Of a stretch of DNA of 64,000 nucleotides, positions 1 to 64,000 are shown piece after piece. The notes under the pieces were generated by a model. It was not told the DNA's origin. It did not search any database and saw only the letters and a list, made by a program, of their open reading frames with translations. This DNA comes from Tilletia caries (lineage: Eukaryota > Basidiomycota > Exobasidiomycetes > Tilletiales > Tilletiaceae), in contig JALUTQ010000007.1 in NCBI GenBank assembly GCA_032718865.1, forward strand, positions 1,302,001 through 1,366,000. The letters are read 5' to 3'. Every line of letters begins with the position of its first letter. Position 1 is the first letter of the stretch. A program made the position numbers and the translations under genes.

Positions 1-138
1 GACGGCTGGAAGAAGGGCGCGGCGCGACTGGGTGTGACGGTGCCCTTGATGACGAGGCGCGTCTTGCCATTGCCATTGCCGGTACTGGCGGTGTCCCCCT
101 TGGCCTGCTGTGGCACGGCCAGCGCGCGTGTGCGAGAT
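1..138 (-). CDS. 3' part of a gene cut by the window edge (unknown product)
   Basis: On the minus strand one frame is open from a plausible acceptor (pyrimidine tract ending in CAG, complement of 139-141) down to base 1. It encodes a Gly/Asn/Ser stretch followed by the segment KTRLVIKGTVTPSRAAPFFQ. The composition is that of real protein and differs from the other two frames. The gene runs out of the window, so neither stop nor function can be seen. Exons further upstream (139-620) are ambiguous: two minus-strand frames are open and neither is clearly better. I do not recognise the family. Confidence 0.35.
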   Translation of the reverse strand, partial: MSHTRAGRATAGQGGHRQYRQWQWQDAPRHQGHRHTQSRRALLPAV

Positions 139-1290
139 CTGGGCGAGATGGGAAAGAAGCAGGCTGGGGGATGGACTGCTTGCATGCAGCGCGTGCTGTG
201 TTCGACGCCGTTTGTGCTGATGCGCTGCCTCGTCGGAGCGCCCGGGGCGGGATCCTAGCGCTGTGGCTGTTGGTCCTCGCGTTCGAAGTGAGCCTGAGCC
301 AGTGCCTACGCCCGCGCCTGGCGAGTTCGGCAGCGAGGACGATGGCGTCGGAGTGGCCGTCCAAGAGATCAAAGGACCCGATCGTCGTCGCGCCGAGCTT
401 GAAGGTGTAGAAAAAGAGGCTGTGGTCGGTAGTTGCAGCTGTTGTCCAGACTCCAGCGCGCGAAAGGAAAAGAAGCTTGTCCGACCCGCGGAGTCGATGT
501 CGTCCAGTCGGCGGCTCGAAGCTGCCGGGCCGGTCCACCCAGGGAAAGCGGAGGAGATGCCTCAACTCTACGCACCTACTGAAATGTCCGGCACAGAACC
601 TCGACGCGCACACGACTGAGACGATGAACAGGCCAGCTGCTGCGAAAAAAGAAGGAGGGAAACGAGATGGGAGGCGAGAGGGTAGTTGTTGTCGAGAACA
701 AGAGGCTGGTCGTTGAGATACCGAGGCGCGCTGGAACCGTTGGGTTCGGGGGCCGTCATGTTGCGGGAACGAGGAGCTGGCTGTTCGAGGACTCGAGGTA
801 CCGAGGCTTGAAGAAGAAGTGCGGTGTGAAAGAGAAAGAGGAGATGGCTGAGAACGGTGTTCTTGGTAGTCGAGGCACTGGAGGCACTGTAGTCGTAAGA
901 CTGGGAGGCCGTCGAGTGCGAGGACGAAGGGTTTGAGAGGCGCTGTAGTCGTTAGACTGTGGGGCCGTCTCGGGGTGGGGGTCACTGTACTTGGATCGGT
1001 TCAAGTCAGTGAAAGATCCCCTCTCATCACCATGTGCGAACACAGGCCGAGATAGTCTAATCACCTAGCTTTCACTAAGGACTGTGTTCGGAGAGAACTG
1101 AGATGAGAAACAAGTATGCAGTGTCGGACTAATTACAAGAGGGAGGCGAGGAAGAGAAAAGAGGCGACTGGAAGAATGGCGTGGGAAATGTGGAGGATGG
1201 AAGGGTTGCTATGCGGAGGTGTGGGAAAGGAAGAACTGAAGATAAGAATAGTAGATAAGATAACTGGCCATGTGGCGAAGCCACGTGTTG
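139..1290. other. No convincing gene; purine/pyrimidine-skewed intergenic DNA
   Basis: Several overlapping frames are open because the DNA is GC-rich, but none shows domain-like sequence or consistent splice sites. The plus strand from about 640 to 950 is strongly purine-rich (GAGG/GAAG). This could be the pyrimidine-rich 5' flank of a minus-strand gene at the left edge. Nothing further can be supported. Confidence 0.4.
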
Positions 1291-1521
1291 CCAGCACAAC
1301 TAAGGCTTAGTCGGATAGTCTTAGTTTCTTAGTCGCCTTAGTTTTGCCGAGCCCTGGATTGGAGGACCGTGCGCGACGAAAAAAATACAGTAACTGTAGT
1401 AACTTAAAGTCACTTAATTGTAACTGTAACTGTACTGTAGGCGCTGGCGGTAAGTTATGACTGTAACTGTACTGTACTGTATGCCCAAAATGGACAACTG
1501 TCAGTAACTGTCCGAGCCTTG
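1291..1521. repeat. Degenerate member of the AT-rich 'AAGGCTCGG' hAT-MITE family
   Basis: This stretch has repeated TAACTGTAACTGTACTG words and ends in a block (about 1482-1521) that closely matches the right end of the intact element at 4912-5656. Both contain CCAAAA(A)TGGACAACT followed by TAACTG.CCGAGCCTTG. The left end is not clearly preserved. A separate GCCGAGCCCTG word at about 1341-1352 resembles another end of the same type. No target-site duplication was found, so this is an old or truncated copy. Confidence 0.5.
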
Positions 1522-1569
1522 CTGACAATTGGTTTCCCTGGCACGTAGCTTCGAGAACTCCCAGCGATG

Positions 1570-3101
1570 ACAGCAGTGGCATATTTCCTGCTCGCTGTCA
1601 TGCGCAACTGCTCAGGCAACAACACACCTCAAGAAAGGACTGGCCACCAGTACGAACCGGGCCAAGGTAAGTGTTGCCTCAGGTGCCTGTTGTGGTTGGG
1701 TGCGAAGCAGGCCGAGCTGATATGCATTCTTTCCTTGCGGACAGACCCTGAACAGCAGCATGCTCGGCACCTCGACTAAGGTTGTCCCCGGAGTTGACGC
1801 GGAGCTGGGGTTTTGCGGACTCCGCACTCCTCCGACGGAGGGCTCCGCCGGAGGCGGAGCGCGGAGCTCACTTTTGAGAAATTTTTGATCTTAAAAAAGC
1901 ACGGAGTCCGCTTGGAGGACTCCGCCGGAATTTGTGCGGAGGCGGAGCCCAATCCTGGGCCCACTTGCCAAAAGTGCGGAGCGCGGAGTCGTCAAACTTG
2001 TGTGAAAATTCCGGCGGAATTTCCGCGGAATTCCGACGGAGCTATGAGGTCACGTGATAGTTCAAAATAAGGGTCACGTGACCTCATTTTGGGTGCGCTC
2101 CGCTGGAATTCCGCAAAATTTCCGCGGAAAGTGCGGAATTTCGAGAAAATAGGCATCCTCGAGACACCCGCAGGGGATAAAACAGGCACCATCATCCGTT
2201 GAGAGCTTCAAAATAGCACTGGAGTCAACACCGCAACAATGTCGGATGGTGAATGTATAGCTCTGAGTGTATTAGAGTCATTCTGAGAGCAACTTATACC
2301 ACCACTGCGCTCCGACGGAATTCCGCGGAATTCCGAGCTCCGCATACACGGAGCACGGAGGAGCATTACGAAAACGCACAGAAAAAACGCGGAGCGCGGA
2401 GCTGGGATTTCAACTTTTGTATAATTCCGTCGGAACGCGGAGCTGGTTTTTTTCCGCTCTGTCTTAGTCTGCGGAGGCGGAGCTCGCCTCAGAAAGTCAA
2501 AATTCCGGCGGAATTTGGAAGTGCGGAGGCGGAGCCCTCCGCGTTACTCCGGGGACAACCTTAACCTCGACCACTGGTGTTGCAAAATACCAGTGGACGA
2601 AGTCGCTGCTGGGTGGTTCTGTGCTGTGGCCGCGTGCGGAGCGTGCTCTTTTGGTGCGCCATGAGGATAAAACGGACGGTTTTTCTTTTTTTTCTCCTTA
2701 TGGCCTATGCTATCACTTGACCCTAAACAATTGATACACATATAACCTCATCTTTGTTCATACAGCCACGTCGTGTGTTGGGCAGGGAGGGCGACCACGA
2801 CCTTCTGATGACGCCGGGGAGGACCAGAACCTTTGGTACAATGCTGTGCCGGAGGTTGCGGTGCTCGACACTGCCCGAAAACATTACTATCAGTTTATGA
2901 TTGGCACGGGGCCCACGTCCTCCCCGCGGCCACGATGCGGGAGACCGGGAAGCCCTGGTCGCGCATGGCAAGGCTCCTCCTAGCGAGCTGGTGAGTCCGC
3001 CGCCGCTGAAACGCAAGATCGACTACTTCGGCCTAGACGGCGACGAGGACGGCGGAGCGAGACCTAGTAAGCGAGGTGGAAAGAAGAATGTCATTCCCTA
3101 G
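1570..3101 (+). pseudogene. Remnant of a multi-exon gene interrupted by a hAT MITE
   Basis: One exon ends at 1666 before GTAAGT and reads ...TTHLKKGLATSTNRAK. The next starts after CAG at 1745 and reads TLNSSMLGTST. At 1776 it is cut by the 787-bp MITE. Removing the MITE and one 8-bp duplication joins it in frame to GVAKYQWTKSLLGGSVLWPR and RAERALLVRHEDKT (to about 2675). A last exon from 2766 (after CATACAG) ends with a basic tail SKRGGKKNVIP and a stop at 3099-3101. Near 2895-2905 two good frames overlap, suggesting a one-base frameshift. The 5' end is not visible; upstream DNA is repeat. The protein family is not recognised. As it stands the gene cannot make its original product. Confidence 0.55.
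1777..2563. mobile_element. hAT-type MITE, 787 bp, perfect 18-bp TIRs and 8-bp TSD
   Basis: The element starts TAAGGTTGTCCCCGGAGT (1777-1794) and ends with its exact reverse complement (2546-2563). The flanking 8 bases are identical on both sides: ACCTCGAC at 1769-1776 and 2564-2571. TIRs of this length with 8-bp duplications are the hAT signature. The interior is built from variants of CGGAGC, CGCGGAG and GGAATTCCGCGG, many of them self-complementary, and has no transposase, so it is non-autonomous. It lies within the exon that continues at 2572. Confidence 0.9.
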
Positions 3102-3852
3102 ATGCCCCTCATCTCCCCTCCCCCCCCAAAAAAGGGTACGTTTCCGGTCTTTGTATCTCCATCTCCCATGCCTTAAAAAACTTCGCTTTGTTTTCTAGCT
3201 CGGAACTGTGAACACACCTGGAGACTGGAACCGACAGGACGAGAGACGAAGGGAGGAATATGAACCAAGTAGCATGTTGATTGTGCAGGTGAGGGTGTCG
3301 AAAGGACTGTTACAAAGCGGAGAGAAAGCTGAAGAAAAAAAAAAGAAAAGTTTGGATCAGCGGGAATCTGAGGAATTGAGGGGACGAAGGAACTCACGAG
3401 GGGCACGACAGGACGGCGCGGAAAGAGAGGGGAGACAGTAGGTGCGGACCCGGGGACGAAAACCACGTCAGAGGCTGAAATACACGCGCAGAGGAAGACC
3501 CGCACCTGAGAGACAGAGAGGAGAAGCCGACGAAAACGAGAGCGAGAGAGCGCGCCAGGAACGAGCGGAAAACGAGCGCGAGGCGAGTCGAGAGAGACGC
3601 CGAAAGAGCAGCGCAGAGAAGGAGCGCGGGCGGAAGGGAGCGGGGGCAAGAACACAGAGACGAGCGCAAGGCGGAGCGGAGGGCGGGGACGAGCGCGAGG
3701 ATGAGTGCAGCGGCAGGCAGCAGCAGCAAGCGGCAGCAGGCGGTAGCAGGCGGTAGCAGGCAGCGGTGAAGAGACTGTAGTAAGCAGATTAGTTTAGAAT
3801 AGAATCGTGTCAGCAACTGATGGGCTTTGGACGGGGATAGAAACGCACTCAC
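3102..3852. other. Purine-rich stretch without a supported gene
   Basis: The plus strand is extremely rich in GAG/CG words, giving an open frame of Arg/Glu/Gln, and the minus strand gives Ser/Leu/Arg. Both look like composition effects. On the minus strand this follows the short exon 3853-3942 and may be its long pyrimidine-rich intron or a decayed remainder of that gene. Confidence 0.35.
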
Positions 3853-3942
3853 AATGTTATTGACGTTGCTGAGGCTGTGAATGACGTCGACAGGGTCGGT
3901 GGTGGGTGTCAGTGTGAGTGGTGGTCGGGTTCCGCGTTCCAT
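3853..3942 (-). CDS. Candidate first exon of a minus-strand gene
   Basis: On the minus strand an ATG at 3942-3940 opens a 30-codon frame, MERGTRPPLTLTPTTDPVDV followed by IHSLSNVNNI. It ends exactly at a good donor, GTGAGTGCG. The codon-like composition and exact donor suggest a real first exon. No convincing second exon follows at lower coordinates, where the DNA is pyrimidine-rich on this strand. The gene may be a truncated remnant. Function unknown. Confidence 0.35.
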
Positions 3943-4911
3943 AGTCTTGATGGATCTCGTACGGCCGGGTGAATGCATCCTGTGTGCAGAAATTCGGCAG
4001 AGGACCCCCCTCCCCCCCCCCCATCCACCATGAAGATCCGAACCAGAGGTTCAAAAATGACATTCATAATGCACCATAAGTATACTATAGCACACAAATA
4101 GTATACACTATACTTTAGTATCCAAGAAGCGTTTTTGCAATCATCCTAAATACATCCTATTGCGGATATTTCTAGGGTAATTTTTCATACTACTCTGAAA
4201 GATAATACAGTACAAAAATTAAAAAGAGGAGACATCTAGGATACTGCTGAGTTCTGTAAAGTGTAATACACTTGTGATTTGTATGCTACAGTAGGATAGT
4301 TCTAGTATATTTCCGCAAGTGAGGGAAAACATACTATAGTCATACTATATTACCGCCACGAAAACCAAATAGTATATAGTATGACAATCGAAAAAGTGCC
4401 AAAAATTGCTACATACTATAATATGTTTTTGAAATAGTTCCCCAGACTTTAGTATGGGGTCATATCTGCCCCTTAGATTTTTGCGGCCGAAAAAAAGTTT
4501 TGCAACATCCCTCGAATGAAATACTTCAAACCTCCTTGAAATCTTTTCAAACTTCGTCTGGGTGTCCGTGTTCTAAGCATCCATCGACGCTCATGACATC
4601 TCCAAGTCTTCTTTGTGAAGATAGAAATTTGCTGTTCTCATGCCGTCCTTTCGCCGTTATTTACCCGTTTCGGTGTCTCTTTCACCTCCACTTTTCCTAC
4701 GCCTAACTCAAAACCCTCCGATGAAGTTGATAGCCATACTCAAAACTCAAAACGCTCCGAGGAAGTTGAAATGTCTTCAACTTTTCGACAAACGCAACTG
4801 TCAAAGTGCCAACTGTGAACTGCCCAACTTACTTCAGCGTTCACTAACCTTCAAGTTTCAACTCTGACCTGCCTACAAAGTATAACTTACAAGTCGTGCC
4901 ATTCTTAGATC
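3943..4911. other. AT-rich intergenic DNA with TATACTA-type words
   Basis: From about 4060 to 4440 the sequence is dominated by variants of ATACTATAGTATAC. At 4440-4459 lies CCCCAGACTTTAGTATGGGG, a near-palindrome that recurs almost exactly, inverted, near 41522-41542. Shorter matches (CCCCAGACTTT) are near 10303 and 49197. These may be ends of a dispersed AT-rich MITE. No gene is supported here. Confidence 0.45.
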
Positions 4912-5656
4912 CAAGGCTCGGCAACTTACCAACTTACCTAACTGCAACTGCGGGTAAGTTAACTTAATCTAGTTAAACTGTGACTAAACTGCGGGCGGTG
5001 GAGCCTCCGGAAAAAAAATTAAGTCAACTTAAACTGTATGGGTTCGGACACGGTAACTTATAGTCACTAGAAGTTGCCGTTCGCAAGCCGAAGATTTGAC
5101 CCAACTTACAGTTACTCACAGCTACTTACAGTGCGAACTTATAACTACTTATAGTTACTTACAGTTACTTAAAGTTACTCACAGTGCGCACAGTAACTAA
5201 TCACAACTATAGTAGTCAACTATTAATAACTGTATCCATTAACTAACAATAACTGGAACAATTAACTATTAACAACTGTGCCCACAGTAACTAATAATGA
5301 CTGTAACAAGTAACTAAAAATAACTAAAAAGCATGAGTCTTTGGAGGTAGTCAAGAGAGGAAACATGTACGAGCGAGCTCGGAGGCGACAAAGTACGTGC
5401 CTAAAGGCAAAATGGAATAGTACCAGACATCTTGAGGTAGATACCGCGTGAATTGGGTGACTGAGACGCGATTAAGTTACTATAAATAACTGTAAGTAAC
5501 GTATAGTGAAAGGTTCAAAATTAAGTTAACTGTAATGATAGTAAGTGGCTAAACTGTGACTAAAATAAACTGCGCGCGCCGGCAAAGGGTTCCAACTGAA
5601 ACTAAACTTAACTGCGGACCAAAAATGGACAACTTATAATAACTGGCCGAGCCTTG
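4912..5656. mobile_element. AT-rich hAT-type MITE, 745 bp, 11-bp TIR and 8-bp TSD
   Basis: The left end reads CAAGGCTCGGCAACTTA and the right end, reversed, CAAGGCTCGGCCAGTTA: eleven identical bases then partial similarity. The flanks carry CTTAGATC at 4904-4911 and 5657-5664, an exact 8-bp duplication. The interior consists mostly of ACTTA/TAACTGT words around GGGCGGTGGAGCCTCCGG (about 4990-5007). No coding capacity is seen. The TIR resembles hAT termini. Confidence 0.85.
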
Positions 5657-5917
5657 CTTAGATCTCTTGAGCTACACGCTTACACCTACCACGTGTCCTG
5701 GTGATGGTGCCCCAGAACGTTACTGAGTACTGATCACCTCCGTTCTTTTTCTCCATTCCGATTTTTATTCTGGCTGCTGCTGATACTTGATTGATATTCT
5801 GGGTTCTGAATTTTTGATCAGTTTCATCGCTTCTAGTTTGATCTTCTACGTCTACCGCATTTGGCCTTATAACGTTACTCCATGTCATGGGCATTAATGC
5901 ATCATGGGTCATGGCAG

Positions 5918-6115
5918 CAAGGCTCGGCAACTATCTTCACTATGTAACTATGATAACTATATAGTTATAACTAATAGTGATAACTTGACTATACTTTGGG
6001 CGGCGAAGCCGCCTAGAAAAAATAGTAGCTATAACTTTTTCAGATCGGCGCGGAGTAACTAATAGTTAAAATAGTTATGAAAAATCGCACTTGGCTGATA
6101 TAGCCGAGAGCAGAT
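5918..6115. mobile_element. Truncated copy of the same hAT-MITE family
   Basis: CAAGGCTCGGCAACT at 5918-5932 matches the left end of the 4912-5656 element. It is followed by TAACTAT words and GGGCGGCGAAGCCGCC (about 5999-6014), the counterpart of the GC-rich core in the intact copy. A degraded right end may be ATAGCCGAGAGCAG near 6102-6115. No target-site duplication is visible. It lies just 3' of the minus-strand gene 6252-7062. Confidence 0.55.
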
Positions 6116-6251
6116 GTTTAGGCGAAGCCCCCGAAGGTGCTGCCGAGGTATGGAAGAAGGTAGTTGGTGGTCCAACGAACTGTGGCCGTGACCAGGGAAG
6201 GCCACAGCAAGAGGAAGGGCTGGATCGAGGCCTATGGTGATATGGGGAAGG

Positions 6252-7062
6252 TTAGCAAGGATTCGGAGAAAAAGGTAAAGGCTCTGTCGTACTCACTAAT
6301 GAAATTCCCATCACCTCCGACATCACCGACCCAAGGTTGATTGTCGGCACCTGGTATGCGCTTCCGATGAACGCAGCCCGACAATTTTGTGCCTTGATCA
6401 GGGATGTTGTCGCGGAGTTGCAGTCCTCGAGGAGGTAGAGAGCGAAGCTCGACCTCTCGAAGGACTTCGCTGCGTTCGAAAGAATTTGTCAGTACGGTAG
6501 TCGGTAATGGATCAGTTAGTATTCGAAACAGAAACTCACCAGCTGAGCTCTGTATCGCGGCGTTCACGAGACAGAAGACGAAGTTGAGGAGCAACGCAAA
6601 AGTTGCGAGCGCGGCGATCAGTGAGAGGTTGGTCCGCGTCCAGGTGACTGCGCCAAAGCGGACCGCGTCGGCCACGTACACGCTCTCGTGAGCGAACGCG
6701 ATCGTGGCCGAGGACGCCGGGGCGATGGTGTGTACGGGTTGGCCAGAGATCTGTAGGGCCGATGGGTCTGCTTCAATGGATGGAAGAGGCTGTGGGTGCT
6801 GGACGGCGCAGTGCCGGGCGAGGCTCTTGAGGTAGCCGGATGAGCCTCTACAATCTTGAACGGGGCACCGGAACAGAAGCTGTTGCGCTATCTGGTCTCG
6901 CGACCGTAGTCGTCCTTCCTTCAGGAGCACTTGCTGCAGCTCGCCAGGTCGAGGGTCTCGTCCTTTGATGCTGATGGTGAGCGATTCGAGCAGTTCCGCT
7001 GCTGCACCCGCCGCGTCCAGATGAGGCTGGATTAGTTGCTCCACCAGCTCTTGATCTGCTGG
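6252..7062 (-). CDS. Hypothetical protein with C2H2-like finger and one membrane segment, two exons
   Basis: Minus-strand exon 1 runs from about 7062 to 6540 and exon 2 from 6469 to 6252 (TAA). The 70-base intron has GTGAGT and CGCAG. The join reads NAAIQSSA then AKSFERSSFALYLLEDC. Visible features are a Cys-x4-Cys ... His-x4-His pattern (CPVQDC...HCAVQH), possibly a zinc finger, and a hydrophobic segment LSLIAALATFALLLNFVFCL that could cross a membrane. The frame is open upstream only to a stop within the hairpin at 7068-7118. The true start is therefore unclear; a CAG at about 7060 may be an acceptor with another exon upstream. Family not recognised. Confidence 0.5.
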
Positions 7063-7067
7063 TGGGA

Positions 7068-7118
7068 GGAGCGCCCCGGAGTATGGGCCCGGGAGTACGG
7101 AGCACTCCGGGGCGCTCC
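7068..7118. repeat. Perfect 15-bp inverted repeat (hairpin)
   Basis: GGAGCGCCCCGGAGT (7068-7082) and its exact reverse complement (7104-7118) are separated by 21 bases that include GGGCCCGGG. It sits at the upstream edge of the minus-strand gene 6252-7062. It could be a tiny inverted-repeat element or part of a promoter or intron. Confidence 0.7.
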
Positions 7119-7422
7119 GGGCTCATCCTTACTACCACACAACACAACAAAAGTAGCCGCAGACACATGAACTGTATTCCTTAGCCCACAGCGACCCCGC
7201 CATGCAAATTTGAGACGTACTTTCCTTGCTAACGGCTGAGCTATGGTGCTGCGAGCAGGTCGAGGTCGATCTGAGATTTCGAGATTCATTGAAAAAAAAT
7301 TGTACAACGACTTTGAACACCAACCACACCAAATGCCACTGAACAGAACAAGCTTGAGCAGAGAGAAGACTTGAGATGTTATTGAAGAAGAGGAGATAGA
7401 AAAAAACCGGCGAGAAATTGGA

Positions 7423-9883
7423 TCACTGGTTGAGGAGCTGGGTGGGTTGCAAAGGAGAGCTGTTTGGGCGGTTGACGGGGTGGATGTTCGGGTCGACAGT
7501 TGGCGATTGTCGAATTTCGGAGCCATTTTTGCGCTGCCTTTTTTTGGGCTTATTGGTTCCCATCGCCTCTCTCTCTGCCTTGCACTTCGTCGCCTGCTCT
7601 TTCCTAGCCCTCTTCACCCTCTCCGCCTCTACCTTCATCGCCAGCTGGGTCACCTGCCGTTCCTCCCGCGCTTTTTTCCGCTGCTCTTCCTCCTTTTCTT
7701 TTTCCTCCTTCCTCCGCTGCCTCTCCTCTCGTCTCTTCTCCAGTCGCTCTGCCTCCTCTTTTTTGTCCTGCCTGTCCTTCTCCATCACTGCAATGGATTC
7801 ATCCAGCGTCCACAGCTTAGCCTGCCCAAACCCCTCTTCTGCCACCTTAAAGGGCTTTGGCTTGCTTTTGAGGCAGGCCGCATGCATTCGCATGCGTTCC
7901 AGCATGTCCTTAAAAAGGACCCTGGCACCAGACGCCTGACGGAGGCATTGAGCTGCCTCGCGCACGGTGTCTTTGGCACTCTGAGAACGGAGCGCAGGCA
8001 CTAGCTCGCCTAGTTCCTCTGCCAGGCTGTCCGACAGCCAAGCTTCGTTCTCGGCATCTTCCATCTGCGCCTCGCTGAGTGGCTTCTCCGAGAACATTGC
8101 CTCGGGTATGGCGCTAATGCCTTTCAGCGGCCAAATACCCGTGGCAGTGTAGCGGGTAGCCCGATATGATGTTCGCGGGTGTCATGGCCTTCTTGCGCGC
8201 CTCTTCGTACAGTCTGTGTGATAAGAAAGGGTCAATTAGCAATGAGAATGATATTGGCCCTTCCCAGCCAGCTCATTGATCAAGGTGTCACACTGTGCCT
8301 CGGAGTTGGTCCAGCAGAGATTCAAAGTGCGAGCCTACTGACCTCACTACGTCGTCTCGGCGTATTACGCCCGTCATAAAAAACTCCCATCGTTGACATT
8401 CGGCCCAGGCCACCTTCAGTGGCGCGAAGCACGTCCGGTCAAGCGGGGCCATGCCGTGGGTGCTGTGGGCAGGCAGCGAGAGGACGTGCACATTGTGCTT
8501 GCGAGCAGCTTGGAGCATTTCGAGGGTGAAATAGGAAGAGTGTCCGTCATATCAAAATAACAGAGACGCGTCGTCAGCATGCTAGCCTTTTGAATCCAAT
8601 CTCATCCTTCATCAATTGAAATGCCAATCCCAAAGTGTTCATTTCGTTTCTCACCATGATCAGCAGTCTGTGTTCGCCTTTCGCAGCCTTCGGCCTTCGC
8701 TGCGCTGTAGGGAATGAAAACCTTTTCGAACCAGCGCTGCGTGATCGTGGCGTTGGTCCATCCCGTCTTGCTGGCTGTGAACAGGTATGCCATCTTGGCA
8801 TCCAAGCACACAGTCGCGTCGTATGTCTTTCCTTTGAAAATGAATGTATGCGGCAGAGACGTCCCATCCGCGCAGATCGTCTCGATGACTGTCGTGAGCT
8901 CTTGCGAGCTATCTATGTATGCATAGAAGAGGCAATAAATCAGTAGTCAGCCCCCAAGATTTGATTCAATATGTGTCCACTGCCCATCTCCTGCACACGT
9001 TTAGACTTCAGACACGATCATCAGAGCGCCTGAGTGCAAATGTGACCCTACCCCTGCAGGCCTGCAGCATGTGGCAGTTGAAAAGTTGTCAAGAGAGTGG
9101 GGATAGGGGAGAAGATGATGGAAAGCAAAGTCTGTCATTGTACGCACCCCGCTTGGCAGTGTTCAAGTTCCTCCTCGCGTCCGAAGAGCCAGCGTATCTG
9201 ACCGCTTTTATGCCACACCGTGCTGAACACCCGTCTCGTCCATCGAAAAGATATTGATGTTGGGGATATTGTATTCTCGGATCGTCCACTCTAGCTGTAA
9301 AGACGGGGCAAGGCAGAGGGACAGAGAGCAATCAATGGTTACAGAGGCAATGAGCTGTACGCCACTTGTCACGCTGAGTGCACAAAGCAGCAATAATAGA
9401 CCAACATTGCTTTACACATACCAAGCCAAAGAAGTGACTCGCATTTTCCCTACTCAAACCCTTCGAGCGCTCGCGAGAAAGAGTCGCCTTGGTGCGGAAA
9501 TTAAGTAAATTTGCGTGTCGTTCCATGAATCGCGGAAACCACTTCACCCCGAGAGGAGGGGGAGCAGAGTCAGACGGCCATCGAGCTGCAATGAGAGCCA
9601 TGGCAGAGCTCTCGACGTCTAACCATCGCAGGGGAAACCCGGAGCTCTCCATCTGCAATATGAAATCAATAAGTGCAGTCTCATCGGCCTCAGAAAGTCG
9701 CTGAGGGCCATGAGTGGAAAGCTGATCACGAGGAAAAGTACCGTTTGCGCGGCGCCGGATAGTTTCCTGTGGCGCGCCGCTAAGGCGAGCTGCCTGCGCA
9801 CGAGAGAGTCCATGCAGACTCACCAAAGCGACGCCGGCTATAACGCGCACCTCGTTGGAAGACTGGCGAGGTGCTAGATCCAT
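7423..9883 (-). pseudogene. pogo/Tc1-mariner-type (DDE_1) transposase, decayed
   Basis: Read on the minus strand. The N-terminal exon (ATG 9883, to 9422) has helix-turn-helix-like sequence (GLSRAQAARLSGAPQETIRR) and a CENP-B-like second DNA-binding part. The exon 9294-9148 carries FSMDETG (first Asp). A further exon to about 8608 carries GWTNATITQRWFEKVF. The exon after about 8548 carries DGHSSYF (second Asp) and LPAHSTHGMAPLD (third Asp). The C-terminal exon is a Lys/Glu-rich coiled coil ending in TQLLNQ. Family order and the three Asp fit pogo-type enzymes. Lesions: a one-base frameshift after HGVA near 9215, an apparently lost acceptor (GATAT before GACGG) near 8549, and overlapping frames near 8165. 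It is unlikely to encode an active enzyme. TIRs and a TA duplication were not identified. Confidence 0.75.
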
Positions 9884-10999
9884 ACTGCTGGGTAATCTTG
9901 ATGCTGGGGGTGGCGTGTCTGTAATCTGTATGCTATGAGATATGAGAGCACGAAGGTCACCGCGCACCTTTTCAATTCCATTTCTGCTCATCATCGGTCA
10001 CTCAAAGCTGCAAGCTCATTTGCAAAAATTGATGACGACGATCGCTCGATACAATGGATTGAAAATTGACCCACACACTGTCCAAAAATTTCTGAACTGT
10101 ACAATTCTTCAGCACCACCGTTCTCAACGACCCGCCTATCAATGACCCTCAATCAAGCGGGAGGTGCTTGCTATCTATGATAGCTACAATTCATTTCTTT
10201 GGAAGGCAGGGTGTTTATGTATTGTGTGTCGAGCTCGGAGGTGTGCAATGGCAAAAATCGTGGCCAACCTGTCACGGTTTCCCTGCGTGCCAGAGTGTTC
10301 CCCAGACTTTGAAAGGGTAGGAGTTAGGAGTTATTATCGGGAATTGTAGCCTGGCTAAAGCCAGATTCCCCGAACTATAGAGCAGGTGGTACGGTGGGCG
10401 GTGTTTGGAGGGCTAGCCGCTAGCCTGCTAAGTAACCTGCTAAATAAAAAGCCAAGCAAAAAAAGGGATAGTGACCCGGTTCGGGGCTAGAGTCTTAGCC
10501 AGACCTCTGTGACTTCCCTCTCTGCGCCCGCCACGTGATTAATATCTTGGAGTATCTTATCTTATCTTTGATATGCTCACGTGACTAACTTCAGTTCAGA
10601 CACTGCTTCATGAATCCTGATGCCTCCACGATGCTTCCCTCCCAATCACCCATCACCACGGCTCCATTCATCAATGAAACCGCGGCAGTAGCATCAACAA
10701 TCTCACGCCTAGTCGCGCTTTCTTGTATCTGCTTCCTTGATGCTTGCTCACCACTTCTTCTTTGGGCCACACAGACATCCCCCCCTTTTACAGTTGCCTT
10801 ACACCCTGAATGATGCTCACTCTTACTCAACAGATTTATCTCCATCGCGGCTGCTCACTTTCCTTCTTCCTTCTCAGCTGAGAAACATTCTCGACTGTGA
10901 GTATAGAACGCGTCTTCATTTCGATCACACCTCTCCTCTCGCCATCGCATCACAATGGTCGCACTGACAAGTCATCTTCTTGCTCCCGGTTGTCCACAG
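9884..10999. other. Intergenic; no supported gene
   Basis: Contains CCCCAGACTTT near 10303, CTAGCCGCTAGCCTGCTAAG-type words near 10410-10440, and CACGTG-like words near 10532 and 10570. Short plus-strand frames between 10600 and 10970 show no recognisable protein. It may include the lost end of the pogo element and the upstream region of the Sey1-like exon. Confidence 0.4.
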
Positions 11000-11095
11000 G
11001 CTCACAGTCAACCGGAAAGTCGACTCTCCTCAACAAGCTCTTCGGCACCTCCTTTCAAGTCATGGACGAGTCCCAGCCTCAGCAGACCACCAAGG
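11000..11095 (+). pseudogene. Sey1/RHD3-type GTPase P-loop exon (isolated fragment)
   Basis: A clean exon lies between a TCCACAG acceptor and GTGAGT. It encodes [19 protein letters not shown] then [14 protein letters not shown]. The G1 box GSQSTGKST and the following LLN.LFGT and QTTKG are diagnostic of the dynamin-like ER-fusion GTPases of the Sey1 family. Only this exon is recognisable. Full Sey1 proteins are around 800 residues, and neither the start nor the G2-G4 boxes is seen around it. Further coding-like exons follow (11168-11224, with [18 protein letters not shown]; about 11290-11400), but I cannot assign them to Sey1. It is probably a gene relic or a captured fragment. Confidence 0.55.
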
Positions 11096-11874
11096 GTGAG
11101 TGTCTCTGTCTCTCCAATCTTCATCGTGCACAATGCATGCTGACCGCGTCATTTTGGACTCTCCTCAGGCAATATCAACGGGAGGCGCCTGAGCTCTTCG
11201 AACAGGAGGATCATGTGGGCGATGTGAGTATTGTGCTCTGAACCCGCCTTCCAGCTCGTGCTTTCACTGACCTGATCTTCGTTGCGGACAAGCCCTCACT
11301 ATCATCTCGTGTCTACTTCGACATTGCGCCACGAAGGAACCAGGGCAACATGCTGCGGGACAAGATATCTTCGTTCTTCGGTGGTGGCGGGGGGCAGTCC
11401 AAGCCAGCCTCGCTCGCTCTCGACGATTCCTCTCATCATTTCACCCAGCCACCCCCGAGGAGGCTATCATCCCTCGCCCACACATCTGTAACTTCTCCAT
11501 CCCATTCCATTGCCCGGGCCAAGGGACTCTCCCCTTTACAACGCCGTGTATCTGTGTCCCAAACAATGTGAACAGTGATGTCTCCATAACCTTCATCATT
11601 GTCTTCCCGCTGTTTCTCTGCGCCAGCGTCGTTGAAGGTGGGCTCCTCGCGCTGCCCGAGAGGCCGGCGTGTGCTGCTGATTGCACTCTTGTCCATCGTT
11701 TGCTCCAAGGCTCACACGCTCACTCGTGACAAGCTAAGGACCCTAGTAGGAAGCAAGGCGAAGGAATTGACATTGAGAGGACGTGAGGGAAGTCAAACGA
11801 ATGTATAGAAGAGAAGACAACTTAATGCTTGAAAGAAAAAAAGGGGGCAAAAACACAGGCTGCGAAGACCACAG
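11096..11874. other. Coding-like fragments downstream of the Sey1 exon, unassigned
   Basis: Two stretches have exon-like edges: 11168-11224, before GTGAGT, and a region around 11290-11420 rich in Ser/Pro/Gly. They do not form a recognisable protein. From about 11560 to 11870 no frame is convincing; this is the 3' side of the minus-strand gene at 11875. Confidence 0.3.
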
Positions 11875-14022
11875 CTACGGAGACAGAGTGGCCCACAGTT
11901 TCAACCATTCGACGTCCTCCGCTGTTGAACGTGGAAGTCGAGCAGTGCGCAGATTCCTTTCCATGACCTTGGAGAATCTCACAGACGGCCATGGGGCACC
12001 ATTGTGAACGCGGCCGATGGACCACGCCGAGGAGAGTGTGGTGTCGCGGAGGAACTGGCAGAGGTAACGTTTCAAGCCGAGGGCAGGTTGCCACATGTTG
12101 TCTGCCCGATGGATCCAAGTCGACAGTTCGAATTCGACGCCGTCGACATCGCAAACGGTTCGCGAGTTGTCCATTGACGAGAGAGAGTCGGGTTCTCCGA
12201 TTGACTCCCATGCAAACTGAATTGCATCGCGAAGGAGGCAGGGAAGAAAGACCAGAAACACGAGGGGAGTTTCAAGCGCCTCGGAGACAGATCTAGCTCC
12301 GCGCAGGGTCCAGATGTGAAAGCGGTCCGTCAACTTCGGACGCAGTCCATCCGATCCTGTGCTGGTTTCCGCAAGATCAATCCACTCGGCTTGGTCTAAG
12401 CCGGGTGCTCCTTGGGTGCCTGAGTTGTAGTCCAACGCCGGAGGGGCCTTGCCATATTCCAATTGAGAGCCAGAGACCGCATGCAGGAGCTGTGCCTGGG
12501 TGTGCACGTCGGAGGCAGCGCGATCCCAAATGGCAAATGGCAGCGAAAAGAACGAAGTTCTCGAATCTTTCAAGCCAGATCCCGTCGATCTCTGCTCGAC
12601 CGAGTGTAAGCAGATGAGCCATGTTGACGTTGCGTTGGCTCAACGTGGATCCTGCAGCGGAGCTTGAAGACAGTTGGCGCGATTCGGCATCCAGAACTTG
12701 CTCGAGGACCCAAATCCTAGCGATAGTGGCGCGCAGACCCAGCAGAACGACCCAACGCTCCATCTCGTCGGGATCGTCTAGATCATTCGGTCGCAACACA
12801 AGTCCATATCCGCGTAGGGCATATCTGGAATGTAAGATGGCTGGTCAGACACTGCGCAAGAGCTTCGAGGTAAGGAGACTACTCACTTGATCGTCCGCGC
12901 TTCGCTAGTGGCATGCAGAAGCTTAGCAGTGATGACGCTGTATCCTGTCAAGATGTCGCGTAGGGCGCGCGGTTCTAGCCACACCTCGCTCCCGTCGTAT
13001 CCGACCGCCGCCTCGTCTCGATCGAAGCTCGCTATGATCTCTCCGGGGTTTTGATGGAGGCGAAGAACGATCTGAAGCTTGCGCAGACCAGAACTGGCAT
13101 CGTTGGGGACGAAAGAGATCGTTGTAGCCGTCCTCTCGACGCTGTACTGCTCGTATGATCTCGGAGCGTTCGCGCAGAGTTGCCTCGATGTCCAGAAGCT
13201 TTGCAAGGGCTTCAAAAGGAGTCACTCCATGAACGAAGATACTGTAAAGAAAGGGGATCAGCGAGGGCCCTCGACTTCGTGATATACCGATGATTGACTT
13301 ACTCGATGTCAGAGTCGGGACTGATATGTCCCTCAAATTGCGCATATGTGAGACAGGCGAGAACGATACCTCCGGCGACGAGCAAGTTGTCGTAGTCGAG
13401 ACCGTTTAGAATGCCATCGGTGACCGTATCGAAGATGCCAGTGAACTGAGGGACGGAGTTGATCCGGACGCAGGGTTGGACAAGTTGGTCGAAAAACTTG
13501 GCGCCTGTTGGTTCGCGTCGCTGATGATGATGGAAAGGTCGGCCATCAGAGCCGAACATTATCGCCCAGTCGCGAGATACGCCGAAGCAGAAGTCCGACC
13601 ACTGCGGAGACGGGGAGTTGATCAGGGCGAGATTGACCGTTGTCAGATACGAGTCTTGAACTCCTTCTCGAAAGTATTCCTGTCTCACCAAGGGTTCATC
13701 GGGGTGAGCGGGAGTTGTGTCGAGCTCTTCGGCTTGATCTGATTGATCAAATATCGTCTGGACTGCGAGTTCCCCGAGGTGCAAGCTGGCAGTGGGTTCG
13801 GAAGGCAGCATTTCAGCGCTAACCTGCACCTGGGCTGTGGGAGTGGAAGGAGGCGTAGGAAGGGGGTTGAAAGCTGTCAAAACAACCAAGCATCAGCTGC
13901 ATAGCCCACACCACTCTGCTCCGGACCTGCTCACCTATGTTGTCGCCTTGCTCGAAAAGGGCGGGTGTCAATGGTGCCGCTACCGCCGCGGAGTCTTGAG
14001 TGCGGATCGTATGCGGACGCAT
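11875..14022 (-). pseudogene. Fungal nucleotidyltransferase-fold-like protein (GG...DxD), with two frameshifts
   Basis: Minus-strand exons: 14022-13935 (ATG at the 5' edge), 13873-13303, 13241-12887 and 12824-11875 (TAG), with introns of about 60 bases. Exon 2 gives LLVAGGIVLACL; its junction with exon 3 gives SDIDIFVHG. The Gly-Gly followed by Asp-x-Asp resembles the nucleotidyltransferase fold. The later segments KLQIVLRLHQNPGEII and VGYDGSEVW recall a family of large fungal proteins that share this layout (from memory). Two one-base breaks interrupt the frame. One is near 13155, between RERSEIIRA and YSVERTATTISF. The other is near 12560, between IWLERFENF and LPFAIWDRAA. The sequence is otherwise well preserved, so sequencing error is a real alternative to pseudogenisation. 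Substrate unknown. Confidence 0.55.
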
Positions 14023-15008
14023 CTATGAGGCGATGACGAGGTTGAAGCAAAGGGAATGGGGGACACAGAGAGTCAAGACAGTCACTGCTGCAGCTGGTGG
14101 GAAAGGTAAGGGGACGCAAGGGAAGGAAGAAGTGATGGGCATTCAAGCTATCCTTATATGCCTTCTCACCTCGTGTCATCTTCTCGAAATATCGCTCAAG
14201 TGCGGCGAGACGTAGCTGGTAGTTTGGAAGCACCAAGAGACGGTGTGAGGTCAGCGACGAGCCAAATGTACGCAGAGGAAAGAACTGGAACTTACCAACG
14301 ATGGACTGGATCCCACTTGCTCGGCATTGAGATGGGGAAAGCGGAAGCAGGAAGAATTAGCGTCGAAAACTGCATGGAGAAGTTGCGAGGAAGGTGCTTG
14401 TGATGGCTGGGCTGCTCAAGAAGGCTCGAAGAGTCATCAAGAGGAGGGTGTGGTGATCCAGAGAAGCTCTGGTGATCCAGAGAAGCTCTGGAGGACTGGC
14501 GGTCGTTAAGATCGATGGCACGTGCATTCAAAAATTCATTTGATAGAAAGTCCTCCCTGTTGTTGACCGAAAGGCCGATGGGGGTCTCGCTTAGTGCGGG
14601 TCTGTGCGGTTCGCTCGGGCCGGAAGAGGTGGGCTCGACCAGTCGGAGAAGGGCCAAGCAGGGGGATGGGACTTGCGAGGCGATTGAAGAGGGTGTGGGT
14701 CGTATGAGGAGTAGGTGAATGAAGGGTAGAGTTGAGAGGGGCTTTGTAGAGTCAGGAGTCAGGCAATATCAGACGAGAGAAAGATTCGGAGAGAACAAGA
14801 TGTCGATTTCTTCTGCGAGTGAGGAATGAGACAGGGCTTTTATAGCTAGGGAAGGACAGGATTGGTAGCTAAGGGCGAGAGTGCGTAAGTGGTGTGTGGG
14901 TCGTGTGCTGCGCTGTCCTTGGTTCGGCCTTGATTTGCCTTAGGGGGGTTCGGGATCTTTGAGCGGAGGAGCGCCTGGACGCATCCGGGCACCGGGTCGT
15001 CCTTGGTT
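14023..15008. other. Upstream region with possible 5' exons
   Basis: On the minus strand a short exon-like block at about 14214-14169 encodes LRLAALERYFEKMTR between an acceptor (CTACCAG) and a donor (GTGAGAAG). A longer Ser/Pro-rich frame precedes it to about 14657. Their phase does not fit the ATG-led exon at 14022, so they may be a 5' part in another frame or a separate small gene. From 14660 to 15008 nothing is supported. Confidence 0.3.
14452..14489. repeat. Two exact tandem copies of a 19-bp unit
   Basis: GGTGATCCAGAGAAGCTCT occurs at 14452-14470 and again immediately at 14471-14489. A simple recent tandem duplication. Confidence 0.9.
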
Positions 15009-15100
15009 GGAGGACGGCCTCGGGGCGATCGAGCAGAGGATGATGAGACTGGGGTGATTGAGCAGGAGGGAGGACGGCCTCGGGGCGATCGAGCAGAGGA
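15009..15100. repeat. 32-bp direct repeat with 60-bp period
   Basis: A 32-base block beginning GGAGGACGGCCTCGGGG is present at 15009-15040 and identically at 15069-15100, separated by 28 related bases. It lies just downstream of the minus-strand frame 15128-15466. Confidence 0.85.
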
Positions 15101-15127
15101 GGATGTGTTGTCGCATGTGGACGTCGC

Positions 15128-15466
15128 TCAAGACCTTCTCCTCTTGGGGAGTGAGGAGGTTGACGACCGTGTCTTCATGGTGGGTGTGGACCGCTGCTTG
15201 ATGGGAGGCGCTGACTTGGGTGCCGGGGGTGTGGACTGCTTCTCGATGGGGGGCGCTGGCTCGGGTGCCGGGGGTGTTTTTGGGTTGGGCGTGGACTGCT
15301 TCTCGATGCGGAAGGTCTCGTCGGCCTTGGCTCGTTGCTGCGCAAGCGGAGGCTCGTCAGGGCTCGGGGACGGGGTTGGCGAGCGGGAGAGGACGAGGGT
15401 AACGACGAGTGTGGGTGTTGGCTTACGACCAGCGGACGCCGCATCCGGAGAGCCTTGCTGAGCCAT
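15128..15466 (-). CDS. Short Pro/Ser/Thr-rich hypothetical protein
   Basis: A 112-residue minus-strand frame runs from ATG (15466) to TGA. It contains near-repeats IEKQSTPNPKTPPAPEPAPP and IEKQSTPPAPKSAPP, then a basic end LPKRRRS. It is low-complexity, so composition alone could keep the frame open. Start context and repeats favour a real or formerly real gene, possibly the first exon of a longer one. No domain is recognised. Confidence 0.35.
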   Translation of the reverse strand: MAQQGSPDAASAGRKPTPTLVVTLVLSRSPTPSPSPDEPPLAQQRAKADETFRIEKQSTPNPKTPPAPEPAPPIEKQSTPPAPKSAPPIKQRSTPTMKTRSSTSSLPKRRRS

Positions 15467-15921
15467 CGTGAAGGCTGGTGGGTGTCCGCATGTAGGATAG
15501 CTGTGGTGAGGTGGAAAGAAGGGTCATGTTGGAAGGAGAGGAGGGGAGATGATGGGGCTGCGTGGGGGAACGGAGATGAGGAGCAGGCTTGGGTTGATGC
15601 ATGAAGCAGGGTACAGGAATTATGAGATGTTCTTTGATCGGGGTGGGTAGCGTGGCTGGCCGTTTTATCCGGAAGAGATGAGACTGGAGTGACCTAGCCG
15701 CGAGGGGGTCTGAGCGGCTACCACACTCCCCTCGATGACTTCCCATCTTCTCCAATGTCTGCCTCCGATGACCTCCCCTCGATGACTTCCCATCTTCTCC
15801 GATGTCTCCCTCGTTCTTGCTTTCCTCTCGGCTGTAAATTTTCTGAATCATATCGCTTTCTCTGTCTCAACTTCCTGCCAGCACTGAGGCCTTTCAAGTC
15901 TGTTCTGGATTATGAAAACTC

Positions 15922-17757
15922 CTAATCAATGACAATGAGATTCTCGGCCGTGTCTCCTGGCTCGTCCTCGATCACGATGGGGTTGGCTGCGGAGTCGCCG
16001 GGTTGACCATTGAAGTCGTCTTGGTATTGCTTGCGAGGGGGGTTGCCGGTGCCGGAAGACCACCTGAAAAGCTTGCCTTTCGCCCGCGGGGGACGGTAGC
16101 CGTACAAGGCGCAGGTATCGTCCATGATTGGAACCTGTATGAATATCAGCAATTGACCTCCTGATGACTGATCAACGCTGAAACGTCGTCTCACCTCTCA
16201 GATGACAAGGGGTTGGATCCTGATATTGGTACTGACGGTGCGGATGAAGCAGCGAGCTGGTTGGGTATGCGGTCGAAAAGGTGGCCGGAGATGTCTGTCT
16301 GAGGACGGATGGTGTTCCTTCGCTGTGGGAAGAAGGAAGATGCTGAGCTTCCTGCAGCGAGGAAGGGAAAGGGGCGGATGAAGGAATAGGTAAGGTTGCA
16401 GGGCTGATGTTGGTAGAGATGGGATGTATCAGCAATTGACCTCCCGATGAATGCTACAACGTCGTCTCACCTCTCGGATGACAGGGGGGTGAATCTTGAT
16501 GTCGGTCGTGGCAGGACAGATGAAGCAGCGAGCTGGTTGGGTAGAAGTGGTGAGAGAGGCGCCTCGGCGTGGAGATTCTTGAGTAGTGGAGTTGAAGTCA
16601 AAGAAGTCTGTGATTGCCTATCCCTCCAGGCCATCTGGCTGTAAAGCATGGGCAGCAAAGATGCTGTCAGTACTTGTACTATACGATGAGCAAGAAGACT
16701 GAGCCAGAATTGGCTCACCTTGGAGAGACCGTCTCAAAGACGGACCAAGTCGGCCATGATGGTCGCTTTGAGGTTCGCAAGGGGTGTGTGCCCAACGTGA
16801 TCACGAGTGATGAAGAGCAAGTGTGTCTTGTCGTTCGGGCCGGCATTTCGCAGCTCGAGTGAAACAGCTCCTCTCCGACTGCTCTTGTACCCAACACCCG
16901 TGCGATGAGACCCAGAGCCATCTGGGAAAGTTGGGATCAGGATTTGAGGTGACGTACATCTGCAAGTCTGGCAGGGCTGATGGAATGTTCGCCAGAGGGG
17001 GCTGAGGCGTGTATGGCTTGGGGTTGGGTTGAATCGGGATGAGCAACTTGAGGTCTGTTTAGTGGCGAGTTGGCTGAAGCTGGAGAGGAATGCTTGCGAA
17101 GCTGACAGCACGCGCTGTGCGAGTAGGCTGTGGCACTGCGTAAGAACATCAATCGCTGAATCCCAAAGTTCTGCATGGGAGATCATACTCACGGCAACAC
17201 AGCGCGAAGGGCGGACTTGCCCGCCTCCGATCGTTGAAAGACGGCCTGCTCTCTTGTCTCCCTTTCCTTCGTTGCCGCTGCCTCAGCGTGCTGCTTGAGC
17301 CAGTTGACCTCGAGCTCCGCCAACGCTTCTGGAACAGTCTTGTCTTCAATGCTAGCATCGATCGGTTGGCTCGCGGCGCCGGAGCCATCTCGGATGCAGC
17401 CAGCAAGATAGTGAGGCTCGGCGATGTGGAAAGAACCCTCTGTAGACAGACGAGACTGAGTCATCAGCAGGCGTATTACGTAGAGCGAGAAGCAGGTACT
17501 CACTGATGCCGCAATCCGCGGTCAGTCTCAAAGATGCTCGCCAGTCGGAATCGATCCCGGGAGCGGGTGCAGGCAGGGTGTACTCGTGGGGAAGATTGCT
17601 GAGCCCGCGGTCCAGTCAGAGTCGTTGAGCGAGGTTTCTGAGTGTCCAAAGATTGGCGAGGGCCGATGCCCAATTGTGAGGTGTGAGGACAGAGGGTAAA
17701 AGGGAAAGAGGAGAGAAAAGTGGTGGATTGTGGTGGTCGTGGTAGAGAAAAACTAGC
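15922..17757 (-). CDS. Multi-exon hypothetical gene with a tandemly duplicated exon
   Basis: Minus-strand exons with good borders: 17500s to about 17220 (AEPHYLAGCIRDGSG..., ending ...GKSALRAVL before GTGAGT), a block from about 17136 (CHSLLAQRVLSASQAFLSSF) with KTHLLFITRDHVGHTPLANL, 16638-16471, 16403-16195 and 16134-15922 (TAG). Exons 16638-16471 and 16403-16195 end with related peptides (PNQLAASSVL...PLSSER and PNQLAASSAP...PLSSER) and share the following donor and intron start. The last exon ends with two copies of a PGD(S/T)A.N.IVI(E/D) motif. The frame between about 16900 and 16940 is ambiguous, either a small intron or a shift. I do not recognise the family. Confidence 0.45.
16142..16545. 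repeat. Tandem segmental duplication covering an exon and its intron (offset about 276-283)
   Basis: The block from ATCAGCAATTGACCTCC at 16145 to GAGCTGGTTGGG at about 16264 recurs from 16428 to about 16542. Similarity is clear but imperfect, and both copies keep the donor CTCAC(C) on the minus strand. This gives the gene at 15922-17757 two related consecutive exons. Confidence 0.8.
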
Positions 17758-18521
17758 TACAAAAGGAGGTAATGTAATAAGAATCGACAAAGGCACGAAG
17801 AAGCTCGAAAGGGAAGTGGAAAACGAGTAGGAACCCTAGTCAGCGCGGACGCGCTTGCGCGTCTGCACGATCGGACTGGGCGAAGGCGGCGGCTCGGTGA
17901 TCGCAGCGGTAGCCTTGTTGCGGTCGGTCTTGGGCGCCGCGGGAGGCTCCATACTGATCGTTGCCTGTTTGCAAGGCGTGTTGACTTCGTTGGCGGGCAA
18001 CGCGGTGGGAGGAGCAGCGACACTTGTGGTGGCGGTGGGAGGAGCGGCGACACTGATGGTGGCGGTGAGAGGAGTAGTAGCAGAGGTGCTGGTACTGGTG
18101 GTGGCCTGAGCAGGGACGGCTTTGACACTTGTGCGCAGCTGACGGAGGCGAGCAACCTTGTTCTCGCCGGAAGGCTGTCCTATCTTGAGGGCGGCCAGAA
18201 GAGCTTGAGGGGCATTGTCGATGGTCGCGATGCGACACACCGAAGCCTCTATCATCCCCTCCTCCGACATCGACTCCCATATGGCTTCGAATGCGACGAG
18301 AGTTCGCGGAGCCGGCATATACCACGAAGCAAAGCGACCGTTTTCCGGGAAGCGCGCGTGGATGAGGAAGGATAACCGATTAGGCGGCCTAGACAATTGG
18401 CGCAAGCCCGATCTGCTCAAAACACGTGGAAGGAGAATTAAGCTTTTTATATGGTCATTGGGTCTTTCTTGGTTTGATGGGTTATATTGTACCAAAGATT
18501 AAGGGCCTTCATCCAAAGCCG

Positions 18522-18602
18522 CTCACTCTGGCCGAGCGGTTAGGACGTCTGGTTAAATCTGTGGATGCCGCAGGTTCGAATCCCTCTTATTGCAATTTTT
18601 TT
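18522..18602 (+). ncRNA. tRNA-like pol III unit (A box, B box, T-run), inside the MITE
   Basis: TGGCCGAGCGG (18529-18539) fits the A-box consensus and GGTTCGAATCC (18573-18583) the B-box consensus, at normal tRNA spacing. A run of seven T follows at 18596-18602, a possible pol III terminator. The acceptor, anticodon and T stems do not pair well, so it is not a functional tRNA as read. It looks like a tRNA (Leu/Ser-like) relic or a SINE-type head. Transcription is inferred only from the boxes. Confidence 0.5.
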
Positions 18603-18675
18603 CTCTGGTGACAAAGAATTTGGTTGTAATGCTGGGTTAGAGCTTGTGTAATCCTCAGTTAGAGACGGGCCTGCT

Positions 18676-18701
18676 GGGTTAGGGTTAGGGTTAGGGTTAG
18701 G
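18676..18701 (+). repeat. Interstitial telomeric repeat, four units of GGGTTA
   Basis: Four exact GGGTTA units at 18676-18699 followed by GG, with degenerate GGGTTAGAG/CAGTTAGAG units just upstream (about 18633-18665). This is the common fungal telomere repeat TTAGGG, here within the MITE and far from any visible chromosome end. Confidence 0.85.
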
Positions 18702-19395
18702 ATTATGAGACGAGTCTGTGAGGGCGGGAGCCCGAGCAGGTTAGGATGGATATGGTGGAGATTACAAAATAGATTACAAACACGGTTAGAGTCGAGGTGA
18801 GGGGTCGAGGGGGGGCACAGCCCCCCGGCCCCCCCGCTCTGGCTTGATTGTCACCACGTGTTGTGAGCAGATCGGGCTTGCGCCAATTGTCTTGGCCAAC
18901 CATTCAGGATAACCATCCATGCTGCTTGCCTTGGTATGTGAGTCCGCCGAGGATGGCACCCTTCTTATCGTCGTTCAGGGCTTTGATGCACGCGATGCCG
19001 TTGAGATACGCAAGCATGTTGGGGAGAAGCGGATTGCCGTCCAGCGAGCCTGAACAGATTGTGGATGCTGTCAGTATGTAGAAGGGAAGAAACGAAACAA
19101 GGAAATCATACTCACCATCAACCTCCTCAGGTATCATGCGGAGACAATTGGCTTCGTTCGCGACGGCCTTCAGCTCAGGCTCTGTTGACAAGCCGCACTG
19201 ATTGATCATGTAAGTGCCGGGAGTGGGGGGAACGCGACCCCAAACGGAGAGCTTGAGGTCGACTTCGCCTTCCCGTATGTCATATACGGTACTGTCGACT
19301 TCATGGGCGTACTCCTTGCTGTTTGCGAGGCCGAGAACAATGTCGGTCGTGAGGGACAAATGAATGGGCCATTTGGTGTTGCGAGAGGTCGGCAT

Positions 19396-20094
19396 GGTGG
19401 AAGACGGATAGGTAGGCTGAGAGGATGGGAAGGGGAGAGGGCGAAGAATAGGTTGGTAAGAAGAGGTGGGAACAGGTGAGGTGAGAGAGGGGCGGATGAG
19501 GAGAAACGGGAGAACGAGAAAAGGAGGAACCTGGAACTCACCCAGTACTTATACTTGAGGGATGCTGAAAGATGTTGGGGGAAGGGGGGGCAGGGAGTTG
19601 CTTGCCTGCGCGCTCGAGTACGTTGTTGAAAGCATTGCGCGTCTTCTAGAGTCGTGGTGGATGGTCAAGAGGGGTGGTAGTAGCGTCCAAAGGTTCGGTC
19701 GATGATCAAGAGGGATGGCAGTAGAGTCCGAGGGTGCGGTAGATGATCAAGAGGGATGGCAGTAGAGTCAGAGGGTGCGGTGGATGATCAGGAGGGGAGG
19801 TAGTAGAGTCCAAAGTGCGGTGGACGATTAAAAGGGGTGGTAGGAGCGTCCAAAGATGCGGTGGACGATTAAGAGGGGTGGTTTTGGTCAGTGGTGTTCC
19901 ATAGTTCTGACGCAAACGAAGGTGTGAGGGACGAGGTGCAAGATTTTGAAAGTTAAGAGGTTGACATTTGAAAGCAAAGCGAAGAGCAGAAGCGGAGCGC
20001 TGAGAGCGCAGGTGAAAGATAAGGAGAGCGCATAGGAATATCTGGGTGTAACTGAGAGTGAGGACCGCTTGAATGAGAAGTGAAATGATGCTTA
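19396..20094. other. Intergenic region containing a minisatellite
   Basis: Upstream DNA of the minus-strand gene at 19395, then the 41-bp minisatellite at 19657-19881, then DNA that was originally the 3' flank of the gene now at 33990-35133 (see the inversion). No gene is supported. Confidence 0.4.
19657..19881. repeat. Minisatellite, about 5.5 copies of a 41-bp unit
   Basis: Successive units begin GT(G/C/A)GA(T/C)G(A/G)T(C/T)AA and contain GGGGTGGTAG or GGGATGGCAG followed by CGTCCAAAG.TGCG or close variants. Units are diverged from each other, so the array is not brand new. Confidence 0.85.
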
Positions 20095-20102
20095 GTTGGT
20101 TG

Positions 20103-23100
20103 TAAGGATGCACTCCATCTCCGCTGTACGATATCTCCGCGGCCCGGAGATGAGCAAATCTCCGCGGAGATCTCCTTTCCGCTCGACCAAACAGGGTAGG
20201 GAGATTTTTTTCTGGAACGAATTTTTTTTGGACAGGGTAGGGAGACGGCTCGCGGTGACGGTAAAATGGCGGAGTCACGGAGACGGTTTTCAAAAATGGC
20301 ATCTCCGCGGCATCTACGGCGTAACTCCGCGTCTCCGCCACTATGTTTGACCAATTTCTGATCTTGACGCGTGAGAATCAAATTTGATTGCAGTTTCCGC
20401 ATTGTTGGTTGATCGATCGCTCAGTTATCGTACGAAAAATCCACATGGCGGCATTTGACACTGCCTGAAAGGCTGAGGCTGGCAGACCCTTCATGGCCGC
20501 AGGGCGGAGATACATCAGAGGCTCAGAGCGGTCTCCATCGAACTCGATCATCGGCGCTCTCGACTGCTCTAGAATCCATGACGGACGCTCCTTTTGAAGG
20601 CCGCAGTCTGCGCGATGCTGCCGCGCGAAAGCTTCCCGCGCGTTACGCAGAATCAGAATTGGACGACACGCATTCCAAAAACTCCGGCGTAGATTCTTCC
20701 TCTACGGTCAAGACCTCCCTCCCTCCCTCAACAGTCTCCGGCGGAGTTCAGCCCATTCACAGTCGAGGTGACTCTCCTGTTGCGCCTGGACCTCCTCCCG
20801 GCTACATTCCTCCTTCCGGAACCGTCAAGCGCGGCGCCAGCAAGGCGACTGCTGCTATCAACATGCTTGCCTTCTCAAGCAAAGGTCCTTCACCTCCTCT
20901 CCCTGCTCAAACGCCGTCTTCACCCCCAGTTCCCGTTGCACCAGGCCCTCCTCGTTCTCGTCCGGCCACAGCAGCAGCAGCCCTCAGCACCGACCCAGTC
21001 GCAGGAACGCCTGACTCGGACGGGGAGCAGCCCAACTCCAGCTCCACCGAGGATCCCGAGCCACGCAAGCAGCCCACAGTCGCTCCCAAGAACAAGGCCG
21101 ATATAGCGGAGAAGAGCAAGGAGATACAGAGCGACGAGGAGCCGAGCGACAGTGAGCTGGCGATAGCGGTCGGTGTTTCCAAGACATCCATCATCATCCC
21201 CAAGCCCGGTGTACCCTTCCGACCAACTCCCCGTCCTTTTGTCGCGGAACCAGAAATCGAGGGACGCGTTCGAGCGGATCGCGACGTCGACTTCTTCACT
21301 CGCCGTAAGGTCGCTCTTCGTATAGAAGCACATCCACCAGAACGCCAAACGGTGACGCTCGAAGACGATACTGACGACCAAGACGCGTTCGAACCTGCTT
21401 CTACCTCCAAGACGAAGTCCTCGGCATCCAAGCGTTCCACCGCCATAACAGCTCTTTCGGACGACGATCTCGCGGAGAAGGACCAAGACCAATCAGAAGA
21501 AGAGGTCATTGTCGATCTCACCGGCTCAAGTCCCTCCCCTGCCACAGCTCCGCCGAAGACCGTCAAAGGAAAGACCAAGGTCGTCAACTCCAACAAGCAG
21601 GCCAACTCCATCTCGAAGACTGTCTCCTCGAACTCGAAGAAGCAGAAAGGCAAAGCTTCATCGAAGGCCTCGACGACCTCACGGAGCTCCGCGCCTCAGA
21701 CTCGAACAGCTGCCAACACTCCCACCACTCCCGTTGCTTCTTCTTCGCGCGTCCGTCTTTCAGCTCGCCAGTCTCCGGAGAAGGCAACGGAGAAAGCAAC
21801 GTCCACGTCTCCGGAGAAGTCAGCCGCTGTCGGCTCCGTGACTTTGACCCCGGAGGAGGCATTGAGTGAGTGCTGATGATGGCAGCGGAGGAGGTTGATG
21901 CAGTGCTGATCCTGATCTATTTTTCCTGACTACAGAGCGAGCTCGAACCGCCTGGACCAAGGCACACACTGAGGCAAACGCGAAGTCCAAGTGCGAATCT
22001 GCAGGTCTGGCCTACGTAGCTCCCTCCAACCCGGCATCTCCGTTTTTACCTCTACTATAACGAGCCCTATCTCAAGCAGAACCCTGATCCCCGCCACGAC
22101 AACGTAGGCATAGCTCTAGACTGTCGTTGCTGCGCCGAACATCCGTACACGGCGTGGCGTGTTCTCGAAGGAACTTCGACCAGCCTTCTCAAGTCACACG
22201 TCAACACCAAGAAGGTCCAGGGCAACTTGGAAGCCGCCAAGGCCAAGAGTGGAATCACCGGGCCCATAGAGAGGTACCTGGTCAGCACCAAGAAGGAATC
22301 CACCTCCGCTACTCCGCCTCTCTCCGGCATGCAAGCTCGTCAAATCGCAGTAGCCTGGGTCACCGCGAGGGCCCGACCAATCAGCATTATGGAAGACGAA
22401 GAGTTCATCGAATGGCTCCCGGAGGATCGACGCGGTCTGGTCCCACATCGTAACACCATCACGAAAGACATAGCCCGAACCTTTCTCGGCATGCAGGATG
22501 TGGTGCGCAAGCAGCTCGCGGAGGTCGAGGGGGGGCAATCCATCTAGCCATGGACATATGGACGTCACCCAACGGCCACTCGTACATTGGCGTGGTGGGT
22601 TGCTGGCAGGAGATAGGCAAGCCGGTCAGACACGTACTGGAGATGATCCCTATCACGAACCGGCACACCGCACAGAATATCGCCACGGAGATCGCTCGAA
22701 TGATGAAGCGACTGGGCATCGAGCGAAAGGTGTGGTTCATCGCGAGCGACAGTGCATCCGTCAACACTGCTATGATGAAGATTCTTGGAGACGACGAGAG
22801 CTTGCCGCTGATAGAGGGCGAAGCAACACAAATACGCTGTATGGCACACGTCCTCAACCTGATCTCCGAGGTGGGTGTCCCGAAGATCGTCTCCGCAGCT
22901 CCGTCCGTCCTCCGTAGTTTTGCTGACTCCATACCTCTCTTTCCGTCCATTCATCATCATAGGCAGTCATTCGTCCGTTCAACCAAGCTGTGCGAGAGCT
23001 CAAAGAGAAGGGCGTAACGGAGGAAGAAGACTGGGCCACAGACGAAGAGATCCGAGAAGACTTCGACGTAGAGGAGGTCGACGAACTAGCCGGGGAAGAT

Positions 23101-24966
23101 GACCGAGCTTTCTCCACCAATCTGCACCCATCCGATGCTTACGACGAGGAAGATGATCAGCTCATTCGCCACGCACTTCAAGAAAAAGGAGTCGCCTACG
23201 TCGGCAGCGGAGATCAGGCCCGGCCGTCTTCTTCATCCTCAGGGACCTCTCCTCCTGTTCTCACGGCGGAGTTACGCGCCGACAGCGGAGCGGTGGGACT
23301 TCAGATCCGTCAGCTTGCGTGGTTCGCACGGAAACTCCGGTACAACATCCCTCTCCGCGTCTCCTTCCAAACGACATGTGCTCTCTTCAAGCTCCCCACG
23401 CCGCATTCGCTTATTCGAGACGTCGCCACTCGTTGGAACAGTACGTTCGAAATGATCGAGAGGGCTCTTGCGCTATGGGGCTATGGGACGCCATCGTAAC
23501 CTGGCAGGAACACAACTACAAGATCGTTCCCTTGAAGTTCCGCATCAAGAGGTCCCACAAGCCCGCCTTCGAGATGCTCGTCAAGCTTCTTCAGCCCCTC
23601 AAAGATGCCACATCCCAATTTTTCCACCGATTCCAAGCCAACGATCGCCGACATCGTCGGCACGTACGAGAACCTCGATGAGCACTACCGCAAGATCGAG
23701 GAGGACGAAGGTTGCTCCGAGGCTTGGCGAGAAGCGGCAAAGAGAGCAGGAGCAGTGTGTTCGACATACTATGGCCTGGCGGACAACTCCTCTGTCTTTT
23801 ATCTTGCCGTCATCTTGCACCCGAATCTCCGCGTCTCCGGCATGCAAAGTCTGTGCTGGGAGGAAGTGTGGATCGAGAAGGCCGAAGATACTCTTCGTAG
23901 GATCTTCGAGGACCGCTATCGCTGCGACGAGGTTGAACCAGAATCACAATCACGCAGCCAGGATCCGAAATCGGCCAAGACAGCCCACGCATCCAAGACT
24001 TCCCTCGTTCAACGACTTGAGCAAAAGCAGGCGGCTGCGCAGGATGCGCCTGATCCAATCACGCAATGGATCTCGGGTGAGAATGACGCAGTCTGCTTCG
24101 ACTCGGCTGATCAGGCATTATATTGACACAAATAACCTCTTGCCCTACAGGAAACACGCCGGTGAAGAACAAGCTGGTGAATCCTTTGCAATGGTGGTGG
24201 AAGCAAAAGCAGATAGGATTGATGTGGAGCGGACTTACTGCTCTCGCGCTCGATGTGTTCTCGGCTCCGGCGACCTCCGTCGACGTGGAACGACTCTTCT
24301 CCAAGGCCGGACGTCACGTAACTCCCCTCCGACATCGACTCAAGGCGGTCAAGCTCGGCCAGATGGTGACTCTTGGTGGCTGGTTCCGCGAGGGCTGGGT
24401 ACCTCCCGACTGCCTCGGTACGTACCTGAACGACGAAAGGGACAAGAAGCTATGGAGAAGGCGAAGGGTAAGAAGCGCGCGGAAGTCGAAGACCCGGTCG
24501 ATGAACATGGCGGCGTTACAAAGCGCAGACGTATCGCGGGCGACGCAGATGATGAAGACGATGCTTAGATTGAGGGGAGAATGCTTGTTGGGAAAGGGAG
24601 CAGATGGCTACAGCAGGAGTGCGCAACATCTACTGCGAAATTGACGAAATACAAATTTGACAGGTTGATGTAGGGCGGAGACGCGGAGTTACGGCGTAAG
24701 TGTCGCGGAGACGGGGTAGGGAGATGCTTTCTGGACGAGCAAGTTTTTCAGGACAGGGTAGGGAGACGCCTTGGCTCGGTGACCACTGACAGCGGAGACG
24801 GAGACGTGCCGAGAGACTGTGCTGTCAGGCGGAGATGCGGGGGAGCTCCGCCATATCTCCGCCAGAACAGCGGAAAGGAGATCTCCGTCTCCGGAAAGGC
24901 CGCGGAGACGCGGCGGAGACAGCGGAAAGGAGATAATCTCCGCGGAGATCTCCGTGTGCATCCTTA
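20103..24966 (+). mobile_element. hAT transposon, copy 1 (4864 bp)
   Basis: It starts TAAGGATGCACTCC and ends in the reverse complement TGCATCCTTA. Subterminal regions are dense in CTCCGCGGAGA-type words. The 8 bases before it are GTTGGTTG (20095-20102) and those after it CGCATAGC (24967-24974). They do not match each other; they match, reversed, the flanks of copy 2 at 35131-40014. The copy lacks 24 bases near its left end that copy 2 has (a TTTTGGCGGAG... block), and otherwise differs from copy 2 by a few substitutions and homopolymer indels. Confidence 0.93.
20578..24644 (+). pseudogene. hAT transposase of copy 1, broken by homopolymer indels
   Basis: Exons: 20578-21865 (ATG; long disordered Ser/Pro/Thr region), 21936-22870, 22963-24076 and 24151-24644. 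Exon 2 holds a BED-type finger (DCRCCAEHPYTAWRVLEGTS...H) and the start of the RNase H-like core (AMDIWTSPNGHSYIGVVGCW). Exon 3 continues the core (RDVATRWNSTFEMIERAL). Exon 4 has the C-terminal hAT dimerisation signature (SAPATSVDVERLFSKAG). Against copy 2 it has one extra T at 22043-22047, two extra G at 22529-22535 and one extra T at 23619-23623, each shifting the frame. Both copies share an 8-base duplication (CTATGGGG/CTATGGGA, 23473-23488) that also shifts it. About 1275 residues if intact. Acts in the nucleus on its own TIRs. Confidence 0.85.
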
Positions 24967-26010
24967 CGCATAGCAGCTACCTCGTTTGGATTAGAAGCCC
25001 TACATGTCCGCCTTCCCCTTCAAGAAGATCAGATCACTCTCCTGTGCGATGTCCTATCGAACAATCCCAGTGTTCGCGATTTGGTCGTAGAGATCGACTC
25101 GGCCCTCGACGTTTCGCCCATTCCCAGGCCACTTCTCAAGCTCACGGACTTCCTCAGCGCCAGTTCCGGTTTGTCACTCGAACGTCTTGTCCTCCGCGCC
25201 CCTGGTTGCGACCTTGACGTTACGACTAGCAGCGCCACCCTCGCGCGTCTCTCCTGTATCAAGCACTTCAAGATCGCAGCGTCCCGATTCCATGGCACCA
25301 CCGAGCCTTGGCGATGGGTTCTACAACTTCTGGATGCGTTACCCCAAGTCGAGACGGTCGAGATTGCCGGGTTGCGTAGCGAATCTCCCTCTGAAGGAGC
25401 ATTCCTATCTCCCGCCAGCTGCAAACTTCCACACCTCACCTCCCTGCTTCTGGACCTTCCTGCAGTAGATGCCCGACTTCTACGTGCCCTCCAAGCTCCG
25501 CAGCTTCAACACCTCTCCATTCGTACCCAGAAGCGTCTTTCCGATCATGGCGAGTGCTCCCTCAATCATTTTCCCTCCCTCGTGACCGTTCGGATTGATA
25601 CCCAAGGATCCATCGTTTCCCGCCTTCAACTGCTCGGACTTCCCCGCAACTCCTACATCCACAACTTCCGCCAGTTCAACGAAGAATGGGTCCAAACGCA
25701 AGACTTCTCGGGGGACTTTGTAGCCAAGATCAAGCCTGATCTACGTTTCAGCATGTCCGCGTCTCCAGGTCGAGTACAAGATGCCTCGCCACGTTCGCTG
25801 TGGCTTTCTTCTCCGCATTCCCCTTCGGCCTTGGTACTTGTCCCCTCCTCACCTGAAGACCCTTCATCGCTCAACGCGGTTCCAAACATTCCGGAATCTC
25901 CAACAGCAGCTCGATTTGTCCAGGGATCATCCTTGGGAGAGGCTTCTTGTTCTCATCAACCGGGTCCTTCTACCTTTCGACAAGCTTCCAAGCGCGCACG
26001 ACATTCCTAA
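24967..26010 (+). pseudogene. C-terminal part of an F-box/LRR-like gene, separated by transposon and inversion
   Basis: From the hAT border the frame is open through ATSFGLEALHVRLPLQEDQI and leucine-rich segments (LPHLTSLLLDLPAVDARLL, QLQHLSIRTQKRL) to a TAA at 26008-26010. About 347 codons, ending ...RQASKRARHS. There is no start codon context at its beginning. The eight bases at its left edge, CGCATAGC, equal the reverse complement of 40015-40022, where the N-terminal part (minus strand) stops. Joined there the frame continues without a break (ALSRIA-ATSFGLE). The irregular leucine-rich repeats suggest a protein-binding region, as in fungal F-box proteins. The assignment is by general appearance only. 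Confidence 0.75.
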
Positions 26011-26189
26011 AGTTCTGAAGAAATCACATGTTATGTCTCTGTCCCACAAGCTGTCACGCTCTCCTGCCCTCCCAAGACACGCAGTGCTCGGCACATTCAT
26101 AGTTGTCCTTTTGTACGTTTCGAGATACTCAATTCAAGCTCTTTTTTGTCACAGAAACCGTTGATTTCCTTCTCAAGAATGGGCCGCTC

Positions 26190-27111
26190 CTACACATCAT
26201 CGTCACCATGAAACCCATCTTCACTTCCGCTGACCTCCACCTCCTCGATCTCACCCCCACGTTCAAGCGAAGTCGACCCGGTCTCCCCTTCCGTGTCGGC
26301 CACTTCACGCATATTCGCAGCTTGAGATCCTTGCGGCATTCGCCCAGTTGATGTGGGCTCGTACTGAGGAGGAGGCATCATCGCGTCCGGTCGTGGATTG
26401 GTATCAAGCCGGGGGCTTCGCGATCCCTCACCCCTTGTGTGGAGAATGAATATGGATCAACATACTTGGCAATCCACATTTGATCCGCAATACCACATTT
26501 ACTCACCAAGCGTTTAACGCAATCAGTTGCGAGTGTAGTCGCATAAGTGTGGACTGTCCAGCGCGTACATCGGTGGAAAGTGTGGAGTAGGTTTGTTTGG
26601 CGTTTTGCAGAACTCGCTCGCAGCTGAGACGCGATCGCTCCCTCTCCCTGGCCAAATCTTCGAGTATCTTGCTTGTTGCCTCGTCGAACTGTCGCTGGAC
26701 GAGGTTCTGATATGCCGCTGCTTCTCGTTGCAGTTGGTTTTCGTGGGCGACAGATTCTTGGCGGACTCGGGCTTCGTGTGCTGCAGATTGTTCCCGTATG
26801 CGGGTCTCGTGTGCCGTAGAAACCTCCTGAAGTCGTTCTTGATGTGCTGTGGTTGCCTCGTTCAAGCGACGGGCGATGTCGTTCAAGTCGCTCTGCGTTC
26901 GCGCGTGCATAGACTGTAAGATGGCGTCGTTTTCTTCGAAGGTGTTGATCATCATGGTTTCCACCCCTCTCAGGCCATTCAAGCCGGCCGACATCGTGAT
27001 ACATTGCTCGTATACTGGGTTGAGTGTTGTCGTATAGTGGCGCAAGAACAGGGGCAGGTCGCGTTCCATTCTCGCTTCGGGAGGTCCCGTCGTCGACGCC
27101 GAGGTCGTCAT
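26190..27111 (-). CDS. Coiled-coil hypothetical protein, two exons
   Basis: Minus-strand exon 1 is 27111-26507, an intron of 73 bases follows (GTGAGT...ACACAAG), and exon 2 is 26433-26190 (TAG). Total is about 282 residues. Residues about 50-170 are a heptad-rich helix (EENDAILQSMHARTQSDLND, then ARRLNEATTAHQERL with repeated AHE.R..Q/E units), expected to form a long coiled coil. The C-terminus is acidic (GEIEEVEVSGSEDG). No other domain. The frame is intact and splice sites are good. It converges with the gene half ending at 26010. Role unknown. Confidence 0.6.
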
Positions 27112-28059
27112 TGTGTCGTCGTTGTCGTGGTGACAATCGTGATGTCGCAGTCTTTCGAGGCCCCAAAAGGCCCCAAACTGGTTGTGCGGCGCGTCTTTTC
27201 CACAGGTCGATTGGGATGATGATCCTTGAAGTTCCTTGCGTGCGTTGTGGACTCGTGGTGGTCAGCGTCCTTGAAAGGCTGTCCAGATCTGGAAGGTATC
27301 GGGCATACCAAATGCTTAACTTATTGATCCACAAGCTGTATTTCTGTCTGCAAAGATCTTTTGGATGGTTATAGCGCCGATGGCACTGGATAGACGCCTG
27401 CTTGCGTCACCGAGATCGAGCATCGCGAATCAAGAAAAAGGCAGGAGCTTCCCAGTATCCTCCTTGTCTCACAACCGAATCTCAAACCCCCCACCACCGA
27501 CCCACTCCCTCCATCTTCGTGTTCACCAAAGGTCCTCAAGCCGTTCAGTGCCACTCCACCCTCCTACGTTCAAGCAGGCACGTCCAAAGTAAGTCCCTGC
27601 GCCAGTAGCCGCTCTCAGTTCCTCTGTACTGATTTGGCTGCCTTCAACGGTCGATTTCCAGGAACCTTCATCCTCAGCAGGCTCAAGTCAACATTCAACT
27701 CTTCTTCCATGCGTCACCATCGCCTCACATCTTCCTTTTGCTCCATCCAACATCCTCTTGGTCCGGCCTTCCCTCGCCTTGGACTGTCCAGACTCGCCAA
27801 CCAAGTCACTGATCAACGTCAAGCGCACAGTGTTTTCAGGTCAGTACTTTCCAAGCGCTCACTTCCCAACCATATCGTCCCCTTATATACTCATACGGTT
27901 TTCTTAAACCTTCTAGCATCTCACACAGGGAACTCCCCTTCGTGCAGCTGGTGCTTCATTCGTCCGCGACGATGCATTGAACGCAACTATAAATGAGGAC
28001 ATGGGATCGTCTACTTTTCCCCTTCGTGAGTTCTCTTCATCATCTCGTGCTTCATCAGG
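27112..28059. other. Region between the coiled-coil gene and the Helitron; unclear exons
   Basis: Several short plus-strand frames with possible splice sites lie at 27380-27590, 27640-27840 and 27930-28020. I could not join them into a convincing protein. They may be 5' exons of the Helitron gene or its 5' terminal region. A 5' TC-type Helitron end was not identified. Confidence 0.3.
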
Positions 28060-31000
28060 ATGCCAGTCAACGTTGATATATTGTCACCGTTCCCAACCGC
28101 AGAGCTTCGCGGCCTTGCAATCGCCTATTTTCCGCAGGGCGGAGCCAGTCGCATGTCGCGTGCAAGGCTTGTCGAGTTTATGCTCGAAGGAATGGCCGAC
28201 GAAGAACATCGCCTCCATACCAGCGCTCTCGACGCACTTCGGCCACTGTGGATAACTTTTCCACAACTGCAGCTGTGGCTCACCGGAGCATATGCGAGCG
28301 ATACGGACGCCACCTAGTTGCAGCCTATCTATCTTCAAGACTTCGCAGCTGTGATCCAAGATTTCAAGCACCTCCGCATCTTCAAGATTCCCAACGCCCA
28401 AATGCTGTCTTATCAACTCTTGAGCAGAACGAAGTACTCATCGGTGAGTTTCTCCGCTCTCTCTGTCAATCATGACTCGTAATTGACTCTTCCCTTTCCC
28501 TTCAGATCCTGAGAAAGCTGCCATCTGGCCAGCTCTTGTCCCTCCACAGCTGAAAGCCGACTGCGCGCAAGCGTTCAAAGAAGGCACTACGCTCAAGACA
28601 GCCGCAACGTGTGCCGTTTGCGCCCGGCGAACGTTTTCGCACGATCTGCTCTTCACCAAGAAGCATACCAAATGCAACCGCTTCGATGTCACCGAAGTGT
28701 CCTTGGAAGCGCTTCGCATCATCGACCCCTTCGTCCTTTCCCGTCCTGGCAACCATTTCGACTTCCAGAATCCGTTTCTGGACGGTCTAGCTCTTGATTG
28801 CGCCGGCCTGCACCTTACTGTTTCCCCCTCCCAGATTGACATCTGCTCGGAGTGCAAAACCCAGTTGGACAAGGTACCCTCCAGGATCCCCCCACTCTCT
28901 CTCGCGAACGGCAATATCCGCGGCTTCTTACCTGAAGATCTTCAGGATTGCACATGGCTCGAGGAACGACTCTGCGCAAAGTTCTTAGCCTCCGCCTACG
29001 TCATTCGGCTGTACGACTTTACCGGTGTAGACTCTCCCGAGGAGCGCCCGCGGGTAATGAAGGGTCACAGCTGCGCATTTCCTCTCAACACCATGGCCAC
29101 CGCTACCAAGCTCCCATGGTCATTCTCCGATGCAGGCCCGCTCGTCAGCTGCCTCGTCATTGGCCCAAGGAAGCCACGGCCAGCAGATCTCCGTAACGTC
29201 TTCAAGGTTCGCAAACAAAAAGTACGCGCCCTCCTGGACTACCTCAAAGCCAACTTCAAGGACTATCCGCAGTTCGAAGTCGACAAAGCAGCCCTCGACT
29301 CACTACCAGAAGACGATGTTCCGGAGCTTTTCATGCGCCACGTCGTCTACCAAAACGAAGGCCTGGTTCCTAGCCTTTTCGATCAGGAGACATCGGGCAT
29401 CGAGCCTCATCCTGGCCTTTCGGAGGCCGACGACATAGCAGCAGAAAATGGTCGCACATTCATCGAGCATCATGGCCTGCTCGACGTCCACGGAGTCAGC
29501 GTTCCCCAACACAAGCGAGCTGCGGCGGCCTTGAAGAATGCGACAGGCTTGGAGCGGCCAGATCTCATCATCAAGCATGGTTCGTCCATCCTTCCAGACT
29601 ACAACAACCCTCAACTCTTTCCGGGAATGTTTCCGATGCTGTTCCCATGGGGAATCGGAGGCTTCGAATCAAAACGGTCTGTTGAACCTCCTCCTCGACC
29701 TTGCCGATCCTGCCTTCCGCAGGCACTGGTCCTTCGTCTTTGTGGTCGCCAACATCAAGCAACGGCGGGCCATCCACTTAGGTAGCCAACTTGTGTGTAA
29801 GCACAAGGATTTTGCCTGGGTTTCTCGCACTCTTTCCCAACTTCAACCAGAAACCGTCAAGCGAGTCGCCGACCATGTCGCACTCGGAGGATCGCTTCGC
29901 TCCCTGACAGGCGAAGAACAGACGATCTTCACCTTGCTCAAGAAATGCGAGCTCATCTCGGTCAAGGTCCCTGGTTCCAAGGCAATCATGAATCGCGCAC
30001 GAGCTGACATCCGAAGCTATGTCGGAGAACATGGTATATTCCAATTGTTTCTCACGCTCAACCCTCGCCCTGAGCATGCCCCGTCCTTCCAGATCTTCTT
30101 CGGCGACACCACAGTCGAACTCAATCTCCGGGCGCCACAGATGCCACCTCATTCTACCAGGGCCATTCGTGTTGCCGACGATCCGGTTGCTGCGGCCGGC
30201 TATTTCCATTTTCAGGTCGCAGCCATCTTCCAGTACCTGTTCGGATGGGACATTCGGTCCAAAGCCAGCACTCCCGAAGGCGGCATACTTGGTCGTCTTT
30301 CCGCCTTCTTCCTCGTCAAGGAGCATACGATGCGAGGACAGTTGCATGGTCACGCGCTTCTATGGCTTGAAGGCGGCCTCAACCCCGGCGATCTTCGCAG
30401 AAAGCTTCATCAAGACGAAGAGTTTCAGTCCCGATACCTGGCCTTCATGGATGACATTATCCATCACCACCTACCGGATGCCCCCGACGACGAAGACGTT
30501 ATCATGGCCGAGGTTGGAGAAGGCGACCATTCCCGGTCGCCATCCAATCTCAAGCGTGATCCTCGACAAGAGATGCCGCCCAGCCCGCTTGACGAGCACT
30601 ACGCCGAGGAATTCCGCGAAGATCACCGCCTTCTTGGAGAAGCCCTTCAGAGACATCGTTGCCGCGCGACGTGCTTCAAAGGTTGAAGACAAACCTGTCG
30701 CTTCCTGTTCCCTTATTCCGTGCAAGAACAACCAAAGTTCGACCCCGAGACCAACTCTGTCCACCTGCGCGTCAAAGATCCGGACATCAACTGGCACAAC
30801 CCCGAATTACCGGTGGCCACCCGGTACAATCACGACCTCAAATCAGTCCAATCCGGAAGGAGTTCAGCCGCGGCCGCCGCCTACATCACCAGCTATGCTA
30901 CAAAGTCGGATGAAACCCCGGCGAATCAGATCTCTATGATCAACACGGTCTTCCAACGACTCGAAGAGCACAGCGAAGTGTCTGTCGAGACGAAGACCTT

Positions 31001-33553
31001 ACTCAGCAAGTGCGTCATGCAGTTCGGCCGCGAGCGACAACTACATGCCCAGCAAGTCGCAACGTACGTCAGGGATCTCGGCGACACCATGCAAAGTCAC
31101 CAAACGGTCCCAATGCTCAGCGGGAGTATGATTTCGAAGGTATATCGGTTGTGGGGTAATCCCCGGGATTCCACGCTCGATTCATCCTCAATGCCCGACG
31201 TTGACATGGCCGTCATTCCAAATAGCGGTATCTCGGAGATGGCGAACCAACAGGTTGAACCGGGAGCGGACGTAGCGGACTCGGAAGCGGGTGATTCTGA
31301 AGAGATGCAGTATCTGTCGTCAGGCGGGCTGGCTCATCAAGTCGATGACTATTTGCGTCGGGGTACGACGCTGAAATATGTCGTATTTTATGTCTTCGTT
31401 CGGTACTCGCACTTGGTCCTACAGCCAAAGAAGCCAAACAAGTCACACCATCGTCTCGATGAATCTCATCCAAACTTCAAGACGCACTTCCATCGATACA
31501 ATGTCGACCGGCCTCGTGGGATCCCACGAATGATCTCCAAATCCGACGGCACTCAATCTCATGGCGATCCTTACTGCGCCGCCATGTTGACACATTTTCG
31601 TCCATTCAGTATCCACAGTCCCATTAAAGCGCAGCACGCGACATATGAAGACATCTTCGCAACGACGGCTTTCTCCGCTTCGGCTATCAAGGTGATGTCG
31701 AACTGGGCGGCATTAATGGAGTGCGACGACGCCCGCGACGAGGAACAATTACTTCGACGCAAGCGGGAAGCAACTCGTGATGCCCACAACGATGAGGCAA
31801 TGCAACTCACGGCGGAAGACGGCATCGACGACCCGGAGGCCGACATCAATACAGACGCATTACGCAAGCAAGAACGGACGCAATCCATGGAGACAACGGA
31901 CTTCGTTGGTGCACTTTCCGGTAGCGGTTGGTTCGAAGCTACGTCCCACATACTGCCGACCGAGCCGGTTTCAACTACGCATCTTTGTCCACCTTTCTCA
32001 AATTCACGGAAGCGCCAATGGACGAAGGAACAGAATGATGTTGAAGCAGCCCAGAAAGCGGAGCGTACGGTCGCTAAGGCAAGCAGTGGTGTGTTGTCTA
32101 GGGACCTTGGCTTCGAAGAGCACTTCAAGAGTGCGGACACGCTTCTCTCAGCGGCATTAGATTTCGACGATGTCTCCCGGCCCGAGATTCCCCCTGACAC
32201 CGTGCGTCTGCGATGGAATAACACCCAGCCTCACATTCTCATAGACGAACTCGTCGCCGAACGAGAGCTCAATGCATCCCAAAGGAAGTGATGGCAGATA
32301 TCGACCAGGCCCTGCGCATCGGAACGCAGAAGTTGGACGAACCATTCGGAGGGATCAATGTCATCTTCGCCGGCGACTTATGCCAACTTCCACCTGTTGC
32401 TTCGTCACCTCTCTACACCGTCAAGTCCGGCGCAGCGCAATCAGCGGAAGTTAGGACGAAGATCGAGCTCGGCCGGGCTGCGTGGCTGCAGCTCGTTGAA
32501 GTTGTTGATTTCGACCAGCAGATGCGTATGAAGGATCCACAGATGGCGGAAACTCTTTCTAGGCTACGCCTACGGGAATGCACGGAAGCGTACGCCGATC
32601 TGTTCAACGGCAACGTTCTTCGATCAAGGTCTAACAAAGCGGGAGCCACACTTCAGGCACATACAGGTGCGATCGCTCTTGCCCGAACGAATGAGACTGT
32701 ACGTGTGCTGAACCTCCGAAAGGCTGCTGTTCAGGCTCAGTCGACATCCAACACCCTGGTCATCAGTCACGCCCAGGATTCCTCAACTTCCAAGCTTTCC
32801 GAGACACAGCGGCGGGCCCTTCTCTCCTACAACGGCAGCGCTCGATCTAGAAGCGCCATCGGTCGGGTCCCGTTGTTTGTGGGTATGCCAGTGGTTTACC
32901 GGGGACCCAACATCAGTGTAACGCTCGGCATTACCAATGGGACCTTTGCAACTGTGGCAGGGTGGGACTTGGAACGTGATGAATGGGGTCTCACAGTCCC
33001 AAGAGGAGTTGTGCTGCAGTTCTCTCCCGGCGCCAAGTGGACCATGACTGGTCTCCCTAGCGGTTGCCTGCCGATCTCTCCTGGAACATCCACGTTCAAT
33101 TTCCTCAACACTGGGTCCACCACTCCCACCTCAACAACCCAAGGCGCTTCAACAACCACAGCATCGCAAAGGGTGTCCCGCAAGCAATTTCCCGTTCAAC
33201 CAGGATTTGCGATGACAATCCATTCTGCCCAAGGCGTCACCTCCGATTCCGGTGTTATCGTCGATCTCCGAAGCGGCGGATTCGAAGCGTACGTGGCGGC
33301 ATCAAGGGCCACGTCAAAAGAAGCCGTCTTCCTCGTCGCACCGACTTCAATCCACCAACTCAATCAGCCGACGTTGCCTCGACCGCTCAAATCCGAACTC
33401 ACGCGTCTCCACAGTATCGCCTCCAACACTCGACAAGAACACGACAATGGCAACTGGCGCCTCCTCAAGCGCAGGGCACCATCAAACTCCCCCACCAGTC
33501 CGTCCAAAAGGCGATGTACTTCAGCACCATCCCATCTTCCAATTCCCAGAGGT
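28060..33553 (+). pseudogene. Helitron Rep/helicase gene, dead
   Basis: In order: an SAP-like stretch (SPFPTAELRGLAIAYF, 28080s), Cys pairs (CAVCARRTF, CSECKTQL), the Helitron N-terminal-like domain (FPGMFPMLFPWGIGGFE), then Rep motifs. These are FLTLNP, the HUH box LHGHALLW (His codons 30345-30347 and 30351-30353) and the two tyrosines of YITSYATK (30882-30884, 30894-30896). Pif1-type helicase motifs follow: FGGINVIFAGDLCQLPPV, FAMTIHSAQGVT and YVAASRATS. Lesions: TAG at 28315-28317, a frame change near 29680 and TGA at 30684-30686. A deletion at about 32288 joins LNASQRK straight to VMADIDQAL, removing Walker A and much of the ATPase core. Helitrons transpose by rolling-circle replication; this copy could not. 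Its hairpin/CTRR 3' end was not found. Confidence 0.85.
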
Positions 33554-33989
33554 GAGTCACCCTTTTCCATGTTGCACGTGATGAAGTCATCTATCTGCGT
33601 CGCGTCATCCTTTTCGCTGAAACGAAACTCCTGTCGTCGCGTCCACTAGTTGCAGCACTGGACGCGTCTTTTTGTAGCATATGATAAGGTGGGTCGCGTT
33701 GCCGGATTCCAATTTCTATATCATGCAGATTCCAGGTACTAACAAATTTAGTGCGCTAATATTCTAGACGACGCGTTGGATCCACCAAACAACCAACAAT
33801 TCTCCTTGGACCATCCAAGCCCCCGCAGGACCACTCACCAAAGACCAAATTCCCAAACGCGCATGCGGCTCCCGCCATCCCACACTTATAAATAGGGTGA
33901 GTCTTCCCTTAAGCTCCCCTCTCACGTCCACACCCACCTTACACCTAGCACTTTACCCTTCCCTCATTACGCTGTTTTCCTCCCTCACC

Positions 33990-35133
33990 ATGGACACATA
34001 TCCGTTCCGAAACTCACTGGCCATCCTCACCACCCTTGGTCGCTGCACTAGTACACACCCCGGTGATGTGCTGGCGTACAGGAAGGCCGTCAGCACAATC
34101 GTTCTCAGCCATTCCACCCCGCAACCTTCAAATCCACCGCCCCTCCATCGGCTCATCGATGCCATCATGCGGCTACTTGCGACCGGAGTGCCCGCTCACG
34201 AAGACATCGCCCCCGCTTATTACGCGGCAGTCAATACGGTCTTATCACTTCGGCCATTTCCTTCCCAAACTCCCAGGGAAGATTATACCCTCGATGTCAT
34301 CGACATCATAGGTGAGCGCACTCTTCTTCTCTTATTCTTGCTACTCAGCCTGACACCCTAACGGACCTCTTCCACCGTCTTCGCAGCTGATTCTGATGGA
34401 AGTGACGACGGCGAACAACCTCTTTCCGAACATTCCGGCCCAATCGTCCAGCCTTCCGATGCCACGCTCGATGAGCCCACCATTGCCTCTGCTGCTCGGT
34501 CCAGCAGCAACGACGCAATCCAGCCCTCCAATTCCACGTCCGATGCGCTCACCATTGCCTCTGCTTCTGAGTCCACCAGCGACACCGTCACTCAGCCCCC
34601 AAGCAGCTCCAATACTTGGGATGGCAATATCGATCTCGCTAGCTTCCTTGCCTCTGGCAACTCCTCAAACCTCCTCAACGGCGCCAGCCCTTTTCCTTTC
34701 CAGCAGCAGACCCCACAGCCCATTCCCTCTACGTGGTTCATAACCTACGTCCCCTAGTCCCTACGTCCCCAAGCACGGCGAACCCAATCACGCGGTGCTT
34801 GTCCGATTATTTTCGAAGCATCCGAGGGGCTTTGGATACAGGCGCATCAGGGCTATGCTCGCAGCCATGGCAGCGGGAGAGCTTGATCCGGTTTTAAAGG
34901 CGGAGGGCGACTTCTACGTCGAATATTTCAGCGGGCACCGCGGCGCCGAGCGCATCATCGAGGATGCTTCCAGGTACATCCACTTCTTCATCCGAAAAGC
35001 ATATCGAAACGAGACCGACTACTATCATCAACTCTACCTCATCAACCCCCAGCTGCCCTTTTATCAGACTCCCCAGCCCGGTTTCAGCTGGTCGCCGACC
35101 AACGGCGTCATGGCCGTCATTCCAACCAACTAA
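33990..35133 (+). pseudogene. Hypothetical gene with a 16-bp duplication that breaks its frame
   Basis: Exon 1 is 33990-34311 (ACC-ATG start, MDTYPFRNSLAILTTLGRC...). An intron of 75 bases (GTGAGC...CGCAG) follows, then exon 2 from 34387. Exon 2 begins with acidic, Ser-rich repeats. At 34744-34770 the 11 bases CCTACGTCCCC occur twice, 16 bases apart, creating a TAG at 34755-34757. With one copy removed, FITYVP continues as KHGEPNHAVLVRLFSKHPRG and on to YLINPQLPFYQTPQPGFSW and ...VIPTN, stop. The stop TAA at 35131-35133 lies in the hAT end. The flank beyond copy 1, once the inversion is undone, supplies a TAA at the same place, so the C-terminus is native. Family not recognised. Confidence 0.6.
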
Positions 35134-38100
35134 GGATGCACACGGAGATCTCCGCGGAGATTATCTCCTTTCCGCTGTCTCCGCCGCGTCTCCGCGGCCT
35201 TTCCGGAGACGGAGATCTCCTTTCCGCTGTTCTGGCGGAGATATGGCGGAGCTCCCCCGCATCTCCGCCTGACAGCACAGTCTTTCGGCACGTCTCCGTC
35301 TCCGCTGTCAGTGGTCACCGAGCCAAGGCGTCTCCCTACCCTGTCCTGAAAACTTGCTCGTCCAGAAAGCATCTCCCTACCCCGTCTCCGCGACACTTAC
35401 GCCGTAACTCCGCGTCTCCGCCCTACATCAACCTGTCAAATTTGTATTTCGTCAATTTCGCAGTAGATGTTGCGCACTCCTGCTGTAGCCATCTGCTCCC
35501 TTTCCCAACAAGCATTCTCCCCTCAATCTAAGCATCGTCTTCATCATCTGCGTCGCCCGCGATACGTCTGCGCTTTGTAACGCCGCCATGTTCATCGACC
35601 GGGTCTTCGACTTCCGCGCGCTTCTTACCCTTCGCCTTCTCCATAGCTTCTTGTCCCTTTCGTCGTTCAGGTACGTACCGAGGCAGTCGGGAGGTACCCA
35701 GCCCTCGCGGAACCAGCCACCAAGAGTCACCATCTGGCCGAGCTTGACCGCCTTGAGTCGATGTCGGAGGGGAGTTACGTGACGTCCGGCCTTGGAGAAG
35801 AGTCGTTCCACGTCGACGGAGGTCGCCGGAGCCGAGAACACATCGAGCGCGAGAGCAGTAAGTCCGCTCCACATCATTCCTATCTGCTTTTTGCTTCCAC
35901 CACCATTGCAAAGGATTCACCAGCTTGTTCTTCACCGGCGTGTTTCCTGTAGGGCAAGAGGTTATTTGTGTCAATATAATGCCTGATCAGCCGAGTCGAA
36001 GCAGACTGCGTCATTCTCACCCGAGATCCATTGCGTGATTGGATCAGGCGCATCCTGCGCAGCCGCCTGCTTTTTGCTCAAGTCGTTGAACGAGGGAAGT
36101 CTTGGATGCGTGGGCTGTCTTGGCCGATTTCGGATCCTGGCTGCGTGATTGTGATTCTGGTTCAACCTCGTCGCAGCGATAGCGGTCCTCGAAGATCCTA
36201 CGAAGAGTATCTTCGGCCTTCTCGATCCACACTTCCTCCCAGCACAGACTTTGCATGCCGGAGACGCGGAGATTCGGGTGCAAGATGACGGCAAGATAAA
36301 AGACAGAGGAGTTGTCCGCCAGGCCATAGTATGTCGAACACACTGCTCCTGCTCTCTTTGCCGCTTCTCGCCAAGCCTCGGAGCAACCTTCGTCCTCCTC
36401 GATCTTGCGGTAGTGCTCATCGAGGTTCTCGTACGTGCCGACGATGTCGGCGATCGTTGGCTTGGAATCGGTGGAAAATTGGGATGTGGCATCTTTGAGG
36501 GGCTGAAGAAGCTTGACGAGCATCTCGAAGGCGGGCTTGTGGGACCTCTTGATGCGGAACTTCAAGGGAACGATCTTGTAGTTGTGTTCCTGCCAGGTTA
36601 CGATGGCGTCCCATAGCCCCATAGCGCAAGAGCCCTCTCGATCATTTCGAACGTACTGTTCCAACGAGTGGCGACGTCTCGAATAAGCGAATGCGGCGTG
36701 GGGAGCTTGAAGAGAGCACATGTCGTTTGGAAGGAGACGCGGAGAGGGATGTTGTACCGGAGTTTCCGTGCGAACCACGCAAGCTGACGGATCTGAAGTC
36801 CCACCGCTCCGCTGTCGGCGCGTAACTCCGCCGTGAGAACAGGAGGAGAGGTCCCTGAGGATGAAGAAGACGGCCGGGCCTGATCTCCGCTGCCGACGTA
36901 GGCGACTCCTTTTTCTTGAAGTGCGTGGCGAATGAGCTGATCATCTTCCTCGTCGTAAGCATCGGATGGGTGCAGATTGGTGGAGAAAGCTCGGTCATCT
37001 TCCCCGGCTAGTTCGTCGACCTCCTCTACGTCGAAGTCTTCTCGGATCTCTTCGTCTGTGGCCCAGTCTTCTTCCTCCGTTACGCCCTTCTCTTTGAGCT
37101 CTCGCACAGCTTGGTTGAACGGACGAATGACTGCCTATGATGATGAATGGACGGAAAGAGAGGTATGGAGTCAGCAAAACTACGGAGGACGGACGGAGCT
37201 GCGGAGACGATCTTCGGGACACCCACCTCGGAGATCAGGTTGAGGACGTGTGCCATACAGCGTATTTGTGTTGCTTCGCCCTCTATCAGCGGCAAGCTCT
37301 CGTCGTCTCCAAGAATCTTCATCATAGCAGTGTTGACGGATGCACTGTCGCTCGCGATGAACCACACCTTTCGCTCGATGCCCAGTCGCTTCATCATTCG
37401 AGCGATCTCCGTGGCGATATTCTGTGCGGTGTGCCGGTTCGTGATAGGGATCATCTCCAGTACGTGTCTGACCGGCTTGCCTATCTCCTGCCAGCAACCC
37501 ACCACGCCAATGTACGAGTGGCCGTTGGGTGACGTCCATATGTCCATGGCTAGATGGATTGCCCCCTCGACCTCCGCGAGCTGCTTGCGCACCACATCCT
37601 GCATGCCGAGAAAGGTTCGGGCTATGTCTTTCGTGATGGTGTTACGATGTGGGACCAGACCGCGTCGATCCTCCGGGAGCCATTCGATGAACTCTTCGTC
37701 TTCCATAATGCTGATTGGTCGGTCCCTCGCGGTGACCCAGGCTACTGCAATTTGACGAGCTTGCATGCCGGAGAGAGGCGGAGTAGCGGAGGTGGATTCC
37801 TTCTTGGTGCTGACCAGGTACCTCTCTATGGGCCCGGTGATTCCACTCTTGGCCTTGGCGGCTTCCAAGTTGCCCTGGACCTTCTTGGTGTTGACGTGTG
37901 ACTTGAGAAGGCTGGTCGAAGTTCCTTCGAGAACACGCCACGCCGTGTACGGATGTTCGGCGCAGCAACGACAGTCTAGAGCTATGCCTACGTTGTCGTG
38001 GCGGGGATCAGGGTTCTGCTTGAGATAGGGCTCGTTATAGTAGAGGTAAAACGGAGATGCCGGGTTGGAGGGAGCTACGTAGGCCAGACCTGCAGATTCG

Positions 38101-40014
38101 CACTTGGACTTCGCGTTTGCCTCAGTGTGTGCCTTGGTCCAGGCGGTTCGAGCTCGCTCTGTAGTCAGGAAAATAGATCAGGATCAGCACTGCATCAACC
38201 TCCTCCGCTGCCATCATCAGCACTCACTCAATGCCTCCTCCGGGGTCAAAGTCACGGAGCCGACAGCGGCTGACTTCTCCGGAGACGTGGACGTTGCTTT
38301 CTCCGTTGCCTTCTCCGGAGACTGGCGAGCTGAAAGACGGACGCGCGAAGAAGAAGCAACGGGAGTGGTGGGAGTGTTGGCAGCTGTTCGAGTCTGAGGC
38401 GCGGAGCTCCGTGAGGTCGTCGAGGCCTTCGATGAAGCTTTGCCTTTCTGCTTCTTCGAGTTCGAGGAGACAGTCTTCGAGATGGAGTTGGCCTGCTTGT
38501 TGGAGTTGACGACCTTGGTCTTTCCTTTGACGGTCTTCGGCGGAGCTGTGGCAGGGGAGGGACTTGAGCCGGTGAGATCGACAATGACCTCTTCTTCTGA
38601 TTGGTCTTGGTCCTTCTCCGCGAGATCGTCGTCCGAAAGAGCTGCTATGGCGGTGGAACGCTTGGATGCCGAGGACTTCGTCTTGGAGGTAGAAGCAGGT
38701 TCGAACGCGTCTTGGTCGTCAGTATCGTCTTCGAGCGGCACCGTTTGGCGTTCTGGTGGATGTGCTTCTATACGAAGAGCGACCTTACGGCGAGTGAAGA
38801 AGTCGACGTCGCGATCCGCTCGAACGCGTCCCTCGATTTCTGGTTCCGCGACAAAAGGACGGGGAGTTGGTCGGAAGGGTACACCGGGCTTGGGGATGAT
38901 GATGGATGTCTTGGAAACACCGACCGCTATCGCCAGCTCACTGTCGCTCGGCTCCTCGTCGCTCTGTATCTCCTTGCTCTTCTCCGCTATATCGGCCTTG
39001 TTCTTGGGAGCGACTGTGGGCTGCTTGCGTGGCTCGGGATCCTCGGTGGAGCTGGAGTTGGGCTGCTCCCCGTCCGAGTCAGGCGTTCCTGCGACTGGGT
39101 CGGTGCTGAGGGCTGCTGCTGCTGTGGCCGGACGAGAACGAGGAGGGCCTGGTGCAACGGGAACTGGGGGTGAAGACGGCGTTTGAGCAGGGAGAGGAGG
39201 TGAAGGACCTTTGCTTGAGAAGGCAAGCATGTTGATAGCAGCAGTCGCCTTGCTGGCGCCGCGCTTGACGGTTCCGGAAGGAGGAATGTAGCCGGGAGGA
39301 GGTCCAGGCGCAACAGGAGAGTCACCTCGACTGTGAATGGGCTGAACTCCGCCGGAGACTGTTGAGGGAGGGAGGGAGGTCTTGACCGTAGAGGAAGAAT
39401 CTACGCCGGAGTTTTTGGAATGCGTGTCGTCCAATTCTGATTCTGCGTAACGCGCGGGAAGCTTTCGCGCGGCAGCATCGCGCAGACTGCGGCCTTCAAA
39501 AGGAGCGTCCGTCATGGATTCTAGAGCAGTCGAGAGCGCCGATGATCGAGTTCGATGGAGACCGCTCTGAGCCTCTGATGTATCTCCGCCCTGCGGCCAT
39601 GAAGGGTCTGCCAGCCTCAGCCTTTCAGGCAGTGTCAAATGCCGCCATGTGGATTTTTCGTACGATAACTGAGCGATCGATCAACCAACAATGCGGAAAC
39701 TGCAATCAAATTTGATTCTCACGCGTCAAGATCAGAAATTGGTCAAACATAGTGGCGGAGACGCGGAGTTACGCCGTAGATGCCGCGGAGATGCCATTTT
39801 TGAAAACCGTCTCCGTGACTCCGCCATTTTACCGTCACCGCGAGCCGTCTCCCTACCCTGTCCAAAAAAAATTCGTTTCAGAAAAAAATCTCCCTACCCT
39901 GTTTGGTCGAGCGGAAAGGAGATCTCCGCGGAGATTTGCTCATCTCCGGGCCGCGGAGATATCGTACAGCGGAGAAAATCTCCGCCAAAACAGCGGAGAT
40001 GGAGTGCATCCTTA
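35131..40014 (-). mobile_element. hAT transposon, copy 2 (4884 bp), inverted relative to copy 1
   Basis: Same ends as copy 1 (TAAGGATGCA at 35131-35140; TGCATCCTTA at 40005-40014) and nearly identical inside. Left flank is CAACCAAC and right flank GCTATGCG. These two do not match, but are the reverse complements of copy 1's left and right flanks respectively. It retains a 24-base subterminal block missing from copy 1. Confidence 0.93.
35452..39515 (-). pseudogene. hAT transposase of copy 2, frame broken at other sites than copy 1
   Basis: Mirror of copy 1: ATG at 39515, BED finger, RNase H-like core and the ERLFSKAG dimerisation region, stop at 35452. Unlike copy 1 it reads through the SPFYLYYNEP and EVEGAIHLAMDIW regions without a shift. 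It instead has one extra A/T at 36071-36075 and another at 35888-35892. The 8-base duplication at 36609-36624 is shared with copy 1. Amino-acid differences noticed: P for T in the VTLEDD segment, A for T in AITALSDD, and D for A in the segment TARARPISI. Confidence 0.85.
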
Positions 40015-40563
40015 GCTATGCGAGACAAAGCAGATGCTCCGTGTATCCACTGTGGGACTTGAAAGGTGTTCCATCCCCATCGAGTGCCAAGACGATCGAA
40101 GCTTTTGACGCGAAGATCCAAAGAGAGAACTTTGAGCGGGATGAGGTTGAGGCGCCGAACCCTGGAAGCTTGAAGGGTGAGGGAAGGTACTTCGTCCCAT
40201 TCCGATCCGAGGTGATGGCGCCAATAGGGTGCATGGCCACTTGCATCGGCGTGGATCTGGGGTAACCATGTGACTGAATGACGTCCCAGCTCGACCAAAG
40301 GTGAGTTGCCAATGGGACTGTCCATAAAGGAACACCGACGACTGAGGTGATGGGTGACCGCTGCTCGCATGCGACGGTTGACTGATGCGAGGTTGTTCAG
40401 ACGTTTGGTGCGCGATAGGGGATTGTCGGCGGGGTCGTCCAGCGCGTGTTGAACGATGAGCACAAGAAGTTCACCGTGGAGGTCTGCGGGAAAGAGCGAT
40501 CAAGATGAGTTAACGGGAAGCAACAAAGACACCAGTAGGGAGATACTCACCATGGAGAGGCAT
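40015..40563 (-). pseudogene. N-terminal part of the F-box-like gene, truncated by hAT copy 2
   Basis: Minus-strand exon 1 is 40563-40551 (MPLH plus one base). An intron of 67 bases (GTGAGT...CGCAG) follows, then exon 2 from 40483. The start DLHGELLVLIVQHALDDPAD, with LNNLASVNRRMRAAVTHHL, resembles an F-box: a Leu-rich helix, then 'vNrrmr'. The frame runs to ALSRIA at 40015, where the transposon begins. Its continuation is on the plus strand at 24975. F-box proteins recruit targets to SCF ubiquitin ligases; that role is inferred only from the general pattern. Complete, the protein would be about 505 residues. Confidence 0.7.
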
Positions 40564-41617
40564 GTTAGGAAGGAAGAATTCCCGTTAGTCGAGCAAGGTG
40601 AAAGACGAGGATCGGGAGACGTAGATGGCGATGGAGAGAGGTGTTCGTCCGAAAGAGAAGCGCAGTGAAGGGGAGGTGCGGGTGGGTGACTGTTTGAGGA
40701 GGATGGCGTGAAGATATAGCTGCGACACATGATTGCGGAGAATCTAAACGTGAAGAGGTAAGCATTGGGAAACTCAAGAGCGCGCAAAGAGAAGGTGTGA
40801 GGTGCTCACAAAGACCTTGTCGCGGAGAGACAGCATTGAACGGTCCATAGGTGTCCTTGGAAAGCCCTGTAGGGTGTAGGGAATAATAGAAGACCGGGAT
40901 GAGAGTCTTGAGGCAGTAAAAGAGTGGGTGGGAAACTGAGGGCTCCCTAGTGGTGAGTAATCGCACACTTGAGCTTGCCAAAGCCGGTCTTGAGCTATGC
41001 ACGGGAAAGGCAAGGAAGTGGTGCACGCGGCCGTGTGGGAGTCGGGAGAGTAGGTTCATGAGGATGATGGCTTGGGCGTGTCTGTGTATAGGAAGAAGAA
41101 GACAGTGGAGGTCTGGACTAGTAAGGGTGAGGTTTGATGGACTTAGATGTCCTGTTGAAGGGCAAGCGGTCGTTTGAGGTTTGATGATGAAGACAACAGA
41201 GTAATAGATAAGATTGTTATCTAAAGATAAGGATAAAGGGGGTCCAAACGCCGAGCGTGTCAGAGGGCAAGGGCCGAGCGCTTAAAACGCCGATGCACCG
41301 GAACAAACGCACCCGCACTCGGTGAAGGCCATCAACCTACAGCACTCGATGAAAGTCGGTGGTATGACACGATAGAGGCGTAAAACTTGGACAGCGGACG
41401 CAGAAGTGGTATACATCCCCGCTGAGAAGCTCTTACTGGATTTGGTTCAGAATTGCAAAAGTTTTCTCGATTGATGTAGGCGGAGAGGGCTTACGGCCGT
41501 AAGAAACCCGCCTCTATAACCCCAGTACTAAAGTCTGGGGAATGTGCGAATTTCAACCCACTCACTGTCACCCGTCTGTATGCCGTGCCACTCCCTATGA
41601 GAGAGATGTAGCAGACT
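40564..41617. other. Intergenic, upstream of the F-box-like gene
   Basis: Minus-strand frames here are open but Ser/Leu/His-rich and unconvincing. GATA-type words (GTTATCTAAAGATAAGGATAA) lie near 41215-41236. A short palindrome GCTTACGGCCGTAAG is at about 41489-41503, and the CCCCAGTACTAAAGTCTGGGG near-palindrome at 41522-41542. No gene is supported. Confidence 0.4.
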
Positions 41618-41890
41618 GTGCTGGCGGGCAGCACGTGGCTTCTCCACGTGTCCCTTATCTTATCTTTCCTCCTTTCATCTCTCTCTCACTCCTTTCTCAA
41701 GCAGCTGCATAGCAACATCACCTCCACTTCTCTCCACTTTTCCCACGTCACACTTTCCCCTCGCTCTCATCATTACCCTTGTCGACCTCGTCCCTTGTAC
41801 TTAGTTTTTTCTTCCTTGTCATTTTACTCATTCTCACTCTTCACTTATTGCACTTGTTGCTTTTACTGGCTTCCCTTTATAGGCTCGCCA
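41618..41890 (+). mobile_element. Left-type long terminal repeat region of a MULE family
   Basis: Begins GTGCTGGCGGGCAGCACGTGG and continues with pyrimidine-rich sequence (ATCTTATCT, CACTTTTCCCACGTCACAC, CTTGTACTTAGTT). The same series recurs in direct orientation from 47870 and, shorter and inverted, at the end 48896. It precedes the transposase exons at 42788-46037. No matching target-site duplication was found. Confidence 0.6.
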
Positions 41891-42787
41891 TTACATGGTA
41901 ATGAGAGGAGTTCTTCTCTACTGAGCGAACGACGCAGGTAGAGTTACCCACCTCCTTTTCCCCTTTCCTTCTCACCTTTACCACTGCCCTTCTCCATCCT
42001 CTGCCCGCCCATACTTTTCTGAAGCATCCATACTTCCTTTCTTCAAGGATTTGCTTCTTTCTTCTTCAGGAACTCGCACTTGCCTTCCGCGCCTACCAGC
42101 CGGAGACCGCCAGTCTCTCAGCCGATCCAAGTGTCGGTGTTGAGGTCGAGACCTCCCTCCGCCCACTGCCACTGCTTTCACTACTCCGACACCTTTACTC
42201 CACGATGTTCACTTTCATCAAGTTTACGCCACTCGACTCCTCCCACAAGCATTTCACAAGGACCTTATCGCGGTCGTCATTTACTCACGTGACGCGGATA
42301 CTTATTTCGCGTGATCATAGCTGCTTCATGTTCGCGCCTGAACGCGTTCCGCCCGCGCGCTCTCACTGCTGACTGCTCACACCTTTGCAGACGCGTTCCA
42401 TCTTCCACAGTCGACACCGTAAAGTATCCAACTGTCAAGTATCCAAGTGTCGCAACTTTCTTCGTCAGGAGAACGGCTACGCTGTTTTCAACAAGCCCAC
42501 CAGCAAAAACGCAAGTCGTAATGTCAACATCAAATCTAGTAAGTTGTTGAATGACTGGTCTTGTAGATCCTGCAGCAATTGGCATGCGCCTGTGGCCTGC
42601 GCCGAGCGCGTCTGCTGTGTGCGTACTTCGTACGAGTCGCGACTTGCTGTTCTCGTTAACCTGTGGGCTGCGCAATCTTTGGGGTTAATGGTAGGATGAT
42701 GCAGATGATTGGAGCTTGGAGGATGGCCATTCTTGCTTCTGGTCATTTCACTAATCATTTTCTTCGTTCTGCTTCGGTTCTGTCTAG

Positions 42788-45700
42788 ATAATCTTCGTAG
42801 GGACTACAGAGCGACATTCACCGCCCGCTGCAGCTGCTCTGGCACATATTCCGACAGAAGGAACCCAGATCTGTCTCCCCAGAAGCGTCGGATCACAGGA
42901 GCGGCCACCAGCTCCTACAAAGTACGTATCGCATACGCGCGTCATGATTGGCCGCTTCACGCTTGGTCGCTTTGCTGACCACTTGATTTAACGCTCCATA
43001 ATGGCTTAAAGGTGGAGTGTCCAGCCAAGATCAAGATAGAGATCGCAGCTCCGCTAAGGCGGACCGTAGCCGCGAGCACCTCCTCTTCCGTCGGTACCTC
43101 GGTGACCGCCCTTGGTTCTGCTTCTTCGTCGCTCCCAGGTCCCTCTCGCGACGACAGCATCGTTAAGGTGGAATACTATTGGAAGCACGAAGGACACGAG
43201 CCTGGATCTCTCGCCGACATGGCCAAACAACGAAACTGTCAGCCTGTTCGTGATTGGATCGAAACACAAGTAAAAGCGGGCCGCACCGTCAATCAGATAA
43301 TGGGGGCGGCACGTTTGAGCTTGGAGCAATTGCGATCGGTGAGCTTGTGACACAATTCACAACATCAGTGTGATGTTTGAATCTAGTCTCATGCCATAGT
43401 GAATAGTCTCGTGATACTTACTCCACTTGTATCCTTGCTTCAGATCATGCAAAACACTACCACCACAATCGATGCCAGTATAAGGGTACGCTACAACGAC
43501 GTTTACAACATCACGCGCCGCCTCAAAGTCGAACGTGCTCAGAAAAGCGCGGACGGCAGGCAATCGTGTGATAGATGGGCTCAACAGCTGTCAGGCGAAG
43601 GCTGGTGTGCTTCGTTCGTAGATTCGTTGCAACTCAGTGCCACGAATGAGAAGGTATGGGCGATGTTTCTCATGTCCCCAGTCGGTAAAGAGGTGAGCTG
43701 CTTCGTTGAACGAAGACCTATTCTTTGTCCTTCGCCTGTATGCGAATGCTTGACATGTGACTGACGTAAAGGTGGTTGGCAGGTTCTGTGCAAACCAGGA
43801 TCAGCGGTGTGGTGCATGAACTGTACTCATAACACATGATACGGAATGTCTCGCAACGAGAAGATATTTCTAACTACCATCATCGTCCGAAGCCAAGACA
43901 CGGGAACTGGATTTCCAGCCGCGTTCATGCTCACACCTTCGGAAACCCAGTGAGTCGATACTTCCAGTCTCTTCATCCTTCCTTTTGCTTCTTTCGTCTC
44001 TCGAATCACGGTTGGGAGGGTGTCCCTTCTCTCATTTTTGTTGGTCAATGCGCTTCCTCCACTCTCCAGTGGGGCGATATGCTGCTCGGACCTGGCACCG
44101 GCATGGCGCACAGATGTGCTATCCTTGACCGTTCTCGACGATGTTAACGCATAGCGTTGACCCTTTACTGATTGTACCTTTTGTTACCTCCCTTGCGTGT
44201 GCGATGTGGCTCTCAGGATCCCTTTGACGCATTTTCTCCATTGGTTGCGTGCGCGAGTTCCAGCCCCGAGTGACATCATGGTGGACTGTTCAGCAACCGA
44301 AAAAGCGGCCATCGACAGCGCATTCAGTTCTCACGCAAGTCCACCACGCATTCTTCTGTGCCAGTGGCACGTCCTCCGAGCTTGGGAGGAGAACATCAAG
44401 GACAATATAAAGTTACGACGTGAGTTGTTACCTGGGGTTCCTGGCTTCCTGGTCCTGGTTCCCTTCCTCTATCCCACATCATCGAACATCCTAGCCCGGC
44501 CCACCTCTGTCCACACCACCCATTGACCCATTGACCTCTTATTTGCTGGTGAAATTCTGGTTGTGGCCCTTTAACGTTTGCCGTGGGGTATCGTCTCCAT
44601 TCCCAAGCCATTGTGGCTATCTCTGCTACACGCGCTGATCCATTCTCTTTGATTTCAATCCATCAGGCTTGGACGACATTGGCTGTGCCCAGTCTCGCGA
44701 GCTGCAGACTACCTGTCGCGCTCTGCTACGCAATTTGGTCTACGCTCGCTCGCCCGAAACATTTCAGGAGCTGCTAGCGGAGTTTCAGAGAGAGTGGGGC
44801 ATGTTCTTTCCCGACTTCCTTGCTTACTTCCGTCGGGAATGGCAGGTCAAGCGTCCGCCTTCATCATGGTCCATGGCGTTCAGGAAGGTGAGCACACCCT
44901 CATTTCGGACTTTGTCAGATGCGCGTGCCATCAGGTGGTCACAATGCTGACGGGCCTATGATCTCTCTGATCTTCACTTGTTAGCATGCCCACTTTGGTA
45001 TAGACACGAACAACTATGTGGAGAGCTGGCACGGGACGTTAAAGGTATAGTATGATGGTGGTAATAATGATGTGGTAGGCTTTGATTGCTGTTGTGCTGA
45101 TTGGGTTCTTGTATCCTTCGATCACAGATGAAATACCTTGGACTTATCAGAAAGCAGCGCGTGGATCGTGTGATTCTTGTCCTGGCACGAGAGGTCGTCC
45201 CGGACTATGCACGACGCCTGACGCAATGCATGAAGGGTGAGCCAGATTCTGAAGTCACGATGGTCCTCATGCCCGCGGGCTGCGGGCCCAAGGAATACAT
45301 GGCTGAATTGCTCTTCCCCATCACCAGGAATTGCTCAAAGGAGTTTTTGCGCACAAGAAAAGAAGGCGCGCAAGGTAGCGTACGGTCTGCAGTGGGCTCA
45401 GGTTGCTGAAATGGTTGAAGGGGACGTCGAGGGTTCTGTGAGTTATCAGAGGAAAGGGACGGACAACGTCGCGTGAGGGAGCTGCGGGTTCTGTTGGTAG
45501 ACGTCAAGCTTCCATTATTTGCTCATGTACCTTTCTTCGCATTTGCAGCTTTCGATCGTCGCAAGTAGTGGTTCTCACTCCTACAAGGTCGACTTTAACC
45601 TCACAAAATGCACTTGCCCTCACTACGCCGCTACGCACCTGGCATGTAAGCACATGTTCATAGCCAGCCGCTTCCTAGGACAGCCTCTCTCGGGCATTCC

Positions 45701-46037
45701 ACCAGTGCCAGCAACTCAGCTTCCGCGGCACCCGACCTCGCCATGCCCGGTAGTAGCACCGTCCTCTACTACGACCGCCTCAGCAGCGGTATCAGCACTC
45801 CCAACGACAGATGTAGGAAATGTTGTTGCCGAGGCTGTCTTAGCGGAGAACAAATGCATTCAAGAGAAGAAGGATCTCCTAGAGCAGGCATTAAAGGAGA
45901 TTCGAAGGACCGAGGCAGCTTTGCAGACACTTCTTAGGATCGACTCTGCCAAAGTACATGCTCGAACCAGTCGCTCACAGCTACAGCAGATGGTTGCAGA
46001 GCTGACTGGGGCTCGACGCTCTGTGGAATCGATGTAG
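42788..46037 (+). pseudogene. MULE transposase with SWIM finger, decayed
   Basis: About nine exons with GT-AG borders: 42788-42921, 43012-43338, 43444-43692, 43783-43949, about 44219-44419, 44667-44887, 44995-45044, 45128-about 45440 and 45549-46037. The first two resemble a FAR1-type DNA-binding region (YRATFTARCSCSGTYSDRRN, SYK-VECPAKIKIE). The catalytic part shows MVDCSATEKAAIDSAF and CQWHVLRAW (second Asp) and NNYVESWHGTLK (Glu). The SWIM finger is CTCPHYAATHLACKH, followed by a helical tail. Lesions: the expected first Asp reads Asn in CMNCTHNT (AAC, 43819-43821), TGA follows at 43837-43839, and the frame changes near 45335. An upstream exon near 42380-42540 is possible. Probably inactive. 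Confidence 0.75.
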
Positions 46038-47608
46038 GCAACTTAATGCTTTTTTTTGGAACTCTCGTACATGTTTGTGGCCTCTTTATCCGCACTTCTT
46101 CAACAACCTATCTTACTACTGCATGAATTGAGATGGGAACAGCTCTGAGTGAAAGAGCTGTGGGAGATGTGAACGTACGGCAATCTGCAATGGGCACGAT
46201 GGCAAGCGCGAAAGGGATGGTACTGACTCCGACGTTGACTGATGATACTGTACGTTCTCACTGTCCATCACACCTGCAACGTCTTTCTCATTCGTTATTT
46301 GCGTGTATTACCAGCGTGCTTCAGTACGGAATGTCCGAATTGATGCTGACAGAGCTGAACTGAGAGATGGGAAAAGACAAAAAAGAAAACAGAGCAGAAG
46401 AGGAAAGTGGAAAAGTCGTGGAGATGGTGTCCTCGTCAGCTCCTATGCTTCTGTAAATCCAATGATCATCGCTCTCAACAATGTCAGTAAGTCTTGTTCG
46501 TCTATCATCCACTGACTGTTAAGGGAAAAGATATGAGTTATGGGTGAGACTGTGGGCAGTGAGAGCAAGTCAGCAAAACGCGAGCAATGAGAAATTGAGA
46601 ATTGAGCTTGAGCTGCGAACGGTTTTTTTCCACATTCCTTTTGCCAGAGATCTCCGTCTCCTTTTCCTTTAGCCTCGTCGAAGCCACGAAGAGCAGCGCC
46701 GTATCCATGTATATCATCAGTGAGAGCGACAGTATGGATGACAGAAGAGGGAGGGTCCTGATGCATCACAAGTGGGTATCAGATAACTGCAGAGAACGAC
46801 AGACGGTGACATCCAACAACGAAAGGCAATCAGCACTCAGTAGGATCTGGTATGCCAACATACGGTCCGCACGCACAGTCGCACACGGTCTGGAAGATGA
46901 AAGGAAAGAAGAGTGAACATAGAATGGGGTATGACGAACAATCAATCAATTTTCGGTGCGTCTGTTTCTGCGGAAAGAACATGAGGCCTGAGGGAGAAAT
47001 ATCAGCGACAAACAAGAGATACAGCACGAAGAACCTTTCGCCCAACAATAGCGTGATCATAGTCAGTGATTCAGAAAACAATTAAAAGCCATGTCCGCCG
47101 CCAGGAAGTGCTGCGTCCGATAAAGGTAAGCACGCGAGGGGATGGTGCAAATCCATGTGCAGAAGGGATGAGACTGTGGGAGGGCAATAAGGGAAATCAG
47201 GATCTCGAAGCTGTGGCCTGAAGGATCAGGGATGGACCTTCACCGCTTGACTGATAACAGACATTGCGAGAGTCCCTTCGCGATCCTTTTATGGCTAAGT
47301 GCTGAACTGTGGAATGTGGACGTCCTGGATTGACGCACTGGGTCAGGAAGGATTCTAGTAACAGCGCAGATGTCAGAGACGGAGAGTAATTTTCCACGTG
47401 ACCGTTCGGCCACGTGAAAAATGACGACCGCGATAAAGGTGTTCGCATTTCAGCTTCATCCTTCATCCCCATCTCAAGAAACCAAACTTGATCGACGACG
47501 ATCTTCTGCAGCTACCCTCAACACGGAACGGACAGGCCCTGGCTGCCCCGACAAGCGCTTCACCCCTTCGTCGCACCGTTATCCATAGCAGATCCGCGCG
47601 TGGCATCT
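46038..47608. other. No supported gene
   Basis: Short frames only. A palindromic TTTTCCACGTGACC...GGCCACGTGAAAA around 47390-47421 holds two CACGTG boxes in inverted arrangement. The right terminal repeat expected for the MULE at 41618 is not found here. Confidence 0.4.
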
Positions 47609-47869
47609 ATGGAAGGCAGAGATGACTCTTCTACTGCTGCGGTTGCAGCCGGACGGATGCGAGCAGCTTGGAAGGAATCTCGACGCTGGGCCCTTCCCAC
47701 TCCTTCCGGCTCTGATTCGGCTACGATAGCGCTTCAACGTGTGCGCGAGGCGTGGCTCCGGGCTCGGATTCTCGTGGTTGCGTCCTCTCTGTCGCGGTGC
47801 GCATCAAGCATGGCGAGTGACGTGTTCGATTCACTTCCCAAAGTGCAATCCACGACGGCGCGGATTCCT
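47609..47869 (+). CDS. Candidate gene start interrupted by a MULE-type element
   Basis: ATG at 47609 opens MEGRDDSSTAAVAAGRMRAA and continues through ALQRVREAWLRARILVVASS. The frame loses protein-like character where the repeat begins at 47870. It has helical composition and no known domain. It could be a real N-terminal part whose remainder was displaced, or an accessory frame of the MULE. No continuation was found after 48896. Confidence 0.3.
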
Positions 47870-48896
47870 GTGCTGGACGGCCACGTGGTCACACACGTGG
47901 GTCCAGTATCTTATCTCTTTCCCATTATCTCTCTCTCCCTTCTCTCTCACGCACCTTTGCATAGCAACACCCTACCTCCACTTCTCCCCACTTTTCCCAC
48001 GTCACACTTTTCCCTCGCTCTCATCGTTACCCTTCTCGAGCTCATCATTGTACTTAGTTCTCTCCCTTGTCATTTACTTACTCTTCAATCTCTGCTATTT
48101 GCACACATTACTCTTCCTACTGGCTCCCTACACAGGCTCGCTAGCACAATTCCTGCCGCCACGGTCCCCCCTGAAGCATCGCGGCCTCCCCCTATATCTC
48201 CATCGCATTCGGTACCAACACTCCCATCGTTTCCCTGCGGTGGGCTATCTCTTGCTCCTGACGACCCGCATTTCGATTTTCTCGCACGCTTGCCTCTTCT
48301 CCGTTATCATAGCCCGGCAGACACACAACTACGATCTCTCAACGTCACTTCTGGTGCCCTATCATTCTTAACTTCCTTACCATCCGCATTCCCGTATCAT
48401 CACCCTCCAGCTTCTTTCGCCTTCACACCGCGCGACTCACGGCTGTGGACATCGCCTTCAAACTTTCAACCTCTCCCTCTTTATCACACTGTCATGCACC
48501 ACGCGCCGCCACTTCCACATCTCTTCGGCAGGTTCTGTTCTCCGCCGTTCCCGATCCCCTTCCGCTGAGCCGACACCAGTGCATTTTCGTCGCCTTGACC
48601 GACTGGGGACAATGCCCCACTCTTTATATATTGGTCAGCGACCAATAGGGCCAGCGGCCACGATGCGGGCAACGCCCAAGATCACCAGCGGTAGATCAGT
48701 AAAGGTGCAAAATGTAAGAAGAAGAATGAATGGCCCGAGAACTAGGTACAAGTGAGGAGCGAGGAAAAGCATGTGACTGAGAGAGGAGCGTGGGAAAAGT
48801 GGAGGTGAAGTGTGGAGGAAGTGTGAAAGGAAGGGAAGTGAGAGAATAAAGGGAAATTAGATAAGATAATAATACCACGTGGACCTCGTCCAGCAC
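47870..48896. mobile_element. Non-autonomous MULE-type element, 1027 bp, diverged long TIRs
   Basis: GTGCTGGACG at 47870-47879 and its reverse complement at 48887-48896 mark the ends. Inside, both ends continue with CCACGTGG, ATCTTATCT, CCTCCACTT and CACTTTTCCCACG in the same order for about 150-180 bases. The left end is also closely related to 41618-41890. There is no transposase. Flanks (CGGATTCCT and ACTTTATGC) do not match, so the insertion is old, rearranged, or the ends belong to different copies. Confidence 0.6.
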
Positions 48897-48913
48897 ACTT
48901 TATGCCTCACACC

Positions 48914-48969
48914 TCCATGCTCCATGCTCCATGCTCCATGCTCCATGCTCCATGCTCCATGCTCCATGC
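48914..48969. repeat. Heptamer microsatellite, eight copies of TCCATGC
   Basis: Eight exact, uninterrupted TCCATGC units. Directly beside the MULE-type end at 48896. Confidence 0.95.
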
Positions 48970-49850
48970 TCTTTCCAAAGCCTCCTCGCTCCAGGGCTTA
49001 GTCCTCAGATGAGGTGCAGGTCTGAGGGTCATTTCGGCTGTAAATGAGACTTTGTGACCCCGAAACTTTTGGGTCTGGAGGCACGTGACATTCTGCCTAT
49101 AGTTACATCTCATTTTAGTCACCAAAATCTCGGCGCCACAACATGGTGACTATAGTGGGCGCTGACTGTAGTGGCCGCTGTCGAAATCTCTAAAGAGTCT
49201 GGGGAATAATGATAATAATAATAAAAATAAAAATAAATAAAAAAGCCTATCATGCATGGCCACATGGGCAAGGCTCACATGGGCACATGGGGATTGTAGT
49301 CTGGAGTCTGGTCGCACCAGCCCGCGCTGTCCGCTTGTTGGCTGTTGCTGTGCAGCAGCAACCGTGCGTAGACGGTCTGGAGAAACTCGACCTCAAAAAC
49401 TTAGAACCAACTTTTACAAAACCACCACCCACCACCATTTCAATCACTTTTCAGGTCACTTCTACATGGCACATCGCTCACTAACAACGTAAAAATCCGG
49501 CTGTAGGTACTGACACCCTCTATGCGCTCACCGCAGAATTTTCGAGCGCGCAGGGTCAGTTGTTGCCGGGAGGATGCGCTGGCAGTGGGAGGCAAGACTG
49601 AGGTTTTCATTCTGTTAGTAAATCCTGTAAGGAAATTAGGTGGGCTCCTCAGCTTACATAATCATTCTTCAATTGAGAGGGCATGGTGGTCGACTCGGAC
49701 ACTGCTCTAGTGCCTGCAGCGGGAATCCGCTCTGAGTGGTGGGTGGTCCCAATGAAAATTGAAATGGCCTCGAGTTTCTCCAGACCGTCCTCGCGGACGT
49801 TCCCCTCCATGGGAGTGAATCACGTGAGGTGCGGGCTGGTAGGATCAGAC
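48970..49850. other. Intergenic; short AT-rich run, no supported gene
   Basis: AGTCTGGGGAATAATGATAATAATAATAAAAATAAA at about 49197-49240 (only the start matters: AGTCTGGGGAAT matches the motif near 41535). The rest shows no domain-bearing frame. A CACATGGGCA direct repeat occurs at about 49262-49289. Confidence 0.4.
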
Positions 49851-49871
49851 TCATCGCGGATAACTTAGGCC

Positions 49872-50045
49872 CTCGCGCAGACCTGTGCGAGACCAGTGCG
49901 AGACCCTCTAGCGCGGAGAGTGCGCGAGACTTGTGCTTGACGCAATTGCGCACACCTCGCGCAGGGCAGCGCGCAAGGGCTGCGCGAGCTCCTTTCCCTC
50001 AGCTCTTTCAGGCTGCTCGCACACACCTCGCACGCATTCGCGCGA
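49872..50045. repeat. Left subterminal repeat cluster (CTCGCGCAG / GTGCGAGAC words)
   Basis: At least eight words of the type TGCGCGAG, CTCGCGCA, GTGCGAGAC or CTCGCACAC occur in about 175 bases, in both orientations. The same words fill 60715-60905. They are the likely transposase-binding sites of the Plavaka-type element. Confidence 0.65.
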
Positions 50046-50762
50046 GGCAACACTTCACGTTTTCACACCCATACAGCACGAATCATGTAAAAAAAAAAAA
50101 AATATCATCATTCATTCACTGACCATCTACACGCTATGGGGCTAGGAGCGGTGAACCAGATCATGCTGGAGCCGCGGCGAGGTCGATGCGGGATACGTGA
50201 GACTGTGAAAATCGGAAACTCGGAATGGGGAAGAACTGAGCGTGCTGTGTGAGTAGTTAGTTAGTACATGCAACTGCAAATGCATGTATGTACTTTCAAG
50301 GCGCGAGTACCACACGGTGAATCACGGTTACTCACGCATCAATGCCAGCGCTCGATTGCTCGTCAGAAAAGAGCAGAACGAAGGATTATGTCTCTGGATT
50401 GTTAAAGAACTGTGGTCTGTGGACTATGAGGGGGACCAAGGTAAAAAAAGTACAAACGAAAGAGGAAAACATTGTTAGCAGGATCGTCAGCGCTCCGCAG
50501 CCAGCAGGAGAACTGTCATCAGGGCACACGAACAAGAATCAGCAGTCAGCACCAGGGTTAAAAGTCGGGCATGAAGAAAGCAAGCCGCAGGTTGAACTTT
50601 GGAGTAGAATCCGGTGGAGAAACTGGGGGAGGTTTAAGGGGCGAAAATTCAATGCAGCAAAGTTGTCGGGCTTAGTGGTGACTGGTGAGAGAAATCGAAT
50701 GGGCCAATGAGCATGAGAAATGCTATAGAAGTCGACATAGGGGAGGGAGTAGGTCATCAAAT

Positions 50763-50813
50763 TAGCGCACAAACCATGGGTGAATGGGTTAATGGTCCAT
50801 GGTTTGTGCGCTA
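50763..50813. repeat. Perfect 17-bp inverted repeat with 17-base loop
   Basis: TAGCGCACAAACCATGG at 50763-50779 and its exact reverse complement at 50797-50813. It can form a strong hairpin. No gene surrounds it within several hundred bases. It could be a transposon footprint, a mini-element or a protein-binding palindrome. Confidence 0.85.
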
Positions 50814-52020
50814 CTCAACAGTCAACACTCGACAGATGTGCATGGTCGAGACTCCATAGCAGACACGGGTGCCTGAAGAATTGATAGAAGAGATGTCAGC
50901 AGCAAATAGAAAAAGAGATTGAAGGATCTGTGAGTTGATGTATGTGTCCATGAGCTGCAAGAATCTGGAATGGCCAGAAAGGAAGTAAGGAACTTGGGGA
51001 GGGGTTAAGATGCGTAACTCTTGCCTCTTGATGATGACGCCGCAAAGACCGCATGGTATGCCTTCCAGCCTTCCTGGAAAGGGGATGTCGAATGTCAATG
51101 AATTGTCAGTGGTCGAATGTAACTCGTTTCTGCAATAATACTCAGTCTGGACTTGGAAACGTCAATGTCAGTCATAAATGCAAAGAGACAGAGAAGATCA
51201 GGTGTGATCGTCGACTGGTCAGTATTAGTCAGTGGGAAGAGTCAAGAGAAGATGGCAGCCGCCAGTCGGTGTCCTGGGCAAGTGTTGACTGTCAAAAGTC
51301 GACATGATCAGAAGTTCAGAAGTCAGTATAAGTCAGCATGCAAGCCTGTGTATAGACGGAATCGTGCTGGACATCGTGGTCCATGAGGGAAGTCGGGGGT
51401 GTGTAAGTCCACACATCACACAATATCACCGCCGAGGTATCGAGCCACCTACCGACCTGCATACATATACATGCGCATATGACCAAGGTAAGAATGAAAA
51501 AAAAGGGGATCAGTCGTTTCATTCACACTTGCCACGAGGAACGAATCACTCACTCACCGCAGGACATTTGAAGGTGGAAGACAAAGGGAAGCTGGTGCTG
51601 AGGAAATGGAGGTGGGAGCCCAGAGACTTTGTGAGACAGGGGTTGGAACAGAGCTTTATCTGGACGTCACCACACAGCATCTCACCATCAACGAAGCATG
51701 GTGCCCGCCCTCCGAGTAGATGCGATAGCGGCAGAAGAGGGAATCAGGGAAGAGAGTAGAGACATGCCTTCAGATCGAGCGAAGCACCGATGAACAAGGG
51801 AGAGAGGAGCATGTCAGCTATCAGCATCGGACTATGACGCAGAGGAAATTCAGAATCGGGTCAGCAGTCGGGACATGTCTGCGGGAGTGTGGACAGATAT
51901 AAAAGAAGGACGTTAGCCGATCGCAGCCATCGCCCGCCCCTTCCTATTGTGCTTTCATCTTCACAAATCTCGAGATCTCCACACTCGACACATCAACATT
52001 CCTACTCGTCTTCAATCGCC
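50814..52020. other. Upstream region of the RGG gene; no other supported gene
   Basis: AATGTCAGT/GTCAGTATAAGTCAG-type words are frequent between 51090 and 51340. A 5' promoter for the gene at 52021 is expected here. TATAAAAGAAGG at 51898-51909 is TATA-like, about 115 bases upstream of the ATG. No frame is convincing. Confidence 0.4.
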
Positions 52021-53420
52021 ATGGAGCAGACACAAAACCAGAACAGCAGTGGTCAGTACTTAGCATGAGGCGTAGTGAGAGAAAGGATCCGTGTCTGACT
52101 AACATACCTGATCATGTTCGCTGAACTTGCAGACGTCGGTGGCCGTGGTGGCCGTGGTGGTCGTGGTGGCGGTCGGGGCGGCTCAAGTGGTGGTCGGGGC
52201 GGCTCAAGTGGCGCCGCGTCCATCAGCCCCCCAAACGTTCCTGGCGTCACCAATCTCAACGACCTCAACGATCAGTTGCAGGCGGCTATGAAGCAAAACA
52301 ATACAGCTATGCAGAATTGGGTCAACGGAACGCTCGACAAGTACCACAAAGCTGCCTCCAGTTTCGCTACTACTCACAACATCGCCAATCTGGAAGATGT
52401 CCAAGTCTCTGGACGCAAAGACGAACGAATCGTTATCGTTCTCAACGCTGTGGAGTTTGACGGGCTGCAGGACGTCATGAGGGGACAACGGGAAGTTGGG
52501 AAGACGGTTCAGGATGCACAGGATCAACTCAAAGAGACACAGGACCAGCTCACCGAGGCCCAAGCCAGCATTCGAATCTTGGAGCAGCAAGTCCAAACAT
52601 TGACCCAGGACCGCAGGACGCTGCCTCGAGGACGAGGAGTGAAGCGCACCAGAAACGAAGAAGATGAGAACGAGACGACAGACGAAGACGAGCCCCAAAC
52701 TCACAAACGGATCAGAACCGGCCATGGACGCAAGGACAACCGCATCCAACGGGCATTTGAGCGTCTTCTCCGCCTCAGGATGGGACTTGCAGCAAAGGAG
52801 GGCTGGCCATTTTTTCCGAATGTTGACAGCTCGTCGTCAGAATGGCCGCGGGAGGTACCGGAAGTGGATATGGAGGATCCAGACGCCAACATCGATCCGC
52901 GCCTTCGAGACAATGTACCGCTGGGGGCGCCACTGCTGCGACTGGACTGGATTGGTGGACGACTGGACGACAGTCAATTTTCTGCTGTGCTGACGGACTT
53001 GTCAGAGGAGCTGGCGGAGAACGCTGAAGCCCATGACTTACCGGACGACCCAGAAAAATGCACTCTTCAGTATATTCGAAACGCATGCAAACGCACCATG
53101 GTCAACATCAAGCGAAGCGCACGCGAGCTACAGGTCAAAGGTGCGGAGGTGGTGGAGCTGGAAAAAGCTCACAAATTGCGGAACGATCGACGCGGAGGGC
53201 GACACAGCACAAGACTCAATGCGCGACTGGCCGTTGCCGACCAGAATCCGCTGGTGTTTGGTCCTCCCGCCGTCGCAATGGTTATTCCTGCGTGCGTGGA
53301 AAAGGACGAATCAGAAGATGAGCTGCAAGCAGAGCAAAGCCAGGAAGAAGACGACCTTCCAGCGAGGCGAAAAAAGGACTCCGTGCGAGCGATGATTCCA
53401 GAATGGTGGTCACAAGAGAA

Positions 53421-55647
53421 GAGGTAAACCACAGGATGGTACGCTGAGACTCGAAAAACCACAGGATGGTACGCTGCTTATCTTACCATGAGAGGGTACG
53501 AAAATTTTCAAAAAAAAAATCGAAATCAAAATTCATTGTATTGGGGTTAGACACATGACTGCATCGTTGAGGGGCGAAAGAGAAGTGAAAACATGATTTG
53601 AGGTTGGGGGCAAACTAGTGTGCAGTGCGACACTGCCTGGCGGTATGGTCAGGTTCTCCGCACCGACTGCAGAACGCGGCTACAGGCTCACGCGTAGAGC
53701 TTCCGCCCTTTCCAGCTTCGCGGCGCTGATTTTGAGGGCGTCCTTTCTTTTGGCGGGTGCTGGTCTCAGGCGCATCGAGCTCGTTGGCGTCGAGATTGTC
53801 GAGCTCGGCCACGATGTATGCCTTCTGGTAGGTTGCGCGCCAGTGCTTGGTTGACCAGTAGCTGTGCGCATAGAGGACAGCAGCCTTTTTGAGAGACGCC
53901 GCTAGTGCGCAAATGTGTGCGCACGGGAGAAGCATCAGCTGTGGCACACCACAGCTGCAGGAGTTCAGGCTAGTCAGGGGATCCGCCGCCAGTTTCACAT
54001 TGTACTCTTTGCCCGTAGAGCCACGCACTAGACCAGTGTTCCCACTGGCTGGGGTGCAGTTGAGTTTGCGAGAGTGCTGAAGTGCCTCGATAAACAGGCT
54101 GTGGGGGTGTGGGGCTAGGATCTGCTTCCAAGCAGTAGCCTTCTGCAGCCGATCGTAGAAATGCCCCATTTCGTAGTTGTATACCGCCACCAGCAGCTGG
54201 AGGGGCGGCAGTTCCCGATGAAGGCGTAGTGCTGAGTTTGCAATTTCGCTTAGGTTTGAGGTAACATGGTCGAATCGTCGGCCCGGGAATGCATACGATG
54301 CCCAAAACTTGTGCGGAATTCCTCCATCCTCTGAGTCGCGCAAGTATTCTGCAGCACCGGTGCTGAGGGCCGCAAGCTCGGTCATCAGAGGTTTGAATTT
54401 GGAAGTGGTCTCGGCGTACACAAGGCGCCAGAAAATTTGACGTGCCGTCGCTCCGAAGCTCTTCTTGACGTTCTCGGCTAAGTGCCAACAGCAGTAGCCC
54501 TCGACGGCGCTAGGAAGAACGGTTTGAATTGCGTTCAATAGTCCCTTTTGTCGGTCCGAAATAACCGTCGTAGTAGAAGCGCCGACAGAGGGGAAGGCCT
54601 GCAGCAGCGCGCGGAGAAACCACTCCCAACTGGCTTGGGTTTCACTTTGGTCCAAACCCCAGGCGAGAATGACAAGGTTGTCGTCGGCGTCCATAGCGGC
54701 AGCGAGCAGTAGAATCATTCCGTGTTTATTTTTGGTCCATGTGCCATCGATTGCGAAGAAAGGTTTGCAATGAGGCCAGGCACTGCGAGCAGCACCGGAG
54801 CACACGAAAGCACAGGAAAAGCGACCGTTCTCTGCCTTGTGCTCAACATGCGCGTCCGCGTCGTTGGTCTTGACGAGACGGAGCCACGCTTCGATCTGTC
54901 GAAACTCCGCTAGTTGGTCTTCTTGACGCGAGCCCAAAATTGCGAGTCGAGCTTTATTGGCTGACTGCTGCGGCACAGTGATGCCGTGGACCTGTTTCAG
55001 ATGTGAAACAATCTGCGCATCCTTGGTTGAGTGATCCACTGTTATGTTATTGCGAACCTGAATGCAGGCAAGAGAGCAGTGTAAGGTTAGCGCGTATGCA
55101 GTGGTCAAACATGCTGGACTTTGTTGTTGCTCACCAGCTCGACTAGGTACTTATGGTCATTATGCTTCGCTCGCTTCGGGTCTCCAAGCCCGGCACAGGT
55201 GTGCCCCTCCTGAAACACAGTGACCTGGAAACGCTCAAGCTCGTTGTTGTATTTGGCTCGCACGCGGAAATTGCAGGTGGTGCTACTGCGCTGGCAGACA
55301 GCGATAGCCCAGTCCTTTTTCGACGCTGCCCACTTGTGTGGGAATTGATGAGCGAGAGAATAGTCCGTGACGGCATTCTTGAATTCTGCCATGCTGCCGT
55401 AAGTTGCTTTGAGTGCGAGAGCCGCTCGATTATGCTCTCTGATTGGGGCCATTGTTGCTTGCAGCTTGATGCTTGATGCTGTTAGCACTCAGCAGTCAGT
55501 CAGTCATCAATGTGTATCCCATGGGTCGCTCGCTGCTACATGAGATGAAACGGCAATTGAAAATTTTCGTACCCTCTCATAGTAAGATAAGCAGCGTACC
55601 ATCCTGTGGTTTTTCGTTATCGATCGTACCATCCTGTGGTTTACCTC
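53421..55647 (-). mobile_element. MULE with intact-looking transposase, 2227 bp, 10-bp TSD
   Basis: The element starts GAGGTAAACCACAGGATGGT and ends in its reverse complement. CACAAGAGAA flanks it at 53411-53420 and 55648-55657. The terminal region is about 90 bases, contains CCACAGGATGGTACG twice at each end, and ends GAGAGGGTACGAAAATTTTC. The two ends are almost identical, the duplication is exact and the transposase has no lesion, so the insertion is recent. Confidence 0.95.
53615..55452 (-). CDS. MULE transposase with SWIM finger and CCHC knuckle, intact
   Basis: Minus-strand exon 1 is 55452-55135 (MAPIREHNRAALALKATYGS...), with a Cys/His-bearing MuDR-type DNA-binding region. An intron of 77 bases (GTGAGC...TTCAG) joins YLVEL to VRNNITVDHS. 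Exon 2 is 55057-53615. The DDE-type core shows FFAIDGTWTKNKHG (Asp 1), TTVISDRQKG (Asp 2), GYCCWHLAENVKK and SNLSEIANSALR (Glu). A SWIM finger CSCGVPQLMLLPCAHIC and a zinc knuckle CSRCGEPDHTARQC end the protein, about 586 residues. All expected residues are present and the frame is open. The enzyme cuts and moves its own element in the nucleus. It lies wholly between the TIRs, antisense to the gene it interrupts. Confidence 0.9.
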
Positions 55648-55916
55648 CACAAGAGAACAAGGACTTACAAACTCGGCTCGACAAAGAGGTGCCGGGATCA
55701 CTGTCTTCATACAGGATAAAACCGGCCACACATCTGCATCCCCACACCAAGCCTCTCGACAGGTCAATTCCTCGCATCGCCATCAGCTCAACTTGGGCCA
55801 ATGCTCACCCAGATCTGGTCCGCGGGGTGAAGAAAAACCCGGCTCCGTTCAAGCCGGAGCGCGGGGGCACTCGCTGCGAACGCCGACGAGTTCGGCTCGC
55901 CTATCACGGGGCTTGA

Positions 55917-56995
55917 TCTCCTAGCAGCGGGCACTCCGAACAACGAGGGTGGCAATGATGACTGATGCTGGACGAAGGCTAGGACGTGGAAGTGGAGCTG
56001 ATCAGATGGTCGAGCAGCGGGGTTCAACCAACAATAATTGGAGCAAACGAACGACAAGTGACAACTCACAAATGATGATTGCTGGAGGACGAGGAGAAGG
56101 AGGTGAGCAGGTGGCTATCGAGGTCACAGGGCTTTGACTGGTTATGAGAGGGCGGAGGCTTCGTGTGGCACGTTCGATTGACTGTCTGTTTGGAGATTAT
56201 TCGCGCAAATATATGTTCCTGTATTCGGACTGGACGGGGTGTGAGATCCAAAGTGAGCCCATAAAAGACGGTGACAGATAGGAGTCTGGGGCTCTGTGTG
56301 TAACTCACGACTCGATGAAGCCAATAACCTCGCTCCCTCCAATCTCCACACACCACAGATCACGACAAACCGGAGTTGTAGCGCTCGGTGGTTGGTAGAG
56401 GAGGGAGCAGGACAAACGGAGGATGATGACAGCTTCAGCAGAGCGAAGGCGAATCAGAAGCGGAAGATTGCCCTGACCCTGCGGCCTGGGGGTGCAGACG
56501 AGAGCGAGAGCCAAAGGTCGATGACCGAGGGGTGTATGAAGACGCAAAGCTTTGGGAATTGGGATAAGGAAGCGGGGTCGTGGGCAGTCGGCAGACATTG
56601 ACAAGGCAGGGAGGAATTGAAGACTGATGGAAGACCGAAGGCAGGACGGCATTGGGGGAGTGGAGCGCCAGAAGCCAGAAGAAGCCGGTCGAGGAGGAAG
56701 TGGATGCTGACGGAGGAGCCGCGAGGTGGAGGAGAGGAGGATCGAGGCCGATGTCGCAACAGATACCTGTGTGGCAGAAGAAGAAGAAGACGATGAGACT
56801 CGAGACCATGGCGTGGGAGGAATATAACATAGGGACTGAGAGGACATACAGTTGAGGTCTTGAGGGCTTGGTAGCTCGCACGCCGCGAAAAGAAGAATGG
56901 TTGGCGGCGATAGAAGGAGATTGTAAGGAGGGTTTGCTTGTGTGCGCACTGCGCTGTAGACGACGAGGGAGATGGTGGTAGAGGTCCAAAGATGC
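55917..56995. other. No supported gene; 3' flanks of converging genes
   Basis: The minus-strand frame 56305-57048 is open but Ser/Pro/Leu-rich, overlaps the end of the transposase and shows no domain. It is treated as composition. No other features were seen. Confidence 0.4.
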
Positions 56996-59900
56996 TCAGG
57001 GTTGACGTTGGTCCTCTCCTGGCGACACGGCTGTGAGATCTTTTGCATGAACTAGAGCAGCATCGGAGCTCAACAAGTGTGCGGGCAGGAGCTCCGCATC
57101 ATCCCAAACGTCCTTTTGAGTCCAAAAGAGTTTGAGGGTTCTTTGCAGCACCGGCTCGTCCATAATCGAGTCGAATGCGGCCACCGCTTGTCTTCTTCCT
57201 CGTCGTCCAAGTACGTATACGGTGGTGTGTGTTCGTCCTGTGATGTAGATGGTATGACTGAGGATTGCCTCAATGCGAAAAAAATCCAACAGATCGTTGG
57301 CTCCTTCAACCACCGCAAATGTACGAGACCGGTTCGCATTCGCTCTGCTACCGATGCTGCTGAAGGAGAGATGTCCGAATTTCATATTCTGATGCTGCTT
57401 TAGGAAAGGCAGCAACCTGAGACCGACAGATTCTCGGGACGTTGGCGGCAGCAGAGTCGGAAAGCTGCTGTTCCAGGAGCGCTTGACATGATGGAAGAGC
57501 TGACCGTGGAGCTCCCGCGCGAGATCGTATGGACGACCGTCCGACAGCTCAACGTCAACGATGCCGACCGCACCCAGAACAGAAACCGGGCTGAGTCGAA
57601 GCGCCTTTGGGGGATCAAACAGCGGAGCGCGGCTTCGCAAAGCCGCGTTGATGTCGCCTCCGCTATCGACGAGGAGAAGACCGGATCGCGCGTTTGCGAC
57701 GAAGGCCTTGGTATATGTTGCTTTCCGGTGACGATTGGTGGGAGTTTTGGCGAGTTGGCCATTCATTCGTTCAAAATGGTACGCCGAGAAGTGGTAGGGG
57801 GGTCCAAATCGGCGGATGTGCTGGGGAATATGAGTCATGATATGATGATTATAGATGACCCAACTATCTCCGTAGAGAGCCGCTGTTGTCCTGCCAAACT
57901 CACGCAATAGCCAATCAAGGTCGTCGACCTCGTCAGCTGAAATGCGTCGACGAGCCGCTAGAGTAGCGGCCCCTGCGAGTAAAGCTGCGTTGCGCAACGC
58001 CGCTCGTAGCCGTACGGGCCGTCCGTTTCCGCTTCCCGCGTTGACACCGTCTGCTTCCCCTGCCGTTACCGGTGCTGCTGGCGCTGGTGCTGCTGGCGCT
58101 GGTGCTGCTGGCGCTGGTGCTGCTGGCGCTGGTGCTGCTGGTGCTGGCGCTGGTGCTGCTGGTGCTGGCGCTGGTGCTGCTGACGCTGGTGCTGCTCGCG
58201 GTACTGCTGAGACTGTTGGTGCCTGTGCTGCTCCCGATACCAATCCTGCTGCTGCTGCTGCTGCACGTGCTGCTTGCGCCGCCGCTTCTGCTACTGCTGC
58301 TGCCGAAGCCGGTACTGCTGCTGCTGCTGCTCGTTGTGATGTCGATCCTGCTGATGATGCCGACACTGGTACCGGAGGTACTGCTGCTGCTGATCCTTCC
58401 GGTCTTCTCGCTGCTTGTGTTCCTGGTCCAGCTGCTGCCGCTGCTGCTGCTGTTCCAGTCGCAGCGGATCGTGCTCGTGCCGCTGTTCTTCTTCGTGCTG
58501 CTAGTCGTCCTCTCGATGCTGCTCGTCCTGCTGCTGCCGCTGAGACAGTACCTCCCTCCGACTCATTGTCTGGGTCGTCGGCGTCGAGGGCCGCCGCCGC
58601 TGCCACTGTTGCGGCTGCAGCTGCCGCCGCCGCTGCTTTGCTAGAGGGGGACTCGAAGCACACTGAGCCGTCGTGCTCAAGAATACTCTGCCATGATGTG
58701 TAAAGAAGGAGGACAAGAAGCCGTCGGCCAAGAGTCGACCAATGGGCTGCTGTCGCCGATCCACCGCCTGGATCTCCTAGTCTCCAGTCTGGCGCTTGCT
58801 CGGAGGGAGGGAGCTGGGCGGTTAGAAGGCAACCCTGCAGCCGCTTGAGTTGAGGGGCAGAAATCAGCTTGCCTTCAATGAGAGTTCGATGGAACAGACG
58901 TTTGATGACGCCGAGCTCCAAGTTGTGCATATGGTCGACAGGTGCCCTCAACACAGATCGCCAGTACGGAAGCCTATTCAACGAAGAAGATCGCGCGCCT
59001 GTGCTCCTTTCGTAAAGCGTTCGAGCCTTCTTGGTTGAGAATGGTTGATCGAGACGAAGCGACGCGTCTCGATGCTCGAGAGGATCGCGCATTGAGGACA
59101 CCGCGCGTTGATCGAACGCATTGATTGTGGTGCTCACCGTGACATCGCAGAATCCGCAATACAAACCCTTCTTCACCGAATGTGTGGGAAACCCGCAGAC
59201 CTTGTTCCTTCCCACCGAATCTCCGCAGAAGAACGCAATCCGTAATCGCACCAGCTGACCATGCGGCTTCGCTAGCGTCGGAATGCGCACACCCTCTTCA
59301 AGTTGCAAGAGGTCATCGATAAGTGGTCGAAGGTAGCAGCCCAGGCGGCTCGCACTCGGCTCCTTGGGCCCAGGGGTGCATCCGGAGAGGTAGGTCATCG
59401 AGGGATGATATCGTAGGCGTTCGGGCAGGTTGAGAATCTTCATCATCATGGCACCGCTGGAATGCCAAGATGTGTATTGAGACCGGAAAGGGGAGAACCA
59501 ATCGATGCCGAGCGCTGCAAGAAGGGATAGTGAGTGATTCACAAACCTTTTCTTGTGCCCATCCTGCTCTGTTTCCCACGCGTCTCCATCGTAGACGTCA
59601 CGAAACCCCCCGCTCGGCTCCCGTTCTCTCCACTCCCGAAGCGCATTCTCGACTCCTGGCTGTACCAACAGCCACCGCAACCAGGCCGTGAGCGGCTGGT
59701 AGATGAATATGATCTTTGGCTTTCCCTTCCGCTCGTATGTTGGCTCGTTGCAATGAGTGCATGTCGTTGATGAGTCGGCACTCGATGATATCAGCGCCAA
59801 CTCCTCGCACGCTGGACACACTGCATAGTGAACCAGGGGAGGAGACAGGCCCAGAATCTGACGCACCGTTCCTATTTGACGGGGGACGATCTCTCCGGGT

Positions 59901-60625
59901 TGGGAGAGCAATGGCTGTACGACCGAGCCGAAGAAGACGAGCAGCATGTTGGCCGGCTGCTGACCCAGCCCGAAGTACGCGGTAAGCGAAACCACCAATA
60001 TCATCAAGGCGCGGGCGACCTGGGAGAACTCCAAGGCGGAGGAAGCAAATTCCGCCGGGAGGTCGGGAGAAGCCGACTGCTGAGAGACGAGTGGCCCCGA
60101 CAGCTCTTGCGAACCGTCTTCGCCCTCGCTATCGACGTCTGGGAGGAGGTGCCGGACAGCATCGAATTGTCGCTCCACCTCGACGCCGTCCCCAAATTCC
60201 GAGCCGGCCTCACCCTCTTGATCGTCGCTGCTGCTTCCGTCCTCGGAATCGTCAACGGGGTCTTCCCTGATGCTGCCCCCGCCACCGCTGCCGTCCAAAT
60301 GAGAAAAGTCGTCCAAATGAGAAAAGTCGCCAAGGACGTCCGGATCGTCTGACTCGTGGATACCGAGACCGACATCACCATGTGACATGTCAGAGCTGCC
60401 CGTTAATGGAGCTGCGTTCAACACCGAAGCGGAAAATGACTGGGAGTTGAGAACGCTGAGATCCGCCAGTTCTTGCGCCTTTCTGTGTCTTTGATATGTT
60501 CGACGAGAAACTTCAGTGAGGCGCAAGTTGGCTGTTAGGCATCCCTGTAGGCGGCAGTCGCACCAGCAGCGTCCTGTCCGCGAGTCTAGGCCGGGTGTTT
60601 GGCGAGCTGTCCGGACAGGTGGCAT
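56996..60625 (-). CDS. Tnp2-like (CMC/Plavaka-type) transposase, 1209 residues
   Basis: The start is taken as ATG 60625 (MPPVRTARQTPG); the frame is also open a few codons upstream. An N-terminal Cys-x-Cys cluster (CWCDCRLQGC) is followed by VSRRTYQRHRKAQ, a common opening in these basidiomycete proteins. Next come an acidic linker, a CPACEEL...CTHC zinc site, then the core. Core motifs are ALGIDWFSPFRSQYTSWHSS, LNLPERLRYHPSMTYLSG with CTPGPKEPS, CGFPTHSVKKGLYCGFCDV, PVDHMHNLELGVIKRLFH and FSAYHFERMNGQLAKTPTNR. Between about residues 648 and 855 it has a very long Ala/Pro-rich insert. The single exon is uninterrupted. It would recognise the TCATCGCGGAT and CTCGCGCAG ends. The Plavaka assignment is from memory of family motifs; it could be another Tnp2 branch. 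Confidence 0.8.
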   Translation of the reverse strand: MPPVRTARQTPGLDSRTGRCWCDCRLQGCLTANLRLTEVSRRTYQRHRKAQELADLSVLNSQSFSASVLNAAPLTGSSDMSHGDVGLGIHESDDPDVLGDFSHLDDFSHLDGSGGGGSIREDPVDDSEDGSSSDDQEGEAGSEFGDGVEVERQFDAVRHLLPDVDSEGEDGSQELSGPLVSQQSASPDLPAEFASSALEFSQVARALMILVVSLTAYFGLGQQPANMLLVFFGSVVQPLLSQPGEIVPRQIGTVRQILGLSPPLVHYAVCPACEELALISSSADSSTTCTHCNEPTYERKGKPKIIFIYQPLTAWLRWLLVQPGVENALREWREREPSGGFRDVYDGDAWETEQDGHKKRFVNHSLSLLAALGIDWFSPFRSQYTSWHSSGAMMMKILNLPERLRYHPSMTYLSGCTPGPKEPSASRLGCYLRPLIDDLLQLEEGVRIPTLAKPHGQLVRLRIAFFCGDSVGRNKVCGFPTHSVKKGLYCGFCDVTVSTTINAFDQRAVSSMRDPLEHRDASLRLDQPFSTKKARTLYERSTGARSSSLNRLPYWRSVLRAPVDHMHNLELGVIKRLFHRTLIEGKLISAPQLKRLQGCLLTAQLPPSEQAPDWRLGDPGGGSATAAHWSTLGRRLLVLLLYTSWQSILEHDGSVCFESPSSKAAAAAAAAATVAAAAALDADDPDNESEGGTVSAAAAGRAASRGRLAARRRTAARARSAATGTAAAAAAAGPGTQAARRPEGSAAAVPPVPVSASSAGSTSQRAAAAAVPASAAAVAEAAAQAARAAAAAAGLVSGAAQAPTVSAVPRAAPASAAPAPAPAAPAPAPAAPAPAAPAPAAPAPAAPAPAAPVTAGEADGVNAGSGNGRPVRLRAALRNAALLAGAATLAARRRISADEVDDLDWLLREFGRTTAALYGDSWVIYNHHIMTHIPQHIRRFGPPYHFSAYHFERMNGQLAKTPTNRHRKATYTKAFVANARSGLLLVDSGGDINAALRSRAPLFDPPKALRLSPVSVLGAVGIVDVELSDGRPYDLARELHGQLFHHVKRSWNSSFPTLLPPTSRESVGLRLLPFLKQHQNMKFGHLSFSSIGSRANANRSRTFAVVEGANDLLDFFRIEAILSHTIYITGRTHTTVYVLGRRGRRQAVAAFDSIMDEPVLQRTLKLFWTQKDVWDDAELLPAHLLSSDAALVHAKDLTAVSPGEDQRQP
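58055..58680. repeat. GCT/GGC-rich low-complexity tract coding the Ala/Pro insert
   Basis: Plus-strand GCTGCTGGCGCTGGT units recur almost perfectly from about 58075 to 58190, followed by GCTGCTGCTG runs to about 58670. In the minus-strand transposase they encode (AP)n and poly-Ala. The antisense frame (57942-58703, Ala-rich) is a by-product. Repeat expansion inside a coding frame. Confidence 0.85.
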
Positions 60626-60714
60626 CTCCGCAGTAGCGCGTGCGCGTATCACTGCGCGAAGAAAGGATGTAACTGCTGCTCAAATTCAACTTTCTGGCCA
60701 AGGTTCATCCCGCG

Positions 60715-60905
60715 CATGGCCTGCGCGAGGTCGTGAGAGATGAGATAGCACGGGAGGCAGTCGCGGGAATCAGTGCGAGATGAGATCGCACAGGGCAGTC
60801 TGTGCGAGACTCCGTGCGAGGTGGTCTCGTACAGGGGGGTTTTTGCGCTAGAATCTGCGCGAGACCACCCCACACAGCCCTGCGCGGACACTGCGCGAGA
60901 GGCGC
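60715..60905. repeat. Right subterminal repeat cluster (CTGCGCGAG words)
   Basis: CTGCGCGAG at 60721, 60855 and 60891, plus GTGCGAGAC/GTGCGAGAT variants. They mirror the cluster at 49872-50045. They lie upstream of the transposase start and end 10 bases before the terminal GATGA at 60919. Confidence 0.65.
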
Positions 60906-60919
60906 CCAAATCCGCGATG

Positions 60920-61160
60920 ACTAATGGGGATTGCGGAAATATTCGGATTGAGTGCCTCGGGAGTTCCGGGTCAAACTTCAGGCCGAGGTTGATGACATTC
61001 CGATGTCCCCTGTGTGGCTGCGAGGATTGTTCTCTGGAGTGTGTCTACATACATCATATGTTTGTAGCAGCTTCGTCCGGGTGACCGAGATCTTTGACCC
61101 CTCCCCTCCAACGCACGCCTCCATCATCATCCGTCGGTGAAAGTCAAGCTCGTCCAAGTC
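60920..61160 (+). promoter_or_regulatory. 5' flank of the ETF-QO gene, directly beside the transposon end
   Basis: About 240 bases separate the probable Plavaka end from the ETF-QO start codon. A pyrimidine-rich stretch CCCCTCCCCTCC at about 61097-61109 precedes the coding region. No TATA box is evident. The insertion must have replaced or displaced any more distant promoter elements. Confidence 0.4.
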
Positions 61161-63317
61161 ATGCTCTGCAGCCGAAGCCACGCCCTCGCGCGTACCGCGG
61201 TCGCCTCGGCGTCCCAGGGCGCATCCCCGACCACCTGGCGAGCGTACTCTGCGGTTGCAACCTCGACCCGAACCACCAAGCTTCGAAAGCATGCCCGCGT
61301 CTCCGCCTCTTCCATTCCAGCTATCGGGCCCACCACTATCCAGGCGCGTTTCTTGTCCCAGTCTCGGCCTGTCCTACGCGCCACACCCACTGACGACGTC
61401 GAGGGCGAACCATTCGACCTGGACGCCGTCGAGCGGGCACAGGATATGGCCGACCTGATCATCGTCGGCGGTGGTCCGGCTGGTTTGAGTGCTGCGATCA
61501 AGTTCCGCCAGCTGGCCGAGGCCGAGGGCAAAGACTTGCGCGTCGTCGTGCTCGAAAAGGGGCCCGAGATCGGCAACCACATCCTCTCGGGTGCGGTCAT
61601 CCAGACCAACGCGCTGGAGGAGCTGTTTCCGAACTGGAAGGAGCTCGGCGCGCCACTCAACCAGCCCGCGCTGAAGGACAGCATGCGTTTCCTGACCGAG
61701 ACCGGCAGCTTCCCAATGCCACATCCTCCTCAAATGAGCAATCACGGCAACTATATCGTCTCTCTCTCGCGCGTAACTGCGTGGTTGGGCGAGCAGGCCG
61801 AGGCTGCCGGTGTCGAGATCTACCCTGGTTTCGCCGCAGCCAAGATCTTGTGGGACGAAGACGAGAACGGGAACAAGCGCGGTGTTCGAGGTGTGGTCAC
61901 CAACGATACCGGCCTGGACAAGGACTACAAGCCCAAGGACTCGTACGAGCCGGGGATGGAGTTTTTGGCGCCGATCACCCTGTTCGCAGAGGGTTCGCAC
62001 GGCTCATGCTCCCAGCAGGTGATTCGCGAGTTCAAGCTTCGCGAGGCTGTCGGCGCTGACCCTCAAACATACGGTCTCGGCATCAAGGAGGTGTGGAAGG
62101 TGAAGCCGGAGAAGCATCAGCCGGGCATGGTTCAACACACCTTGGGCTGGCCACTCAACTTCAAGACGTACGGTGGCTCATGGCTATACCACATGGAGGA
62201 CAACATGGTCTCGATTGGTCTTGTTGTGGGACTGGACTATGAGAACCCGTACCTGAGCCCGTTCCGCGAGTTCCAGCGGATGAAGCACCACCCTGTGTTC
62301 GCCAAGCTGCTCGAGGACGGCGAATGTCTGGCGTATGGCGCGCGTGTGCTCAACGAGGGCGGTTACCAATCGATTCCCAAGCTGCACTTCCCGGGTGGCG
62401 CACTGATCGGATGCTCGGCTGGCTTCCTCAACGTGCCCAAGATCAAGGGTACGCACAATGCGATGAAGAGCGGCATGCTTGCCGCGGAGGCCGCGTTCGA
62501 GACGCTCAGCAAGCGAAAGGAGACGGTGGCCGAGGCTGAGGCCGTGGGCGAACTGGAGGACATCGCGTCATACAAGACCAAGCTGGACAACAGCTGGGTG
62601 ATGAAGGAGCTGAAGGAGGTCCGCAACCTCCGACCTTCCTTCGCCACCGGTCTGGGTATGTGGGGTGGCATCGCATATTCGGGAGTGGACAGTCTGCTCC
62701 TGAAGGGCCGGACGCCGTGGACGTTCCACATCGAGCACGAGGACCACGAGACGTTCAAGCCTGCGGCGGAATGCGAGAAGATCGAGTATCCCAAGCCGGA
62801 CGGCAAGATCTCATTCGACATCCTGACGAGCGTGGCTCGCACAGGTACGAACCACGCGGAGAACCAGCCTGTGCATCTCCGGGTCAAGGACGGCGACATG
62901 GCCGGGCATGTGGAGTACAATGTCGGAAAGTACGATGGTATCTTGGGACGGGTATGCCCTGCGGCTGTGTACGAGTACCAAGATAAGGAGGACGCGGGTG
63001 GAAAGGAGCACGCTCAGGGAAAGTACTTCCAGATCAACTCGCAGAACTGCATTCACTGCAAGGTGAGTCTCGGCCCATCTGTTGTCCAGTGATCGTCTCT
63101 TTGGGTCATGCTGATCGCCTTCTCTCTGTTTCTTTTTGTGCTTCGACAGACTTGCAGCGTTGTGACACCAGACCAGAGCATAGAATGGGCCACACCTGAG
63201 GGCGGCGGAGGTCCCAAGGTGAGTAATTGCCTCTCCACATACTTCTCTCGAGGGAAGGGAGGGTTGTGCTGATGCTGTTTCCCCTCTTTCTTTTCCTCAC
63301 AGTACTCGATGACCTGA
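61161..63317 (+). CDS. Electron transfer flavoprotein-ubiquinone oxidoreductase, mitochondrial
   Basis: Three exons: 61161-63062, 63150-63218 and 63303-63317, 661 residues. The enzyme passes electrons from electron-transfer flavoprotein to ubiquinone in the inner mitochondrial membrane, linking fatty-acid and amino-acid oxidation to respiration. Seen: an Arg/Ser/Ala-rich N-terminus fitting a mitochondrial targeting peptide, the FAD site DLIIVGGGPAGLSAAIKFRQ (about residues 95-115), and the segments EKGPEIGNHILSGAV and YGLGIKEVW. The iron-sulphur cysteines are present: RVCPAAVYEY upstream and NCIHCKTC across the first splice junction. The end is PEGGGGPKYSMT. Length fits fungal homologues. The ATG at 61161 was chosen as the first Met in frame. 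The residues after KTC (SVVTPDQ) differ from the usual DIKDP. The frame is fully open. Confidence 0.97.
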
Positions 63318-63738
63318 TTGGGCTGGTCTGCAAGACAAGGGATTGTTCATTGGATGCATCGCCTCCGATCTTACAACGCGGCGTGCTGCGGAAGGGCCTT
63401 TCACGCAATATACTAGGTCAAGCATTCGACTTGGTATCCAAATGGACTCGGCCATTGTTAATGCATGACCGTCGCTGTCCGCTGACGCAGGCAGATTCGA
63501 GAGTCGAAAGTCGAGATCCGAGAGGGCAAGTATAGGAAGTACAAGCGTGAAGCTCGTCTTGACTGCAAGTTCGCGCATGACAGTCGCCACTGATCCCAAA
63601 AAGGTGATGCATACAGGGGAGCTTTGAGAAAGGCTCCGAGGGCCGTTCTCCGCAGTTGGGACAGACTTGGATTGGCGGTGAATGGTCTGTGAGGATGACT
63701 ACGAGTACGAGCGAGTGAATGCGTGGGGACTGGACACG
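63318..63738. other. Intergenic between ETF-QO and the next gene
   Basis: No protein-like frame. It holds the 3' region of ETF-QO and the 5' region of the gene starting at 63739. Confidence 0.5.
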
Positions 63739-63965
63739 ATGCCTTCGCAGACCTCGACAGCGGACATCTATGTCAACTGTCTGTACTCGCCCGGCGACGG
63801 ATATCCGCTCTGGAACCCATCCCCACTCCGGACGTGAGTCTCGTTCATTGGGAGCGCGGTGCGCACGGGTACACAGACTGACCGCATTCCCTCTCCCCGT
63901 CGCTCCTCGCTCATCGCTGATCTCTGATCTCTGCGTCGGTGCGTTCTCTCGCAGGGGAGCAATCG
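63739..63965 (+). CDS. First exons of a fungal gene running off the window (GYPLW...IG motif)
   Basis: ATG at 63739. Exon 1 to 63833 encodes MPSQTSTADIYVNCLYSPGD then GYPLWNPSPLR. An intron of 121 bases (GTGAGT...TCGCAG) leads to an 11-base micro-exon 63955-63965 giving TGAIG before another GTGAG donor. The opening 'GYPLW.P.P ... G..IG' is one I recall from a very common family of basidiomycete proteins of unknown function; that link is from memory only. The gene continues beyond 64000. Confidence 0.5.
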
Positions 63966-64000
63966 GTGAGACTCTCTTCTGATTGATGGGATTCCGTTCC

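What the first reader, a model, noticed from the sequence alone, without database searches (positions are those of the whole stretch)
20095..40022. Swapped target-site duplications show an inversion between two hAT copies
Copy 1 (20103-24966) is flanked by GTTGGTTG and CGCATAGC; copy 2 (35131-40014) by CAACCAAC and GCTATGCG. Neither pair matches within a copy, but CAACCAAC is the reverse complement of GTTGGTTG and GCTATGCG that of CGCATAGC. Flipping 24967-35130 gives both copies perfect 8-bp direct duplications. This is what homologous recombination between inverted copies produces. It dates the inversion after both insertions and suggests the segment might flip back and forth.
Basis: seen in the sequence. 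Interest (0 to 1): 0.92.

Follow-up and report, generated by a model that had tools for sequence, protein, structure and literature searches.

The report
Transposon-flanked inversion that split a gene
In what appears to be a wheat-bunt fungus, a 10-kb stretch of chromosome lies upside down between two nearly identical jumping-gene copies, and the two halves of one broken gene now lie on either side; such inversions are a known kind of event, here cleanly documented.

Summary
The 8-bp flanks of two 4.9-kb hAT copies share 0 of 8 bases within each copy but match perfectly, reverse-complemented, between copies (16 of 16). Of 18 other family copies with both ends, 17 carry ordinary duplications (0-1 mismatch). 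Independent support comes from a gene whose N-terminal half (40499 to 40014, -) and C-terminal half (24967 to 26007, +) lie on opposite sides and strands. At 10 of 10 other genomic places matching the N half the C half is next to it, and in an intact T. indica protein the halves meet at the residues the duplication encodes. So 24967-35130 is inverted relative to the ancestral order. Contig length identifies the genome as, very likely, Tilletia caries TC1_MSG (Nanopore/Flye).

Recombination between two inverted insertions and hybrid element insertion from ONE insertion leave the same exchanged duplications; published work separates them by chimeric versus identical copies. Here copies are near-identical (7 substitutions in 4858 bp) and no uninverted relative was available, so 'inversion after both insertions' is not shown; flipping is untested. 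A known kind of event; I favour recombination.

The parts
20095..20102 (+). 8-bp target duplication a (GTTGGTTG), left of copy 1
   Evidence: sequence
20103..24966 (+). hAT copy 1, 4864 bp, ends TAAGGATGCA
   Evidence: relatives
24967..24974 (+). 8-bp target duplication b (CGCATAGC), right of copy 1; reads R-I-A in the split gene's frame
24967..26007 (+). C-terminal half of the split gene (347 codons; stop at 26008-26010)
24967..35130 (.). segment of 10,164 bp inverted relative to the ancestral order
   Evidence: exchanged duplications and split gene
28487..33649 (+). Helitron-like stretch inside the segment (DUF6570, Helitron_like_N, PIF1), in several frames
34744..35130 (+). 3' coding part of gene X; its frame ends at the duplication and the element's first three bases (TAA) read as its stop codon
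35123..35130 (+). 8-bp duplication a, reverse complement (CAACCAAC)
35131..40014 (-). hAT copy 2, 4884 bp
40014..40499 (-). N-terminal half of the split gene as searched (base 40014 is the element's first base); F-box/LRR-like by weak fold evidence only
40015..40022 (+). 8-bp duplication b, reverse complement (GCTATGCG)

Best explanation
A hAT element inserted within a host gene (site b), and a second, nearly identical copy sat in opposite orientation about 10 kb away, at the stop codon of another gene (site a). Homologous recombination between these two inverted 4.9-kb copies turned over the 10,164 bp between them, exchanging their inner flanks; this moved the gene's C-terminal half to the far side, on the other strand. 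Shown: exchanged duplications, the split gene, near-identity of the copies. Inferred: that a host recombination crossover, not the transposase, did it; that two insertions preceded the inversion. Not shown: repeated flipping.
For: Exchanged perfect 8-bp duplications. 17 of 18 other copies with paired ends have duplications with 0-1 mismatch, so the family makes 8-bp duplications. Split gene: of 10 other places matching the N half, 10 have a C-half match next to it on the same strand in the right order, 6 of them abutting with a 6-nt overlap, as expected when both query halves carry the duplication; the intact T. indica protein P0122 aligns the N half to 4-161 and the C half to 159-497, the overlap being R-I-A, the residues coded by the duplication. 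The copies are 4.86 kb, 0.14% substituted, inverted and 10 kb apart, a good recombination substrate. The flanks fit without visible loss beyond the duplications, unlike reversed-ends transposition. Neither gene half has a second near-identical place in the assembly; the other matches are 24-40% identical, so no second haplotype of the locus is in it.
Against: The chimerism that argues for recombination in Drosophila Galileo (PMC2775673) could not be tested: the 7 substitutions, polarised by the third copy (2.8% away), are 4 changes private to copy 1 and 3 private to copy 2, with no mosaic pattern. Near-identical copies are also what hybrid element insertion predicts. No reads or DNA of a second strain could be examined. 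Junction a rests on the 8-bp identity alone; no gene was found to span it.
Confidence: 0.65

Rival explanations
1. Hybrid element insertion (aberrant transposition): after replication, the left end of the element on one sister chromatid and the right end on the other were used as one transposon and inserted into a site about 10 kb away on one of these chromatids. One event made the second copy, the second 8-bp duplication and the inversion.
For: Gives the same exchanged duplications with no loss at the breakpoints; PMC2775673 section 10 calls its outcome 'strikingly similar' to ectopic recombination, the copies being identical instead of chimeric. The two copies are nearly identical (7 of 4858) while the third full-length copy is 2.8% away. 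With 3 full-length copies found in 38.1 Mb (a lower bound), any two of three lying this close by chance has probability about 0.002, so one probably arose from the other (local transposition would also explain this).
Against: Alternative transposition is stated to be less frequent than standard transposition in maize Ac/Ds (PMC8225341 section 15). A T. controversa protein carries the copy-1 residue (L) at a site where copy 2 and the third copy share the other base, so under this model the inversion should already be present in T. controversa; untested.
Confidence: 0.22
2. Assembly orientation error: the true order is uninverted and the assembler joined the 4.9-kb inverted repeats the wrong way.
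For: Repeats are 4.9 kb and 99.9% identical by substitutions; homopolymer indels between the copies suggest imperfect polishing there. I saw no read lengths in the parts of the paper read.
Against: Nanopore coverage is reported as 317x with Flye 2.9; repeats of 4.9 kb are usually spanned by such reads (recalled).
Confidence: 0.09
3. Reversed-ends transposition between two existing copies, or chance similarity of unrelated flanks.
For: Reversed-ends transposition does cause inversions with Ac/Ds (hAT) elements in maize (PMC8225341).
Against: It gives a new duplication at the breakpoints and loss of the DNA between the copies, not two exchanged pairs. Chance is about 2.6e-10 and does not explain the split gene.
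Confidence: 0.02

Closest known systems
Galileo-mediated inversion 2z3 of Drosophila buzzatii (PMC2775673; passages and section 10 part 1 read)
   Same: Two opposite transposon copies at the breakpoints with exchanged target duplications and no deletions or duplications.
   Different: P-superfamily element with 7-bp duplications; its copies are chimeric, which could not be tested here; uninverted chromosomes were available there.
Ac/Ds alternative-transposition inversions of maize (PMC8225341; passages and section 15 read)
   Same: hAT-type element with 8-bp duplications at inversion breakpoints.
   Different: Reversed-ends transposition leaves matching new duplications at the breakpoints and loses the DNA between the copies; here two pairs are exchanged.
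hAT MITE arrays at Atlantic cod inversion breakpoints (PMC12368964; abstract and outline only)
   Same: hAT-family repeats proposed to have driven inversions by ectopic recombination.
   Different: Large-scale inversions and tandem MITE arrays; no exchanged duplications mentioned in what I read.
impala aberrant transposition in Fusarium oxysporum (Hua-Van 2002; citation seen, paper not read)
   Same: Aberrant transposition of a DNA transposon in a fungus.
   Different: Tc1/mariner element, not hAT.

Membership tests
hAT superfamily transposon | 8-bp target site duplication | tested here: met
   23 distinct other loci examined: 18 with paired ends, 17 of these with 0-1 mismatch, 1 unmatched; 5 without an end pair. 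Only 1 of the 18 is full length; 7 belong to a subfamily with ends TAAGGATGTC
hAT superfamily transposon | short terminal inverted repeats | tested here: met
   TAAGGATGCAC at both ends of both copies
hAT superfamily transposon | hAT C-terminal dimerisation domain | tested here: met
   PF05699 above its cut-off (30.7 against 21.4 bits) in a piece of copy 2; the related T. controversa protein P0125 also has it and matches four transposase chains only weakly, E 0.039-0.055, two of them named Hermes
hAT superfamily transposon | DDE catalytic domain | tested here: inconclusive
   no catalytic-domain family passed its cut-off on the pieces and relatives searched
Inversion by ectopic homologous recombination between inverted transposon copies | exchanged target duplications | tested here: met
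Inversion by ectopic homologous recombination between inverted transposon copies | independent evidence that the separated flanks were once adjacent | tested here: met
   junction b: 10 of 10 places and the intact T. indica protein; junction a rests on 8 bp only
Inversion by ectopic homologous recombination between inverted transposon copies | chimeric copies | tested here: inconclusive
   only private changes, 4 in copy 1 and 3 in copy 2; no uninverted parent copies available
Hybrid element insertion | exchanged duplications with copies identical at birth | tested here: inconclusive
   pattern met and copies near-identical, but recent transposition plus recombination gives the same
Reversed-ends (alternative) transposition | new matching duplications at the breakpoints, DNA between the copies lost | tested here: not met
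   two exchanged pairs
Invertible (flip-flop) switch | both orientations present in a population | not testable with these tools
   no reads, no DNA of a second strain

The most novel reading that the evidence does not exclude
A single hAT insertion inverted 10 kb of chromosome and copied itself in one hybrid-element (sister-chromatid) transposition in a fungus, so that what looks like a textbook recombination signature is a one-step transposase product; and since the result is a pair of near-identical inverted repeats, the segment may exist in both orientations within wheat-bunt populations.
Probability: 0.2. Interest if true: 0.6.

Novelty: new member of a known kind. Interest (0 to 1): 0.4.

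Why it matters
It is a small, complete example of transposon-linked chromosome rearrangement in a bunt fungus, with gene-based support at one junction in addition to the exchanged duplications. It also illustrates that exchanged target duplications alone do not separate host recombination from aberrant transposition, and names the comparison (T. controversa) that would. Long-read data for T. caries TC1_MSG and two T. controversa isolates are reported, so it could be settled by read mapping.

Tried and rejected
Other swapped duplications: among 18 other copies, two looked mismatched. One (C3:59615) has its outer right end further on, at 61743, with a perfect duplication. The other (C1:745346, TGCTGAGA/TTCGAAAG) has no partner with the missing flanks at up to 1 mismatch, so no second recombinant pair was found. 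This was not a genome-wide survey: I fetched 20 regions picked from the 109 matches, and itself gave loci, three of which repeat fetched ones. Where one search listed several end pairs for a locus I took the outermost TAAGGATG-type ends; one locus (L040) listed only an internal look-alike end and is counted as having no pair.

Chimerism test with the third copy: uninformative. Spanning gene at junction a: gene X appears to end at the junction. One paralog stops 3 codons after the aligned part (that script then stopped on an error, so 1 of its 3 paralog loci was read), so junction a has no gene test. Intact allele in wheat-bunt fungi: a database search with the C half alone (3 hits; only the 7999 candidates sharing most words were scored, lengths 0.55-1.75 of the query) gave no intact T. 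caries, T. laevis or T. controversa protein, only the T. controversa hAT-fused model P0121 and T. indica and T. horrida proteins. Orientation in T. controversa cannot be read from proteins, since the element's 3' end abuts the C half in either orientation. The last protein search (transposase piece, 5 hits among 2312 candidates) shows that T. controversa has a copy like copies 1/2 and one like the third copy, but covers no site that separates copy 1 from copy 2 in the 1/2-like protein. Naming the split gene: no Pfam family passes a cut-off; a weak model (mean pLDDT 55.5, 2 sequences) resembles LRR and F-box/LRR proteins (COI1, TIR1, a Skp2 complex) with no match at E <= 0.001, so 'F-box/LRR-like' is only a label. 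Rfam: no match in the window at gathering scores.

Literature: seven searches; no listed title or abstract start describes a hAT-mediated inversion in Tilletia. Listings only, except PMC10684912 (passages; sections 5 and 6), PMC9172201 (passages), PMC2775673 (passages; section 10 part 1), PMC8225341 (passages; section 15), PMC12368964 (abstract, outline). Gray et al. 1996 is not held.
Full report
Where it is. The window lies in a 38.1-Mb, 40-contig genome, on contig C7, 2,689,501 bp long. That is exactly the largest-contig length reported for Tilletia caries TC1_MSG, a common-bunt fungus of wheat (38.18 Mb, 46 contigs; PMC10684912, passages); a conserved flavoprotein gene of the window is closest to T. 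horrida, 86%. That assembly used Nanopore reads (317x reported) with Flye and Illumina polishing from a culture started from a single germinating teliospore. I treat the identity as very likely; the tool names no organism.

Observation. Within copy 1 and within copy 2 the flanks share 0 of 8 bases; between copies the reverse complements share 8 of 8 twice; the chance from composition is about 2.6e-10. As a control on the rule that this family makes 8-bp duplications, I looked at 23 distinct other loci: 18 had a pair of ends, of which 12 have perfect duplications (one after correcting its right end), 5 have one mismatch and 1 does not match (C1:745346); 5 loci had no end pair. Of the 18, one is full length (C1:1325350; one mismatch, and an imperfect right end) and the rest are shorter relatives, 7 of them with ends TAAGGATGTC. 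So the two window copies depart from the rule in just the way an inversion predicts.

Independent support. The right outer flank (40499 to 40014, minus strand) and the left end of the segment (24967 to 26007, plus strand) are two halves of one gene. Searching the halves separately in the genome gave, besides themselves, 10 places for the N half and 12 for the C half. All 10 N-half places have a C-half match beside them, same strand, right order, at -6 to 121 nt; 6 of 10 abut with a 6-nt overlap. The 2 C-half places without an N-half match are both on contig C33. Two of the 10 have stops inside the C-half match. An intact T. indica protein (P0122, 497 aa) aligns with the N half at 4-161 (62% identity) and the C half at 159-497 (54%); the overlap R-I-A is what the duplication CGCATAGC encodes, read in frame in both halves. 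T. horrida P0123 matches both halves too. Thus 40014 and 24967 were neighbours before, separated at most by the insertion. For the other junction only the 8-bp identity is available: gene X appears to end at the duplication, and the element's first three bases, TAA, read as its stop.

Age. The copies differ by 7 substitutions in 4858 bases; the third full-length copy (C1) is 2.8% away. The 7 differences are 4 private to copy 1 (which also lacks a 24-bp stretch) and 3 private to copy 2. The 1-2-base indels all lie at homopolymers and may be sequencing errors. A T. controversa protein model (P0121, 600 aa) fuses the 3' part of the transposase to the C half of the split gene, 344 of 344 residues identical there: the insertion in the gene is shared with T. 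controversa. At the one separating substitution that it covers, P0121 has the copy-1 residue L, where copy 2 and the third copy have the base that makes the codon M. If that polarity is right, the two copies had separated before the species' alleles did. One site is thin evidence.

Mechanism. Two models fit. (ii) Hybrid element insertion: transposase joins the left end on one sister chromatid with the right end on the other and inserts them about 10 kb away, creating the second copy and the inversion at once. By my own derivation (ii) leaves one copy flanked by a and b', the other by a' and b, the same as (i); the Galileo paper says the outcomes are strikingly similar and separates them by chimerism of the copies (PMC2775673 section 10 part 1). 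Chimerism is not testable here. I favour (i) because inverted, near-identical 4.9-kb repeats 10 kb apart should recombine readily (inference), so given such a pair an inverted state is expected, whereas alternative transposition is stated to be less frequent than standard transposition in maize (PMC8225341 section 15). Against that, the copies' near-identity and closeness (about 0.002 for any two of three random copies,'s copy number a lower bound) suggest that one copy arose from the other, which local transposition or (ii) would both explain. Reversed-ends transposition does not fit the two exchanged pairs.

Consequence. The gene is interrupted by the insertion in either orientation; the inversion additionally puts its halves about 15 kb apart on opposite strands. 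Paralogs remain, so loss of this member may be tolerated (inference). Gene X keeps its coding frame to the stop.

Verdict. The inversion is in the assembly and is very probably real in the organism's history; it is ordinary in kind. The claim about the order of events should be softened, and flipping remains a hypothesis to be tested by read mapping.

Noticed in passing
L025 (G000:C25:966640-967700) and L030 (G000:C25:1054800-1055800): Two short relatives of the element on one contig, about 88 kb apart and on opposite strands, have duplications that are each other's reverse complement (CCCCGAAG; CTTCGGGG/CTTCGGGA): possibly one insertion carried by an inverted segmental duplication.
   Followed up: no
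L034 (G000:C1:745200-746900): A related short element with unmatched flanks (TGCTGAGA/TTCGAAAG); no reciprocal partner found at up to 1 mismatch.
   Followed up: partly
window 28487-33649: Helitron-like stretch (DUF6570, Helitron_like_N, PIF1 domains in different frames) inside the inverted segment.
   Followed up: no
window 35123-35133: The element at site a landed at the apparent stop codon of gene X; the element's terminal TAA reads as the stop, and the left outer flank read on the minus strand also has TAA right after the duplication.
   Followed up: partly
window 40400-40499, minus strand: The open frame of the split gene's N half shows no ATG before its conserved start, so its first exon or start codon was not located.
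   Followed up: no
P0121 (T. controversa, 600 aa): A public gene model is a fusion of hAT transposase and the C half of a host gene, named after the hAT dimerisation domain; such models can mislead annotation.
   Followed up: yes
window 57876-58703: Long alanine-rich and other low-complexity reading frames overlapping a 1227-codon minus-strand frame.
   Followed up: no
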